Of a stretch of 60,944 bases of DNA, positions 1 through 60,944 are shown in pieces. The position numbers and the translations under genes are program-made. Position 1 is the first letter of the stretch, and the number at the start of each line of letters is the position of its first letter. The stretch spans positions 1 through 60,944 of the forward strand of contig JAGBES010000027.1 in NCBI GenBank assembly GCA_017936845.1. The letters are read 5' to 3'. The stretch is from Bacilli bacterium (GTDB lineage: Bacteria > Bacillota_I > Bacilli_A > RF39 > UBA660). The notes under the pieces were generated by a model. The model was not told where the DNA came from, searched no databases, and was given only the letters and a program-made list of their open reading frames with translations.

Positions 1-130
1 TAAGAGCCTTTCTAAACAGTCAAAGCTGTAGGATGATAGAAACAAATCCACAGGCAAGAGTTATTATAACTCAAAAAATATAAATAGAAAGAAAAAATCA
101 ATCTATAGGATTTCTCCTAAGATTGATTAT
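1..130 (+). other. Hairpin-rich leader region, possibly the 3' end of an unidentified RNA
   Basis: No gene is visible. Three small hairpins follow each other: ACAG/CTGT around 18-31, a perfect GAGTTA-TTA-TAACTC at 58-72, and a longer bulged stem at 96-128 (left arm from aatcaatct, right arm ending agattgatt). The last lies only 16 nt before the first gene and has no U-tract, so it does not look like a terminator. It could fold in the leader of that gene, or the segment could be the tail of a structured RNA cut by the window edge. I could not match it to RNase P RNA, tmRNA or a known riboswitch. Confidence 0.3.
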
Positions 131-144
131 ACGAGGATGATAAG

Positions 145-750
145 ATGAATGAAGATATAGAACATTTAATGTTAAAATATGAATATGCATTACAAAAAAT
201 AGAAACAGAATTAAAAATAATAATAAAAGAATATGAATTTAATAATAAATATCAACCAGTAGAACATATAAAAACAAGGATAAAAACAAAAGAAAGTGCA
301 ATTAAAAAGCTAGAGAAAAAAGGGTATCCCATAAGCACAGAAAATTTAAAAAAACATGTTCATGATATGGTAGGAGTAAGAATTGTTTGTTCTTTTTTAT
401 CAGATGTATACGATATAGTAAATATAATAGAAAAATCAGAAAATATAAAAATAAAAGAAAAAAAAGATTATATTGCTAATCCTAAAGAATCAGGTTATTC
501 AAGCTATCATTTAATTGTACTAGTTCCAATTTATTTAGAAAACAATATAGAATATATAGAAACTGAAATACAAATAAGAACAATGGCTATGGATTTTTGG
601 GCAAGTTTAGATCATAAAATACAATACAAATTTAGTGATGTAATACCAGATGAAGTAAGAAAGGAAATGTTTGATTGTTCGGTTGCAATAAAAACATTAG
701 ATAATAAGATGTTAGGATTAAATAGAATAGTAAATAAATATAAAAACTGA
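145..750 (+). CDS. relQ: Small alarmone synthetase, RelQ/YjbM type GTP pyrophosphokinase
   Basis: This 201-residue protein has only the RelA/SpoT synthetase fold, with no HD hydrolase and no TGS/ACT domains, which is the length and layout of RelQ/YjbM. Visible signatures are DMVGVRIVCSF near residue 75, the substrate-loop segment NPKESGYSSYHLIV near 112-126, and EIQIRTMAMDFWASLDHK near 140-157. Members transfer pyrophosphate from ATP to GDP or GTP to make (p)ppGpp in the cytosol during stress. A GAGG ribosome site precedes the ATG. The gene stands alone and converges on glmS, sharing a terminator. The family call is firm; the RelQ rather than RelP assignment is likely but was not tested by phylogeny. 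Confidence 0.9.
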   Translation: MNEDIEHLMLKYEYALQKIETELKIIIKEYEFNNKYQPVEHIKTRIKTKESAIKKLEKKGYPISTENLKKHVHDMVGVRIVCSFLSDVYDIVNIIEKSENIKIKEKKDYIANPKESGYSSYHLIVLVPIYLENNIEYIETEIQIRTMAMDFWASLDHKIQYKFSDVIPDEVRKEMFDCSVAIKTLDNKMLGLNRIVNKYKN

Positions 751-767
751 TTAAAAAATCAGTTTTT
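742..767. terminator. Bidirectional terminator between relQ and glmS
   Basis: An 11-bp stem aaaaactgatt / aatcagttttt with a 4-nt loop covers the relQ stop codon and abuts the glmS stop on the other strand. A/T tracts on both sides let it serve both convergent genes. Confidence 0.85.
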
Positions 768-2562
768 ATTCTACTGTGACAGACTTAGCTAAATTTTTAG
801 GTTGATCTATATTACAATTTCTTAATTTAGCAACTTCATATGAAATTAGTTGTAAAGGTATAATAGTTAAAAGTGATTGTAACAATTTATGAACTTTAGG
901 AATTTTAATATTATAATCAAAATTATTATTTATATCACTATTAGTTATAACAGTAGTAATAGCTCCTCTAGATTTAACTTCTTCAATATTACTAATAGTT
1001 TTTAAAATTAAATTTTCTTCAGTTAAAATTCCAATAACAGGAGTACCTTCTTCAATTAAAGAAATAGTACCATGCTTAAGTTCTCCAGCAGCATATGCTT
1101 GACTATTAATATAAGAAATTTCTTTTAATTTTAATGAACCCTCCATAGATAAAGCATAATCAATACCCCTACCTATGAAAAATATATTATCATTTTTATA
1201 TATTGCTTCAGCAATATTTTTATAATCACTATTTAAAATAGTATTTTCTATTTTAACAGGTAATTCCTTAATATCTTTTAAAATTACTTTCATTTCTTCT
1301 TTATCAATATTTCCTTTAGCACTAGCTAAATTAAGAGCAATTAAGCTTAACATAGCTACTTGAGCAGAATATGCTTTAGTAGTTGCTACAGCAATTTCTC
1401 TTCCTGCTTTAATTTTAAGTAAAATATCAGCTTCACGAGCCATTGTACTACCTTCAACATTAACAATTGCTAATGTGTCTATATTATCATTTTTAGCTTT
1501 TCTTAAAGCAGCTAAAGTATCAGCTGTTTCACCAGATTGTGAAACAACAATAACTAAAGTTTTATCATCATAAAAATTATTTTTATATCTATATTCACTT
1601 GCTACTTCAACATTAACGGGAACTTGAGCAAATTCTTCAATTAAGTTTTTACCAACTAATCCTGTATGATAAGCACTACCACAAGCAACTATATCAATAC
1701 GATTATATTTAGTAAAATCAGGCATTTTATCAATTAAAGAATCAATTCCATTTTCTAAATAAGGAGATACAGTATCTCTAAAAACTTTAGGTTGCTCATG
1801 TATTTCTTTTAACATATAGTGATCATATCCACACTTATCAGTGTTGTTGGTAGATTTATCAATTGATTTAAAATTGGATTCAACTTCTTTTAAATCTTTA
1901 TCAAATAAAGTGATTTTATCGTTAGTGATTTCTGCTATGACATTTTCATCTAAATACATAACACTATCAGCATATTTAGATACAGCAATTGTATCAGAAG
2001 CTATAAAATTACCAGATTCATTCTTAGCTATTATTAAAGGACTATCTTTTCTAACAGAATAAATAGTATCTGAATCCTTACACATTATACCCAATGCATA
2101 AGAACCTTTGATTTTTTTCATAAATTTTACTAAAGATGTTTTTATATCTTTATTTTCTTTATAATAATAATCAATTAAAGCACAAGCAACTTCAGTATCA
2201 GTTGTTGAATTAAAATGATAACCTTTACTAGTTAATTCTTTTTTTATTTCATTAAAATTTTCAATAATTCCGTTATGAACTATAGTAATATCTCCTACAT
2301 TATGAGGATGACTATTATTCTCATTAACACTTCCATGAGTAGCCCATCTAGTATGACCTATTCCTATATTAGTATTTAGATTAAAATCTATTTTATTTTC
2401 AAGTTCATTTATTTTACCAACACTTTTAATAATATTAATTTCATCATTTTTGTATGCTATACCAGCTGAATCATAACCCCTATATTCTAAAGCTTTAAGT
2501 CCGTCAATTAAAATGCGTAAAGTATTTTTGTCTTTACCATTATAACCAACAATTCCACACAT
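766..2562 (-). CDS. glmS: Glutamine--fructose-6-phosphate aminotransferase (isomerizing)
   Basis: GlmS makes glucosamine-6-phosphate from fructose-6-P and glutamine, the first step toward UDP-GlcNAc for peptidoglycan. The 598 residues match the usual length of about 600. MCGIVGY at the N-terminus supplies the Cys nucleophile after Met removal. RTWAT-like residues (GHTRWATHG) bind glutamine. Two SIS sugar-isomerase domains follow (VACGSAYHTG and VVSQSGETADT in the first). The C-tail reads DQPKNLAKSVTVE, as is typical. A GGAGG ribosome site precedes ATG. Expression is almost surely controlled by the glmS ribozyme directly upstream. Confidence 0.97.
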   Translation of the reverse strand: MCGIVGYNGKDKNTLRILIDGLKALEYRGYDSAGIAYKNDEINIIKSVGKINELENKIDFNLNTNIGIGHTRWATHGSVNENNSHPHNVGDITIVHNGIIENFNEIKKELTSKGYHFNSTTDTEVACALIDYYYKENKDIKTSLVKFMKKIKGSYALGIMCKDSDTIYSVRKDSPLIIAKNESGNFIASDTIAVSKYADSVMYLDENVIAEITNDKITLFDKDLKEVESNFKSIDKSTNNTDKCGYDHYMLKEIHEQPKVFRDTVSPYLENGIDSLIDKMPDFTKYNRIDIVACGSAYHTGLVGKNLIEEFAQVPVNVEVASEYRYKNNFYDDKTLVIVVSQSGETADTLAALRKAKNDNIDTLAIVNVEGSTMAREADILLKIKAGREIAVATTKAYSAQVAMLSLIALNLASAKGNIDKEEMKVILKDIKELPVKIENTILNSDYKNIAEAIYKNDNIFFIGRGIDYALSMEGSLKLKEISYINSQAYAAGELKHGTISLIEEGTPVIGILTEENLILKTISNIEEVKSRGAITTVITNSDINNNFDYNIKIPKVHKLLQSLLTIIPLQLISYEVAKLRNCNIDQPKNLAKSVTVE

Positions 2563-2571
2563 AAAAAAACC

Positions 2572-2713
2572 TCCATAATTGTGTTAATATATTCTTTGTT
2601 GTAATGTTTATTTTACTTTTTAAAATATATCTATCGAGTACACTACCCGTAGTAGCATCCGCCGAATTTTCGATAACTACTATCCTCGTCAACCATTTAA
2701 GGTTCTGGCGCTA
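2572..2713 (-). ncRNA. glmS ribozyme/riboswitch (GlcN6P-responsive self-cleaving leader)
   Basis: Read on the minus strand, the leader begins TTAGCGCCAGAACC and continues with gttgacgaggatag, gttatcgaaaattcggcgg, atgctactacgggtagtg. These are the conserved glmS ribozyme core elements: cleavage site before GCGCC, the P2.1/P2.2 double pseudoknot, and the GlcN6P pocket. Cleavage should fall between complements of 2712 and 2711. The P3/P4 region follows toward glmS. The family is established: binding of glucosamine-6-phosphate triggers cleavage and the mRNA is then degraded. The 3' limit is approximate. Confidence 0.95.
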
Positions 2714-2753
2714 AATATATGTTTTACTCCTTTCACCATATATCTTTATAACC

Positions 2754-2782
2754 ATTATATACGAAAAACTAAAAAGTGACAA
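2754..2782 (-). promoter_or_regulatory. glmS promoter
   Basis: On the minus strand, -35 TTGTCA (2777-2782) and -10 TATAAT (2754-2759) are 17 nt apart. Transcription would begin near 2746, about 35 nt before the ribozyme cleavage site. The -35 abuts the stop codon of the upstream minus-strand gene. Confidence 0.75.
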
Positions 2783-3142
2783 TTATCTATAATTTCCATT
2801 CCTTAAATTATTTATTTCTATATCAATAGCATTCCTCATTTTTTCTAACATTTCAACCGTATAATTTGAATCATTATAATTATTATTAATCGTATTAGAT
2901 CTTCTTACATTATTATTTGTACCAACATTAGTAAAAGATCTTCCAAATTTTTCAATATTAGTTCCTCTTTCATTTTGTACCTGTAAAAAATAGGCATTAG
3001 TACATAGAATTTGAGCTATTAACATTAACCAGTTACCTAGAGCATTTTGTTCATTCGCAGTCGTATCATCTATAAGCAAATATCCAATAATAACAGCACT
3101 TCCTGTAAATGCTTCAGGAGGAACATCTGGTATCAAACGCAT
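2783..3142 (-). CDS. Hypothetical small protein, conserved-looking N-terminal half
   Basis: I do not recognise this 119-residue protein. The N-terminal 55 residues contain a hydrophobic stretch (AVIIGYLLI) and the motif TANEQNALGNWLMLIAQIL, which could be one or two amphipathic or membrane helices. The middle is Asn/Ser-rich and looks disordered; the end (VEMLEKMRNAIDIEIN) is a short helix. A GGGAGGG ribosome site precedes the ATG. It is transcribed ahead of the glmS promoter in the same direction. A small membrane-associated or structural protein is possible, but nothing in the sequence gives a function. Confidence 0.6.
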   Translation of the reverse strand: MRLIPDVPPEAFTGSAVIIGYLLIDDTTANEQNALGNWLMLIAQILCTNAYFLQVQNERGTNIEKFGRSFTNVGTNNNVRRSNTINNNYNDSNYTVEMLEKMRNAIDIEINNLRNGNYR

Positions 3143-3234
3143 ATTATCCCTCCCCTATTTAAATATATGATTTAAAATTATTATAAATGTTTGATATTTA
3201 ATTTATAATACATTATAATTAAATTGGTGGTATC

Positions 3235-5544
3235 ATGAATATAGAAAATAATACAATTTTAATCGTACCTAATAAATTAAAGAAAAAGGTATTAAAAAAA
3301 ATAAAAAAACTCATAAATTTTAAAATAATATCATTAGAAGAATTTATAAAAAATTATTATTTTGATTATGATAACAAAACTATATATTATCTAATGAATA
3401 AATATAATTTAAAATATGAAGTAGTAAATGTATATCTAAAAAATATATATAATATAGAAAATAAAGATTATCATAATGAAAAATTAAATAAATTAGTAAA
3501 AATAAAAAATGAATTAGAAGAAAATAACTTGCTTATTAAAAATAATAACTTTAAAGATTATATAAAAGATAAAAAAATAATTATTTATGGATACCAATAT
3601 ATAGAAAAAAAATATAAAAATTTACTAGATAAATTAGGTGCTACTTATATAGAAGAAGATCTGGTATACAATAATCAAAAATTATATGAGTTTAAAACAA
3701 CAGAAGAAGAAATAGATTTTTTAATATCCAAAATAATAGAATTGAAAGAACAAAATATATCCTTAAATAAAATAAAAATAATAGAAAATGAATATAAAAG
3801 TGATATAGAAGAAAAATTAAAATTATATGATATAAATTATAATGAAGAAATAACTTTATATGGAACAAATATAATAAATATATTTTTAAATAATTTAAAT
3901 AAAGATATAGATAGTACTTTAAATATAATAAAAGAAAAAGTAAATCTAGAAAATGAATTAAATCTAAAAATATATAATAAATTAATAAATATAATAAATA
4001 ACTATACTTTTATAGATGATATAACAGCATTAAAAGAAATGCTTATATACGATTTTAAAAATACAAAAATAATAAAAAATAATTATAAAGAAAAAATAGA
4101 ATTTATACAACTTAAAAACAATATTATAGATAGTGATAATTATGTTTTCTTACTAGGATTCAATATAGGTTTAGTACCAGAAATAAAAAAAGATGAAGAC
4201 TATATAACCGATAATATAAAAAATTTAGTTGATTTAGAATTAACAAAAGATATAAATAAAAAAATAAAAGCATTAACTATAGATAGAATAAAAAAGACTA
4301 ATAATTTAATAATTACATATAAAACATTTGAAACACAAGAATACTATATTTCATCATTAAATGAAGAATTAAAATTAGATATAATTAAAGATTATAAAAT
4401 ACCTTATTATCTAAATTTAGATAATAAAATTAAATTAGCTAAAAAACTAGATATACTAAATAAATATAATATTATAGAAGAAGATTTAAGTTTACTATAT
4501 AATAACTATAAAGATATACCATATGATACATATGATAATAAATTTACAGGAATAAAAAGAGAAAAAGAAAAACTATTATTATCATATTCAAGTATGGATA
4601 ATTACTTTAAATGTGGATTTAAATACTATATAGAAAATATCTTAAAACTAAATATATATGAAGAAAAATTCGCAAACATCATAGGAAATCTATTTCATTA
4701 TGTACTTGAAAAAGCATTTAAAACAAACTTTAATTTAGATATAACTTATAGTGAATATTTAAAAGACTTAAATAAAAAATTTACTAGTAAAGAAAAATTA
4801 TTTCTAAAAAATTTAAAAGAAGAATTAAAATTAATAATAGATACTATAAATAAACAATTAAATTTAATATCGTTAGATAAAACCTTATATGAAGAAAAAA
4901 TATATGTTAGTAAAAATATAAATGTAACATTTATGGGAATAATAGATAAATTAATGTATAAAGAACAAGATGATAAAACATTTGTAGCAATTATAGACTA
5001 TAAAACAGGAAATCCCAATCTAAATTTAAATAATATGATATATGGACTTGATATGCAATTACCTATATATTTATATTTGTCGAAACATACAAATAAACTA
5101 AAAAATGTAGAAATAATAGGATTTTATCTTCAAAAAATCTTAAATAATGAAATAAATATAGATAAAAATAAAACATATCTAGAACAAAAAGAAGAAAATT
5201 TAAAATTACAGGGATATAGTATAGACAAAGAAGAAATACTAGAATTATTTGATAAAACATATAAAGATAGTAATTTAATTAAAAGTTTAAAAATAGGTAA
5301 TAATGGATTTTATAGTTATTCCAAAATATTAAATGAAGAAAAAATAAATAAAATAATTGATTTAGTAGATAAAAAAATAGAAGAAGCAAGTATAAATATA
5401 GAAAATAATAATTTTAATATAAATCCTAAATCAATAAATAATGAAAATATATCATGCAAATTTTGTAAATATAAAGATATATGTTATAGAAAAGAACAGG
5501 ATATAATATATTTAAAAGAACATAAAGATTTAGATTTTTTATAA
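3235..5544 (+). CDS. addB: ATP-dependent nuclease subunit B, AddB/RexB-like
   Basis: This is the AddB/RexB partner of the AddAB recombination nuclease, which resects double-strand breaks before RecA loading. The C-terminal third has the PD-(D/E)XK nuclease: SYSSMDNYFKCGFKYY near 450-463, GNLFHYVLEKA near 485, and IIDYKTGNPN near 585. Four cysteines of the family's Fe-S staple are present: C460, then C741, C744 and C750 (CKFCKYKDIC). At 769 residues it is much shorter than Bacillus AddB (about 1,160), and the N-terminus shows no Walker A motif, as in RexB-type subunits. The addA partner lies downstream with one small gene between. Confidence 0.88.
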   Translation: MNIENNTILIVPNKLKKKVLKKIKKLINFKIISLEEFIKNYYFDYDNKTIYYLMNKYNLKYEVVNVYLKNIYNIENKDYHNEKLNKLVKIKNELEENNLLIKNNNFKDYIKDKKIIIYGYQYIEKKYKNLLDKLGATYIEEDLVYNNQKLYEFKTTEEEIDFLISKIIELKEQNISLNKIKIIENEYKSDIEEKLKLYDINYNEEITLYGTNIINIFLNNLNKDIDSTLNIIKEKVNLENELNLKIYNKLINIINNYTFIDDITALKEMLIYDFKNTKIIKNNYKEKIEFIQLKNNIIDSDNYVFLLGFNIGLVPEIKKDEDYITDNIKNLVDLELTKDINKKIKALTIDRIKKTNNLIITYKTFETQEYYISSLNEELKLDIIKDYKIPYYLNLDNKIKLAKKLDILNKYNIIEEDLSLLYNNYKDIPYDTYDNKFTGIKREKEKLLLSYSSMDNYFKCGFKYYIENILKLNIYEEKFANIIGNLFHYVLEKAFKTNFNLDITYSEYLKDLNKKFTSKEKLFLKNLKEELKLIIDTINKQLNLISLDKTLYEEKIYVSKNINVTFMGIIDKLMYKEQDDKTFVAIIDYKTGNPNLNLNNMIYGLDMQLPIYLYLSKHTNKLKNVEIIGFYLQKILNNEINIDKNKTYLEQKEENLKLQGYSIDKEEILELFDKTYKDSNLIKSLKIGNNGFYSYSKILNEEKINKIIDLVDKKIEEASINIENNNFNINPKSINNENISCKFCKYKDICYRKEQDIIYLKEHKDLDFL

Positions 5545-5603
5545 ATATTCTTGCAATTTTTTCTTCTTTATGTGATAATAGCATCTGCAAGGAAGTGATT
5601 ATT

Positions 5604-6227
5604 TTGGATAATTATTCAAAATTTGAAGAAACAAAAATAGAAGATATAGGTCTTATTACAGAAAAAATATATAAAAATTTAAAGAAAAATAATATAAATA
5701 ATTTAAAACAATTATTAGAAATAGTAGATGGAGAATTTTTAATTTCTATGCATCCAAAAACTAGAAGTGAATTTGTTGGCTTGTTAAAATTAATAAAATT
5801 TAAATATTTAAATGAAACAATTAATTTAGTTGAAATATTAAACGAAACTCCTGTTTTAATAGAAGCTGGGATAAATAAAGGAAAGTATAAATTCAACAAT
5901 TTATATAAATTGGGATTTGATACAATAGAAGCAAATAAAATAAATCAACAATTACATAGATATGATATTAATGAAATTAAAAATATAAGGTTAATATATA
6001 TATTAAAAAGTTATCCAACAAATTTTAAAAGTTTAAATGGATATCAATCAAAGATTCAGTTAAATAAGATAAATTTACTAATTGAATGTTATTACAAAGA
6101 ACAAGAACAACCAAAAAAGCAAAAATTATTAAAAGAATTAAAGAGATTAAAACTAGAAAGTTATAGAGTGAATGAAGATATTAAAAATTTAGAACAACAA
6201 ATTTCTAAACAAAAAGTAAAAAAGTAG
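5604..6227 (+). CDS. Unknown protein between addB and addA, possible helix-hairpin-helix fold
   Basis: I do not recognise the family. The TTG at 5604 is chosen because AAGGAAG at 5589-5595 sits 8 nt before it; a GTG at 5595 would overlap the ribosome site. The roughly 207 residues are all-helical and Lys/Asn-rich. Residues 15-60 (ITEKIYKNLKKNNINNLKQLL, followed by HPKTRSEFVGLL) resemble a helix-hairpin-helix or RNA-polymerase alpha-CTD-like DNA-binding unit. The last 45 residues are a charged coiled coil. Its place between addB and addA suggests, but does not prove, a link to DNA repair. Confidence 0.6.
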   Translation: MDNYSKFEETKIEDIGLITEKIYKNLKKNNINNLKQLLEIVDGEFLISMHPKTRSEFVGLLKLIKFKYLNETINLVEILNETPVLIEAGINKGKYKFNNLYKLGFDTIEANKINQQLHRYDINEIKNIRLIYILKSYPTNFKSLNGYQSKIQLNKINLLIECYYKEQEQPKKQKLLKELKRLKLESYRVNEDIKNLEQQISKQKVKK

Positions 6228-6245
6228 AAAATACCTACTTTTTTT
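6218..6245 (+). terminator. Terminator after the addB-adjacent gene
   Basis: Stem aaaaaagtag / ctactttttt with a 7-nt loop overlaps the stop codon and runs into a T-tract. It implies that addA has its own promoter in the 25 nt that follow or is reached by read-through. Confidence 0.7.
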
Positions 6246-6270
6246 AGTATAATAAAACTTAGGTGATAAT

Positions 6271-9200
6271 ATGCCAAAATGGACAAATGAACAATTAGAT
6301 GCAATAAATAAAAGTGGAACAAATATAATAGTAAGTGCTGGAGCAGGAAGTGGAAAAACAGCAGTTTTATCAGAACGTGTACTTAGAATATTAAAAGAAG
6401 GAACACATATAGATGAACTTCTTATTTTAACATTTACAAATGCAGCAGCTAAAGAAATGAAAGAAAGAATAAGAAAAAAAATAAAAGAAAATCCTCTATT
6501 AATAGAAGAATTAGATTTAATAGATTCTGCTTATATTACAACATTTGATTCATTTGCTTTATCAACACTAAAAAAATACCATTACCTTTTAAATATAAGT
6601 CCTAATGTAAGTATTATAGATGAATCAATAATAAATATAGAAAAAAATAAAATAATAGATGAAATATTTGAAGAATACTATAATAAAGAAGATAAAAAAT
6701 TTATAAATTTAATAACAACCTTTTGTACAAAAGATGATGAAAGTATTAAAAAATCTATTTTAGAAATATCAAAGAAACTAGATTTAAAAACAGATAAAGA
6801 AAACTATATAAAAGAATATATAAATAATTATTTTAACGAAGAAAAAATAAATAATGATATAAAAGAATATGAAGAATTAATAAAAAATAAAATAGAAGAA
6901 ATAAATAATATAATAGAAGAATTAAGTTTAGAATTAGATGACAGTTATATAGAAAAACTAAATGACTCATTAATAAATTTATTAAATTCTAATAGTTATA
7001 ATGATATAAAAATAAATCTAGAAATTAAATTACCAACACTTCCCAAGGGATCTAGTGATAATGTAAAGCAATTAAAAGAAAATATAAATAAAATAATAAA
7101 AGAATCAAAATCTCTAACACAATATTCATTAGAAGAAATAAAAGAAAATATATTAAGTACAAAAGATTATGTAGAAGTAATACTAGAAATAATAGAAAAG
7201 TTAGATAAAAAAATAAATGAATATAAATTTAAATATGATGTATATGAATTTAATGATATAGCAAAACTATCAATAAAAATAATAAAAGAAAATAAAGAAA
7301 TAAGAGAAGAATTAAAAAATAAATTTAAAGAAATATTAGTAGATGAATATCAAGATACTAGTGATATTCAAGAAGAATTTATAAATTTAATTGAAAATAA
7401 TAACGTATATATGGTAGGAGATATTAAACAATCAATATATCGTTTTAGAAATGCTAACCCTTATATATTTAAAAATAAATATGACATGTATTCTAATGGT
7501 TTAAATGGAATAAAAATAGATTTAAATAAAAACTTTAGATCAAGAGAAGAAGTACTTAATAATATAAATATCATATTTAATAAAATTATGGATGATAAAT
7601 TAGGTGGAGCTAATTATAAAAAATCACATAATATGATATTTGGAAATAATTCTTATAACGAAAAAGGAACAACAAAAAATAATCATAATATGGAAATAAT
7701 CAGTTATGAAGATACAAAAGAATATAAAAAAGAAGAAATAGAAGCATTCATAATTGCTAATGATATAGAAGATAAAATTAAAAATAAATATCAAGTATTT
7801 GATAAAGATAAAGGTATTTTAAGAAATATAGAATATAGTGATTTTGTAATATTAATGGATAGAACAACAAATTTTGATACATATAAAAAAATATTTACAT
7901 ATAAAAATATTCCTTTAATTCAAATAAAAGATGAAAAAATGAATGATGAAATAGATTTATATGTAATAAAAAATTTAATTAAATTAGTATTAAAAATAAA
8001 AGAAAATAATTTAGATTTAGAATTTAAATATTTATTTATAAGTATAGCACGTAGCTTCTTATTTAAAATAGATGATAATGAAATTTATAAGATATTTAAA
8101 ACAGAATCTTTTAAAGAAAATATAATATATAAAAATATAGAAGAAATAGTAGAAAATTATGATAATTTAACACCTAAATTATTATTAGATACATTACTTA
8201 AAAAATTTGATTATTATAATAAACTACTTACAATAACAAATATACAATCTTCATTAATTAGAATAAATAAATTAAAAGAATATGCATCTAACTTAGAAAC
8301 ATTAGGATATACTATTTACGACTATAGTAACTATTTAGAAGAATTAATTAAAAATGATTATGAAATGAAATATTCTTTAAATGAAGGAAATACTAATGGA
8401 GTAAGAATAATGACTATTCATAAATCAAAAGGATTAGAATATCATATTTGTTATTATAGTGGACTTTATAAATCATTTAATATAAGTGATATAAAAGAAA
8501 GATTTACGTATGATAATAAATATGGAATAATAACACCTTACTTTAAAGAAGGAATAGGAGAAACTATATATAAAACACTTATGAAAGAAAATTATATAAA
8601 AGAAGAAATAAGTGAAAAAATAAGATTATTTTATGTAGCACTTACACGTTCTAAAGAAAAGATGATATTAGTAGAACCAAAAAAAGAAGTAACGGAAAAA
8701 GAATTAAATAATAGTATAAAAAATAAATATCGAAGTTTTAAAGATATATTAGACTCTATAAAATTTAATATATTAGACTTTTATAATGAAAAAAATATAG
8801 ATGATATAAAAATAGATAAAAATTATAGAATAAATAAAAACAATAATATATTAGATACAATACCGACAAATAATAAAATAGTAAAAGAAAAAAATTTAAA
8901 TATTGACAAGCAATTGTTAAAAGAAAATACATATTCAAAAAAACAAGATAAAATTATAACAAAAGAAATAAAAGATAATATGGAATATGGAAAACATATG
9001 CATGAAATATTTGAATTAGCTGACTTTAAAAATAATACTAATAAAGAAATAGAAAAATTTTTAAATCATTTTGATAAAGAAAAATTAATGAAAGCTAATA
9101 TAATAAAAGAATATGAATTTATCTTTGAATTAGAAGATATAGAATATCATGGAATAATAGATTTATTAATAGAATATGAAAATAATATTGATATAATTGA

Positions 9201-9342
9201 TTATAAATTAAAAGATATTAGTGATTTAGAATATTTAAATCAATTAAGAGGTTATAAAGAATATATAGAAAATTTAACAAATAAAAATGTAAATATATAT
9301 CTATATTCAATAATTAATGATACTTTAAAAGAATTAAAATAA
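6271..9342 (+). CDS. addA: Helicase-nuclease subunit A, AddA
   Basis: AddA is the UvrD-type 3'-5' helicase plus nuclease subunit of AddAB. Visible motifs in order: Walker A GAGSGKT at residues 24-30, LTFTNAAAKEMKER (Ia), LVDEYQDTSDIQ (II), MVGDIKQSIYRFR (III), IMTIHKSKGLEY (V), LFYVALTRSKEKM (VI). The C-terminal PD-(D/E)XK nuclease shows HGIIDLLIEYEN and IDIIDYKLKD. The length of 1,023 residues is shorter than typical AddA (about 1,200), in line with the compact AddB. AGGTGAT precedes the ATG. All catalytic motifs look intact. Confidence 0.96.
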   Translation: MPKWTNEQLDAINKSGTNIIVSAGAGSGKTAVLSERVLRILKEGTHIDELLILTFTNAAAKEMKERIRKKIKENPLLIEELDLIDSAYITTFDSFALSTLKKYHYLLNISPNVSIIDESIINIEKNKIIDEIFEEYYNKEDKKFINLITTFCTKDDESIKKSILEISKKLDLKTDKENYIKEYINNYFNEEKINNDIKEYEELIKNKIEEINNIIEELSLELDDSYIEKLNDSLINLLNSNSYNDIKINLEIKLPTLPKGSSDNVKQLKENINKIIKESKSLTQYSLEEIKENILSTKDYVEVILEIIEKLDKKINEYKFKYDVYEFNDIAKLSIKIIKENKEIREELKNKFKEILVDEYQDTSDIQEEFINLIENNNVYMVGDIKQSIYRFRNANPYIFKNKYDMYSNGLNGIKIDLNKNFRSREEVLNNINIIFNKIMDDKLGGANYKKSHNMIFGNNSYNEKGTTKNNHNMEIISYEDTKEYKKEEIEAFIIANDIEDKIKNKYQVFDKDKGILRNIEYSDFVILMDRTTNFDTYKKIFTYKNIPLIQIKDEKMNDEIDLYVIKNLIKLVLKIKENNLDLEFKYLFISIARSFLFKIDDNEIYKIFKTESFKENIIYKNIEEIVENYDNLTPKLLLDTLLKKFDYYNKLLTITNIQSSLIRINKLKEYASNLETLGYTIYDYSNYLEELIKNDYEMKYSLNEGNTNGVRIMTIHKSKGLEYHICYYSGLYKSFNISDIKERFTYDNKYGIITPYFKEGIGETIYKTLMKENYIKEEISEKIRLFYVALTRSKEKMILVEPKKEVTEKELNNSIKNKYRSFKDILDSIKFNILDFYNEKNIDDIKIDKNYRINKNNNILDTIPTNNKIVKEKNLNIDKQLLKENTYSKKQDKIITKEIKDNMEYGKHMHEIFELADFKNNTNKEIEKFLNHFDKEKLMKANIIKEYEFIFELEDIEYHGIIDLLIEYENNIDIIDYKLKDISDLEYLNQLRGYKEYIENLTNKNVNIYLYSIINDTLKELK

Positions 9343-9392
9343 GGAATAGAATTTACATTTGTTGTAATTTGTATTCTCTTATTTCCTCTAAA

Positions 9393-9413
9393 GAGAGCGA
9401 AAGCTCTCATTTT
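9393..9413 (+). terminator. Terminator downstream of addA
   Basis: GAGAGC-GAAA-GCTCTC stem with a GNRA tetraloop, followed by attttta; 50 nt after the addA stop codon. Confidence 0.8.
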
Positions 9414-9732
9414 TATATGTAATAAAAGGTATAAATCAATTTTAAAATATTTTAGGGACCGTTTTAGGTACACAAAATTAAAAAGTCAGCTATCGACAAT
9501 TTGTAGCCGGTTGAAAAATGTTCAGGTGGTTTCATTTTGTAACCAACTGTCCGAAAAAATCGGACATCTGATAAAATTGAGTCGGTGAGGAACTGCCACC
9601 AACTTAGAATATATTCTATAATTATGGTTTTAGTTGCCTAGAATTATTAGACAACTGAAACAAAATATTTGGTAAATTAGATTTTTGGTTAAAAAAATAA
9701 AAATTTACTTTAAAAGTGCCATATTGTTACTG

Positions 9733-9760
9733 TGGTAATAAATATATATATTTATTACCA
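9733..9760. repeat. Perfect 28-bp palindrome
   Basis: The sequence tggtaataaatata and its exact reverse complement meet with no spacer. It lies about 35 nt upstream of the AbiE promoter. It could be a protein-binding site, a terminator-like hairpin, or an end of the insertion. Confidence 0.8.
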
Positions 9761-9791
9761 TAGGAAAAAGTAAGTAAATAAAATACTTTTA

Positions 9792-9839
9792 TTTGACAAA
9801 ACTAATGATAAATGATATAATTTCATTAGTTTTGTCAAA
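9792..9839 (+). promoter_or_regulatory. AbiE promoter embedded in a 17-bp-arm inverted repeat (operator)
   Basis: A fully consensus promoter, TTGACA (9793-9798), 17 nt, TATAAT (9816-9821), lies inside an inverted repeat. The left arm at 9792-9808 begins tttgacaaaac and the right arm at 9823-9839 is its exact complement, with a 14-nt spacer. One arm covers the -35 box and the other the expected start site. AbiEi antitoxins are known to repress their own operon by binding inverted repeats at the promoter, so this is very likely the autoregulatory operator. Confidence 0.88.
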
Positions 9840-9850
9840 GAGGGATATTT

Positions 9851-10477
9851 ATGAAAAGGATGACAATAAAAGAATTTACAAATCAAAGTAATATAGAAAT
9901 TATTGAATCAATTATGAAAATGAATAATGGATATATTACTTCTAAAGAACTATCTAATTTTGGTATTCATAGAATGTACCTTAATATTATGAAAGAAAAA
10001 GGCATGATAGAAAAAGTTGGTAATGGTATTTATATTGATTCTAGTAAAATAGAAGATAGTTATTTTGTTTTAAATTTAGAACTTCCTAATATAATTTATT
10101 CCCATATGACTGCACTTTATTTTCATGGACTATCTATAAAAGCACCGAATGATAAATATGATATAACAGTACCAAATAACTATTTTAATTATAAAATAAA
10201 AAATCATAATGTTTTTTATGTTGATAAGGATATTTATAAATTAGGACTAATTCAAGTTAAAACACCAATGGGTAATGAAGTAAGAACTTATGATTTAGAA
10301 AGATGTATGTGTGATATTATTAGATCTAAAAATAGAATGGATTTAGAACATGTAAAATACGCAATAAGAGAATATCTTAAAAGAAAAGATAAGAATCTTA
10401 ATAAACTTTCTGAATATTCAGAAAGACTTAAGATAAAAGAAGAAGTAATGAATTATATGGAGGTGTTCTATGAATAG
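9851..10477 (+). CDS. abiEi: AbiEi-family antitoxin / transcriptional autorepressor
   Basis: This 208-residue protein has the AbiEi layout. An N-terminal winged helix comes first (NGYITSKELSNFGIHRMYLNIMKEKG near 29-55, then IEKVGNGIYI). A C-terminal domain follows with YSHMTALYFHGLS near 85, TPMGNEVRTYDLERCMCDIIR near 138-158, and VKYAIREYLKRKDKN. AbiEi neutralises AbiEii without direct binding (type IV system) and represses the operon. The GAGGG ribosome site and ATG at 9851 follow the palindromic promoter. The stop codon overlaps the start of the toxin frame (10470), the usual translational coupling. It appears intact. Confidence 0.9.
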   Translation: MKRMTIKEFTNQSNIEIIESIMKMNNGYITSKELSNFGIHRMYLNIMKEKGMIEKVGNGIYIDSSKIEDSYFVLNLELPNIIYSHMTALYFHGLSIKAPNDKYDITVPNNYFNYKIKNHNVFYVDKDIYKLGLIQVKTPMGNEVRTYDLERCMCDIIRSKNRMDLEHVKYAIREYLKRKDKNLNKLSEYSERLKIKEEVMNYMEVFYE

Positions 10478-11306
10478 CATGTAACTAAAAGATAAATTAA
10501 AAAATATTTCTAAAGAAAAAAATGTAGATTTTAATACATTACTAAGAATCCATATGTATGATAGATTTATAGAACGACTTGCAGTTAGTAATTATAAAGA
10601 TAATTTTATATTAAAAGGTGGTTTTTATTTAAGCACATTATTTGGAGTGGAAAATAGAACAACAATGGATATAGATACAGCTTTTAAAAATGCTAATTTT
10701 AATGAAGAAACAATAGTTAAAATGATTAAAGAAATAGTATCTATAGAAATAGATGATAATGTAAAACTTAGCTATTTAGGAATATCACCAATAAGAGATG
10801 AAGATGAATATGGAGGCTTTAAAATTGGAATATTAGTAGAATTTGAAAATATCAAGGAAAAATTTCATCTTGATATAGCAACAGGTGATCCTATAACACC
10901 AAAAGAAATAAAATATAGCTATAAGCCAATATTAGGGGAAAGTTATATTAAACTATGGGCGTATAACATTGAAACAGTACTTTCTGAAAAAATAGAAACA
11001 ATTTTAAATAGACTAGAATTAAATGGTAGAATGAAAGATTATTATGATATTTATTTAATCTATAAAAAAGATTGGAAAAATATTAATATAGAGCATTTTA
11101 GAAAAGCAATAGAAAATACCTTTTCTAAAAGAGAATATACTAGAGATGTATATGATGATTTAAATAAAATTAAGACAAGTATTTCATTAAAAAGAAGATG
11201 GGATATTTATAAAAATAAATATGATTATGCTAAAGATGTAGCTTTTGAGGATATATTAATTTGTTTAGAAGAAATTATCAGCGTATTAATTCTTGAAACA
11301 GTTTAG
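10470..11306 (+). pseudogene. abiEii: AbiEii-family nucleotidyltransferase toxin with in-frame stop at codon 5
   Basis: The toxin frame opens at ATG 10470, after a GGAGGTG ribosome site, and reads M-N-S-M-stop-L-K-D-K-L-K. Family members commonly start MNSMQLK, so TAA at 10482-10484 fits a single C-to-T change of a CAA Gln codon. The frame then stays open to 11306 with the toxin core: LKGGFYL near residue 48, RTTMDIDTAF, and a later block with SEKIETILNRLE and RMKDYYDIYLIY. The next possible start is ATG 10554, which lacks a good ribosome site and would give a 250-residue protein missing 28 residues. I infer inactivation of the toxin while the antitoxin survives; restart from 10554 is the alternative. 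Confidence 0.82.
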
Positions 11307-11322
11307 TAAGTAGGTGATACCC

Positions 11323-11724
11323 TTGCAAAGAATAATAGATAGAATAAAAACTAATAAAATTAAATGTAACAAGTGTAGGGATATAATTGAATCTACAAGT
11401 GTTCATGATTTTAAATGGTGTTCATGCGGAGCTGTTGCAGTAGATGGTGGACATGAATATTTAAGAAGATTAGGAAACGAAGAAGACTTTGAAGATTTAT
11501 CTTATGTAATGAAATTAGTTGAAATTAAAACAGATGGTTTTAAAGTAATAAAAAATGCATTGTATAAAAAGGATGATAATAGAAAATGTCCAAACTGTAA
11601 TTCTGATAATATAACTTATGAAAAAGGTGATGGTGAATTAATTATAGGTGATGATCTTATTTCATTAGCATGTCATGATTGTGAAATCATTTTTGAATTT
11701 ATAGATGATAAATATAAATATTAA
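11323..11724 (+). CDS. Small double zinc-ribbon protein (possibly DUF7695-like)
   Basis: TTG at 11323 is taken as start because AGGTGAT at 11312-11318, the usual ribosome site in this window, precedes it by 4 nt; a GTG at 11314 lies within that site. The N-terminal part has a zinc-ribbon pattern, KCNKCRDIIES then FKWCSCGAVAVDGGHEYLRR, which I recall from small uncharacterised proteins of phages and accessory regions. A second ribbon follows at the C-terminus (KCPNCNSDN, then LACHDCEIIFEF). Function unknown. It follows the AbiE locus by about 16 nt and may be part of the same insertion. Confidence 0.65.
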   Translation: MQRIIDRIKTNKIKCNKCRDIIESTSVHDFKWCSCGAVAVDGGHEYLRRLGNEEDFEDLSYVMKLVEIKTDGFKVIKNALYKKDDNRKCPNCNSDNITYEKGDGELIIGDDLISLACHDCEIIFEFIDDKYKY

Positions 11725-11732
11725 ACTTATGT

Positions 11733-11757
11733 AACAGATATTAATTATCTGTTTTTC
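11733..11757 (+). terminator. Terminator after the zinc-ribbon gene
   Basis: Stem aacagata / tatctgtt with a 5-nt loop and a following T-run. The next promoter overlaps its downstream side. Confidence 0.75.
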
Positions 11758-11768
11758 TATGGTATAAT
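11758..11768 (+). promoter_or_regulatory. Extended -10 promoter for the UDG-like gene
   Basis: TATGGTATAAT: TG one nucleotide ahead of TATAAT (11763-11768). No clear -35 box at the expected distance, as at several other starts in this window. Confidence 0.6.
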
Positions 11769-11788
11769 CTAAATAACGAGGTGTAACT

Positions 11789-12343
11789 ATGCTAAACAGG
11801 ATTGATGAAGAAATACATAAATGTAATATATGCAATGATATGGTAGAAAAATTTCCTGATGCTAAAACAGTATCGATAGGCAAAGATAACAAAATAGTTA
11901 TATTAGGAGAAGCACCAGCAAATAATGGTTGGAGAAAAAGTGGAATAGCTTGGTATGATATTAATCATAAACTAGTACCATCAGGAGTAGTAATGCAAAA
12001 ACTACTAGATATAGTAAATATAAGATTAGAAGACACATATTTTTTAGAAGCTATAAAATGTTATCCTAAAGATAGAAAATATTTAAATAAATGTAGTAAT
12101 AATTGTAGAAATTTTCTATTAAAACAATTAAATACTATTAAACCTAAGGTTATTTTATCACTTGGTGATGCTGCAACAAAAACAGTATTAGATATTAAAT
12201 ATAAAAAGTTTAGTGATGTAGTAGGTATGAAGTTTGAACTAAATGGTATGACTGTAATACCGATTTATCATCCAAGCCCTATATCACCAAAAAGTTATAC
12301 AGGGAATGTAGAGATATTTGAAGAATTGAAAGATATGATTTAG
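11789..12343 (+). CDS. Uracil-DNA glycosylase superfamily protein (family 4-like)
   Basis: The 184-residue protein has the UDG superfamily fold. Motif A appears as LGEAPANNGWRKSG near residue 35 and motif B as IYHPSPISP near 152. Cysteines at CNICN (11-15) and the pair in KCYPKDRKYLNKCSNNC (near 92-108) match the four-cysteine Fe-S arrangement of family 4 enzymes, though with altered spacing. Family 4 enzymes remove uracil from DNA. The residues after GEAP differ from the usual GxxED pattern, so substrate range is uncertain and a sugar-nucleotide or other base activity cannot be excluded. Confidence 0.78.
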   Translation: MLNRIDEEIHKCNICNDMVEKFPDAKTVSIGKDNKIVILGEAPANNGWRKSGIAWYDINHKLVPSGVVMQKLLDIVNIRLEDTYFLEAIKCYPKDRKYLNKCSNNCRNFLLKQLNTIKPKVILSLGDAATKTVLDIKYKKFSDVVGMKFELNGMTVIPIYHPSPISPKSYTGNVEIFEELKDMI

Positions 12344-12363
12344 TTAAGAAGGTAGGGTTTTAA

Positions 12364-12852
12364 ATGAAAATAGTAGAATATGAAGAAAAATATTTAGAAG
12401 ATATTAGAGATTTACTTATTGAACTTGAAGAATATATTATTTCTATTGATGAAGATGAATTAGATCAACTCCATCCTGAATATAGAGAAAAAATGGCATT
12501 ATTAGATTTAGAAGAAGTATACAATTATAATGGTAAGTGTTATTTAGCTATAGAAGATGATAAAGCAATTGGTTTGATTATGGGATGTATTACAACATAT
12601 AATAAATTTGATTATTTAGATTATAAATGTCCTAAAAGAGGAGAAATAACTGAATTAATTGTAACTAGCAAAATAAGAAGTAAGGGTGTAGGACAACAAC
12701 TTATAAATAAAATGGAAGAATATTTCAAGAGTGTTGGTTGTGAATATATAATAGTAGATGTGTTCGCCTACAACGAAATAGGAATAAATTTTTACAACAA
12801 AAAAGGATATCATTCAAGAATGGAAACTATGATTAAGAAAATAGGTGATTAA
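12364..12852 (+). CDS. GNAT-family N-acetyltransferase
   Basis: A 162-residue GNAT protein. The acetyl-CoA binding segment is SKIRSKGVGQQLINKMEEYFKS near residues 100-121, following ITELIVTSK; YNEIGINFYNKKGYHSRME near 137 is the usual C-terminal motif. The acidic N-terminal part (LIELEEYIISIDEDELDQL) resembles acetyltransferases found with defence or toxin genes, but there is no antitoxin next to it. It follows the UDG-like gene by 20 nt and overlaps the ribosome site of the small gene downstream, so the group is probably co-transcribed. The acceptor substrate is unknown. Confidence 0.8.
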   Translation: MKIVEYEEKYLEDIRDLLIELEEYIISIDEDELDQLHPEYREKMALLDLEEVYNYNGKCYLAIEDDKAIGLIMGCITTYNKFDYLDYKCPKRGEITELIVTSKIRSKGVGQQLINKMEEYFKSVGCEYIIVDVFAYNEIGINFYNKKGYHSRMETMIKKIGD

Positions 12853-12853
12853 T

Positions 12854-13003
12854 TTGAATTACAAATTGGAAAAAGTAAAATTAGAAGAAAAAGAAATAAC
12901 AGAAGAAATAAATAATGAAAAATATGAAATAAGACAAAATGAAGAAGAAATACTAAAATTTTTATATACCAAAAAAGAAGAAAATAAGGTGAAAACAAAA
13001 TGA
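12854..13003 (+). CDS. Small 49-residue charged helical protein
   Basis: A short frame starting TTG at 12854, with AGGTGAT 4 nt upstream at the end of the acetyltransferase gene, runs to TGA at 13001-13003. Its stop overlaps the next gene's ATG in an ATGA. The 49 residues are almost wholly Glu/Lys/Ile/Asn (LEKVKLEEKEITEEI), predicting one long amphipathic helix. The ribosome site, complete occupation of the gap and stop-start overlap argue that it is translated. Function unknown; a partner or leader for the downstream protein is possible. Confidence 0.5.
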   Translation: MNYKLEKVKLEEKEITEEINNEKYEIRQNEEEILKFLYTKKEENKVKTK

Positions 13004-13449
13004 AAAAATATATAATACTAGAACTAATACCAACCGCATCTACTAAAGAAAAAGGCGATATAATACAACTATCAGCTTTAAAATTAGAAGATTTAAATTT
13101 AATAGATAGATTTGATTATAGATTAGTAGAAGAAAAAATACCTTTAACAGAATTAAAAGAAATGATAAGCTATGATAAAGATAAATTTATATATAAAAAT
13201 AATACAGATGAAATATTAGAAGAATTTAAAAATTGGAGTGAAAATTTGCCACTCTTAATATTAAATAATTCATATACATTAGATTACTTAAAAGATTTAA
13301 ATAATACAAAAAAAGATATTTCAGATTATTTAAAAATACCCTTTAGTGATGATATTATAGATATAATTATAGATAAATATAAATTACAACCATCAAATTA
13401 TATAGTTGATTTATTATATGAAGCATTAATATATGAAAGTAATAATTAA
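13000..13449 (+). CDS. Possible degenerate DnaQ-like 3'-5' exonuclease domain
   Basis: The 149-residue protein begins YIILELIPTASTKEKGDIIQLSALKLEDLNLIDRF. This lines up by eye with the start of DEDD exonucleases (DxETTG...DxIIQIGAV), but the metal-binding Asp/Glu pair is not preserved. Later segments such as LPLLILNNSYTLDYL and the final helix could be the remaining exonuclease strands and helix. I infer a non-catalytic relative of the DnaQ fold. An AAGGTGA ribosome site precedes the ATG, and the gene overlaps the small gene before it. Confidence 0.45.
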   Translation: MKKYIILELIPTASTKEKGDIIQLSALKLEDLNLIDRFDYRLVEEKIPLTELKEMISYDKDKFIYKNNTDEILEEFKNWSENLPLLILNNSYTLDYLKDLNNTKKDISDYLKIPFSDDIIDIIIDKYKLQPSNYIVDLLYEALIYESNN

Positions 13450-13533
13450 TATTACTTTTTTATTGAATAAAAGAATTTAAAATGTTACAATGTCAATACC
13501 ATATAAAATTAATATAATATATAGAGGTGACTC

Positions 13534-14400
13534 ATGAATAAAACAGTAAAAACAATGATGATAAGTATGATAGTAAATACTATTTTATCTATATTAAAAG
13601 TGTTAGTAGGCCTAATAGGAAAAAGTGGAGCTTTAATAGCAGATGGATTACATTCTTTTAGCGATTTAATTACAGATGTAGTAGCAATCATAGGAAGTAA
13701 ATTAGCGTCTAAACCAGCTGATTTAAATCATCCTTATGGACATGGAAAAATCGAATATATAACAAGTATGGTAATATCTATAATGATTGTATTTTTAGGA
13801 TCTACTATAATTATAAAAACATTCACAGAAGATATAACAATACCATCTAAAATAGTAATTATAGTAACAATATTTACAATATTATCAAAACTATTATTAT
13901 CAAATTATATATTAAAATGTGGAAAAAAATATAATAGTAATATATTAATATCATCAGGATTAGAAAGTAGAACAGATGTAATATCATCAATAGTAGTATT
14001 AATATCATCAATATTATGTTCATTAAATGAATATGTTAAAATATTTAAATATGCTGATAAAGTAGCTATGTTAATAGTTAGTATACTTATAATTAAAACA
14101 GGGTTTAATTTACTTAAAGAAAATATAAGTAATATATTAGGAGAATCAGAAATTAATACAGAATTAACTAGTGAAGTAGAAAAAATAATTCTAAATAATA
14201 AAGAAGTAATTAAAATAGATGAATTAGTATTAATAAAATATGGATCATATTATAAATTAATATCAGATATTGGAATGAATGAAAATAATTCATTAAAAGA
14301 TGTTCATGATGTTTTAGATTTATTAGAAGAAAAAATAAAAAAAGAAACAAATATTAAATTTATAACATTTCATGTTAATCCATATAAAATAGAAGATTAG
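13534..14400 (+). CDS. Cation diffusion facilitator (CDF) family efflux transporter
   Basis: CDF proteins exchange Zn, Fe, Mn or Co for protons across the membrane. This 288-residue protein has the family layout: six hydrophobic segments in the first 200 residues, HSFSDLITDVVA in TM2 carrying the metal-binding polar residues, a HPYGHGKIEY motif at the TM2-TM3 turn, and a second site in TM5 (SGLESRTDVISS). A cytoplasmic ferredoxin-like domain of about 85 residues ends in ITFHVNPYKIED. The metal cannot be read from sequence. An AGGTGAC ribosome site precedes ATG, and a terminator overlaps the stop. Confidence 0.92.
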   Translation: MNKTVKTMMISMIVNTILSILKVLVGLIGKSGALIADGLHSFSDLITDVVAIIGSKLASKPADLNHPYGHGKIEYITSMVISIMIVFLGSTIIIKTFTEDITIPSKIVIIVTIFTILSKLLLSNYILKCGKKYNSNILISSGLESRTDVISSIVVLISSILCSLNEYVKIFKYADKVAMLIVSILIIKTGFNLLKENISNILGESEINTELTSEVEKIILNNKEVIKIDELVLIKYGSYYKLISDIGMNENNSLKDVHDVLDLLEEKIKKETNIKFITFHVNPYKIED

Positions 14401-14418
14401 TCTAAAAACTAATTTTTT
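14396..14418 (+). terminator. Terminator of the CDF gene
   Basis: Stem attagt / actaat overlapping the TAG stop, followed by ttttt. Confidence 0.7.
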
Positions 14419-14501
14419 CTTTGTAAATAAATGTAAATATAAAATAAAAATAAATAAAAAAACAATATTTATTTGATATACTAATATATGGTGATAACTA
14501 T

Positions 14502-15341
14502 ATGAAAGATATAAAACTATTTATAGAAGGATTTATAATAGGAATAGGGAAAATAATTCCAGGAGTAAGTGGAGCAATGTTTGCTATGATGTTTGGTGTA
14601 TATGAAAAAGCATTAAATATTATAAGTAACTTAAAAAAAGAATTATTTAAAAATTTAAAATTTATGATCATACTTGGAACAAGTATATTACTTGCTATAA
14701 TATTAGGAAGCAATATTATAAAAAGGTGCTTAGATAATTACTATTTACCAACAATGATGCTATTTATAGGAATGATGTCAGGAGGAATAAAACCATTATT
14801 TAATAAGGTAAAAGGAATAAAAGTAGAAAAAAAGAATATAATATGTGCTATTATTGTAGTAGCAATTCTAGTAATAGTATCAAGTTTAAATTTTGGAGTA
14901 AATGAAGGTAATTTAGATAAAAATCCACTAACATTTTTATTACTTATAATATCTGGATTTGTAGATGCATTCGCTACTGTAACACCTGGTATATGTGGAA
15001 CAGCCCTACTTATGATAATAGGATATTATGATGTAGTAATAACATCACTTGGTGATATATTTAATGTAAATAATTTAGAAAATAATTTATTTATATTAAT
15101 TCCCTTTGTAATAGGATTATTACTTGGATTATATTTAATATCAAAATTAATAAATTACTTATTTAAAAATCATAAAACAAAAACATATTACTCAATAATA
15201 GGTTTTGCTATTACATCAATAATACTACTATTTAAAGATGTATTATCTAAAACATATGGAATACAAGAAATAATTATATCTATAGTATTATTTATAATAG
15301 GATTTATCATTGTACATTTCTTAGAAAAAAAAGAAATATAA
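14502..15341 (+). CDS. DUF368 membrane protein, PopT-type polyprenyl-phosphate translocase candidate (copy 1)
   Basis: The 279-residue protein is polytopic. It has the two inverted family repeats: IIGIGKIIPGVSGAMFAMMFGVYEKAL at the N-terminus (read as IGKIIPGVSG plus flanks) and FATVTPGICGTALLMIIGYYD near residue 155. DUF368 proteins have been shown to return undecaprenyl phosphate across the membrane for reuse in wall synthesis. It follows a GGTGAT ribosome site. A second, diverged copy lies at 49998-50819, which is unusual for one 61-kb window. Family call strong; lipid carrier role taken from the family. Confidence 0.9.
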   Translation: MKDIKLFIEGFIIGIGKIIPGVSGAMFAMMFGVYEKALNIISNLKKELFKNLKFMIILGTSILLAIILGSNIIKRCLDNYYLPTMMLFIGMMSGGIKPLFNKVKGIKVEKKNIICAIIVVAILVIVSSLNFGVNEGNLDKNPLTFLLLIISGFVDAFATVTPGICGTALLMIIGYYDVVITSLGDIFNVNNLENNLFILIPFVIGLLLGLYLISKLINYLFKNHKTKTYYSIIGFAITSIILLFKDVLSKTYGIQEIIISIVLFIIGFIIVHFLEKKEI

Positions 15342-15358
15342 TTTTTTTTAATCATCTT

Positions 15359-15400
15359 TTAGCACTCACACTTGACAAGTGCTAAAAATAGTGATATAAC
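15359..15400 (+). promoter_or_regulatory. CIRCE operator overlapping the htpG promoter
   Basis: TTAGCACTC-N9-AAGTGCTAA (15359-15385) differs from the CIRCE consensus TTAGCACTC-N9-GAGTGCTAA at one base. It overlaps a good promoter: TTGACA (15372-15377), 17 nt, TATAAC (15395-15400) with an upstream TG. CIRCE is the binding site of the heat-shock repressor HrcA, so htpG and the small heat-shock gene behind it should be HrcA-controlled. hrcA itself is not in the window. Confidence 0.93.
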
Positions 15401-15439
15401 AATATTGTTGATAAAAAATCAACTAAAAGGAGGAATGTA

Positions 15440-17293
15440 ATGAAAAAGAAGCAGTTTAAATCAGAATCAAAAAGATTGTTAGATTTAATGATTAATTCTA
15501 TTTACACAAATAATGATATATTTTTAAGAGAATTAATTTCTAATGCCAGTGATGCTTTAGATAAGTTATATTATCGTTCCTTAACTGACAAAAAGATAAA
15601 AGTAAAAAAAGAAAACTTAAAAATAAAAATAGAAACAGATAATAATAATAGAATACTTACAATTACAGATAATGGAATAGGAATGACTAAAGATGAACTA
15701 GAAGAAAATTTAGGAACAATTGCTAAAAGTGGATCTTTATCATTTAAAGAAATGAATGATAGTAAAAAAATAGACATCATAGGACAATTTGGAGTAGGAT
15801 TTTATTCTGCATTCATGGTAAGTAAAAAAATAGAAGTAATTTCTAAAACAATAGAAAGCGATAAAGCATATAAATGGACTTCAGATGGAATCGATGGATA
15901 TGAAATAGAAGAAACAGAATATAATAATAATGGAACAAAAATTATCTTACATATTAAAGAAGATACAGATGATGTTAAATATAGTGAATACTTAGAAGAA
16001 TATAAATTAAGAGAATTAATAAAAAAATATTCTGATTATATTAGTTATCCAATTGTAATGGAAGTAACAAAATATAATGAAAAAGAAGAAACAAAAGAAT
16101 TAGAAACAATAAATAGTATGGTTCCTTTATGGAAGAAAAATAAAAAGAACATAAAAGAAGAAGAATATGATAATTTTTATCAAGATAAGTTTTATGATTT
16201 TGAAAAACCATTAAAAGTCATCCATACAAGTGCTGAAGGATTATGTAGTTATAAAGCAATTTTATTTATACCATCACATGAACCATATGATTTCTATTCA
16301 AAAGATTATGAAAAAGGCTTAAGTTTATATTCAAATGGTGTTCTTATAATGGATAAATGTAGTGAGCTATTACCAGATTATCTAGCATTCATAAAAGGTG
16401 TTGTCGATACAGAAGATATATCATTAAATATTTCAAGAGAAATGTTACAACAAACAAAAAGTTTAAGATTAATTGCTAAAAATATAGAAAACAAAATCTT
16501 AAAAGAACTTGAATCAATGCTAAAAGAAGACCAAGAAAAATATAAAAAATTTTATGAAAAATTTGGTATACAATTAAAATTTGGTGTTTATAATAATTAT
16601 GGAATGGATAAAGATAAATTAAAAGATTTATTATTATTCTATTCAAGCAAAAAGAAGGATTTAATTACTTTAAAAGAGTATGTAGAGAATATTAAAGAAA
16701 ATCAAGACAATATTTATTATGTAAGTGGAGAAACAATTGATAAAATTGATACATTACCACAAACAGAACAATTGAAAGAAAAAGATTATGATATTTTATA
16801 TTTAACAGATTATATAGATGAATTTGTAATGAATACATTAAGAGAATATGATGGTAAAAAATTTGTAAATATAAGTAATGAAGAATTAGATTTAGAAGAT
16901 GAACAAGAAAAACAAAGAATAGAAAAATTTAATGAAGAAAATAAAGAAATGTTAGATTTTATCAAAGAATCATTAGATGTAGAAGAAGTAAAATTTACAA
17001 ATAAATTAAAAAAACATCCAGTTTGCTTAAAAAGTAAAGGCGATATTTCTACAAAAATGGAACAAGTAATAAATGCTTTACCAAATAATGAAAAAGTTAA
17101 AGCAAAAACAATTTTAGAGATAAATGAAAATCACAAAATTGTAAAAAAATTACAAAAATTATATAAAGAAAATAAAGAAGAATTAATAAAATATGCTAAA
17201 ATCTTATATTCTGAAGCAAGGTTAATAGAAGGATTACCAATAGAAAACCCAACAGAATTAAGTAATTTAATATGTGATGCGATAGCAAATTAA
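15440..17293 (+). CDS. htpG: Molecular chaperone HtpG (Hsp90 family)
   Basis: HtpG is the bacterial Hsp90, an ATP-driven cytosolic chaperone dimer. The 617-residue protein has the GHKL ATPase domain: NDIFLRELISNASDALDK near 24-41, LTITDNGIGMTKDEL near 75, and GQFGVGFYSAFMVS near 115. The middle domain follows (GVVDTEDISLNISREMLQQ near 315), then a C-terminal dimerisation region. Length matches the family. AAAGGAGG precedes the ATG. It heads a two-gene operon with an Hsp20 gene 13 nt downstream, driven from the CIRCE promoter. Confidence 0.97.
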   Translation: MKKKQFKSESKRLLDLMINSIYTNNDIFLRELISNASDALDKLYYRSLTDKKIKVKKENLKIKIETDNNNRILTITDNGIGMTKDELEENLGTIAKSGSLSFKEMNDSKKIDIIGQFGVGFYSAFMVSKKIEVISKTIESDKAYKWTSDGIDGYEIEETEYNNNGTKIILHIKEDTDDVKYSEYLEEYKLRELIKKYSDYISYPIVMEVTKYNEKEETKELETINSMVPLWKKNKKNIKEEEYDNFYQDKFYDFEKPLKVIHTSAEGLCSYKAILFIPSHEPYDFYSKDYEKGLSLYSNGVLIMDKCSELLPDYLAFIKGVVDTEDISLNISREMLQQTKSLRLIAKNIENKILKELESMLKEDQEKYKKFYEKFGIQLKFGVYNNYGMDKDKLKDLLLFYSSKKKDLITLKEYVENIKENQDNIYYVSGETIDKIDTLPQTEQLKEKDYDILYLTDYIDEFVMNTLREYDGKKFVNISNEELDLEDEQEKQRIEKFNEENKEMLDFIKESLDVEEVKFTNKLKKHPVCLKSKGDISTKMEQVINALPNNEKVKAKTILEINENHKIVKKLQKLYKENKEELIKYAKILYSEARLIEGLPIENPTELSNLICDAIAN

Positions 17294-17306
17294 AGGAGGA
17301 ATGTTT

Positions 17307-17681
17307 ATGCTACCAAGTAGAATATTTTTTGATAACTTTTTAGATGAATTTAAAGAAAGTGATAAAATGAAATGTGATATATATGAAAAAGATAATATAT
17401 ATCATATAGAAGCAGATATACCAGGATTTACTAAAGAAGATATAAAAGTTGAATTTAATAAAGGAAATTTAACTATAACAGCAGAAAAAAGTAATGATGA
17501 AGAACAAGAAGAAAAAAATTATTTAAGAAGAGAAAGATATTATGGAAAATACCAAAGAACATTTTATTTAGGAGAAATAAATGAAGAAGAAGCAGAAGCA
17601 ACATTTCTAAATGGTATTTTAAAAATAACAATTCCTAAAAAAAGAGAAGAAGAAAACAAAAAATATATTGAAATCAAATAA
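17307..17681 (+). CDS. Small heat-shock protein, Hsp20/alpha-crystallin family
   Basis: A holdase-type small heat-shock protein of 124 residues. The alpha-crystallin domain runs from about residue 25 (IYHIEADIPGFTKEDIKVEF) to the conserved NGILKITIPKK near 104-114. The second ATG (17307) is chosen because GGAGGA at 17295-17300 leaves no space for the ATG at 17301. It follows htpG by 13 nt and shares its CIRCE-controlled promoter. The arrangement predicts joint induction on heat or protein damage. Confidence 0.93.
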   Translation: MLPSRIFFDNFLDEFKESDKMKCDIYEKDNIYHIEADIPGFTKEDIKVEFNKGNLTITAEKSNDEEQEEKNYLRRERYYGKYQRTFYLGEINEEEAEATFLNGILKITIPKKREEENKKYIEIK

Positions 17682-17704
17682 GAGAATTTTTTCTCTTTTT
17701 TTTT
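17680..17704 (+). terminator. Terminator of the htpG-hsp20 operon
   Basis: Stem aagagaa / ttctctt with a TTTT loop, then a long T-tract; overlaps the hsp20 stop. Confidence 0.85.
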
Positions 17705-17725
17705 ATATAATTAATTGGTGATATG

Positions 17726-19048
17726 ATGAATTTAAAAGATATTTTAAAAATATGTGATGGAAAACTTTTATGTGGACATGAAAATATAGAAATAACTTCA
17801 TTTTCAATAGATACAAGAACAATTAAAGAAAACGATTTATATATAGGAATAAAAGGAGAAAAATATGATGGAAATACATTTTATATAGAAGCACTAAATA
17901 AAGGTGCAAAAGCCTGTATTTTAGATAATGAAAAAATCATAACAAAAAAAGAAAAAAATATTATCTTAGTAAAAGACTCAATAGAAGCTTTACAAAAAAT
18001 AGCTGCATATAAAAGACAAAAACACAATATAAAAGTAGTATCAGTCACAGGAAGCGTTGGAAAAACAACTACAAAAGATTTAATATATCATGTACTTAAA
18101 AATAACTATAAAATACTTAAAACAGATAAAAATTATAATGGACAAATAGGACTTCCACTTACTGTATTAAAACTTAAAGATGAAGAAATATTATTAGTAG
18201 AAATGGGTATGAACGAAAAAGGTGGAATAGATAAATTATCAAAAATAGTAAAACCAGATATTGCCGTTATTACAAATATAGGCTCTTCTCATATAGGTAA
18301 ATTAGGATCAAGAGAAGAAATATTAAATGCTAAATTAGAAATATTAAATCATATGAATAAAGATGGAATATTAATACTTAATAATGATAATGACTTATTA
18401 AATAAAAAAATAAAAGAACTAAATTATAAAATAATTACATATGGAATAAATAATAAAAGTGATTATATGGCTTCTGATATAAAATTAGAAGAAAATAAAA
18501 CTTCATATAAATTAAATAATAAACTATATGAAGTTAATATATCAGGAATATCTACTGTGTATAATAGTTTAGCTTCTATTATTATTGGAGAATTATTTAA
18601 AGTAAAAGATATAAATCTAAAAAATGTAGAAATAACAAGTAATAGATTAGAAATAAAAAATATAAATGATATAAAAATAATAGATGATACATATAATGCT
18701 AGTTATGAATCAGTTGTGAATGCTATAGATACTTTAAATATAATAGGTAAAAAAAGAAAAATAGCCATCTTAGGAGATATACTAGAATTAGGAGAGTTTA
18801 GTAAACAAATACATGAAGATATAGGAAAATATTTAAAAAATATAGATATATTAATAACGATAGGTAAATATTCAATTTATATAAATAATAAAGCAAATAT
18901 AAAAGAAAAATATCACTTTTATAATCTAGAAGATGCTTATAATAAAATAACTGAAATTATAAAAAATGAAGATACTATTCTTTTTAAAGCTTCCCATTCA
19001 ATGAATTTTAAATATTTAGTAGATAAAATGATGAATATTAAAATTTAA
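17726..19048 (+). CDS. murF: UDP-N-acetylmuramoyl-tripeptide--D-alanyl-D-alanine ligase
   Basis: MurF adds D-Ala-D-Ala to the UDP-MurNAc tripeptide, the last cytoplasmic step before lipid-linked murein assembly. The N-terminal Mur ligase catalytic fold is recognisable (SFSIDTRTIKENDLYIGIKG). The ATP site VTGSVGKTTTKDLI lies near residue 105-118, NYNGQIGLPLTVL near 135, and VEMGMNEKGGIDKLS near 163. The C-terminal domain has IDDTYNASYESVVNAI near 322. The 440 residues match the family. The second of two adjacent ATGs is chosen to keep the usual 3-nt spacing from GGTGAT. Confidence 0.95.
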   Translation: MNLKDILKICDGKLLCGHENIEITSFSIDTRTIKENDLYIGIKGEKYDGNTFYIEALNKGAKACILDNEKIITKKEKNIILVKDSIEALQKIAAYKRQKHNIKVVSVTGSVGKTTTKDLIYHVLKNNYKILKTDKNYNGQIGLPLTVLKLKDEEILLVEMGMNEKGGIDKLSKIVKPDIAVITNIGSSHIGKLGSREEILNAKLEILNHMNKDGILILNNDNDLLNKKIKELNYKIITYGINNKSDYMASDIKLEENKTSYKLNNKLYEVNISGISTVYNSLASIIIGELFKVKDINLKNVEITSNRLEIKNINDIKIIDDTYNASYESVVNAIDTLNIIGKKRKIAILGDILELGEFSKQIHEDIGKYLKNIDILITIGKYSIYINNKANIKEKYHFYNLEDAYNKITEIIKNEDTILFKASHSMNFKYLVDKMMNIKI

Positions 19049-19125
19049 TATTCTCTTTTTATTATATTTGATTGAAAATAAATAATATTTATTATATAAT
19101 TATCTTATAATAAGGAGGGGTATCA

Positions 19126-21465
19126 GTGACAGAAGAAATAAAAAAAATGGATGAATATTTTAGAGCAGCTAATTATTTATCAGCATGCCAATTATATTTA
19201 CTTGACAATCCACTATTAAAAAGAAAGTTGGAAATGAGTGATGTAAAAAAGAAAATAGTTGGACACTGGGGAACAGTTCCAGGACAAAACTTTATTTATG
19301 TTCACTTAAATAGAGTTATCAAAAAAGATAAATTAAATATGATTTATGTATCAGGGCCAGGACATGGAGGAAATGCTATTGTATCTAATGTTTATTTAGA
19401 AGGGACATATAGTGAGGTATATCCAGAAATAACAGAGGATATAGAAGGATTAAAAAAACTATTTAAACAATTCTCTTTTCCAGGAGGAATATCAAGTCAT
19501 GTAGCACCAGAAACACCAGGATCAATAAATGAAGGTGGAGAATTAGGATATAGTTTATCACATGCTTTTGGAGCTATTTTAGATAATAAAGAATTAATTG
19601 CAGCTTGTGTAGTAGGAGATGGAGAAGCCGAAACAGGGCCACTTGCTACAAGTTGGCATATTAATAAATTTATTAATCCCAAAACAGATGGAGCCGTACT
19701 TCCAATATTACATTTAAATGGATATAAGATTGCCAATCCTACTGTATTATCACGTATATCAAAAAAAGAACTTGATTCATATCTAAGAGGATGTGGATGG
19801 AATCCTTACTATGTAGAAGGAAATGACCCAATGATAATGCATCAAAAAATGATTGAAGTAATGGATAAAGTAATTGCTGAAATTAAACATATATGGAAAG
19901 ATGCACGAATAAATGGAAATGAACAAAGAAGATTTTGGCCGATGATAGTACTTAGAACACCAAAAGGATGGACGGGGCCTAAATATGTAGATAAATTAAT
20001 GATTGAAAACTCTTTTAGAGCTCATCAAGTACCAATAACACTAGATACAGAAGAAAAACTAAGACTTTTAGAAAAATGGCTTAGAAGTTATAAACCAGAA
20101 GAATTATTTGATGAAAATGGAAGACTAAGAAAAGACTTAAAAGAATTAGCTCCAAAAGGAAGAAGTAGAATGGGATCAAATCCACATGCTAATGGAGGAT
20201 TATTACTAGAAGAGTTAAGAACACCAGATTTTAGAAAATATGGTGTAAAATTAGATAGACCAGGTAGCGTAGAAGCAGAAGACATGAGACTACTTGGAGA
20301 ATATGTAAGAGATCTAATTGTTTTAAATAAAAAAAATAAAAATTTTAGATTGTTTGGACCAGATGAAACAGCATCAAATAGATTAAATTATGTCTTTGAT
20401 GTTACCAATAGAAAATGGAATGATAAAATTATCGTTAGTGATGATTATTTATCAAATGATGGTAGAGTAGTAGATTCATACCTTTCAGAACATTTCTGTG
20501 AAGGGGCATTAGAAGGGTATTTACTTACTGGAAGACATGGATTTTTCCATTCATATGAAGCTTTTATAAGAATAGTTGATTCGATGGTAAGTCAACATGC
20601 TAAATGGTTAAAAGTAACAAAAGAACTTTCATGGAGAGAACCAATTGCATCATTAAATTTAATATTATCATCACATTGCTGGCAACAAGATCATAATGGA
20701 TATACACATCAAGATCCTGGATTTTTAAATCATATCGTTACTAAAAAAGCAGATACAGTAAGAATATATTTACCACCAGATGCTAATTGTTTAATAGCTT
20801 GCTTTGATCATTGTATCAAAACTAAAAATTATATAAATGCTATAGTAGCATCTAAACATATGCGTCCACAATGGTTAACGATGGATGAAGCATTCAGACA
20901 TTGTTATGAAGGTGTTGGAATATGGAAATTCGCAAGTAATGATCAAAATGCTGAACCAGATATCGTAATGGCTTGTGCAGGAGATACACCAACCTTAGAA
21001 ACACTAGCAGCTACTAAAATACTAAGAGAAAATTTTCCTGAACTTAAAATTAGAGTTGTAAATGTAATTGATTTAATGAGACTAGAATCTAATTTAAAAC
21101 ATCCACACGGATTAACAGATGAAGATTATAATATGTTATTTACTAAAGATAAACCGATTATATTTGCTTTCCATGGATATCCATCACTAATTCATCAATT
21201 AACATATAATAGAGAAAATAAAGATTTACATGTACATGGTTATAAAGAAGAAGGAACAATAACAACACCATTTGATATGAGGGTTCAAAATGAACTAGAT
21301 AGATATCACTTAGTAATAGATGCAATAAAATACTTACCTAAATTAGGAAATAGAGGAGCATCTTTAGTAGAATGGTGTAAAACTAAATTAGTAGAACATA
21401 AAGAATATATAAAAGAATATGGAATCGATATGGAAGAAATAAGAAACTTTAAATGGGAAGAATAA
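19126..21465 (+). CDS. xfp: Xylulose-5-phosphate/fructose-6-phosphate phosphoketolase
   Basis: This TPP enzyme splits xylulose-5-P (or fructose-6-P) with phosphate to acetyl-phosphate and an aldose phosphate. It is the key step of the heterofermentative route and bypasses phosphofructokinase. The 779 residues match the family. Visible signatures: [11 protein letters not shown] near 75, [27 protein letters not shown] (read in pieces) near 125, TPP-binding [11 protein letters not shown] near 164, and [19 protein letters not shown] near 522. The start is GTG after AAGGAGG. Together with pflB it suggests fermentation to acetate, formate and possibly ethanol. Confidence 0.97.
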
Positions 21466-21480
21466 ACTTCCTATTTTTTT
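21455..21480 (+). terminator. Terminator after phosphoketolase gene
   Basis: Stem ggaag / cttcc with a 6-nt loop spanning the stop codon, followed by ta and seven T. Confidence 0.75.
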
Positions 21481-21527
21481 AATTTTGTGTTATATTAAAA
21501 ATAAGAAAAAGCAAGGATGAAAGTATA

Positions 21528-22097
21528 ATGGAAGAACTAAAAAAAGAAATACAAGAATTAAAAACAAAAGAAGAAAAAATTAATAAAAAAATAGATGAAT
21601 TAGATGAAAAAGGAAAATTTATAGAATCAATAACATTTCTACCCAAAGTATTTGAAATAGCAAATAAAATAAAAGTATTAGAAAAAGAATTAATGTTTGA
21701 AATTGGTCCAGATTATACAGATCAAATTATAGATTTATACTATAAAATAAAAGAAGAAAAAGATGAATATTATTATGATATATACTTAAGTAATACAAGA
21801 ACACTTATAGGATATATAGTATATAGAGATAATAATATGATAACTAAAATAGGAAATATTGGTTACTATATAGAAGAAAAATATAGAAATAATGGGTATG
21901 CATATAGAGCATTAAATTTAATAAATAAAAAATTATTAGAACTAGGAAAAGAAAATATAATTATAACAACATATGAAGAAAACATTCCATCTAGAAAAAT
22001 AATTGAAAAATTTGGTGGAAAACTAAAAGAAAAAGACAAATATAATGTATTATATTATGAATGTGAAGTGAAAAAAATAAATAAAAATAGGAGATAA
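21528..22097 (+). CDS. GNAT-family acetyltransferase with N-terminal coiled coil
   Basis: The 189-residue protein opens with about 30 residues of Lys/Glu-rich coiled coil. It is followed by a GNAT domain: GNIGYYIEEKYRNNGYAYRALNLIN near 110-134 is the acetyl-CoA segment, and TTYEENIPSRKIIEKFGGKL near 147-166 is the C-terminal GNAT motif of RimJ/RimL-type enzymes. The acceptor is unknown. The next gene begins 3 nt after the stop and the RNB gene 8 nt after that, so the three form an operon. An RNA- or protein-modifying role beside a ribonuclease is possible but is inference. Confidence 0.8.
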   Translation: MEELKKEIQELKTKEEKINKKIDELDEKGKFIESITFLPKVFEIANKIKVLEKELMFEIGPDYTDQIIDLYYKIKEEKDEYYYDIYLSNTRTLIGYIVYRDNNMITKIGNIGYYIEEKYRNNGYAYRALNLINKKLLELGKENIIITTYEENIPSRKIIEKFGGKLKEKDKYNVLYYECEVKKINKNRR

Positions 22098-22100
22098 AAG

Positions 22101-22358
22101 ATGGAAAAAGAAATATTAGAAGAAATAACTAACAATATAGGAAATAATTTTTTACAAAGACAAGAAAATGGTTTAATGCTTAGAAAAGACCAAATAGAAA
22201 TACTAAATAAATATAAAATAGATTTTTTAAAATATAACAACATAGAAAGTTTAATATATGAAATAGAAGAAATATTAAATATAGAATATTATGAAGATTT
22301 AGATAATTTATCAATTGAACTTTCAGAATTTAATTATTATCAAAATACAAATAAGTAG
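22101..22358 (+). CDS. Small conserved-looking hypothetical protein
   Basis: An 85-residue helical protein I cannot name. The central phrase LMLRKDQIEILNKYKIDFLKY followed by LIYEIEEILN and the end LSEFNYYQNTNK resembles short proteins common in AT-rich gut Bacillota, none with a known role to my knowledge. It lies 3 nt after the acetyltransferase gene and 8 nt before the RNB gene, so it is co-transcribed with both. No membrane segment or metal ligands are visible. A ribosome site (AGGAG) lies just before the ATG, inside the tail of the previous gene. Confidence 0.65.
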   Translation: MEKEILEEITNNIGNNFLQRQENGLMLRKDQIEILNKYKIDFLKYNNIESLIYEIEEILNIEYYEDLDNLSIELSEFNYYQNTNK

Positions 22359-22366
22359 GTGAATTT

Positions 22367-24223
22367 ATGGAAAAAATAAAAAAAATATTAAAAGAAGAAA
22401 ATATAGAAGAATTAAATAAATTAGACAATAATTTAGTTGTAGATAATTTGCTTGAAATATTAGATGATGAAATAACAAATTTTAACTTTGAAAAAGATAT
22501 AGATTACTTAAATTACATAATAAAAATATTACCAAAATATATAAAAAACAATAAAAAAGAAGTAACAGAAAGATTAAATAAAATACATCAAGAAATAAAA
22601 AAATACTTAGTACAAAAACCAGGAAATATAGATAAGAAAAATCATAATTACAAATTATTGAAAAATATAATTAATAATATAGAAATTATTCAAATATCTT
22701 TATTATATGATTATATAGATAAATATGATGAAACAAAATATAAATTAATAGATTATATGATATTTGAAGTGAAAAATATAACTTTTATAAAAGATGCAAT
22801 AAAAAGATTTCCTTATATTGTAAACACATTTGATACAAATGATAAAACATTAGTAGTAAGTGTTATAGAAAAATATATAGAAGAAGTAATGATATATACA
22901 AAAGAAAAAGAAATAGATAACATAATTTACTATGATGAGGTATTAGACTGTATATTAGCATCAGAAAAACTAATATTTGATATAATAGATAAACAACGAA
23001 TATTAAAATTAATAAAAGAAAAAACAAAAGAAATTAATACGGAAAAAGATAGAAAAATGTTTTATTTAAATATACTAGTAGAGAAAATAGATAAAAAGGA
23101 AGAAAAATTAACAAATTCATATTTAGAATATAAATATCATATAAAAACATATTTTAATGAAGCAATAAATAGTGAAGTAAGAAAATTAAAAAATAATTAT
23201 ACATTATCAAAAAATAGAAAAATAATAGATGATTATATATTAACATTTGATGGAAAAGATGCAAAAGAAATAGATGATGCACTAGGAATAAAAATACTAT
23301 CAAATGGAAATTATGAATTAGGAATACATATAGCAGATCCAACGTCAATAATAGATAAAAAAAGTATAATATTTGATGAAGCGGCTAAAAGAACTACATC
23401 AATATACTTATCAGATAAAACATATTCTATGTTTCCAAATGATTTATCATGTGATTTATTAAGTTTAAAAGAAGGAAACTATAGAAATGCAGTATCATAT
23501 TATTATGAAATAAATAAAGAAGGAAAAGTATTAAAGAGTAATTATTATAAAACAATAATAAAAGTAAATAAAAATATGACATATGATGAATTTAATAAAG
23601 TATTATTAAATGATAATGAAGATATAGAATTAAAAGAAACAATAACAAATTTAAGTAAAATATCAATACTCTTAAATAAATACTATAATGAAGATGAATT
23701 ATATAATAAAATAAATAGAACAGAAAAAAATATAACAAATACAAATATAACTGGAATATCTGATGGAGAGAAAGTAGTAGAAAGTTCTATGGTATTTAAT
23801 AACTACATGGTTGCGAAATACTTTAAAGATAATAAATTACCATTTATATTTAGAAATCACATAATAGATGAAAATATGATGCAAGAATTAGAAAAAATAA
23901 AAAATAGTTTTTTAGTAACAGATCAAGAATATGTAAAATATATAGAAATGGTTAAAAATATATATCCTAAAGCAGAATATGGTATAACTTGTGAAGGACA
24001 CTATGGACTTGGAATAGAATGTTATTCCCATATAACAAGTCCACTTAGAAGATTTGCAGATGTGGTAGCCTTAATATGTTTAGATGAATTATACTTTAGT
24101 GAATATAATGAAAATAAAATAAAAAAAGTTCAAAAAATGGTCTTAAAATATTCAAATAAAATTAATAAAAAAAGAACTTCAATAGAAAAATTTTCTGATA
24201 ATTATGAAAATAATAAAAAATGA
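22367..24223 (+). CDS. RNB-domain exoribonuclease (RNase II/R family), divergent and truncated
   Basis: The catalytic RNB domain starts near residue 290: FDGKDAKEIDDAL gives D295, E301, D303 and D304. It continues through GIHIADPTSIIDK, TSIYLSDKTYSMFPNDLS, and the C-terminal signature SHITSPLRRFADVV near 545. RNase II/R normally carry four Asp here; the second is Glu. The first 290 residues show no cold-shock OB folds, and the protein stops at 618 without the usual S1 domain. So this is not housekeeping RNase R but a shortened relative. A 3'-5' RNA-degrading role is the family function; activity and targets are uncertain. It ends with TGA. Confidence 0.8.
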   Translation: MEKIKKILKEENIEELNKLDNNLVVDNLLEILDDEITNFNFEKDIDYLNYIIKILPKYIKNNKKEVTERLNKIHQEIKKYLVQKPGNIDKKNHNYKLLKNIINNIEIIQISLLYDYIDKYDETKYKLIDYMIFEVKNITFIKDAIKRFPYIVNTFDTNDKTLVVSVIEKYIEEVMIYTKEKEIDNIIYYDEVLDCILASEKLIFDIIDKQRILKLIKEKTKEINTEKDRKMFYLNILVEKIDKKEEKLTNSYLEYKYHIKTYFNEAINSEVRKLKNNYTLSKNRKIIDDYILTFDGKDAKEIDDALGIKILSNGNYELGIHIADPTSIIDKKSIIFDEAAKRTTSIYLSDKTYSMFPNDLSCDLLSLKEGNYRNAVSYYYEINKEGKVLKSNYYKTIIKVNKNMTYDEFNKVLLNDNEDIELKETITNLSKISILLNKYYNEDELYNKINRTEKNITNTNITGISDGEKVVESSMVFNNYMVAKYFKDNKLPFIFRNHIIDENMMQELEKIKNSFLVTDQEYVKYIEMVKNIYPKAEYGITCEGHYGLGIECYSHITSPLRRFADVVALICLDELYFSEYNENKIKKVQKMVLKYSNKINKKRTSIEKFSDNYENNKK

Positions 24224-24227
24224 AAAT

Positions 24228-24256
24228 TTGACAGACTTAAATAAAAATGATAAGAT
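24228..24256 (+). promoter_or_regulatory. Promoter for the glucosaminidase-like gene
   Basis: TTGACA (24228-24233), 17-nt spacer, TAAGAT (24251-24256). It lies just after the RNB gene stop codon. Confidence 0.75.
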
Positions 24257-24293
24257 AGCGTTACTTTGAAAAAAAGTGATGAGGTGAAAAAAA

Positions 24294-24914
24294 GTGAAAA
24301 TAGACCCGAAAAAGATGTTAATCTTATTGGTTTTAGTAGTAGATTGTTTAATAGGATGGCTAGTATTTGATAGAGTTTTAAAAACAAAAGATCAAGTTTC
24401 AGCTAAAGCATTAAATAAGTCAAATATATATGAAAAAAGTGCTTTGATGGTTAAAGAAACATCAAAAGAAATAGATTTAAAAATCGAAGAAGAAACAAGA
24501 AAAGCATTAATTGTATATGATAATATGACAATGGAAGAATTATCAGAAAAATTAGAAAAATCAATGAATTCATCCTTAAAAGGAAAAGGAGAATTGTTCG
24601 CATCATATTCAATTGAATTAGGATTGGATCCTTACCTAGCTTTAGCAATCGTACTTCATGAAACAGGATGTTCATACAGTTGTAGTAGTTTAGTAAAAAC
24701 TCATAATAATTTAGGTGGATTAAAAGGAAGTAATGGAAAATACCTATACTTTAATACATTAGACGAAGGAATAAAAGGATATTTAGATATTTTATATAAA
24801 AACTATTATTCTAAAGGCCTAACAACACCAGAACTTATGAATTCAAGGTATGCTGCAAGTACGACATGGGCTAGTAAAGTAAATTGGTATATAGAAAAAA
24901 TAAAGGCAAAATAA
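24294..24914 (+). CDS. Membrane-anchored glucosaminidase-like murein hydrolase
   Basis: The 206-residue protein starts at GTG after GAGGTGA. Residues 8-26 form an N-terminal signal anchor (MLILLVLVVDCLIGWLVF). A helical linker follows, then a C-terminal lysozyme-like domain: ELGLDPYLALAIVLHETG near 107-124 supplies a candidate catalytic Glu, and HNNLGGLKGSNGKYLYF then LDEGIKGYLDILYKNY are typical of GH73/glucosaminidase folds. It would act outside the membrane, cutting glycan strands during growth. A terminator overlaps the end. Family level is good; exact bond specificity is not readable. Confidence 0.82.
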   Translation: MKIDPKKMLILLVLVVDCLIGWLVFDRVLKTKDQVSAKALNKSNIYEKSALMVKETSKEIDLKIEEETRKALIVYDNMTMEELSEKLEKSMNSSLKGKGELFASYSIELGLDPYLALAIVLHETGCSYSCSSLVKTHNNLGGLKGSNGKYLYFNTLDEGIKGYLDILYKNYYSKGLTTPELMNSRYAASTTWASKVNWYIEKIKAK

Positions 24915-24922
24915 GCCTTTTT
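24902..24922 (+). terminator. Terminator overlapping the glucosaminidase-like gene end
   Basis: Stem aaaggc / gccttt around the stop codon, followed by tt. Confidence 0.6.
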
Positions 24923-24977
24923 AATTTACACAATCAAAATAAAATGGTATCATATTTATAGTAAAAGGAGAATAAAT

Positions 24978-25760
24978 ATGAAAGAAGAAAACCAAAATAG
25001 TAATCAAATGGATATATTTACTAAAGGATTTGTAAAACCTGTTACATTAAAAGAAGAATTAGAGAAAATAGAAAAAATAGAAATAGAAGAAGAAACTGAA
25101 GAAACAAAAGAAGAAAATACAAATTATGAACAAAATAAAGAATTTGTCAAAGAATCAAAAACAAATGATGCTAAAATGGCAGAAAAAGTAAATGAATTAA
25201 TAGATGAATTAGCAATACAAGATGAAAAAAGAGAAAAAAAAGAAAAAAAGAAGAAAAATAAAAAAAACATAATATTGTTAATAGGAATAATAATAGAAAT
25301 AATTATCATATGTTTTTTAGCATATATAAAATTCTTTAAAGAAACTTATTATGCAGAATTAAATTGCAAAAATCAAACAGATTTAGATAACTATACAATG
25401 ACAATGAAAAATAAATATTATTTTGATAAAGAAAATAAAGTAGCAAAATATGAAAATAATATAACATATAAATTTAAGACAACAGAAGCATATCAGGAAT
25501 ATAAAAAAAATTATATATCATCAGATATAAAAAATTATAAAGGAATAAAACAAAGTAGTAAATTTAATGATAAAAACAATACATATGAAAATAGTACAAT
25601 ATATATATATTCTAAGTTAAAAAGTAATAAAAACGTAACAGTAAATGAAGATATCATAAGTGCTAAAATAGAAGGTAGAGAAGAACCTATAACAATATAT
25701 ATTGATACATATGATAATATAATATCATCAAATGAAACAACAGGTTTTTCATGTGAATAA
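24978..25760 (+). CDS. Single-pass membrane protein with acidic cytoplasmic tail
   Basis: No family is recognised. The first 95 residues are strongly acidic and coiled-coil-like, ending in a Lys-rich stop (KREKKEKKKKNKKN). One membrane span follows (IILLIGIIIEIIIICFLAYI, near 97-116). By the positive-inside rule the roughly 140-residue C-terminal part is outside; it has two cysteines (LNCKN near 133 and FSCE at the end) that could form a disulfide. The next gene encodes a membrane-anchored thioredoxin-like protein, which could act on such a bond. An AAAGGAG ribosome site precedes ATG. Confidence 0.7.
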   Translation: MKEENQNSNQMDIFTKGFVKPVTLKEELEKIEKIEIEEETEETKEENTNYEQNKEFVKESKTNDAKMAEKVNELIDELAIQDEKREKKEKKKKNKKNIILLIGIIIEIIIICFLAYIKFFKETYYAELNCKNQTDLDNYTMTMKNKYYFDKENKVAKYENNITYKFKTTEAYQEYKKNYISSDIKNYKGIKQSSKFNDKNNTYENSTIYIYSKLKSNKNVTVNEDIISAKIEGREEPITIYIDTYDNIISSNETTGFSCE

Positions 25761-25770
25761 CCTGTTTTTT
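25739..25770 (+). terminator. Terminator
   Basis: Stem aacaggtt / aacctgtt around the stop codon, followed by a T-tract. Confidence 0.75.
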
Positions 25771-25819
25771 ATTGATAAAAAAATTTAATTATGATAGAAT
25801 TTATATAGGAGGATTGATT

Positions 25820-26344
25820 ATGAAAAATAATACAGAAAATTTGTTAAAAAGAATATTAGTTTGTGCATATATAATAATAGCTCTTTTAGCAATTAACACA
25901 ATTATACAGTTTGTATCAAATGTTAAAATAACATCAGAATCAGAAACTGAAACTGAAACAACAGAAGAATATGATGTTAGTATGTTTGATACAGTAGATA
26001 CAGAAAAAACAATAAATTTATTTGATTCAAAAGATATTCAAGTAATATATATAGGACGTTCTACATGTGGATACTGTGTAAAATTCTTACCAGTATTACA
26101 ACAAGCACAAAAAGAGTTTGGTTATAAAACAAAATATTTAGACATAACAACTGTAACGACAGAAGAACAACAAAATGCTATATTAGCAAAAGATAATGAT
26201 GAAGGATTCTTAAGTCAAAACTTTGGATCAACACCAATGGTACTTCTTGTAAAAGATGGAAAAATAGTTAAAGGTTGGGTTGGATATGCCGAGTATGATG
26301 AATTTGCAAAATTCTTAATAGATAATGGAATTAACAAAGATTAA
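25820..26344 (+). CDS. Membrane-anchored thioredoxin-like protein
   Basis: ATG 25820 follows AGGAGG at 25807-25812. The 174-residue protein has one N-terminal membrane anchor (ILVCAYIIIALLAINTIIQFV, residues about 12-32; 20 of these are hydrophobic or neutral) and a Glu/Thr-rich linker. A thioredoxin fold outside the membrane follows, with VIYIGRSTCGYCVKFLPVL carrying the CGYC active site and STPMVLLVKDGKIV carrying the cis-Pro. It resembles the bacteriocin-transport accessory/thiol-disulfide group. A likely role is reduction or exchange of disulfides in extracytoplasmic proteins. The terminator lies over its stop codon. Confidence 0.85.
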   Translation: MKNNTENLLKRILVCAYIIIALLAINTIIQFVSNVKITSESETETETTEEYDVSMFDTVDTEKTINLFDSKDIQVIYIGRSTCGYCVKFLPVLQQAQKEFGYKTKYLDITTVTTEEQQNAILAKDNDEGFLSQNFGSTPMVLLVKDGKIVKGWVGYAEYDEFAKFLIDNGINKD

Positions 26345-26366
26345 GCATACACTTAATCTTTTTTTA
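26337..26366 (+). terminator. Terminator after the thioredoxin-like gene
   Basis: Nine-bp perfect stem aagattaag / cttaatctt, 6-nt loop, then seven T; runs directly into the ribosome site of the next gene. Confidence 0.8.
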
Positions 26367-26376
26367 GGAGGTTTTT

Positions 26377-27750
26377 ATGAAAAATTATGAAACAATAATA
26401 GTCGGATGTGGTCCAGCAGGAATATTTGCTGCTTTAGAATTATTAAAACATAAACCAGAAATGAAATTAGTAATGTTTGATAAAGGAAATAGCATAAAGA
26501 TAAGAAAATGCCCAAAATCTAAAACAATAAATTGTGTAGGATGTAAACCTTGTAATATATCGTGTGGTTTTGGTGGAGCAGGTGCTTTCTCAGATGGGAA
26601 ATTAAGTCTATCAAAAGATGTAGGTGGATGGTTAGAAGAATATATAGGAACAGAAAAATTAGAAGAATTAATTAAATATGTGGATGATATTTATTTAGAC
26701 TATGGTGGGGAAAAACAAATATCATATAATGAAGAATTTGCTAATCAATTTAGCTATGAATGCAGTAAATATGGATTAAAATTTGTAAAATGTCCAATAA
26801 GACATTTAGGTACAGAGAAAAGTGCTAAAATAATGGAAGCAATGTATGATTATATAATAAAACATAAAAATGTTGAGATTATTTCAAAAACAGAAATAGA
26901 AAAAATAGACATGAAAAATAAAACTATAACTGTAAATAAAGAAGAGTATAGTGCGGATAATATTATACTATCTGTCGGTAGAAGTGGTTCTGAATGGTTG
27001 TTAGAACAATGCAAAAAAAATAAAGTAAAAACTGTAAACAACCAAGTTGATATAGGTGTTAGAGTAGAACTTCCAAGATCAATAACAGATTTTTTAACAA
27101 ATAATTTATATGAATTTAAAATATATAATAGTTCAAAAACTACAGAAAATATGGTAAGAACATTTTGTATGAATCCAGGTGGATTTGTATCCCAAGAAAA
27201 TTATGATGATAATTTAGCTGTAGTAAATGGGCATAGCTTTCATGATATAAAAAGTGATAATACAAATTTTGCATTATTAGTTTCATCTAAATTTACAGAA
27301 CCATTTAATGAACCAATAACATATGGAAAATATATTGCAAGACTTTCAAATATGCTAACTGGTGGAAAAATAATGGTTCAAAGATTAAAAGATTTAAAAA
27401 ATGGAAAAAGATCAACATATAGTAGAATAAAAAAATTATCATATGAGCCAACATTAAAAGATGCAGTACCAGGTGATTTATCATATGTATTACCATCAAG
27501 AATAGTAAATGCATTATTAGAAACATTTGAAGAATTAGAACATGTTTGCCCTGGAATATCAGGAAGAGACACCATACTTTATGGTGTAGAAGTTAAGTTT
27601 TATTCAGCAAAAATAGAAGTTGATAATAATTTGAAAACAAAATATGATGGAATATATGCAATAGGAGACGGTGCTGGAATAACAAGAGGATTAATGCAAG
27701 CATCAATAAGTGGTGTAATTGCAGCTCAAGATATATTAAATAATAAGTAA
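26377..27750 (+). CDS. FAD-dependent dehydrogenase, COG2509-type
   Basis: A 457-residue flavoprotein with the Rossmann FAD site IIVGCGPAGIFAALELL at residues 7-23. A cysteine-rich segment with four to five Cys near 45-65 (KCPKSKTINCVGCKPCN) is followed by GFGGAGAFSDGKLSLS, a hallmark of this group. Further signatures are ILSVGRSGSEWL near 198 and the C-terminal FAD contact GIYAIGDGAGITRGLMQASISG near 427-448 (cited in part). The natural substrate is not established. AGGAGG precedes ATG and a strong terminator follows. Intact by length. Confidence 0.88.
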   Translation: MKNYETIIVGCGPAGIFAALELLKHKPEMKLVMFDKGNSIKIRKCPKSKTINCVGCKPCNISCGFGGAGAFSDGKLSLSKDVGGWLEEYIGTEKLEELIKYVDDIYLDYGGEKQISYNEEFANQFSYECSKYGLKFVKCPIRHLGTEKSAKIMEAMYDYIIKHKNVEIISKTEIEKIDMKNKTITVNKEEYSADNIILSVGRSGSEWLLEQCKKNKVKTVNNQVDIGVRVELPRSITDFLTNNLYEFKIYNSSKTTENMVRTFCMNPGGFVSQENYDDNLAVVNGHSFHDIKSDNTNFALLVSSKFTEPFNEPITYGKYIARLSNMLTGGKIMVQRLKDLKNGKRSTYSRIKKLSYEPTLKDAVPGDLSYVLPSRIVNALLETFEELEHVCPGISGRDTILYGVEVKFYSAKIEVDNNLKTKYDGIYAIGDGAGITRGLMQASISGVIAAQDILNNK

Positions 27751-27770
27751 AAACTTATTATTTTTTTAGT
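27739..27770 (+). terminator. Terminator after the flavoprotein gene
   Basis: Ten-bp stem aataataagt / acttattatt with an AAAA loop and a following T-tract. Confidence 0.88.
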
Positions 27771-27796
27771 AAATCACAATTTTTTTTAAAAAAGTA

Positions 27797-27825
27797 TTGC
27801 AACTTTGCATAAAATATTATATAAT
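27797..27825 (+). promoter_or_regulatory. Promoter of the first tRNA cluster
   Basis: TTGCAA (27797-27802), 17-nt spacer, TATAAT (27820-27825), 36 nt before the first tRNA. A small hairpin (tcaaca / tgttga) lies in the leader. Confidence 0.8.
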
Positions 27826-27861
27826 TAATGACGTCAACAGTTATTTGTTGATGATAAATGT

Positions 27862-27950
27862 GCCTGAGTGGCGAAATTGGTAGACGCACAGGACTTAAAA
27901 TCCTGCGGGAGTCAAATCCCGTGCCGGTTCAAGTCCGGCCTTAGGCACCA
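27862..27950 (+). tRNA. tRNA-Leu (TAA)
   Basis: Acceptor GCCTGAG pairs with CTTAGGC, then A and an encoded CCA. The anticodon loop CTTAAAA gives anticodon TAA. A long variable arm is present, as expected for tRNA-Leu. Confidence 0.97.
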
Positions 27951-27958
27951 TTTTTTTT

Positions 27959-28051
27959 GGAGAAATACCCAAGTCTGGTTGAAGGGACCGGTCTTGAAAA
28001 CCGGCAGGTCGTGCAAACGGCGCTAGGGTTCGAATCCCTATTTCTCCGCCA
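27959..28051 (+). tRNA. tRNA-Ser (TGA)
   Basis: Acceptor GGAGAAA pairs with TTTCTCC, discriminator G, encoded CCA. The anticodon loop CTTGAAA gives TGA. The long variable arm is typical of tRNA-Ser. Confidence 0.97.
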
Positions 28052-28064
28052 TTATTTTTTATAT

Positions 28065-28141
28065 CGCGGAATGGAGCAGTCTGGTAGCTCGCCGGGCTCA
28101 TAACCCGGAGGTCGTTGGTTCAAATCCATCTTCCGCAACCA
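28065..28141 (+). tRNA. Initiator tRNA-fMet (CAT)
   Basis: The acceptor starts C1 opposite A72, an unpaired position typical of initiators. The anticodon stem has three G-C pairs (GGG-CTCATAA-CCC), the other initiator hallmark. CCA is encoded. Confidence 0.96.
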
Positions 28142-28142
28142 T

Positions 28143-28218
28143 GGTCCCGTGGTGTAGCGGTTATCACGTCTGCCTGTCACGCAGAAGATCGCGAGTTCAA
28201 TTCTCGTCGGGACCGCCA
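28143..28218 (+). tRNA. tRNA-Asp (GTC)
   Basis: Acceptor GGTCCCG pairs with CGGGACC, discriminator G, encoded CCA. The anticodon loop CTGTCAC gives GTC. Confidence 0.97.
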
Positions 28219-28226
28219 TTTTTTTT

Positions 28227-28302
28227 GGCTCTGTAGCTCAGTCGGTAGAGCAAGGGACTGAAAATCCCTGTGTCGGTGGTTCGATTCCACTCGGAGCCAC
28301 CA
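28227..28302 (+). tRNA. tRNA-Phe (GAA)
   Basis: Acceptor GGCTCTG with the complementary 3' strand CGGAGCC, discriminator A, encoded CCA. The anticodon loop CTGAAAA gives GAA. Last of the five-gene cluster. Confidence 0.97.
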
Positions 28303-28343
28303 TATGGATAAAAACTCAAAATTTATTTTGAGAATAATATATT

Positions 28344-28369
28344 ACTAACTTCAATAGTTAGTTTTTTTT
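28344..28369 (+). terminator. Terminator of the first tRNA cluster
   Basis: Stem actaact / agttagt, loop tcaat, eight T. A second hairpin (ctcaaaat / attttgag) at 28315-28332 precedes it. Confidence 0.85.
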
Positions 28370-28458
28370 ATAAATATGATGAAAAAATCTATATTTACTA
28401 GGAATTTTTAATATTTTTTGATAAAATAGTATATGTAAACATGGAAGGAGATCATGAT

Positions 28459-30951
28459 ATGAAATTATTTAAAAGATTATTTGATCATGAATATAAAGAA
28501 TTAGATAAATTCAAAAAAATAGCAGATCAAGTCATAGCATTAGATGAAGAAATGACTAATCTAACTGATAAAGAATTAAAAGGAAAAACAGAAGAATTTA
28601 AAGAAAGATTAAAAAATGGTGAAACATTAGAAGATATTAAAGTAGAGGCTTTTGCAGTAGCACGTGAAGCAGCTTACCGTGTAATAGGAGAAAAACCATT
28701 CTATGTACAAATATTAGGTGGACTTGCTATTCATTATGGTAATATAGCAGAAATGCGTACAGGTGAAGGAAAAACTTTAACTTCAACAATGCCAGCATAT
28801 TTAAACGCTCTAGAAGGAAAAGGAGTACACATTGTAACAGTAAATGAGTACTTAGCAAGTAGAGATGCTGAGTGGATGGGAAGTATCTATAAATTTTTAG
28901 GACTTACGGTAGGTGTAAACTTAAGAGAACAATCTCCAAAAGAGAAACAAGAAGTATATAATTGTGATATAACTTATTCAACTAATAATGAAATTGGATT
29001 TGATTACTTAAGAGATAACATGGTTGTAAATGCCAAAGATAGAGTGCAAAGACCACTTAATTTTGCAATTGTAGATGAAGTTGACTCAATTTTAATCGAT
29101 GAAGCTAGAACTCCACTTATCATATCAGGAGGACATCAACAAGCAGCAAATCTATATATAGAAGCAGACAAATTTGCCAAGACATTAAAAGAAGATGACG
29201 GCTATATATACGATGAAAAAACAAAAGCTGTAGTATTAGATGAAAAAGGTATAAAAGAAGGAGAAAAATTCTTTAAAGTAAAAAATTTATATGATATAGA
29301 TAATACAAATTTAGTACACTATATTAACCAAGCGTTGAAAGCAAATTTCAGTATGAAACGTGATTTTGACTATGTTGTAAAAGATGGACAAATTATTATA
29401 GTTGATCAATTTACTGGTCGTTTAATGCAAGGAAGAAGTTATTCAGATGGACTTCATCAAGCTATTCAAGCAAAAGAAGGAGTTTCAATAGAACAAGAAA
29501 CAAAAACTTTGGCAACTATAACATTCCAAAACTTGTTTAGAATGTATGCTAAGCTATCAGGAATGACAGGAACTGCAAAAACAGAAGAAGAAGAATTTAG
29601 AGATATTTATAATATGTATGTTATAGAAATACCTACAAATAAGCCAATCGCAAGAGTTGACTATGGAGATTTAATCTTTGCTACAAAAGCAGGTAAATAT
29701 AAAGCTATAATAAATGAAATAAAAGAAAGACATGCTACAGGACAACCAATATTAGTTGGTACAGTAGCTGTAGAAACAAGTGAGCTTTTAAGTTCAATGT
29801 TAAAAAAAGAAGGTATAAAACACGAAGTATTAAATGCCAAAAATAATGCTAGAGAAGCAGAAATAATAGCAAAAGCTGGTGAAAAAGGTTCTGTAACAAT
29901 CGCAACTAATATGGCAGGACGTGGAACTGATATTAAATTAACAGATGAAGTTAAAGAATTAGGTGGATTATGTGTTATAGGTACTGAAAGACATGAATCA
30001 AGACGTATTGATAACCAATTAAGAGGACGTTCAGGACGTCAAGGAGACCCAGGATTTTCACAATTCTGTGTATCATTTGAAGATGATTTAATGGTAAGAT
30101 TTGGTACAGATAGAGCTAAATCACTTTTACAAAGAATTGGTTTCAATGATGATATGTCAATCAGAAATAAAATGATATCAAAATCAATAGAATCAGCTCA
30201 AACAACAGTAGAAGGAAATAACTTCGATACTCGTAAAGCTTTACTTCAATATGATGATGTAATAAATCAACAAAGAGAATATATTTATGATAGAAGAAAT
30301 GAAATATTAGATTCTGAATCAATTCACGATACAATATTAAAAACATTCAAAGATTTTTCTCATGACATAGTATTTAGTCATATTGCACCAGAAGGATATT
30401 TAACAGAATTAGATTATAATGAAATAATTGAATTTTTAAATAATGATATCTTAAAAAATAAAATTAAATTTGAAGATATTTGTGAAATGAAAGAAGAAGA
30501 ATTAGAAAAATATATTTATGATATATTAGAAAAAGAATATAATTCTAAATTAAACGATATTCCAGTAGAAATTGCAAACGAATTTGAAAAAGCAATATCT
30601 TTAAGAGTAATAGATACTCATTGGATGGAACATATTAATACAATGGATCATTTAAGAGAAGGCATAGGACTTCGTGGATATGCACAAGAAAATCCACTTA
30701 GAGCATATACTACAGAAGGATTTGCTTTATATGAAGAAATGCTAAGCACAATAGATAAAGAAACAGCTATGTTCTTACTTAAAGCTGAAATAAGACAAAA
30801 TATAGAAAGAAAACAAGTTGTTAAAGGTGAAGCAAAGGGAGATAGAAACAAAACTAAAAAAGCTGAACCAAAGAAAGTAACAAAAATTGGAAGAAATGAA
30901 CCATGTCCATGTGGCAGTGGTAAGAAATATAAGCAATGCTGCGGAAAATAA
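28459..30951 (+). CDS. secA: Preprotein translocase ATPase SecA
   Basis: SecA drives protein export through SecYEG. ATG 28459 is chosen since AAGGAG at 28445-28450 lies 8 nt upstream; an ATG at 28441 precedes that site. The roughly 830 residues include Walker A MRTGEGKTLT near 100, the DEAD-type box VDEVDSILIDEARTPL near 204, GMTGTAKTEEEEF, and motif VI RRIDNQLRGRSGRQGDPG. The C-terminal zinc-binding tail CPCGSGKKYKQCCGK, which contacts lipid and SecB-like partners, is complete. A strong terminator follows. Confidence 0.98.
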   Translation: MKLFKRLFDHEYKELDKFKKIADQVIALDEEMTNLTDKELKGKTEEFKERLKNGETLEDIKVEAFAVAREAAYRVIGEKPFYVQILGGLAIHYGNIAEMRTGEGKTLTSTMPAYLNALEGKGVHIVTVNEYLASRDAEWMGSIYKFLGLTVGVNLREQSPKEKQEVYNCDITYSTNNEIGFDYLRDNMVVNAKDRVQRPLNFAIVDEVDSILIDEARTPLIISGGHQQAANLYIEADKFAKTLKEDDGYIYDEKTKAVVLDEKGIKEGEKFFKVKNLYDIDNTNLVHYINQALKANFSMKRDFDYVVKDGQIIIVDQFTGRLMQGRSYSDGLHQAIQAKEGVSIEQETKTLATITFQNLFRMYAKLSGMTGTAKTEEEEFRDIYNMYVIEIPTNKPIARVDYGDLIFATKAGKYKAIINEIKERHATGQPILVGTVAVETSELLSSMLKKEGIKHEVLNAKNNAREAEIIAKAGEKGSVTIATNMAGRGTDIKLTDEVKELGGLCVIGTERHESRRIDNQLRGRSGRQGDPGFSQFCVSFEDDLMVRFGTDRAKSLLQRIGFNDDMSIRNKMISKSIESAQTTVEGNNFDTRKALLQYDDVINQQREYIYDRRNEILDSESIHDTILKTFKDFSHDIVFSHIAPEGYLTELDYNEIIEFLNNDILKNKIKFEDICEMKEEELEKYIYDILEKEYNSKLNDIPVEIANEFEKAISLRVIDTHWMEHINTMDHLREGIGLRGYAQENPLRAYTTEGFALYEEMLSTIDKETAMFLLKAEIRQNIERKQVVKGEAKGDRNKTKKAEPKKVTKIGRNEPCPCGSGKKYKQCCGK

Positions 30952-31023
30952 CTTGTTTTATAAGGGTTTGCGTGATTTTGAAAAATTAAAAAATTGATAA
31001 AAAAGGCTAATTTTTATCCAAAA

Positions 31024-31152
31024 ACGCAAATTTGTGTGCAAAATGTGTGCATGAATTAAAAATTTATGCACACATTTTTTATAAGCACTTGTAAATAAAG
31101 GGATTAAGCTATGTAAACAAAAAAAATAAGTCAGTAGTTATGCTGACTTTTT
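31024..31152. repeat. Diverged repeat, copy 1 (left edge of accessory cassette 1)
   Basis: The core acgcaaatttgtgtgcaa is followed by a tail containing gattaagctatgtaaa and the hairpin gtcag-tagttatg-ctgac at 31130-31147. Copy 2 at 35199-35346 has the same order: ttgtgtgcaatttgtgtg, gatttagttatgtaaa, and gtcag-tagttata-ctggc. The hairpin loop is nearly identical in both. These look like related junctions flanking inserted DNA; they are too diverged for a recent duplication. Confidence 0.65.
31040..31081 (+). terminator. Terminator of secA, lying within repeat copy 1
   Basis: Perfect 12-13-bp stem aaatgtgtgcat / atgcacacattt, 13-nt loop, T-tract. It coincides with the tgtgtgc motif of the 31-kb repeat, so it may have arrived with that element. 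Confidence 0.75.
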
Positions 31153-31190
31153 AGATTGATGTGATTTTTTAATTATTATAAATATATCTT

Positions 31191-31220
31191 TTAACAAACA
31201 AGAGATTCTTATGGTATAAT
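31191..31220 (+). promoter_or_regulatory. Promoter of the Abi_2/HEPN gene
   Basis: TTAACA (31191-31196), 18-nt spacer, TATAAT (31215-31220) preceded by TATGG, an extended -10. Confidence 0.7.
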
Positions 31221-31243
31221 ATTTATTAATAGGGGGTGTAAAT

Positions 31244-32764
31244 ATGGAAAAGCATTCAAATAATATTCTTATAAAAAATTTGGAGTTAAAAAATATTTCA
31301 TTTGAGGGGTGTAAAAAGACACTTTTTAATAGATACAGTTATTATCAAGTTATCAATGCATATAAATCATTATTTGTAAGTGAAACAGAAAACATAAATG
31401 ATATATATGAAAATATTAATAATAATGAAAAGATAGAAGATTACAAAAAAATGTATTGCATTAATTCTAATATAGACATTTTTAGAGAAATATGTAAAAA
31501 GATATGTAAAAAATATGGCCTAGAATATAATAATACTATGAAAGATACAACACTAATTAAAAATATATCGAAGATAAAATATGTACACCATATTTACCAT
31601 GTTGGAACAAAATATAAAGATTTTGTGAGAATGTATAAGTTTGAACATGAGTTGAGATTGTTATTATTAAAATATACTTTGATAATAGAAGAAAATGTTA
31701 AAAATATATTTGTATCATATTTAAATAATTGTTCAGATGTAAAAGCAAATTTTTTATCAGATGGTAATAATTATAATACTTCACACGGAAACAATGAATC
31801 ATTAGACACGTTAAAATTAATATTAGATAAACAAAAAAATATTCATTCAAAACCCATACAACGTAAAAGAGAACAAGATATTACTATTCCATATTGGATT
31901 TTGATAAATGAACTAGCTATGAATCAAACATACAAAGTAATAAAAAATCTTAAACCGCAATTAAGTTTTGAAATTTTTGAGTCATGTATGAATAATTTAA
32001 CAAATATGAAATGCACAATAAAAGAAATACCAAAAAAAGATGTTCAAAAACATAAAGGATATGTACAATCCTTTAAAAATTTATTGAAATACATTGGTGA
32101 GTTTAGAAATATGCTAGCACACAATCAACCTATTTTTTGTTACAATCATTCTAATTGCGATTTAACACAATTTCCAAAAATTTCATATGAAGTTCCTTAT
32201 ATAAGTTCTAATAGAAGAAAAGAAGAAAAAATGACTGCAGAAGATATTCTTCATGAACAACAAAAAATCAATTCTGTAACGATGTATGATTTAATTAAGT
32301 TTTTTGGTAAAGATGATTTTAATACAAAAAACTATGGTAGGAATATAGATTTATCATTTATTATTTATGTTATATATAAGATTATATCAACAATCGATCG
32401 AAACTCTCATATGTATGATGAATTGATATCTTTATTTAAAAAATATAATATGTTAATTTCATATAATGAAAAAGTAATTGAAAATAATGAAACTGTAGAT
32501 AAACTAATAAAGCAGATAGGTCAAATGGATGAAAATAGTATTGATTTTGATGGTTTGATATATAAAATAGAAAATGGTAAAGGTTATAAAAGAGAATTAT
32601 CAACCTTTATTAAAAATTATAGAGAAGAAATAATCAAATTAAAAAAATTGTCTAATCAAATCAGTTATAAAAAACTTGTTTCTAAATATGATAATTTTAG
32701 TGCAATCGAAAGATACGAGGAATATACAGGTATAAATGCTAGATTTTTTACTATAATTAAATAG
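31244..32764 (+). CDS. Abi_2-family (AbiD/AbiF-like) protein with HEPN RNase motif
   Basis: The 506-residue protein carries an Abi_2-type helical domain at about 110-300: VRMYKFEHELRLLLLKYTLIIE, then IPYWILINELAMNQTYKVI, then KYIGEFRNMLAHNQPIF. The last block contains R288-N-M-L-A-H293, the RxxxxH motif that HEPN ribonucleases use to cleave RNA. A further helical region of about 200 residues follows, longer than in basic Abi_2 proteins. Abi_2 proteins cause abortive infection in phage-exposed hosts, probably by cutting RNA. It has its own promoter, lies in a repeat-bounded cassette, and is followed by a likely small RNA gene. The HEPN call is firm; the defence role is inferred from the family. 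Confidence 0.85.
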   Translation: MEKHSNNILIKNLELKNISFEGCKKTLFNRYSYYQVINAYKSLFVSETENINDIYENINNNEKIEDYKKMYCINSNIDIFREICKKICKKYGLEYNNTMKDTTLIKNISKIKYVHHIYHVGTKYKDFVRMYKFEHELRLLLLKYTLIIEENVKNIFVSYLNNCSDVKANFLSDGNNYNTSHGNNESLDTLKLILDKQKNIHSKPIQRKREQDITIPYWILINELAMNQTYKVIKNLKPQLSFEIFESCMNNLTNMKCTIKEIPKKDVQKHKGYVQSFKNLLKYIGEFRNMLAHNQPIFCYNHSNCDLTQFPKISYEVPYISSNRRKEEKMTAEDILHEQQKINSVTMYDLIKFFGKDDFNTKNYGRNIDLSFIIYVIYKIISTIDRNSHMYDELISLFKKYNMLISYNEKVIENNETVDKLIKQIGQMDENSIDFDGLIYKIENGKGYKRELSTFIKNYREEIIKLKKLSNQISYKKLVSKYDNFSAIERYEEYTGINARFFTIIK

Positions 32765-32811
32765 TCTACATAAAAAAAACAAAAATGAATAAAATAATAT
32801 TAAGTTACATA

Positions 32812-32840
32812 TAGACATTTACATTATATTGTGTTAAAAT
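32812..32840 (+). promoter_or_regulatory. Promoter of the small RNA unit
   Basis: TAGACA (32812-32817), 17-nt spacer, TAAAAT (32835-32840): one mismatch in each box. The start would be near 32847, inside a 220-nt gap with no gene. Confidence 0.6.
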
Positions 32841-32846
32841 GGATAT

Positions 32847-32909
32847 GTAATGAGATTCCATGTTATTTAGTAATATGGAGGAAAAAAGAGAGCTTGCTCT
32901 CTTTTTTTT
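32847..32909 (+). ncRNA. Candidate small RNA next to the HEPN gene
   Basis: A compact unit of about 63 nt: promoter just upstream, hairpin ccatgtta-tttag-taatatgg at 32858-32878, a purine stretch GGAGGAAAAAAG, and an intrinsic terminator at 32882-32909 (gagagc / gctctc with A/T extension and eight T). No gene depends on it: the following gene has its own promoter near 32952-32960. It begins about 80 nt after the HEPN gene. It could be an RNA antitoxin or guide-like partner, or merely an orphan transcript. A 15-codon frame starting ATGGAG inside it is unlikely to be real because it crosses the terminator. Confidence 0.5.
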
Positions 32910-32951
32910 CGTAATAAAATGATATGAATTTTATTATAAAGTAAATTTTTA

Positions 32952-32960
32952 TGTTATAAT
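32952..32960 (+). promoter_or_regulatory. Extended -10 promoter of the WYL gene
   Basis: TGTTATAAT, preceded by TA; no strong -35. It separates the WYL gene from the small RNA terminator upstream. Confidence 0.55.
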
Positions 32961-32984
32961 ATTTTATACATTGGCGGTGATATG

Positions 32985-33464
32985 ATGTCTAAAATTAGTA
33001 ATGTTCTTACTATGATTGAATATTTAAGTACAGGAAAAAAATATAGTATTGCTGAATTGTCTGAAAAGTTAGAAGTTACTCCTAGGATGATTAGAGTATA
33101 TAAAGACGAAATCGAAAAGGCTGGTATTTATATAGATACTATTAAAGGACCATATGGCGGATATGTTCTAAATCAAAATGTAAATGTTCCAAAAAGGTTT
33201 ATAACACCAAATGAAATTAATATAAAAAATAAAAATTTTTTTAATTTAATAAATAGAGCAATTAAAGAAAAAAGAAAATGTTTAATAGAATATTATTCAA
33301 AAAATGAAGACAAAATTTCAAGTAGAATTATTCATCCTTTTGATTTGATTCTTTTAGGTAATGAGTGGGGAGTTGCAGCTTATTGTGAATTAAAAGATGA
33401 AATAAGACACTTTTATATAAATAGAATAAAATTTATTGAATTATTAGAAAATTTTTATAACTGA
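32985..33464 (+). CDS. Short HTH-WYL transcriptional regulator
   Basis: A 159-residue regulator. The N-terminal winged helix is of the HTH_11 type (YSIAELSEKLEVTPRMIRVYKDEI near 20-43, then GIYIDTIKGPYGGYVL). The C-terminal WYL part is shortened: KCLIEYYSKNEDKIS, RIIHPFDLILLGNEWGVAAYCE and HFYINRIKFIELL. WYL domains bind nucleic acid or nucleotide ligands and often control defence genes; full-length members have about 300 residues. ATG 32985 is preferred over 32982 to fit the GGTGAT spacing. Position between the HEPN/small RNA unit and the SIS operon leaves its target open. Confidence 0.82.
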   Translation: MSKISNVLTMIEYLSTGKKYSIAELSEKLEVTPRMIRVYKDEIEKAGIYIDTIKGPYGGYVLNQNVNVPKRFITPNEINIKNKNFFNLINRAIKEKRKCLIEYYSKNEDKISSRIIHPFDLILLGNEWGVAAYCELKDEIRHFYINRIKFIELLENFYN

Positions 33465-33518
33465 CACATATATTACCTCTTTATTTGTTAAGATTTAATT
33501 AAAGAAGGAGGTTTTATA

Positions 33519-34550
33519 ATGATTAAACATACACATACAGATTCATCAGAAATAAATTTTTCAAAGTTAGAAAAAAGAATATTAAATATAAATGATCCGT
33601 TATTAAATAAATCTAATGATATTAGAGAAATGTTATACCAATTGACAATTGATAATATGCCAACATTAATAGTGGCAACAGGGGGATCAAAAGTTGTTGC
33701 ATATTATTTACAATTAATTATAGAAAGATTAGGAATCGATGGAATTATTTGTGAAGTAATAGAACCAAGAGATTATTTTTACAAAGCTAATAGAAATCAA
33801 TTTTCAAATTTAATAGCAATATCTTCAAGCGGTAATACAAATGGTATTAAAGAAGCATTTAATGATTTTAATGGAAGTAAATTTTTAATTACCCAAAATA
33901 ATCAAGAAGCAGATTATCAAGTTGTTTCTTGGAGTAATGAAAAATATGATACTGAAAAAAGTTTTATTTCATTAGTATCTACTTTAGGTCCTATAACATT
34001 AATGCTAGATTCAACTGCTTCATTAAATATGGAAATAGGTTATGATGAAATTAAAAAAATAAATGATAAGATAAAAGAATTATTTATTATAAGTAAAGAA
34101 AAAATAGATAAATTATCAGTTAATTTTAAAGATACATCTTTAATTCAAGTAATAAGTGGTTATGAAACAAAAACATCTAGTAGTATTTTAGAATCAAATT
34201 TAGTTGAAATAGGATTAGCAGCACCAGTCATCCACGATAAAGGTTCGTTTTGTCATGGAAGAAGTAACCTTCTATTTCAGTATCCTAATAGTCATGTAAT
34301 CTATTTATGTCATCAAAGAAGAGAATTAGATGATATATTAATCGAATTAATAAATAGAGAATATTCCAATATATCTATTTTTGATATAGAAGATATAAAA
34401 GAAAACTATTTTTTGAAAGAGTATTATCTTATATTACAAATGTACTTTTTATCTAAGAAAATTGCTGATGATAAAAATATTGATTTAACACAGCCAGAAT
34501 ACAATCCAAAACTGGTAAAAAAACTATATAATTTTAGAGGAGAGATGTAA
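33519..34550 (+). CDS. SIS-domain protein (sugar isomerase fold), unknown substrate
   Basis: The 343-residue protein has two SIS domains. The first shows TLIVATGGSKVVAYYLQ near 49, LIAISSSGNTNGIKEAF near 94-110 with the Ser/Thr phosphosugar loop, and FLITQN. The second includes KGSFCHGRSNLLFQYPNSHVIYL near 240 (quoted in pieces). SIS domains bind phosphosugars, as in GlmS, AgaS or MurQ. The next gene, an ITPase-like enzyme, starts 1 nt after the stop, so the two are translated together. That pairing is unusual and hints at nucleotide-sugar or damaged-nucleotide handling. AAGGAGG precedes ATG. Confidence 0.78.
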   Translation: MIKHTHTDSSEINFSKLEKRILNINDPLLNKSNDIREMLYQLTIDNMPTLIVATGGSKVVAYYLQLIIERLGIDGIICEVIEPRDYFYKANRNQFSNLIAISSSGNTNGIKEAFNDFNGSKFLITQNNQEADYQVVSWSNEKYDTEKSFISLVSTLGPITLMLDSTASLNMEIGYDEIKKINDKIKELFIISKEKIDKLSVNFKDTSLIQVISGYETKTSSSILESNLVEIGLAAPVIHDKGSFCHGRSNLLFQYPNSHVIYLCHQRRELDDILIELINREYSNISIFDIEDIKENYFLKEYYLILQMYFLSKKIADDKNIDLTQPEYNPKLVKKLYNFRGEM

Positions 34551-34551
34551 A

Positions 34552-35166
34552 ATGAAAAATATAATTTATGTGACAGGAAATTATGGCAAATATGTTTCAG
34601 TTAAAGAATATTTTGAAGAAAAAAACATAGGGATTGACTTTTATGAATATGACTTTGAAGAAATTGAAATAAATGATATTGAAAAAATATCAAGAAAAAA
34701 AGCATTAGATGCTTACAACATTTTACAAACACCTTGTTTTGTAGCTGATACAGGATTTTATATAGATAATTATCCTAATAATCCTGGATATCCTGGAGCA
34801 TTTGTTAAAAGAAGTGGAATAAGCTCAGATGTAGAAGGATTACTTGAAACAATGAAGGATGAAACTAATAGATCTTGTAAGTTTGTTGATTGCTTAACTT
34901 TTTATGATGGTTATGAATTCTATACTTTTTATGGAGTAAGTAGTGGAACATTAGCATACAGTAAAAGAGGAGATTCAATAAAAAGAGCAAAATCTAATCT
35001 TTGGTATGTATTTATACCAAATAATTGTGAGAAAACTTTGGCAGAAATGTCTGATGAAGAGAGAAAAAATAGAAATGACGGACATACCTCTGCAACTGAG
35101 TTATTTGCTGAATGGTACCAAAATACTTATTTAAAACAAAGTATAAAAAGATTATCTTTATCATAA
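34552..35166 (+). CDS. Non-canonical purine NTP pyrophosphatase (ITPase/Ham1-like)
   Basis: Ham1/RdgB enzymes hydrolyse ITP, dITP and XTP to monophosphates and pyrophosphate. The 204-residue protein starts IIYVTGNYGKYVSVKEYF (NTP-binding N-x-x-K motif), has FVADTGFYIDNYPNNPGYPGAFVKR near 62-86 (quoted in part) and ends in FIPNNCEKTLAEMSDEERKN followed by DGHTSA. The SHR of the bacterial enzyme is replaced here by GHT, closer to archaeal/eukaryotic-like variants. It is coupled to the SIS gene, not to a housekeeping gene such as rph, so a specialised role in the cassette is likely. Confidence 0.82.
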   Translation: MKNIIYVTGNYGKYVSVKEYFEEKNIGIDFYEYDFEEIEINDIEKISRKKALDAYNILQTPCFVADTGFYIDNYPNNPGYPGAFVKRSGISSDVEGLLETMKDETNRSCKFVDCLTFYDGYEFYTFYGVSSGTLAYSKRGDSIKRAKSNLWYVFIPNNCEKTLAEMSDEERKNRNDGHTSATELFAEWYQNTYLKQSIKRLSLS

Positions 35167-35198
35167 TGATGATAACAATATGAATATGTATAAAAACA

Positions 35199-35346
35199 TG
35201 ATATAATGTATTTAGAGACGAATGAAAATTGTGTGCAATTTGTGTGTCAAAATATAAATTTATACATACAAATGAAATAATCCTTATAAATAAATGATTT
35301 AGTTATGTAAAGAAACAAAGTCAGTAGTTATACTGGCTTTGTTTTT
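35199..35346. repeat. Diverged repeat, copy 2, with promoter and terminator-like ends
   Basis: The order is TGATATAAT (35199-35207), then acgaatgaaaattgtgtgc and aatttgtgtg, a tail with gatttagttatgtaaa, and a strong hairpin caaagtcag / ctggctttg at 35316-35341 followed by T's. The first 54 nt match copy 3 (39972-40025) with only a few changes. As it stands it could be transcribed as a roughly 130-nt RNA. It separates cassette 1 from cassette 2, and its hairpin can also terminate the convergent LysR gene. Confidence 0.65.
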
Positions 35347-35352
35347 ATAATA

Positions 35353-36219
35353 TTATAAATAATTAATAAATGTCTTACTTGCAAAAGTTAAAGATATTGA
35401 TTTATTAGTAGCCAAATACACATTTATATTTGGTATTTTTTTATTTATTTTTAATTCTTCTAAATTTTTAAAATTTCTTTTAGCTAAATCAATTATAACA
35501 AATCCAACTCCTAACCCAATATTAACAAATTCAGTTATTAATTCTTGACTAACAACTTCCATTTTAGGAAGTAGTTTTACATTGTTGTTTAGCGCAATAT
35601 AATCTAAAAATTTTCTGCTATTTGACTGTTCTTTTTGTAATATAAGTGGACAATTATTTAAATCATCGAAATTTGTTATATTATCTTTATAAAATAATGG
35701 ATTATAAACAAATCCTTGTTTTAATTCTTTTATTTTTTTTAAATCTAAATTTGTTTCTTTTATATTACTTTCATTAAATATTACAAAATCTAATTTTCCT
35801 AATTTTAAATCATTTATTAAATTACTAGTTAAGTCATTTGTAATATCAACATTTATATTTGGATAATCAGAGTGAAATTTCTTTAAAGCGTCAAGCAAAA
35901 CTAATTTTGTTAGGGTAGTAGAACAACCTATTTTTATTTCACCTTTAGATAAGTCTTTAAAAGATGTAAATTCATTTTCTGCATTATTTATTAATTCTAA
36001 AGCACCTTTAACATAATTATAAAACATTTTGCCTTCTTCAGTAAGTTCCATTCCTTTATTGCTTCTTAAAAATAATGTTCCTCCTAATTGGTCTTCGAGT
36101 TTTTTTATTGATTGAGATATAGCAGGTTGTGATATGTGTAATTCCTCACTTGCTTTAGTCATATGTTTATGTTTTGCTACAACATAAAAAATTCTATATA
36201 ATTCTAAATTCACATTCAT
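35353..36219 (-). CDS. LysR-family transcriptional regulator
   Basis: The 288-residue LysR regulator starts with a winged helix-turn-helix (MTKASEELHISQPAISQSIKKLE, residues 19-41; LFLRSNKGMELTEEG follows). A periplasmic-binding-like effector domain follows (GEIKIGCSTTLTKLVLLDAL). LysR proteins usually control the divergent neighbour and themselves; here the divergent gene is coaC, 89 nt away. The effector is unknown. A LysR regulator facing coenzyme-A-type genes is unusual and suggests that the operon has a more specialised product. TAAGGAGG precedes ATG. Confidence 0.92.
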   Translation of the reverse strand: MNVNLELYRIFYVVAKHKHMTKASEELHISQPAISQSIKKLEDQLGGTLFLRSNKGMELTEEGKMFYNYVKGALELINNAENEFTSFKDLSKGEIKIGCSTTLTKLVLLDALKKFHSDYPNINVDITNDLTSNLINDLKLGKLDFVIFNESNIKETNLDLKKIKELKQGFVYNPLFYKDNITNFDDLNNCPLILQKEQSNSRKFLDYIALNNNVKLLPKMEVVSQELITEFVNIGLGVGFVIIDLAKRNFKNLEELKINKKIPNINVYLATNKSISLTFASKTFINYL

Positions 36220-36308
36220 TATAAGTCCTCCTTATAAATATTATAACATAAATATATTTTACTTATCAATAATTATGACATATAATTTAGTTAGAAAGAA
36301 GGAATAAT

Positions 36309-36872
36309 ATGTTAAAAAATAAAAATATAGTTATAGGAATAACAGGAGGAATTGCCTGTTATAAGGTATGTGAGATTATTTCATATTTAGTTAGAGAAGG
36401 TGTAAATGTAAATGTTATTATGACTAAGAATGCTACTAAATTTATAACACCCCTCACGATTGAAACACTATCAAAAAATAAAGTAGTAATAGATATGTTT
36501 GAAAAAAAAGAACATGTTGAGGTAGAACATATAAGTCTTGCACGAAAAGCAGATTTAATACTAGTAGTACCAGCTACGGCAAATATTATTGGAAAAGTAG
36601 CAAATGGAATTGCAGATGATATGTTATCAACAACAATTATGGCGACAACTTCAAAAGTTGTATTTGCTCCGGCTATGAATAATGAAATGTATAATAATAA
36701 AATTGTTCAAGATAATATTAAAAAGTTAAAAAAATATGGATATGAATTTATAAATCCTGTAGAAGGTAATTTAGCTTGTGGTTACAAAGCAATTGGTAAA
36801 CTTGCTAAAAAAGAAACAATAATTGAGCTTGTAAACAAAACTTTGAATGGAGGTAGAAAAAATGAAATATAA
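36309..36872 (+). CDS. coaC: Phosphopantothenoylcysteine decarboxylase-like flavoprotein
   Basis: CoaC is an FMN enzyme that decarboxylates phosphopantothenoylcysteine to phosphopantetheine. The 187-residue protein shows IVIGITGGIACYKV at the N-terminus, HVEVEHISLARKADLILVVPATANIIGKVANGIADD (catalytic His in the first part; quoted regions near 75-110), PAMNNEMY near 120, and the flexible flap LACGYKAIGKLA near 157. The stand-alone form, separate from CoaB, is the Streptococcus/Enterococcus arrangement. It heads the operon and overlaps coaB by 11 nt. A related cysteine decarboxylase activity (EpiD-like) is less likely given the coaB neighbour. Confidence 0.87.
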   Translation: MLKNKNIVIGITGGIACYKVCEIISYLVREGVNVNVIMTKNATKFITPLTIETLSKNKVVIDMFEKKEHVEVEHISLARKADLILVVPATANIIGKVANGIADDMLSTTIMATTSKVVFAPAMNNEMYNNKIVQDNIKKLKKYGYEFINPVEGNLACGYKAIGKLAKKETIIELVNKTLNGGRKNEI

Positions 36873-37599
36873 AATAATTATTACAGCTGGTGGAACAAGT
36901 GAAAGAATAGATAATGTAAGAAAAATAACAAATAGTAGCTCCGGAAAATTAGGATGTACTATAGCTAATAAATTAATAGAGTTACACGAAGAAAAAATAG
37001 ATAAAATTTATTATATTTGCTCAAAGAATTCTATTAAACCTAATCATGAAAGAATAGAAATTGTAGAAATATTGGATACACAAGATTTAGAAATAGCAGT
37101 TAGAAATTTATTGATTTATAACGATATTAATTATTTTATTCATTCAATGGCAGTATCAGACTATACCGTTGATTATGTTACAACTGCAGAAAGTTTAGCT
37201 TTGAATATAAATAATAATCCTGATAAAAATGTTCTTGATTTAATTTGTAGTAATAAGGATAATTTAACAGATAGTAAAATTTCATCTAATCAAGAAAATT
37301 TAATCATTAAATTAAAGAAAACTCCAAAAATAATATCTTTAATAAAAGATATTAGTCCAAATACATATTTAGTAGGATTTAAACTACTTGATAATGTTAG
37401 TGAACAAAACTTAATTGATACTGCTGTTAAATTAAAAGAAAAAAACAATTGTAATTTAGTAGTAGCTAATGATTTAGAAAATATTAGAAAGGGAAATCAT
37501 AAAGCATTTATTATTAGAACGTCTGATGATTACGTTATTGCATCATGTAAAGAAGATATTGCAGAAAAAATTGTAGGAGAAATGATTGAAAATGATTAA
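36862..37599 (+). CDS. coaB: Phosphopantothenate--cysteine ligase, stand-alone type
   Basis: CoaB joins phosphopantothenate and cysteine using a nucleotide triphosphate. ATG 36862 is chosen because GGAGG at 36849-36853 is 8 nt upstream; an in-frame ATG at 36847 lies ahead of that site. The 245 residues begin IIITAGGTSERIDNVRKITN, typical of the family. SSSGKLGCTIANKLI, HSMAVSDYTVDYV near 100, LKKTPKIISLIKDISPNTYLVGFKLL and LVVANDLENI follow. Its length and form match the streptococcal stand-alone enzyme. It overlaps the genes on both sides, so expression is translationally coupled. Confidence 0.88.
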   Translation: MKYKIIITAGGTSERIDNVRKITNSSSGKLGCTIANKLIELHEEKIDKIYYICSKNSIKPNHERIEIVEILDTQDLEIAVRNLLIYNDINYFIHSMAVSDYTVDYVTTAESLALNINNNPDKNVLDLICSNKDNLTDSKISSNQENLIIKLKKTPKIISLIKDISPNTYLVGFKLLDNVSEQNLIDTAVKLKEKNNCNLVVANDLENIRKGNHKAFIIRTSDDYVIASCKEDIAEKIVGEMIEND

Positions 37600-38263
37600 T
37601 TATAAAAAGATTTATGTTTCAAGAGTTGATAATAAAATTATTGATAAAACATATAAGAATTTATTAGAAAATAAATGGCATTTTGTAATTTTAGATGTAA
37701 ATGGTGTACTAAATGTTTTAACGAAGGAAAAAAGTTTATTTGAAATAAAAAATGAACAACAATTTATTTATGAATTTGAACAAGATAAACACTATAAAAC
37801 AATTATTAATAATCAAAAAATAATCATCAATGAAAAAGATTTAAAAATTTACAAGGAATATATAGAAAAATATAAATATATAATGCAGAAAAATATTTAT
37901 GGTGACAAATATATATTTGGAAGTGTAGCAGTTAAAACTGAAAATGGATTTATTACTACGATAAGAGGAAAAGAAGATTTAAATGAATATACACTTGTAA
38001 ATTTTGTAGATCATACAAATCATACTTTAAATGTTATAAACAAAAAAGCAACTTTAAATGCTCCACTATTAGATTATTTATTTAAAAATGACAATGTTAA
38101 AGTAATTGTTCATATAAATCATGAATTTGATGACAGATTACCATATTATGATTATGCTTTTCCAGGAACTGTAAAAGATTCTATTAGAAATAATAAAACC
38201 TCATTTAATATTAAACATCATGGTGTTATATATTTATTTGATAAAAATGGTAACTTAATTTAA
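37592..38263 (+). CDS. Class II aldolase/adducin-like protein
   Basis: The last 120 residues of this 223-residue protein fit a class II aldolase fold: FGSVAVKTENGFITTI (cf. GNISxR), KATLNAPLLDYLF (cf. PSSE...H), VKVIVHINHEFD with two His, and KHHGVIYLFD with a third His, giving the zinc ligands. The first 100 residues form an additional domain I do not recognise. Members are sugar-phosphate aldolases, epimerases or dehydratases. The start is ATG 37592 (TTG 37586 possible), overlapping coaB. Its presence inside a coaBC operon is odd: no step of CoA synthesis needs an aldolase. Confidence 0.68.
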   Translation: MINYKKIYVSRVDNKIIDKTYKNLLENKWHFVILDVNGVLNVLTKEKSLFEIKNEQQFIYEFEQDKHYKTIINNQKIIINEKDLKIYKEYIEKYKYIMQKNIYGDKYIFGSVAVKTENGFITTIRGKEDLNEYTLVNFVDHTNHTLNVINKKATLNAPLLDYLFKNDNVKVIVHINHEFDDRLPYYDYAFPGTVKDSIRNNKTSFNIKHHGVIYLFDKNGNLI

Positions 38264-38275
38264 GGAGGAAAGAAA

Positions 38276-38911
38276 ATGAAATATCCAAAATATTATATAT
38301 ATGAAAAATTATATAGAAGATACTTTTTAAAAGGTGTAAATTACATCATTAAAGAAGCAGATTTAACTTCTGATGATAGAGTGTTAGATATATGTGGAGG
38401 AAACGGAAGATTAACAAAAGAACTGGTAAAATTTAGTAATAATGTTAGTTATTTAGATCAAGAAAAAGATATGATACCACTAGATTTAGAACAATTAGGT
38501 ATCAAAATATATAATGAATCAATAGAAAACTTTGTAGATAATGCAAGTGAAAAATATACTAAAGTTTTTTGTGAACAAGCAATTAATTATTGGTTATTAA
38601 ATATTGATATTAAAAAGTTTAGTGGTTTATTAGAAAAAGGTGGTTTATTTATATTTAATACATTTTCAAATAAGCCATCAAATAAACCAATGATTAAAGA
38701 ATATAACCTAGACAATAAAAGTTATTTGGAAATATCTTATTTAATAGATAAAAAAGTTTATCATATACAAGTATGTGAAGGATATGAGCCTCATTTTACT
38801 GTATTTGGTTGGATATCAAGAGAACAATATATAAAATTACTTTCACCATACTTTGATATAGAAGTAAAAGATGATGGTAAAAGTTCACTTTATATTTGTA
38901 AAAGGAGATAA
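38276..38911 (+). CDS. SAM-dependent methyltransferase
   Basis: The 211-residue protein has a class I methyltransferase fold: SAM motif DRVLDICGGNGRLTKEL near 35-51, VSYLDQEKDMIPLD as the acidic strand 2, KVFCEQAINYWLLNI near 100, and LLEKGGLFIFNTFSNKPSN near 120 as the post-motif region. The substrate is unknown. It follows the aldolase gene by 12 nt with AAGGAGG, and the PLP gene starts 2 nt after its stop. In this operon it probably modifies a small molecule made by the neighbours rather than nucleic acid; that is inference. Confidence 0.82.
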   Translation: MKYPKYYIYEKLYRRYFLKGVNYIIKEADLTSDDRVLDICGGNGRLTKELVKFSNNVSYLDQEKDMIPLDLEQLGIKIYNESIENFVDNASEKYTKVFCEQAINYWLLNIDIKKFSGLLEKGGLFIFNTFSNKPSNKPMIKEYNLDNKSYLEISYLIDKKVYHIQVCEGYEPHFTVFGWISREQYIKLLSPYFDIEVKDDGKSSLYICKRR

Positions 38912-38913
38912 TT

Positions 38914-39927
38914 ATGAAAAATAAATCTCTTGGAATATACAATATAATTGATACTGACGGAATAAATAAAAGTATAAATAATGTATTATCTAGTGGTATT
39001 AATTTTAATACATATACATCTCCAAAAGGCTTAAAAGAATTACGTATTGAAATTAGCAGTTTTTTAAATGACATTTGGAATTATAATATAAATTACAAAG
39101 ATATGTTAATTACAACTGGTTCTCAACAATCAATTAATCTTGTAGTATATTCATTATTAAATGAAGGTGATACTGTTTTAATAGAACAACCAACATATTT
39201 TGGAGCAATAAATGTTTTTAGAAATAAAAAAGTTAATTTAGTAGGTATTAATTTAAATGAAGAAGGATTTGATTTAAAAGATTTAGAAAGTAAAATAATT
39301 AAATATCATCCAAAGCTAATCTATGTTACTCCAACATTTAATAATCCGACTGGATATTCTTGGAGCAATAAATATAGAAAAAAATTTTTAGAAATTATTA
39401 ATAAATATGGTATTTTGGTATTAGAAGATGATCCTTATAGTTTAATTAATTATACAAATTATCAATATAAAAGTTTATATAAATTGAATAATGGAAGAAA
39501 TGTTATTTACTTAGGTACTTTTTCAAAATATATTAGTCCATCAATAAATGTAGGATATATAATATCAAATGATAACATTTTAAAAACAATATATTCATTT
39601 AAAGAGAGTTTTGACTTATGTACACCTTTATTTATTCAATTGATTGTTTTAAATTATCTTCAAAATAATAATATTAAAAATATAATAAATAATAGAATAC
39701 CAGTGTATAAAAAACTTTTAGATAAGACTATAGAATACATAAATAAAAACTATTCAGAATCTATTTTATCTTATTCTAAAGTAAAAGGTGGCTTATTTAT
39801 TCATATGAAGTTTAAAAATGAAATAGATAACAATATTTTTGAAATAGGTAATAATTATTATATAGATAAAAATCATAGAAATGAAACTAGAATTAATATA
39901 TGTAGCACATTAATAGACAATAGCTAA
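38914..39927 (+). CDS. PLP-dependent aminotransferase class I/II-like enzyme
   Basis: The 337-residue protein resembles the aminotransferase domain of MocR/2-aminoadipate aminotransferase-type enzymes: YTSPKGLKELRIEISSFL near 30, TTGSQQSINLVVYSLL near 66, VTPTFNNPTGYSW near 138, LEDDPYSLINY near 169, and GTFSKYISPSINVGYI near 200, whose Lys should bind PLP. The usual C-terminus is somewhat short, ending ETRINICSTLIDN. Substrate unknown. It is the last gene of the coaC-headed operon, after which repeat copy 3 begins. Confidence 0.85.
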   Translation: MKNKSLGIYNIIDTDGINKSINNVLSSGINFNTYTSPKGLKELRIEISSFLNDIWNYNINYKDMLITTGSQQSINLVVYSLLNEGDTVLIEQPTYFGAINVFRNKKVNLVGINLNEEGFDLKDLESKIIKYHPKLIYVTPTFNNPTGYSWSNKYRKKFLEIINKYGILVLEDDPYSLINYTNYQYKSLYKLNNGRNVIYLGTFSKYISPSINVGYIISNDNILKTIYSFKESFDLCTPLFIQLIVLNYLQNNNIKNIINNRIPVYKKLLDKTIEYINKNYSESILSYSKVKGGLFIHMKFKNEIDNNIFEIGNNYYIDKNHRNETRINICSTLIDNS

Positions 39928-39971
39928 TTATAATTTAATAATAAAACAACGTATAGTTCTTTGAAAAAAAG

Positions 39972-40025
39972 TGATATAATTGATTTATAAAACGAATGAA
40001 AATTGTGTGCAATTTGTGCTCAAAA
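39972..40025. repeat. Diverged repeat, copy 3 (right edge of cassette 2)
   Basis: TGATATAAT followed by acgaatgaaaattgtgtgc and aatttgtgctcaaaa, nearly the same as copy 2 at 35199-35252 with one single-base shift. A short cctTATAAA motif near 40087 echoes the copy 2 tail, but the gtcag hairpin is missing. Confidence 0.7.
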
Positions 40026-40307
40026 ATTCCAAAACATATGGTACTAATATTACTATATGTATCATATATACCAAATCTTCTCAGTCCTTATAAACCTAGG
40101 AAAATATATAATATTATGTACTATATATACTGAAAAAGTATATATATGTTGTTGAGATAAAAAAATTAATAAATTTTAAAATAAAACTGTATAAAAAATT
40201 TTTATAAAATCTAATTTAAATTTATTTAATTATTTGAAGAATGAAGGAAAATTTAATTAAAAATATTTTAAACATAATGGTATAATATAGGTGACAGAGG
40301 TGATTAT
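40026..40307. other. AT-rich intergenic region after repeat copy 3
   Basis: No gene is seen. It holds the imperfect repeats catatggta / tatatgta near 40041-40075, a hairpin tatatac / gtatata near 40124-40146, and an extended -10 (TGGTATAAT, 40278-40286) for the next gene. The rest is A/T-rich sequence without clear structure. Confidence 0.5.
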
Positions 40308-41729
40308 ATGCGAATAGGTGTAGATATAGATAATGTTTTATCAAAGTTTAATGAATCACTATTAGATGAATTTTTAATTGAAGATAAAAATAAAAGAAAT
40401 AGTGGAATAATTAATAATGATTTATATATTACTAGAGGAATGCTTGATTGGTCTAAAGAAGAAACAGATGAATTTTATAATAATAATATTGAAAGAATTG
40501 CTATCAACTTAGATATGGTAGATAATGCATCATATTATATAAAAAAATTAAAAGAAGATGGTAATGAAATCTATATTATTAGTGGTAGAGATAATGGTGA
40601 ATATTCTGATCCTTATAATATGACTATAAATTGGTTAAAAAAGTATGATATACCTTATAATGAATTAATTTTAACAGATGCTTATAGACACCAAGAAAAG
40701 GCAGATATATGTAAAGAAATTGGAATAGATGTAATGATAGATGATTCTATCAATGTTTGCACTAAATGTAGTGAAAGTAATATAGAATGTATTTTATTTG
40801 AAACACCATTTAATAAAAATGATAATAGATTTAATAGATTAAAGAATTGGGAAGAAATATATAACTATATAAGTAATAAAAAAATAAATGTTGTATTAGA
40901 TACTGATACTTATAATGAATGTGATGATCAATTTGCTTTATCTTATTTAATTAAGAGTCAAGATAAATTTAATATAGAAGCAATTACTGTTGCTCCTTAT
41001 TCACATAAAACAAGAAATATATCTGTTCCAGAGGGACAAGATTTAAGTTATAATGAAATACTTAAAATATGTAAATGGCTTAATTTTGATACTACTAATA
41101 AAGTGTTTAAAGGATCTATGGATTATATTCAAAATGGCTATAATGAAGATAGTGATGCTGTAAACAAAATAATTGAAGTAGCACTTAAAAACAATAAAAC
41201 TTATATTTTAGGAATTGGAGCAATTACTAATATAGCACTAGCTATTAGAAAAGAACCTAAAATAATAGATAAGATAGAAGTAATATGGTTAGGTGGTAAC
41301 CAGTTAAATTATAAAGATAATTTAGAATATAATTTTAGACAAGATATTGAAGCAGTTAAAATAGTATTTAATTCAAAAGTTAGATTAACTATATTACCAT
41401 GTAAAGAAGTTATTTCTAAATTAAGAATAGATATAAATACATTAAAAGAAAATATTGGAAATAAATCAGAATTATGTGATTATTTAATAGATAGATTTTA
41501 TAATGATGGATATCATGGAATACAAGAAGTAAGAACAATTTGGGATATATCTGTTATTGCTTATATGAAAAATAAAAATTGGTTTAAAAAAGAAGTAATA
41601 AGTTGTCCAAATATAAAAAATGATAGTTCTTATGAATTAACAAATGATAATCATAGAATAAATATGATTATTGACATAGATAGAGATAAAATATATGAAA
41701 ATTTATTTGATAATCTAGGTGAATTGTAG
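40308..41729 (+). CDS. Fusion of a 5'-nucleotidase-like HAD domain and a nucleoside hydrolase
   Basis: The 473-residue protein joins two enzymes. Residues 1 to about 185 are a HAD phosphatase of the NT5C/5'(3')-nucleotidase type: MRIGVDIDNVLSKF with the DxD nucleophile, IYIISGRDN, and DVMIDDSINVC. From about 190 a nucleoside hydrolase (IUNH) begins: VVLDTDTYNECDDQFALSYL supplies the calcium-binding Asp cluster, followed by YILGIGAITNIALAI and IEVIWLGGNQ. Together these would turn a nucleoside monophosphate into free base and ribose. AGGTGAT precedes ATG. The next gene overlaps it by 1 nt. Domain calls are good; the fused arrangement is unusual. Confidence 0.85.
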   Translation: MRIGVDIDNVLSKFNESLLDEFLIEDKNKRNSGIINNDLYITRGMLDWSKEETDEFYNNNIERIAINLDMVDNASYYIKKLKEDGNEIYIISGRDNGEYSDPYNMTINWLKKYDIPYNELILTDAYRHQEKADICKEIGIDVMIDDSINVCTKCSESNIECILFETPFNKNDNRFNRLKNWEEIYNYISNKKINVVLDTDTYNECDDQFALSYLIKSQDKFNIEAITVAPYSHKTRNISVPEGQDLSYNEILKICKWLNFDTTNKVFKGSMDYIQNGYNEDSDAVNKIIEVALKNNKTYILGIGAITNIALAIRKEPKIIDKIEVIWLGGNQLNYKDNLEYNFRQDIEAVKIVFNSKVRLTILPCKEVISKLRIDINTLKENIGNKSELCDYLIDRFYNDGYHGIQEVRTIWDISVIAYMKNKNWFKKEVISCPNIKNDSSYELTNDNHRINMIIDIDRDKIYENLFDNLGEL

Positions 41730-42262
41730 TGAGCAGAATAACTTTAATAACATATTTTGATGAAAAACAATTAGATATAATTAATAAAATTTTAAGAAAC
41801 ATCAATTTTAAAATGTGCAAAGTTCCCTATGGTATAAACGATAATAAAAGGTATGAAATTGATAATCTACCGTATCATTTTACAATATTTGCAACAGATA
41901 AAATAAACCAAGATAAACTATTAAACATTACAAAGAATATAAAAATGGATAAAATAAAATTAAAAGTTAATAAAGTAACAATTGGAAATCTCAAAAATGA
42001 TAGTTTTATTGTATATTTTGGAATTGAAGATAATTATTTCATGAAAAATTTACAAAGGAATTTTTACGAAATAATACCAGAAGAAAAATATAATCCTGAT
42101 AAATTTAATTTTCATATGACAATACATATAGATAAAAATTTTAATATAGTTAATAATTTATTTGGAATGATACAATTAGAATTCAAACCATTTTATATTG
42201 AATTTAATAAATTAGCATTATATGATTACCCTGGGGAAATGATTGAAACAATTGAATTTTAA
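41729..42262 (+). CDS. 2H phosphoesterase superfamily protein
   Basis: The 177-residue protein has two HxT motifs characteristic of 2H phosphoesterases (LigT/2'-5' RNA ligase, cyclic phosphodiesterases): LPYHFTIF near residue 49-56 and NFHMTIHID near 128-136. Each follows a strand, and together they form the twofold active site. Such enzymes open 2',3'-cyclic phosphates or 2'-5' bonds. The GTG start shares a base with the previous TAG stop, so it is translationally coupled to the nucleotidase/hydrolase fusion. The substrate is unknown; a cyclic or 2'-phosphorylated nucleotide fits the context. Confidence 0.72.
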   Translation: MSRITLITYFDEKQLDIINKILRNINFKMCKVPYGINDNKRYEIDNLPYHFTIFATDKINQDKLLNITKNIKMDKIKLKVNKVTIGNLKNDSFIVYFGIEDNYFMKNLQRNFYEIIPEEKYNPDKFNFHMTIHIDKNFNIVNNLFGMIQLEFKPFYIEFNKLALYDYPGEMIETIEF

Positions 42263-42307
42263 AAAAATAAGACTATTAATAAAATATAAGTAAATAAGGT
42301 GGTATAA

Positions 42308-42910
42308 ATGAAACTAAATAGTAAAGAAGCAAGAGAACTTTTAGAAAAAGAAAGGGTTAATCAAAAAGATGATAGATGGATAGGACACAGTATTTGTGTT
42401 GGAGATAGTGCTGGTAGAATTGCTAAAGCATTACAAGATAAAGGAATAGATGTTGATGTCGATAAAACGATTACTCTAGGATATATTCATGATATAGGAA
42501 AATACAATGGAGATTCAGCGGGGCATGTTATGAGGGGATATGAGTATCTAAAAGAAAAAGGATATGATGATGAATATTGTAATATTTGCCTAACACATTC
42601 CTATTTAAATAATGATACATTATGCACAGCAGGAGGAATTCCGAATGATATTCCATTTAGAACTAAATTTATTAAAAATCACGAATATACAATTGAAGAA
42701 AAATTGGTTAACTTATGTGATTTAATGTGCCCACAAGGTGGAAAAATATTTACAGTGGATAAAAGACTAATAGATATTATGATTAGAAGAGGAGCATATT
42801 CTAATACCCAATATCATATAAGAGAAACATATAAATTAAAAGAATATTTTGATGATTTATTAGGTTATAATTTATATGATTTATTTCCAGAAATAAAAAA
42901 TAATTTATAA
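42308..42910 (+). CDS. HD-domain metal-dependent phosphohydrolase
   Basis: The 200-residue protein has an HD fold: GHSICVGDSAGRIA near 27 (first His), TLGYIHDIGKYNGD near 60 (the HD pair plus Lys), LTHSYLNND near 97, and LVNLCDLMC near 137 as the final Asp. HD enzymes remove phosphates from nucleotides or cut cyclic dinucleotides. It closes a run of three nucleotide-directed enzymes downstream of repeat copy 3 and probably shares their transcript. Substrate unknown. Confidence 0.82.
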   Translation: MKLNSKEARELLEKERVNQKDDRWIGHSICVGDSAGRIAKALQDKGIDVDVDKTITLGYIHDIGKYNGDSAGHVMRGYEYLKEKGYDDEYCNICLTHSYLNNDTLCTAGGIPNDIPFRTKFIKNHEYTIEEKLVNLCDLMCPQGGKIFTVDKRLIDIMIRRGAYSNTQYHIRETYKLKEYFDDLLGYNLYDLFPEIKNNL

Positions 42911-43172
42911 TTTAGATTAATTTTAATGTTAACATATTTATCTAGTATTTATTTTTTGTCAAAAAATTTAAGAAAGAGGATATGTATGAGTAATATTAAA
43001 AACACTCAAAAATAAAACATTTTGATGAATTATAATATTGAAAATTCATCTTTTTTTATTAAAATAATATGGTATAATTAATTTGATAAGTAATTATTTA
43101 ATTAAGTTAATTGAATAGTATTAAAATAAAATTATAGTTATAATATATAATTTTTATTAAAAGGAGGATATA
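42911..43172. other. Intergenic region with a minimal frame, terminator and ABC promoter
   Basis: Between the HD gene and the ABC operon there is a 9-residue frame (42986-43015, MSNIKNTQK) with an AGAGGA ribosome site. A clear terminator follows at 43024-43057 (gatgaatt / aattcatc, seven T), then an extended -10 promoter TATGGTATAAT at 43068-43078. The mini-frame may be a leader peptide or the remnant of a lost gene. Confidence 0.5.
43024..43057 (+). terminator. Terminator upstream of the ABC operon
   Basis: Eight-bp stem gatgaatt / aattcatc with an 11-nt loop and seven T. Confidence 0.8.
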
Positions 43173-43895
43173 ATGTTAGCTATTGAAATAAATAATTTAA
43201 CAAAAAAATTTAAAGAAAAAAAGGCAATTAATTCCATTAATTTAACAATAGATGAAGGAGAATTATTTGCTTTGTTAGGGACAAATGGAGCAGGAAAAAC
43301 AACAACAATAAAAATTCTTTCAACACTTATATTACCAACAAGTGGTAAAGTTAAAATAGCAGGTTTAGATATTATTAAAGATAGACAAGAAATAAAAAAA
43401 ATATTAAATGTTTCTCCACAAGAAACAGCAATTGCTCCAAATCTTTCTGTAAAAGAAAATCTAGAATTTATGGCTGGCGTTTATCAAATAAAAAACAAAG
43501 AAAAAAAGATAAATGAACTTATAGAAATGTTTAAATTAGAAGAAGTTTTAAAACAAAAAGCAAAAACATTATCGGGAGGATGGCAAAGAAGAGTATCAAT
43601 TGCAATATCATTAATTAATGAACCTAAAATATTATTTTTAGATGAACCAACATTAGGATTAGATGTAATTGCTAGAAAAGAATTATGGAATATTATAAAA
43701 AAATTAAAAGGTAAGATTACAATTATATTGACTACTCATTATATGGAAGAAGCAGAAAGTTTATCAGATAGAATTGGTATCATGTCAAAAGGAAATTTAG
43801 TAGATGTAGGAACATCTGAAGAACTTATAAATAAATCAGGCACTAAAAATTTTGAGGATGCATTTATAAAGATAGCAACAGGAGGAGAATTATAA
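43173..43895 (+). CDS. ABC transporter ATP-binding protein (drug/daunorubicin-type exporter)
   Basis: The 240-residue ATPase has Walker A LLGTNGAGKTTTIKIL near 32-47, signature LSGGWQRRVSIAISLI near 135, Walker B ILFLDEPTLGLD near 155-166 and H-loop LTTHYMEEAESLSDRIG. The GGW after LS is a small variant of LSGGQ. This class (CcmA/DrrA-like) pairs with ABC-2 permeases to export drugs, peptides or polysaccharides. The permease gene starts 1 nt after its stop. AAGGAGG precedes ATG and an extended -10 promoter lies at 43068-43078. Confidence 0.93.
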   Translation: MLAIEINNLTKKFKEKKAINSINLTIDEGELFALLGTNGAGKTTTIKILSTLILPTSGKVKIAGLDIIKDRQEIKKILNVSPQETAIAPNLSVKENLEFMAGVYQIKNKEKKINELIEMFKLEEVLKQKAKTLSGGWQRRVSIAISLINEPKILFLDEPTLGLDVIARKELWNIIKKLKGKITIILTTHYMEEAESLSDRIGIMSKGNLVDVGTSEELINKSGTKNFEDAFIKIATGGEL

Positions 43896-43896
43896 A

Positions 43897-44628
43897 ATGA
43901 GAACATTAAATTTTGCAATAAGAAATTTTAAAGAAATTATAAGAGATCCATTAAGTATTGTTTTTTCTATTTTACTACCAATGTTTTTACTATTTGTATT
44001 TCAGCAAATTAACATTCCTAATGAAAATTATGAATTAAAAAATTTTACACCTGGAATTATTATATTTGGATTTTCCTTCATTACTCTTTTTACAGCAATG
44101 CTAATTTCTAAAGATAGAACTACATCGTTATTAGTTAGATTAGGAATAAGTCCTATGAAACCTATTGAATATATATTAGGTTATATATTATCTATAATTC
44201 CTATCATATTAATACAAAACTTGCTATTTTTTATACTAGCTATTATTTTAGGATTAAGTTTTAGTATAAATATTGTATGGTCGATACTTATATCATTATT
44301 AATTGCAATATTATTTATTTCAATAGGTATAATTATTGGTAGTATTTTTACTGAAAAATCTTCATCAGGTATATCAAGCATTATAGTTCAACTTGTATGT
44401 TTTACAAGTGGTATGTATTTTCCTAAAGAATTACTAGGAAACACATTCTCAAAAATTTGTGAAATTTTACCATTTGAATCATGTGTAACAATAATAAAAG
44501 GAATTATGAATAACAACATAGAAATAATAAATACAAAAAATATAATAACTTTTCTGATTTATTCAATCATATTTTTAATAATTTCAGTATGGATATTTAA
44601 AAGAAAGATGATTAGTGATAATAAATAA
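43897..44628 (+). CDS. ABC-2 type transporter permease
   Basis: The 243-residue protein has about six membrane spans. The first follows FAIRNFKEIIRDPLSIVFSILLP, a typical ABC-2 start (quoted in part). The loop KDRTTSLLVRLGISPMKPIEYILGY lies between TM2 and TM3, and GMYFPKELLGNTFSKICEILPFESC near the end is the usual conserved extracytoplasmic turn. It pairs with the adjacent ATPase in an export system. Substrate unknown; no accessory or immunity gene is adjacent that would name it. Confidence 0.88.
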   Translation: MRTLNFAIRNFKEIIRDPLSIVFSILLPMFLLFVFQQINIPNENYELKNFTPGIIIFGFSFITLFTAMLISKDRTTSLLVRLGISPMKPIEYILGYILSIIPIILIQNLLFFILAIILGLSFSINIVWSILISLLIAILFISIGIIIGSIFTEKSSSGISSIIVQLVCFTSGMYFPKELLGNTFSKICEILPFESCVTIIKGIMNNNIEIINTKNIITFLIYSIIFLIISVWIFKRKMISDNK

Positions 44629-44706
44629 TGGCTAAGTTTTTAATATATACAAAAAAAATAAAATATGATATAATTACTTAAATAAACTTAAAGAGGAGAT
44701 TTAATT

Positions 44707-45144
44707 ATGAAAAGCAATATATACATAAAAGCAAAAGAATTTAAAAAAAAATATCCATTAACAGTAGCATGGAGATTAAAAAGTCACTCTAAAATAGCGG
44801 ATTTACATTTAAATCCAGATGAAGAAGTAAAATATGTATTTGAATGTCAAAAAAATGATAACCCTATTGATATAATAACAACATATGTAGTAGTTCTTAC
44901 AAATAAAAGAATTATGTTAGCACAAAAAAGATTATTATTTGGATATTTTTTTACAGCAATTACCCCAGATATGTTTAATGATTTAAAAGTAAAAACAGGA
45001 ATTATTTGGAGTAAATTAATAATCGATACAGTAAAAGAAGTAGTTGTTTTATCAAATATTCAAAAAGATGCAGCTGATGAAATAGAAACTAATATTACAG
45101 AATATATGATGGAAGAAAAGAAAAAATATAAAGAAAAAAAATAA
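44707..45144 (+). CDS. Small protein with a bacterial PH-like domain
   Basis: The 145-residue protein has a pattern of beta strands resembling bacterial pleckstrin-homology (bPH) domains: VKYVFECQ near 46, TTYVVVLTNKRIMLAQKRLLFGYFF near 60-85 with the signature TNKRI, then a final amphipathic helix (DEIETNITEYMMEEKKKYK). Such domains are common in small uncharacterised envelope-stress proteins. No membrane segment is present. Extended -10 TGATATAAT at 44666-44674 and a GAGGAG ribosome site precede it. Function unknown. Confidence 0.6.
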   Translation: MKSNIYIKAKEFKKKYPLTVAWRLKSHSKIADLHLNPDEEVKYVFECQKNDNPIDIITTYVVVLTNKRIMLAQKRLLFGYFFTAITPDMFNDLKVKTGIIWSKLIIDTVKEVVVLSNIQKDAADEIETNITEYMMEEKKKYKEKK

Positions 45145-45197
45145 GTATTGTCATAATATAAAATATAATGTATAATTTTACTAGAGGAGGTATATTG

Positions 45198-45545
45198 ATG
45201 ATAAAAGAAAAAAATATTGCTGTATGTATTCTTTTAAGTATTGTTACATGTGGAATTTATGCAATTATTTGGTTTATTAATATGACAGATGATGCATCAC
45301 AATCTTCAGGTGAAGAAATGTCTGGTGGTATGGCATTTTTATTAACACTAGTAACATGCGGAATATATGGTTTATATTGGGCATATAAGATGGGAAAAAT
45401 GATGGAAAAAGCTGGTCAAAATAAAAATGTAAGTATTAGTGATAATTCTACTATATACTTAGTACTAAATTTATTTGGATTAGGTATTGTAAATTATTGT
45501 TTAATACAAAACGACTTAAACAAAATTGCAAGACAAGGTAATTAA
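45198..45545 (+). CDS. DUF4234-type small membrane protein
   Basis: ATG 45198 is chosen because AGGAGG at 45185-45190 precedes it. The 115-residue protein has three to four membrane segments with a repeated signature: ILLSIVTCGIYAIIWFINMTDD near the start and LTLVTCGIYGLYWAYKMGKMM in the middle. The doubled TCGIY..xYW pattern is characteristic of DUF4234. Function unknown. It overlaps the following membrane protein gene, implying co-translation. Confidence 0.8.
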   Translation: MIKEKNIAVCILLSIVTCGIYAIIWFINMTDDASQSSGEEMSGGMAFLLTLVTCGIYGLYWAYKMGKMMEKAGQNKNVSISDNSTIYLVLNLFGLGIVNYCLIQNDLNKIARQGN

Positions 45546-45918
45546 TAAAATAGCTATACTATGTATAGCTTTCTTATTTTTAATTTTATTTTTATTCGAT
45601 GTAATTTCGATACCATGCATTTTTCATAAAATAACTGGATTATATTGTTCAGGATGTGGAATATCAAGAATGATAAAAGAAATATTTCGTTTAAATTTTT
45701 ATCAAGCATTTAGATATAATCCACTATGTTTTATTTTGTTTCCATTATTATTAATGTACTTGATATACTCTATTTATTTATGGATAACAGAAAAAGAAGA
45801 TAAAATAATAAAAAAAATAGATCCTAAAATAATATATATACTACTAATAATTGTTATATTATTTGGAATAATGAGAAATATACCAATGTTTTCATTTTTA
45901 AAACCAACTAAAATATAA
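45526..45918 (+). CDS. DUF2752-type small membrane protein
   Basis: The 130-residue frame contains the DUF2752 signature CSGCGISRMIKEIFRLNFYQAFRYNP near residues 39-64 (Cys-x-GCG-x-(S/T)R, quoted across two parts), flanked by three hydrophobic spans. Function unknown. The start is uncertain: TTG at 45526 overlaps the previous gene by 20 nt, and no clear ATG with a ribosome site exists, so translation may depend on coupling to the DUF4234 gene. A terminator (aagaaa / tttctt plus T-tract) follows at 45917-45939. Confidence 0.75.
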   Translation: MQDKVINKIAILCIAFLFLILFLFDVISIPCIFHKITGLYCSGCGISRMIKEIFRLNFYQAFRYNPLCFILFPLLLMYLIYSIYLWITEKEDKIIKKIDPKIIYILLIIVILFGIMRNIPMFSFLKPTKI

Positions 45919-45939
45919 GAAACTATTTCTTTTTTTTTT
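45917..45939 (+). terminator. Terminator after the DUF2752 gene
   Basis: Stem aagaaa / tttctt with a 4-nt loop and nine T. Confidence 0.7.
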
Positions 45940-45979
45940 AAATATGTTATAATAAATATAGAATAAAGGGGCTGATAAA

Positions 45980-46621
45980 ATGGCAAATGTTAAAGTTATC
46001 ACTAGAAATGGTGAAGTAGAAGGAACAAAAATTAGATATATAAATTACGAAAATAACAATTATTTTATTTATTCACTTAATGAACAAGATAATGAAGGGT
46101 ATGAAAAGCTATATATAAATAAGATTACATCTAATGAAGAAGAAACTATAGATGACGAAGAATGGAATATGTTAAAAAAAGTAATACCAACTATTGTAAA
46201 AGAAATAAAATCTAATTATATTACTATTTTTAAAGATTTAGATATTCAAGAAATAGAAGAAATAAATTCAATTTATGCTCATACATTTAGATTAAAAATT
46301 GATATAGTGAAACTAATTACAAAAAAAACAGAATCAGAAAAAATAAATATGCTAGATGAAGAATTGGAAAAATTAATAAATAGTGAACAAAAAGAAGAAA
46401 ATAATTCATTATCCAAATTGGATGAATTTTTACAAAATCCAATGGATAATATTGATGATATAGAACCACCAAAACAACCAATAGATAATAATTCTTCAAA
46501 AAATATAGAAGAATTAGAAAAAGAAATAGAAACATATAAAGAAAGAATTAAAAATTTAGAAGAAGAAGTTGAAATATATAAAGGAAAAATAGAAAAAGTT
46601 AAAACTATGTTAGAAGCATAG
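45980..46621 (+). CDS. Unknown protein with beta-rich start and coiled-coil end
   Basis: No family is recognised with confidence. The first 60 residues (KVITRNGEVEGTKIRYINYENNNYFIYSL) form a small beta domain somewhat like DUF1292. Residues 70-130 are helical. A Pro/Asn/Ser linker near 155-170 precedes a 45-residue coiled coil (EELEKEIETYKERIKNLEEE). This suggests an oligomeric cytosolic scaffold. Extended -10 TGTTATAAT at 45945-45953 and a GGGG-type ribosome site precede the ATG; a terminator overlaps the stop. Confidence 0.6.
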   Translation: MANVKVITRNGEVEGTKIRYINYENNNYFIYSLNEQDNEGYEKLYINKITSNEEETIDDEEWNMLKKVIPTIVKEIKSNYITIFKDLDIQEIEEINSIYAHTFRLKIDIVKLITKKTESEKINMLDEELEKLINSEQKEENNSLSKLDEFLQNPMDNIDDIEPPKQPIDNNSSKNIEELEKEIETYKERIKNLEEEVEIYKGKIEKVKTMLEA

Positions 46622-46630
46622 TTTTTTTAT
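46601..46630 (+). terminator. Terminator
   Basis: Nine-bp stem aaaactatg / catagtttt, 7-nt loop, further T's; overlaps the stop codon. Confidence 0.8.
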
Positions 46631-46684
46631 TAAAAATAGTTTTTAAATTAATCACATTTGAATAATATTAAATGAGGTGGATAT

Positions 46685-47590
46685 ATGAAAAATGTTATAA
46701 ACTATTATTATAATTTAAATCCTGAAGAAATCCGCCAAGTAAATAAAATGTATAAATTTAAAATAAATAACGACTTTTATACATTAATGGAAATAGAAAA
46801 TGATATTAAAAAAATAAATGAAATATATGAAATTTCAGTAGAATTAAATATTAGAGGTATATATACACATACCATTATAACTAATCTTCAAAATAGTATA
46901 ATTACATACATAAATAATAATACTTATGTTTTATTAAAAACATACTCTAAAATGAATGAAGAAATAAATTTAAAAAATGTAATAGAATTTTCTAATATAA
47001 CAACAAATATTGTAAAAAATGATAGTTTAAAAAGAGATAATTGGTATCAACTATGGATAAATAAAATAGATTATTTTGAATATCAAATAAATCAAATTGG
47101 AAAAAAATATAAGTTAATAAGAGAAAGTTTTAGTTATTATGCAGGAATATTAGAAACAGGAATTTCCCTTTTAGTAAATACAAAATTAACAAATATAACA
47201 CTTAGTATTTGTCACAATAGAATTAGAAAAAACGATACATTATTTGATTTATATAATCCTTTTAACTTTATTATAGATTCAAAAGTACGAGATGCAGCAG
47301 AATATTTTAAAGAACAATTTAAATATAATGATCCATATGAATCAATTATAAAATATTTAGAATATAATAATTTAACGGATGATGAAATAATATTATTTTA
47401 TATAAGAATGCTTTATCCATCATTTTATTTTGATTTATATGAAGAAATAATATCGTCAAGTAAAGAAGAAAAAGAAATAAAAAAAATAATAGATAAAGCA
47501 GAAGAATATGAATTATTGTTAAAAAAACTATATATTTATATAAATAATAAAATAGCTTTACCAGAGATAGAATGGATAAAAAAAATGTAG
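46685..47590 (+). CDS. Possible CotS/YutH-like kinase-fold protein
   Basis: A 301-residue soluble protein. The segment TLSICHNRIRKNDTLFDLYNPFNFIIDSKVRDAAEYFK (quoted in parts; near 180-215) recalls the catalytic region of the CotS/YutH family, kinase-like proteins of spore coats: a His/Asn-containing loop followed by D..xRD. The N-terminus (YKFKINNDFYTLMEIENDI) could be the glycine-loop lobe but lacks a clear loop. The family call rests on visual similarity only. It is convergent with a NifU-like gene, and a CotZ-like gene lies 4 kb away, which gives weak contextual support. Confidence 0.42.
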   Translation: MKNVINYYYNLNPEEIRQVNKMYKFKINNDFYTLMEIENDIKKINEIYEISVELNIRGIYTHTIITNLQNSIITYINNNTYVLLKTYSKMNEEINLKNVIEFSNITTNIVKNDSLKRDNWYQLWINKIDYFEYQINQIGKKYKLIRESFSYYAGILETGISLLVNTKLTNITLSICHNRIRKNDTLFDLYNPFNFIIDSKVRDAAEYFKEQFKYNDPYESIIKYLEYNNLTDDEIILFYIRMLYPSFYFDLYEEIISSSKEEKEIKKIIDKAEEYELLLKKLYIYINNKIALPEIEWIKKM

Positions 47591-47591
47591 A

Positions 47592-47822
47592 CTAAACTAC
47601 ATTAATAACTTCTTTAACTTCAGGAATTTCTTCCATAATAGCTGTTTCAATACCATCTTTTAATGTTAAATCTAACATTTCACAATTAGAACAAGCTCCC
47701 ATCATTTTAATATAAACAATACCATTTTCATATTTTACAAATTCAATATTCCCTCCGTCATTTATAAGAAAAGGTCTTAAATTATCAATAATATCAATTA
47801 TTTTATTTTCAATTTCTTTCAT
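47592..47822 (-). CDS. NifU C-terminal domain (Fe-S scaffold/carrier) protein
   Basis: The 76-residue protein is a stand-alone NifU C-terminal (Nfu) domain. It has LRPFLINDGGNIEFVKYENG at the start and the Fe-S ligating CxxC in KMMGACSNCEMLDLTLKDGI. Such proteins carry [4Fe-4S] clusters to targets such as the radical-SAM PflA. ATG 47822 is chosen because GGTGAT (complement of 47826-47831) precedes it. It is convergent with the gene before, only 1 nt separating the stops. Confidence 0.92.
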   Translation of the reverse strand: MKEIENKIIDIIDNLRPFLINDGGNIEFVKYENGIVYIKMMGACSNCEMLDLTLKDGIETAIMEEIPEVKEVINVV

Positions 47823-47890
47823 AAAATCACCGATTATTATTATAGTATATTTCACAAAAATAGTAAACCCTTTTTATTTGATAAAAAATG

Positions 47891-47899
47891 TGATATAAT
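47891..47899 (+). promoter_or_regulatory. Extended -10 promoter of the S1-domain gene
   Basis: TGATATAAT with a poor -35, 19 nt before the ATG. Confidence 0.55.
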
Positions 47900-47917
47900 T
47901 TCTAAAGAGGTGTTTCT

Positions 47918-48280
47918 ATGGATAATAAAATAGTAAAAGGGATAGTTACAGGAATAGAACCATATGGAATATTTGTAAAAATCGATGATGAAAATAGTGG
48001 ATTAATTCATATATCAGAAATTTCAAATAAATTTGTAAAAGATCCTGCTGACTTTGCTAATATAGGTGAAGAAATAGAAGCAGAGATAATAGAAGTAACA
48101 AATGAAGGTAATATAAAATTAAGTATAAAAAATTTGTACGGAGAAAAGAAAAAGAAAAAACATAAAAGACAGATAATAGAAACAAGTTTAGGTTTTAAAA
48201 CTTTAAAGTATAAATTACCAATCTGGACTGTCGAAAATTTAAAAAAACATAAAAATAATTCAATTTCTATTGACAAATAA
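47918..48280 (+). CDS. S1 RNA-binding protein, YugI/GSP13/CvfD type
   Basis: A single S1 OB-fold domain fills residues 3-75: VKGIVTGIEPYGIFVKIDDENSGLIHISEIS and IGEEIEAEIIEVTNEGNIKLSIK (each quoted in part). A basic tail KKKKKHKRQ and a C-terminal segment (TLKYKLPIWTVENLKKHKNN) characteristic of YugI/CvfD proteins follow. These associate with ribosomes and affect translation and cold or envelope stress. The -35 box of the next tRNA promoter overlaps its last codons. Confidence 0.88.
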   Translation: MDNKIVKGIVTGIEPYGIFVKIDDENSGLIHISEISNKFVKDPADFANIGEEIEAEIIEVTNEGNIKLSIKNLYGEKKKKKHKRQIIETSLGFKTLKYKLPIWTVENLKKHKNNSISIDK

Positions 48281-48298
48281 GAAGATAAACTGTATACT
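48270..48298 (+). promoter_or_regulatory. Promoter of the second tRNA cluster
   Basis: TTGACA (48270-48275), 17-nt spacer ending in TG, TATACT (48293-48298), 13 nt before tRNA-Val. It overlaps the stop codon of the S1 gene. Confidence 0.85.
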
Positions 48299-48311
48299 TA
48301 ATATTGTCTAC

Positions 48312-48388
48312 GGGCGATTAGCTCAGTTGGTTAGAGCACCTGCCTTACAAGCAGGGGGTCATAGGTTCGAGTCCTATATCGCCCACCA
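48312..48388 (+). tRNA. tRNA-Val (TAC)
   Basis: Acceptor GGGCGAT pairs with ATCGCCC, discriminator A, encoded CCA; the anticodon loop CTTACAA gives TAC. Confidence 0.97.
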
Positions 48389-48389
48389 T

Positions 48390-48465
48390 GCCGAAATGGC
48401 GCAATTGGTAGCGCAACTGACTTGTAATCAGTAGGTTGCGGGTTCGATTCCTGCTTTCGGCACCA
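48390..48465 (+). tRNA. tRNA-Thr (TGT)
   Basis: Acceptor GCCGAAA pairs with TTTCGGC, discriminator A, encoded CCA; the anticodon loop CTTGTAA gives TGT. Confidence 0.97.
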
Positions 48466-48473
48466 TTTTATTT

Positions 48474-48557
48474 GGAGGGGTAGCGAAGTGGTCAAACGCG
48501 GCAGACTGTAAATCTGTTCCTTCGGGTTCGATGGTTCAAATCCATCTCCCTCCACCA
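48474..48557 (+). tRNA. tRNA-Tyr (GTA)
   Basis: Acceptor GGAGGGG with TCCCTCC (one G-T pair), encoded CCA; the anticodon loop CTGTAAA gives GTA. A long variable arm is present, as in bacterial tRNA-Tyr. Confidence 0.97.
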
Positions 48558-48569
48558 CTTTAGTTTTAT

Positions 48570-48645
48570 TGCCTCGTAGCCAAGTGGTAAGGCACCACAC
48601 TTTGACTGTGGCATTTCGCTAGTTCGAATCTAGCCGAGGCAGCCA
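48570..48645 (+). tRNA. tRNA-Gln (TTG)
   Basis: Acceptor TGCCTCG pairs with CGAGGCA (U1-A72, typical of Gln), discriminator G, encoded CCA; the anticodon loop CTTTGAC gives TTG. Confidence 0.96.
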
Positions 48646-48662
48646 TTTTTAAAATTATATAT

Positions 48663-48738
48663 GTCCTGTTAGCTCAGCCGGTAGAGCATCTGACTTTTAA
48701 TCAGAGGGTCGGCGATTCGAATTCGCCACAGGACACCA
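48663..48738 (+). tRNA. tRNA-Lys (TTT)
   Basis: Acceptor GTCCTGT pairs with ACAGGAC, discriminator A, encoded CCA; the anticodon loop CTTTTAA gives TTT. Last gene of the cluster. Confidence 0.97.
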
Positions 48739-48746
48739 TTTAGAAA

Positions 48747-48800
48747 TAAAACCTTTAAAGGTTTTTTTTTATAAAAAAAATAGGACTTAGTCCTATTTTA
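48747..48800. terminator. Convergent terminators: tRNA cluster and minus-strand surface protein gene
   Basis: aaaacc / ggtttt followed by eight T (48747-48772) ends the tRNA transcript. aaaataggac / gtcctatttt around 48777-48799 ends the minus-strand gene, overlapping its last codons. Confidence 0.75.
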
Positions 48801-49899
48801 CTATATACGGAGAATCTACTGTACCATTACCGCTACTATATAATGTATCACTAGATAAAGTTATAACAAATCTTGGTTGTGCATATGTGTAAGCTGCATA
48901 AGTATCTAATGTACTGCTAATTTTATATACTTCATATGTATTAGATGAGTTAGAAGTTAATGTCCAATAAGTATTATATTTTGCTAAATAATTATAATTT
49001 TTACATTGTTTATCTGTTGTATTTTTGCAAGTAGATTCAAGTGAAGCAAGCATATATTCATTTGCTTGTAATAATCCAATAGGTTGATCTTCTAATTTTT
49101 TAGAACATTCGATTGAACCATCGTTTAAAGTTGCATTTTTATTTCTAAAACCAATACATAAAGCTTGTGGAACAATATATACTTTATCTTTTTTACTGAA
49201 AACATTTTCATCATTAAAATATTTATTTAAAGTATCTTTTATTCTACTTATTGAATAATCATTTTTTCCAACACTTTCCTTTTTTTCAATATTGTATCGG
49301 TTATCCCATACAACAGATTCTACATTATCAATTAAAATTAATCTCAATGAATTATCATTATTAATTCTAACAATTTGCCAATTCTTATTTGCAAACTTAA
49401 CATAATTATTTAAATTTTCTCCTCTAAATAAATAATAATCATTCATTTTATATAAGCCGTTACCACTAGTAACAGTTTTATTATCATCAATAATTTTCTT
49501 ATATAACAAGTTTGTTTCATAACCATCACTACATTTTATAACTGGTTGATATAAATAATAGCCATTATTATTGTTGATGTTTACTTTACCATCACAAGTA
49601 AGTCCTTTTTTTAGTAGTTTATCTAAAGATTTTAAATTACCTGCTTTGACTAATTCATCAATTGAAATGCTAATACTATTTCCACTAACAGTAGGTAGTT
49701 TTTCAGGATATTTTTCATAGTATTTAATTGCTCCATTTTTCATTCTGTTTTCTAATTGATTAGAGCTAATTCTATTACCAACAATTAATTTTAGAATAAC
49801 TAAAATAATAATTAATAACACAATTGAACTAATCCCAATTCCTAAATATGTAATAGTTCTTTTATCCATATTTTTAAAATTAATATTTTTTATATTCAT
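48793..49899 (-). CDS. Membrane-anchored surface protein with pseudopilin-like C-terminal domain
   Basis: The 368-residue protein has a cytoplasmic Lys/Asn-rich start and one membrane anchor (YLGIGISSIVLLIIILVILK, about 18-37). A large extracytoplasmic part follows. It contains FANKNWQIVRINNDNSLRLIL near 168 and ends with YWTLTSNSS, YAQPRFVITLSSDTLYSSGNGTVDSPYIV (quoted in part), a pattern I associate with repetitive surface or pilin-like proteins of AT-rich gut Bacillota. Six or more cysteines suggest disulfides. Function unknown; a wall or adhesion role is inference. Confidence 0.7.
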   Translation of the reverse strand: MNIKNINFKNMDKRTITYLGIGISSIVLLIIILVILKLIVGNRISSNQLENRMKNGAIKYYEKYPEKLPTVSGNSISISIDELVKAGNLKSLDKLLKKGLTCDGKVNINNNNGYYLYQPVIKCSDGYETNLLYKKIIDDNKTVTSGNGLYKMNDYYLFRGENLNNYVKFANKNWQIVRINNDNSLRLILIDNVESVVWDNRYNIEKKESVGKNDYSISRIKDTLNKYFNDENVFSKKDKVYIVPQALCIGFRNKNATLNDGSIECSKKLEDQPIGLLQANEYMLASLESTCKNTTDKQCKNYNYLAKYNTYWTLTSNSSNTYEVYKISSTLDTYAAYTYAQPRFVITLSSDTLYSSGNGTVDSPYIVK

Positions 49900-49997
49900 A
49901 TAATTCCTCCAATTAAGATAATTATAACAAAAAAAATATATTTATTCAATTATTTTCATATTAATATATAATAAGAATAATATTTAATGGTGATTAA

Positions 49998-50819
49998 ATG
50001 TATCAAAATTTATCTTTAATAATAAAAGGAATGATTATTGGACTTGGGAAAATAATACCAGGAGTAAGTGGAAGTTTATTCGCACTAAATTTAGGATTGT
50101 ATGAAAAAGGAATTGATTCAATTAGTAATTTTTTTAAAAAACCAAAAGAAAATTTAATATTTTTAGGAACCGTGGGAATAGGAATATTAATCTCTATAAT
50201 TGTTTTTAGCAAGATATTAAATTATATGTTAATAAAATATTATGTAATAACTATGTTCCTTTTTATAGGTTTATTATTAGGGTCATCAGAATTTTTAATA
50301 AAAAAAAATAAGCCTAAAAATTTAAAAGAGTTAATTCTTTTTATATTTACTTTTTTAATAATGATTATTATTTGTTTTATAAAAACAAAATCAGAATACA
50401 ATTATACAGATAATTTTTTAAATAAAGTATTTGTTTTTATAATAGGATTAATAGATGCAAGTACAATGATTATTCCAGGAATAAGTGGAACAGCAGTATT
50501 GATGCTTATGGGATGCTACAATTTCTTTTTATCCATTTTTGTAAATATAACAAATTTAAATTTAATAAATATAAATATAATTATTTATTTTAGTTTAGGT
50601 TTATTTATAGGAATTATTTTAATAACAAAATTAATGAATCATTTGTTAAATAAAAAGAAAAATATAATATATCCTATTATAATAGGATTTTCATTATCAT
50701 CAATTGTAATATTATTTATAGAAACGATATTTAAAATAAAAAATATGTATGAAATAATATTTGGTATAGTACTACTAATAATTGGATTTAAAATATCCAA
50801 AACATATGGAATTGAGTAA
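49998..50819 (+). CDS. DUF368 membrane protein, PopT-type translocase candidate (copy 2)
   Basis: The 273-residue protein has the same two family repeats as the gene at 14502: GLGKIIPGVSGSLFALNLGLYEKG near the start (quoted in part) and STMIIPGISGTAVLMLMGCYNF near 155. About eight membrane spans are present. The two copies share layout and the G-K-I-I-P-G-(V/I)-S-G core but differ over most of their length, so this is an old duplication or separate acquisition. Predicted role: return of undecaprenyl phosphate to the inner leaflet. GGTGAT precedes ATG. Confidence 0.88.
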   Translation: MYQNLSLIIKGMIIGLGKIIPGVSGSLFALNLGLYEKGIDSISNFFKKPKENLIFLGTVGIGILISIIVFSKILNYMLIKYYVITMFLFIGLLLGSSEFLIKKNKPKNLKELILFIFTFLIMIIICFIKTKSEYNYTDNFLNKVFVFIIGLIDASTMIIPGISGTAVLMLMGCYNFFLSIFVNITNLNLININIIIYFSLGLFIGIILITKLMNHLLNKKKNIIYPIIIGFSLSSIVILFIETIFKIKNMYEIIFGIVLLIIGFKISKTYGIE

Positions 50820-50860
50820 TAAAAAAACAAAAAAAATATATAATTAATTGAGGTGATAAA

Positions 50861-51175
50861 GTGAAGGAACTACCAAAAATATTTGCTAATAAAATAGAAA
50901 AAGAAATGAATAATAATAGAACATATTCAATATCAAATAATGAAGAAAAAAAACAAATAGAAGAATATAAAGGAATAAAAATAGGAAAAAATATTAATCA
51001 AAAAATAAATGATATTTTTGCTTCACCTAGTTATGTATATAAAGCAGACGTTATTATAACAACGGATGAAGGTGAATTAACAAAAAGAATAATAGGTAAA
51101 AATGGGAATAATTTAATAACTATAGATAATGAATTAATTAATATTGATAAAATAAAAGATATAAGATTTAAATAA
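50861..51175 (+). CDS. Hypothetical small protein
   Basis: A 104-residue protein of unknown family starting GTG after AGGTGAT. The first 45 residues are charged and helical; the second half is a short beta domain (YVYKADVIITTDEGELTKRIIGKNGNNLITIDNELINIDKI, quoted in pieces) that could be an SH3- or Sm-like barrel. No membrane segment or metal site is visible. It lies 42 nt after the DUF368 gene and may be co-transcribed. A bidirectional terminator follows. Confidence 0.6.
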   Translation: MKELPKIFANKIEKEMNNNRTYSISNNEEKKQIEEYKGIKIGKNINQKINDIFASPSYVYKADVIITTDEGELTKRIIGKNGNNLITIDNELINIDKIKDIRFK

Positions 51176-51200
51176 AAAATAAGCCAAATGGCTTATTTTT
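51174..51200. terminator. Bidirectional terminator
   Basis: Ten-bp stem aaaataagcc / ggcttatttt with an AAAT loop between two convergent genes. Confidence 0.85.
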
Positions 51201-51624
51201 ATATGCATTCTACATGAGTATCGTTTAAACATCTAAGCATACAACAACAATTTAAATTCATTGTGAAAAAAGAATTTGTAGCAACATAAGGAATTGTAGC
51301 AACTTCAGTTTGATCTGGATTAGTAGCTAAAACTCTAAAAGTAGCACAACATCCATCTATTTTTTCTACTCTAAACACACTTGAAGTAGTTTCTTCATTT
51401 GGATCTTTACTTATAGGCATACTAATAGGTACTCCATTTCCACAACAAGTATATAACATTATTGGTCTAGTATTACATCCTAAACAATTAGTAGAATTAC
51501 CTAAGAAACCTTTATCACATGTATCTAAACAAGAATCACCACAACAACTAGCATTATGTTGTAAAATACTTATTACTGTTAATATTTCTGCTATACATTT
51601 ACAATCATTAGTTTCATTACACAT
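51199..51624 (-). CDS. CotZ/CotY-like cysteine-rich spore-coat family protein
   Basis: ATG 51624 is chosen because AGAAGGGGTG (complement of 51631-51640) precedes it. The 141-residue protein is very Cys-rich and follows the CotY/CotZ pattern: CKCIAEILTVISILQ at the start, NTRPIMLYTCCGNGVPISM in the middle, SSVFRVEKIDGCCATFRVLA, and the C-terminal block FFTMNLNCCCMLRCLNDTHVEC, equivalent to the DLSCFCAIQCL block of CotZ. CotZ proteins crosslink by disulfides in the coat crust. This suggests spore-related ancestry or a reused crust-like surface layer. Confidence 0.75.
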   Translation of the reverse strand: MCNETNDCKCIAEILTVISILQHNASCCGDSCLDTCDKGFLGNSTNCLGCNTRPIMLYTCCGNGVPISMPISKDPNEETTSSVFRVEKIDGCCATFRVLATNPDQTEVATIPYVATNSFFTMNLNCCCMLRCLNDTHVECI

Positions 51625-51721
51625 ATAATCCACCCCTTCTTTTATATTCAATATAACATATTCAAAAAATATAAAAGAGTGTGAATAAAAAACCTATAAA
51701 CTAATTAAATAGATAAAAAAA

Positions 51722-52363
51722 CTATTCTTTAGATTTAAAATTAGGGAATGCTTTTAAAAATCTCGAGAATAATTTAGATTGACTCATAAGTATTTCTTTA
51801 ACTTTATTACTTATTTCATCAGTATAATCTTTCTTTATATTTTCAGTTGATTTTTTGATTTTAAATATTATGATAAAGGAAAGAACGCAATCGGTTAAAT
51901 AGATAATCATAACTATAATAGAAATAATATTTAAAATATTAGTTTGAATACTATTCATAATGTTCATTATAAAAGGATTGATAAATCTAAGTAATAAAAT
52001 ACAAAGTAGTCCAAATAAAATACTATTTAATAAGCAAACACGGCCATCAATATTTAAAACTTTATTACTATAATCCCACCATCTAGCTTTAAAAACTTTT
52101 TCTAAAATATAGCTTGTTATATATTCTAAGAAAGAAGAGATAACAATTCCGACAAAAAATAAAATAATAATATCATTTTTATATTTAGATAAAATTAAAA
52201 TCATTGTCATTGCTGCTGTTCCATATATTGGACAGTAAGGACCAATTAAAAAACCTCTATTAGTAAAAGTTTTATTTTTTATATTGACATAAGTCATTTC
52301 CATAATCCATCCTATCATAGAATATATAATATACAAAAGAAAATAAAATAAAAAACTATTCAT
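51722..52363 (-). CDS. Putative ABC-transporter type IV / CmpB-family membrane protein
   Basis: The 213-residue protein has about five membrane spans with the CmpB-family signatures: IYSMIGWIMEMTYVNI near 12, NRGFLIGPYCPIYGTAAM near 35-52, and ARWWDYSNKVLNIDGRVCLLNS near 92-113 (quoted in part). The C-terminus is a charged cytoplasmic helix. Despite the database name, no transport activity is established. It is on the minus strand, in line with the CotZ-like gene but 97 nt upstream. Confidence 0.82.
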   Translation of the reverse strand: MNSFLFYFLLYIIYSMIGWIMEMTYVNIKNKTFTNRGFLIGPYCPIYGTAAMTMILILSKYKNDIIILFFVGIVISSFLEYITSYILEKVFKARWWDYSNKVLNIDGRVCLLNSILFGLLCILLLRFINPFIMNIMNSIQTNILNIISIIVMIIYLTDCVLSFIIIFKIKKSTENIKKDYTDEISNKVKEILMSQSKLFSRFLKAFPNFKSKE

Positions 52364-52456
52364 ATAATCCCTATCCTAACTAATACAATTTTAACATATT
52401 TAAATTAAAAATACAAAAAAACTTGTAAATAATGTATAATATATATAGGTGATAAA

Positions 52457-55637
<3,181 letters not shown>

Positions 55638-55722
55638 TTGTTTTTTTGTAAACAAATGTAAAATTTAATAAAAAAAACATTATAAGTGTGATATATAAGT
55701 TATAATAATAGTGGAGGTATGT

Positions 55723-57942
55723 ATGAAAGAATGGAATAGTTTTAATAAAGGAATATGGTGTAATTCTATAAACGTAAGAGATTTTATAGAAAATAATTAT
55801 ACATATTATGATAAAGAAGAAACATTTTTAGAAGATAAAACAGAAAAAACAAAAATAGTATGGGATAAATGTACAGAATTACTAAAAGAAGAACTAAAAA
55901 AAGGTGTTTTAGATATTGATGTAGATCATGTATCAGGAATAAATAACTTTGATGTGGGATATATTGATAAGGATAATGAAGTAATAGTTGGACTTCAAAC
56001 AGATAAACCATTAAAAAGAATGATTAATCCATTTGGTGGAATCAGAATGGTTTATAATTCATTGAATGCTTATAATTATAAATTAAATCCATATATAGAT
56101 CAATATTTTTCAAGCTTTAGAAAAACACATAATGATGGGGTATATGATGCATATACAGAAGAAATGAAAATAGCTCGTAAAGTAGGTTTACTTACAGGAC
56201 TTCCAGATGCTTATGGAAGAGGAAGAATAATTGGTGATTATAGAAGAATAGCTTTATATGGAGTAGATTATTTAAAAAATGAAAAAATAAAAGATAAACA
56301 AAAAATAACAGAAATGACAGAAGACAATATAAGAAAAAGAGAAGAAATTTCAATGCAAATAAAAGCATTGGATGATATGAAAAAGATGGCTTTAAAATAT
56401 GACTTTGATATATCAAAGCCAGCAAGCAATGCTAAAGAAGCCGTACAGTGGTTATACTTTGGATATCTAGCAGCTGTAAAAGAAAATAATGGAGCAGCAA
56501 TGAGTTTAGGAAGAGTAGATTCATTTTTAGATATATATATAAAAAGAGATTTAGATAATAATTTAATTACTGAAAAAGAAGCACAAGAAATAATAGATCA
56601 GTTTATTATAAAATTAAGACTAGTAAGACACTTGAGAACCCCTGAATATGATGAATTATTTTCAGGAGATCCAACTTGGGTAACATGTTCAATAGGTGGT
56701 ATAAATGAAAAAGGAATACCTTTAGTTACAAAAACAAGTTATAGAATTCTTCATACATTAATAAATCTAGATACATCACCTGAACCAAATATGACGGTTT
56801 TATGGAGCGAAAAATTACCAGATAATTTCAAAAGATATTGTGCTAAAATGAGCATTTTAACAGATGCTATTCAATATGAAAATGATGAACTGATGAGACC
56901 ATTACATACAGATGATTATGCAATTGCATGTTGTGTATCTGCAATGACAGTTGGAAAACAAATGCAATATTTTGGAGCAAGATGTAATTTAGCTAAGGCA
57001 CTTTTATATTCTATAAATGGTGGAATTGATGAAATAAAAAATATAAAAGTGTTAGAAGTAGACAAAATGGAAGATGAAATATTAGATTATGAAAAGGTAA
57101 AAAAATCATATTTTAAAGTACTAGAAAAAGTTGCTAAATTATATTCTGATACAATGAATATAATCCACTTCATGCATGATAAATATGCATATGAAGCAGA
57201 ACAAATGGCATTACATGATACAAATGTAGAAAGACTTATGGCATATGGAGTAGCTGGACTTTCTGTTGTAGCTGATTCTTTATCTGCAATAAAATATGCT
57301 AAAGTAAAACCTCTTAGAAATGAAGAAGGAATAACAATAGACTTTGATATTGAAGGAGATTTTCCAAAATATGGAAATGATGATGATAGAGTAGATTCTA
57401 TAGCAAAAGAAGTGTTAGAAAAATTTTATAATGAATTAAAAAAACATAAACCAATAAGAAATGCTATTCCAACGTTATCTGTTTTAACAATAACTTCTAA
57501 TGTAGTATATGGAGAAAAAACAGGAGCAACACCAGATGGAAGAAAAGCAAATATAGCTTTTGCTCCAGGAGCAAACCCAATGCATGGAAGAGATGAAAAT
57601 GGGGCAATTGCATCTTTAAATTCAGTAGCAAAATTAGATTATCAAAAATGCTGTAGAGACGGAATTTCAAATACATTTTCAGTAGTTCCTGATACATTAG
57701 GAAAAAATTTGGAAGAACAAACAACTAATTTAGTAGCATTACTAGAAGGATACTTTATAAAGAAAGCTCATCATATAAATGTTAATGTTTTAAGAAGAGA
57801 AACACTAATTGATGCTATGAATAATCCTGAAAAATATCCATTACTTACAATAAGAGTTTCAGGTTATGCAGTTAGATTTAATAGACTTACAAAAATTCAA
57901 CAACAAGAAGTAATAAATAGGACATTTCATGAAAAACTATAA
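55723..57942 (+). CDS. pflB: Formate acetyltransferase (pyruvate formate-lyase)
   Basis: PflB cleaves pyruvate with CoA to acetyl-CoA and formate under anaerobic conditions, using a glycyl radical. ATG 55723 follows GGAGG; an earlier in-frame GTG at 55711 lies ahead of that site. The 739 residues match the family. The active-site Cys pair is C403-C404 (AIACCVSAM) and the radical Gly is G714 in RVSGYAVRF. The TATAAT at 55701-55706 is a likely -10. The activase gene overlaps the 3' end by 14 nt. Confidence 0.98.
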
Positions 57943-58639
57943 TGGAAGTATAGATTCTATTGAATCATTTTCAACAAAAGATGGTCCAGGAATAAGAACA
58001 GTTATCTTCTTTAATGGTTGTAAATTAAGATGTTTATTCTGCCATAACCCAGAAATGTGGAATAAAAAAGAAAATAATGTAACACCAAAAGAACTATATG
58101 AAAAAATTATTAAATTTAAACCTTATTATAAAAATGGTGGAGGAGTAACCTTTTCTGGAGGTGAACCCCTATTACAAGTAGACTTTATAATAGAATTGTC
58201 AAAAATGTTAAAGAATGATAATATAAATATAGCTTTAGATACAGCAGGTGTTGGAATAGGAAAATATGAAGAAATATTAAAACTTGTAGACTTAGTAATA
58301 TTAGATATAAAAGATTATAATAAAGAAGGATACAAAAAAATGACAGGACAAACTATAGAAGAGTTTAATCGATTCTTAAAAACAGTAGAAAAATTAGGTA
58401 AAAAAATATGGATTAGACAAGTAATAGTACCTGGTATAAATGATACAAAAGAATATATATTAGGATTAAAAAAATATCTTAAAAATATAAACAATATAGA
58501 AAAAATAGAATTATTGCCATATCATACAATGGCAATAGATAAATATAAAAAACTAGGTATAAAATATGTATTAAAAGATACACCAAATATGAATAAAGAA
58601 AAATGTTTAGAATTAGAAAATATTTTAAAGGAGGATTAA
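57929..58639 (+). CDS. pflA: Pyruvate formate-lyase activating enzyme (radical SAM)
   Basis: PflA installs the glycyl radical on PflB. The 236-residue protein shows the radical-SAM cluster motif C31-KLR-C35-LF-C38, the preceding [29 protein letters not shown] near 70 (GGE motif), and [14 protein letters not shown] near 165. The overlap with pflB gives coupled translation. The small NifU-like protein at 47.6-47.8 kb could supply its cluster; that link is inference. Confidence 0.97.
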
Positions 58640-58640
58640 T

Positions 58641-59375
58641 ATGATAGTAAATGCAGAAATAATAAATGAGATTCAAAACTATTTAGATAGATTTATAGGT
58701 TTAAGAAAAGAGTTTGCTAATGGTTTCTTAGAAATAAAAAATCAATATACAAATAAAATAATAAATAATATAATAGATAAAATGCATGAATCAAAAACAT
58801 TTGTAATACCAAGTGATTTAGATTTAAAAGAAAAAATTGATTATTATTTAGACAATATTATAAATGATTATTATAATGAAATAACATCTTTTATGAATTT
58901 TAATAACAGAGTTTTAACTGATTTTGTAGAAGAAAGAGAAAATAATACATATAATGTAGATTTTCAAAATATAGTGGAAATTTTATATGATAAAAAAATT
59001 AATTATTCTGAAGAACAAGATATAGAACAAATTATAAATAAAACAGTTGATACAATAATTTCTCATATAGGCTTTAGAAATCAATATAACACTGAATACT
59101 ATAAGAATTCTAGAGAATTAGAAACTTTTGTTAGAAATGAAGTATATAATAATATAGAGAAACTAAATAAAGATATGACTGAATTATATAATTATACAGT
59201 AGAAAGTATAAATAATATGAAAAATAATTTTGTAGAACAAAGTGCTAATTATTATCAAAATGAAATCCAAAATAATAATGTACCAAAAGAAGGAGATTTA
59301 ACAGCAATATTAGATAACAATAGTCAAATTTTAACAGATGATTTAGAAAGTGAAAATGCAAAAAAATTTATATAG
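58641..59375 (+). CDS. Unknown helical protein
   Basis: The 244-residue protein is not recognised. It is rich in Asn, Glu, Ile and Tyr and appears all-helical, with long amphipathic segments (IINEIQNYLDRFIGLRKEF at the start; NIEKLNKDMTELYNYTVESI near 165-185). No membrane span, signal or metal site is visible. AAGGAGG precedes ATG, 1 nt after the pflA stop, so it is transcribed with pflBA and ends in a perfect terminator. Its weak resemblance to WXG-like or flagellin-like helical proteins is too slight to name. Confidence 0.6.
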   Translation: MIVNAEIINEIQNYLDRFIGLRKEFANGFLEIKNQYTNKIINNIIDKMHESKTFVIPSDLDLKEKIDYYLDNIINDYYNEITSFMNFNNRVLTDFVEERENNTYNVDFQNIVEILYDKKINYSEEQDIEQIINKTVDTIISHIGFRNQYNTEYYKNSRELETFVRNEVYNNIEKLNKDMTELYNYTVESINNMKNNFVEQSANYYQNEIQNNNVPKEGDLTAILDNNSQILTDDLESENAKKFI

Positions 59376-59401
59376 AACTAGTTGAAAAACTAGTTTTTTT
59401 A
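59376..59401 (+). terminator. Terminator of the pfl operon
   Basis: Perfect aactagtt-gaaa-aactagtt hairpin followed by T's, just after the stop codon. Confidence 0.88.
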
Positions 59402-59435
59402 TTATATAATTTTCATAGTAGAAAGTAGGTAAAAA

Positions 59436-60794
59436 ATGAAAAGAAAAGGTTTTACATTAATAGAATTATTAGCCGTAATAGTAATACTATCAATTATAGC
59501 ACTAATCGCAACTCCAGTATTATATAAAATAATAAATGATGCTAAAATAAGTGCATTTAAAAATAAAATATATGCTATAGATAAAGCATCAAATACATAT
59601 TATGAAAATCTAATATTAGAAGGAAATGAAGAAGAATTTACAAAAGGATTAGACGGAACATATTCACTAACATTAGATTTAAGTAAACAAAGTGATAAAG
59701 AAAAATTAGAAATAAAAGGAAAAACAATATCAAAAGGACTTGTAACAATAACAGATGAAGGAAAAGTATCAATAACAGCATTAGATGATAAACTATGTGG
59801 ACAAAAATTATCAAGTAGTGAAGTAGTAAATATGCTTAGTATAAAGGATGATTTTGCATGCTATTTATTAGATTCATCAAGTAGTGATATAGGAACAAAT
59901 GATATATTAACAGCAATTCAAAAATTAAAAGATTCAAATGAAAATTTATCAAAGTTAGTTCAAGAACTAACAACATCAAATAAAGAATTAAAAGATACAA
60001 TAGGAAATATGAGTAATAACATTCCAGGAACACCAGGTGGATTAGATAAAATATATCCAGTAGGAAGTATATATATATCAACAACTTTAAAAACAACTGA
60101 AGAAGTAACAACTGCCTTAGGTGGAGGAGAATGGGTAAGCTATGGAGATGGAAGAGTATTAAGAGGAACAACGGGAGAAGCAGGTGAAGAAGGAGGAAAA
60201 AGTACTATAAAGCTTGCAGTAGCAAACTTACCATCACATTCACATCCATATACACCAGCAGGAACAGTAACAAGTAAATTTACAGGAACAGCAACTAATA
60301 GTGGTTCAACAGGAAGTGGATATGCTTATGAATATACTTATGCAAATAGAACAAGTGGAGCAAATAATGTTGGGCATACGCATGGAGTTAATATTACATC
60401 AACACTTAATGGAGCACATAAACATAGATTACAAGGTTGGTCTATTCAATTCTCATCTACTCAAGGTGGATTTTATGCACTTACTACTAGACATGATTAT
60501 GATAATTTTGATGATAAATATTCTTCTATGACTAGTGAAGGTAATCATCAACATCAAGTTGTAGGGAATACTGGAACACAGTCAGCAAATCATACACATA
60601 GTTATAGAGACTATTATGTAAAAAAAATCACAGGAGTAGAGTCACATTATCATTCAGTAACAGCGACAGGAAAAGTAACGAGTACGTTTGCTGGAACAGC
60701 AAGTAATACAGATCCAGCAGGAAGCGATGAACCAACTGGATTTAGTGTATTAGATCCATATATAACTGTTTATATGTATAAAAGAAAAAGTTAA
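59436..60794 (+). CDS. Type IV prepilin fused to a phage baseplate/tail-collar-like C-terminal domain
   Basis: Residues 1-30 are a classic prepilin: short basic leader MKRKG, then FTLIELLAVIVILSIIALIA with the Glu at position +5, cut by prepilin peptidase. Residues 30-140 form a pilin-like domain with paired Cys (LCGQ, FACYL). A coiled-coil linker spans about 150-195. From about 205 the protein reads IYPVGSIYIST, GGGEWVSYGDGRVLRGTTGEAGEEGG, VANLPSHSHPY, matching the Gp10/tail-collar C-terminal family of phage baseplate and fibre proteins. At least six HxH pairs follow. A motif GxVTSxFxGTAxN occurs twice (near 276 and 414). Likely a surface pilus tip with a receptor-binding head. Confidence 0.85.
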   Translation: MKRKGFTLIELLAVIVILSIIALIATPVLYKIINDAKISAFKNKIYAIDKASNTYYENLILEGNEEEFTKGLDGTYSLTLDLSKQSDKEKLEIKGKTISKGLVTITDEGKVSITALDDKLCGQKLSSSEVVNMLSIKDDFACYLLDSSSSDIGTNDILTAIQKLKDSNENLSKLVQELTTSNKELKDTIGNMSNNIPGTPGGLDKIYPVGSIYISTTLKTTEEVTTALGGGEWVSYGDGRVLRGTTGEAGEEGGKSTIKLAVANLPSHSHPYTPAGTVTSKFTGTATNSGSTGSGYAYEYTYANRTSGANNVGHTHGVNITSTLNGAHKHRLQGWSIQFSSTQGGFYALTTRHDYDNFDDKYSSMTSEGNHQHQVVGNTGTQSANHTHSYRDYYVKKITGVESHYHSVTATGKVTSTFAGTASNTDPAGSDEPTGFSVLDPYITVYMYKRKS

Positions 60795-60815
60795 GAAAAA
60801 TTCTGAAGTTGTAAG

Positions 60816-60855
60816 ATAAAAGTGTACACAAAAAAAGTGTATACTTTTATTTTTG
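60816..60855 (+). terminator. Terminator after the prepilin fusion gene
   Basis: Stem ataaaagtgtacac / gtgtatacttttat with one G-T pair, 7-nt A loop, then ttttg. Because it also resembles inverted-repeat ends of insertion elements, the role is not certain. Confidence 0.65.
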
Positions 60856-60883
60856 ATATAATTTAATAAAGGAGATGATAAAT

Positions 60884-60944
60884 ATGTCACGTGGGAGACC
60901 AAATGGCGGAAAAAATAAATGTTGGACAAAAGAAGAAAAAGAAA
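60884..60944 (+). CDS. Partial gene, small basic N-terminus with AT-hook-like motif (cut by window end)
   Basis: An ATG at 60884 follows GGAGATG and opens a frame that runs off the window: MSRGRPNGGKNKCWTKEEKE. RGRP is an AT-hook core, and starts of this kind occur in IS3-type OrfA transposases and small HTH proteins. Only 20 residues are visible, so the call stays open. Confidence 0.45.
   Translation, partial: MSRGRPNGGKNKCWTKEEKE

Follow-up and report, generated by a model that had tools for sequence, protein, structure and literature searches.

A conserved fusion of a nucleotidase-type phosphatase with a nucleoside hydrolase, paired with an HD hydrolase on a mobile module with a putative role in nucleotide disposal

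Consecutive steps of nucleotide breakdown normally reside on separate enzymes. In this report we describe, in a 60,944-nt stretch of DNA from a Bacilli bacterium (hereafter the window, meaning the whole stretch analyzed), a single polypeptide in which an NT5C-type HAD phosphatase is joined to a nucleoside hydrolase (NH); its two active sites are intact, and an HD hydrolase is its standing partner. This fusion is real, conserved and undescribed as far as the searched literature shows, where no earlier description of a nucleotidase/NH fusion was found. Moving between the genomes of tiny gut bacteria, the fusion and its partner form a module that probably serves nucleotide disposal; an antiviral role is unproven. 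The module is relevant to the control of nucleotide pools in near-minimal gut bacteria, and its pathway, substrate and partner are directly testable with two purified proteins.

Results

The ORF at 40308–41729 encodes one polypeptide of 473 aa. In Pfam profile searches, PF06941 (NT5C) matched aa 3–188 (E 1.4e-9, 38.5 bits against a cut-off of 24.8) and PF01156 (IU_nuc_hydro) matched aa 195–461 (E 1.5e-23, 84.3 bits against a cut-off of 34.2). Folds point the same way: the best HAD match to the AF2 model of the whole fusion is the deoxyribonucleotidase-like 3bwv, while the NH half (residues 190–473) superposes on ZmNRh2b with a Z of 22.5 over 261 residues at 3.8 Å, the fold matches listed for this half all being NHs or NH-fold proteins. 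The model has a middling pLDDT of 66.7, and a domain interface or channel is beyond what it supports. Active-site conservation was judged on 17 fused homologs, which are 42–88% identical. In the HAD half, where motifs I–IV are present, D6, D8, R94, K131, D145 and D146 are invariant and position 92 (S92 in the window) is always S or T. In the NH half, D198, D200, N203, D207, E340, N342, W412 and D413 are invariant and D206 nearly so, the motif D198-T-D200-TYNEC-D206-D207 being two residues longer than a Ca-binding motif of the DxDxxxDD type. In the alignment, the invariant W412 takes the place of the catalytic His of the Crithidia enzyme (1mas), and Y273, also invariant, is a candidate, placed by sequence, for the second aromatic of the β3-α3 loop. 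Among the hits, the closest named relatives are MAGs such as Candidatus Onthousia (Bacilli). The first-pass annotation had thus been right to see an NT5-type phosphatase and an NH in one polypeptide, and its proposal that such a protein could in principle take an NMP to the free base in two steps fits the predicted domain anatomy.

Two further ORFs follow in the order first read, a 2H phosphoesterase and then an HD hydrolase. The reported 1-nt overlap is genuine, base 41729 being common to the stop codon of the fusion and the GTG start of the 2H ORF, and the HD ORF starts 45 nt past the end of the 2H ORF. Matches of the 2H ORF to 2_5_RNA_ligase2 and LigT are weak (E 1e-4 and 2e-4, both under the Pfam cut-off); it carries both HxT motifs (H50-F-T52 and H129-M-T131). 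The HD protein matches PF01966 in the profile search (E 4.6e-10), and its invariant H27, H61, D62, H73, H97 and D138 form an H...HD...H...H...D pattern, which suggests a two-metal site. Its AF2 model (pLDDT 83) is closest to the HD domain of PgpH (Z 10.4), with YqeK-like proteins, YfbR, YpgQ and others nearly tied with it (Z 8–10.4). Between the window and close homologs, dN/dS is about 0.10–0.30 for the NT5 half, 0.17–0.27 for the NH half, 0.25 for 2H and 0.09–0.15 for HD, values so far under 1 that none of these is a chance ORF.

Table 1. Features of the module and of the island that carries it (positions in the window)
Feature	Position	Strand	Basis or remark
Variable island from secA to the bPH gene, with the module as cargo	30952..44706	.	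Collinearity with G001 on both sides
Abi_2/AbiD gene	31244-32764		7.5 kb, eight or nine genes, from the fusion set
Ham1/RdgB-type ITP/XTP diphosphatase	34552..35166	+	PF01725, E 1.5e-22
NT5C-type HAD phosphatase domain (aa 1-190)	40308..40877	+	PF06941, invariant residues, fold match 3bwv
Nucleoside hydrolase domain (aa 191-473)	40878..41729	+	PF01156, plant NH fold, invariant residues
2H phosphoesterase with two HxT motifs	41729..42262	+	Weak Pfam matches, HxT motifs, dN/dS 0.25
HD hydrolase	42308..42910	+	PF01966, invariant residues, AF2 model, PgpH match

A survey of the window's GTDB family (386 genomes, 150 genera) found relatives at E <= 1e-30 in 33 genomes, spread over 25 genera. By our count, 21 of those 33 genomes have both NT5 and NH domains, fused or as adjacent ORFs, which puts the module in about 5% of the family. 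In a class sample of 336 genomes the fusion was confined to family members, with one NH-only match outside. Plasmids yielded stand-alone NHs only, at about 33% identity or less. A phage origin was rejected, since no relative of the module was found in 50,697 phage records and viral contigs gave only distant NT5-like matches. Fused, split and stand-alone forms are intermixed in one clade of the NH tree, so both fusion and fission have occurred. In three separate genomes (L079, L081 and L093), NT5 and NH are overlapping ORFs; any single case could be a sequencing error, but assembly error as the whole cause of the split forms was discarded in view of these three genomes and of the tree, which requires repeated changes between fused and split states.

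The conserved unit is the fusion with HD, not the trio. Of the 21 fusion genomes, 20 have HD, a gene that occurs in 54 of the 386 family genomes (hypergeometric 5e-18, uncorrected for kinship). At 19 of 23 loci it follows the fusion in the same orientation, with spacings from −80 to +1139 nt, and at a twentieth, L034, a different HD protein (PF01966) holds that position; the outer flanks of these loci have little in common. The identities of fusion and HD correlate only partially (Mantel 0.44, p 0.004): compared with the window, L082 has a fusion 46% identical and an HD 84% identical, and L035 a fusion 71% and an HD 57% identical. Such re-pairing points to a repeated functional pairing rather than plain co-inheritance and, with the partial correlation, indicates that the pair was assembled more than once.

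By contrast, the 2H gene adjoins the fusion in the window alone among the loci compared, which rules out the trio as a conserved system; of the co-occurrence that the first reading had proposed to survey, the fusion–HD part holds and the 2H part does not. Five loci have one or two genes between fusion and HD, and 2H is one of several interchangeable occupants of this slot: it is taken by 2H in the window, by a histidine phosphatase in L078 and L082, by a HAD protein plus a second HD in L073, and in L085 by a candidate serine hydrolase whose motifs read as class A beta-lactamase-like. The 22 relatives of 2H in the 386 family genomes include none found adjoining a fusion; at 6 of about 20 loci (L174, L176, L177, L178, L182 and L193) they adjoin, or lie one gene off, stand-alone NT5-type proteins. 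L034 has another 2H-type protein directly before a protein (3750–4823) in which an NT5-type domain is fused to a GNAT acetyltransferase domain, with an MFS-like transporter gene on the other flank. Two further loci (L183, 3560–4930; L186, 3981–5372) encode a 2H domain followed in the same protein by a C-terminal domain apparently of the leucine carboxyl methyltransferase type.

The setting of the module is mobile. The window and the same-genus genome G001 are collinear on either side of the island and differ in gene content within it, which makes the module cargo at an insertion hotspot after secA; integrase or mobilization genes adjoin some copies. At the same post-secA site, G001 has in a row genes for a NUDIX protein, an NT5C-like HAD protein (its NT5C match lying under the Pfam cut-off) and a DUF84 (NTPase_I-T) ITP/XTPase. 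Ham1 and DUF84 proteins are house-cleaning ITP/XTPases. The ITPase side of such house-cleaning is illustrated by PMC9016069. The ITPase-like enzyme noticed at 34.5 kb in the window is indeed a Ham1 member, and it is a possible upstream step for the module. Its proposed place in the same pathway has some support: the G001 row at the same site speaks for it, but Ham1 lies 5 kb upstream of the fusion in the same island and is not a recurrent neighbor.

Several other features of this region were recorded. The G001 site also has an inositol monophosphatase-family gene. An HTH-WYL regulator, an SIS-like protein and Ham1 form a tight same-strand row at 32982–35166, the SIS-like protein weakly matching the retron-associated NDT_II-A profile (E 5e-4). 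The ORF at 38914–39927 encodes a MocR-type aminotransferase domain without the DNA-binding part, the PdxR profile being matched only from position 112. A 36-nt repeat with the palindromic core AAATTG-TGTG-CAATTT occurs twice (35218–35253 and 39992–40027; 21 nt identical), flanking a LysR/CoaC/CoaB/methyltransferase/aminotransferase block; it was not found in the other loci, and no chance matches are expected. Outside the island, a minus-strand ORF at 48331–48600 is spurious: its 97% conservation in G001 is due solely to the tRNA cluster at 48312–48738, which it crosses in antisense.

The host assembly (1.12 Mb, 34 contigs, 88% complete) bears on the fate of the released base. Profile searches of it gave no NadE above the cut-off, no NadD and no PF00156 phosphoribosyltransferase (PRT); the corresponding controls were positive in 14, 11 and 14 of 14 known genomes. 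The PRT search covered PF00156 in the window's genome, Upp belonging to a different Pfam family, and missing PRTs could sit in the gaps of this 88% complete assembly. G001 has a 14-kb NAD/PRPP operon, PncA-PncB-NadE-Prs-NadD-NadR-PncC-NT5-NrtR-NadK with other genes interspersed; the corresponding site in the window, between 21465 and 22101, is uninterrupted and lacks the operon. Together with the missing NadE, NadD and PF00156 proteins, this absence suggests that the lineage recently lost NAD and PRPP-dependent synthesis. Within the stated completeness, bases released by the NH are then apparently not recoverable by PF00156-type PRTs, which makes disposal or ribose harvest a better fit than base salvage.

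Discussion

We tentatively favor, as the best explanation of these findings, a one-way disposal of unwanted purine-type ribonucleotides by a bifunctional enzyme and its HD partner on a mobile module, and nucleotide disposal is the most likely role of the module. The HAD domain would remove the 5'-phosphate from a ribonucleoside monophosphate, and the calcium-type NH domain would then split the nucleoside into free base and ribose. HD, the standing partner, probably works one step upstream as a two-metal phosphohydrolase that would convert a nucleoside polyphosphate or dinucleotide to the monophosphate, and 2H would be an exchangeable addition, able to open a phosphoester. The targets of this mobile cargo might be, for example, deaminated, damaged or foreign purine-type ribonucleotides, with base salvage no part of its purpose. 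Since the NHs characterized to date share a requirement for ribose (PMC8910321), we expect ribonucleotides as substrates, despite the NT5C names, which suggest deoxynucleotides; by analogy, the NH step should not work on deoxynucleosides derived from dNMPs. The purine preference that we propose is read from one aligned Trp, W412: this position is a His in group I NHs and a Trp in purine-specific group II NHs (PMC8910321), and some purine-specific NHs lack this Trp (reviewed in PMC10526354). The post-secA row of NUDIX, NT5C-like and ITP/XTPase genes in G001 gives some support to disposal and to the ITPase link.

The main alternative, not very likely but to be kept in mind, is a catabolic module that degrades scavenged ribonucleotides for the energy in their ribose (and for phosphate), as in starved yeast, with the bases excreted or reused. 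In yeast, Phm8/Urh1 feeds ribose into the pentose phosphate pathway (PMC4039369), and stand-alone NHs have catabolic neighbors elsewhere, a Klebsiella plasmid NH of the same subfamily being flanked by genes for a PfkB sugar kinase and a nucleoside transporter, and a Mesorhizobium NH following an ABC importer. In the neighbor tables and the Pfam census, however, the fusion has neither a sugar kinase nor a nucleoside transporter as a recurrent neighbor, the module is restricted to about 5% of family genomes, and the host assembly gave no PF00156 PRT for base reuse. A nucleoside salvage operon fares no better, the same tables and census showing no recurrent transporter, kinase or PRT beside the fusion; trios in salvage operons with transporters, the arrangement that the first-pass annotation had itself named as telling against its reading, were looked for in the neighbor tables and not seen. 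In a host without detectable PF00156 PRTs or NAD synthesis, irreversible release of the base is hard to explain as salvage.

Disposal also has a bolder form, which we consider unlikely: a mobile, dedicated nucleotide-destroying module in which a one-polypeptide NMP-to-base machine, fed by HD, would clear foreign or damaged nucleotides (or starve an invader) in near-minimal bacteria unable to remake nucleotides from bases or to make NAD.

Quite unlikely is a module for NAD metabolism, which would convert NMN or NaMN to the riboside and then to nicotinamide, while HD would cleave NAD or defective dinucleotides. This seemed strong at first, as the main reading, from three loci. An HD ortholog (L170, 5218–5796) lies between PncC and NrtR inside the NAD operon of G007, another adjoins NrtR in G192, of the same genus as G007, and the fusion with HD is three genes off NrtR in G206; an NT5 relative (45%) holds a similar place in the G001 NAD operon, and NrtR is enriched among fusion genomes, where 13 of 21 have it as compared with 119 of 386 overall (p 0.002). 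Related enzymes also count in its favor: the YqeK HD protein of Mycoplasma splits NaAD analogs (PMC9426524) and yeast URH1 has a part in nicotinamide salvage (PMC11241417). Yet about 36 of 40 NAD operons are without any of these genes, and the genome of the window has neither the operon nor NadE or NadD, so that nicotinamide would be a dead end there. These operon counts and this host weakened the NAD link, which is suggestive only.

An anti-phage effector, a module that drains the nucleotide pool once triggered, is very unlikely. The sparse, mobile distribution, the integrase or mobilization genes by some copies and the Abi_2 gene within the same island would suit it, and phage defense had been the theme first proposed. 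Against it, no defense family recurs among 128 neighbors, a sensor or trigger domain is absent, PADLOC gave no above-noise match for fusion, 2H or HD, and the phage records hold no copy; the abortive-infection gene thought to lie beside the set is in fact several genes away (Table 1). A role in detoxifying a nucleoside-like antimicrobial or a toxic nucleotide analog is likewise improbable. In its favor, NT5 relatives in L034, L174 and L177 keep company with MFS-like exporters, GNAT domains and 2H; but these are NT5 paralogs, and outside L034 the association does not involve the fusion–HD pair itself.

The proposed nucleotide disposal by a fused enzyme can be set against several known systems. 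The NH of Klebsiella michiganensis p8BG, among the closest plasmid homologs of the NH half (about 33%), has no NT5 domain and no HD, and its PfkB-NH-nucleoside transporter operon is a classic setting for nucleoside catabolism. Group II NHs such as T. vivax IAG-NH share with the fusion a Trp immediately ahead of the final Ca-binding Asp (W412-D413), but the fusion has a longer D-T-D-x5-D-D motif, an attached phosphatase and only about 15–16% identity to the T. vivax structures. Two-metal HD phosphohydrolases of the YqeK/PgpH type have the H...HD...H...H...D pattern of the window HD, and the PgpH domain superposes on it over 154 residues at 4.2 Å, although identity is only about 19% and the Z values of many HD enzymes are tied. 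Phm8 of yeast is, to our knowledge, not an NT5C member. With Urh1, an NH, this HAD NMP nucleotidase carries out the same two reactions in the same order and with the same superfamilies (PMC4039369), but as two separate proteins with no HD partner, and in the service of ribose salvage. Plant XMPP and NSH1/NSH2 also perform the two steps as separate proteins (PMC8616923), and they are eukaryotic, with a narrow specificity for XMP; like the fusion as we read it, they place an NMP phosphatase before an NH and send the products to disposal, in their case through purine catabolism.
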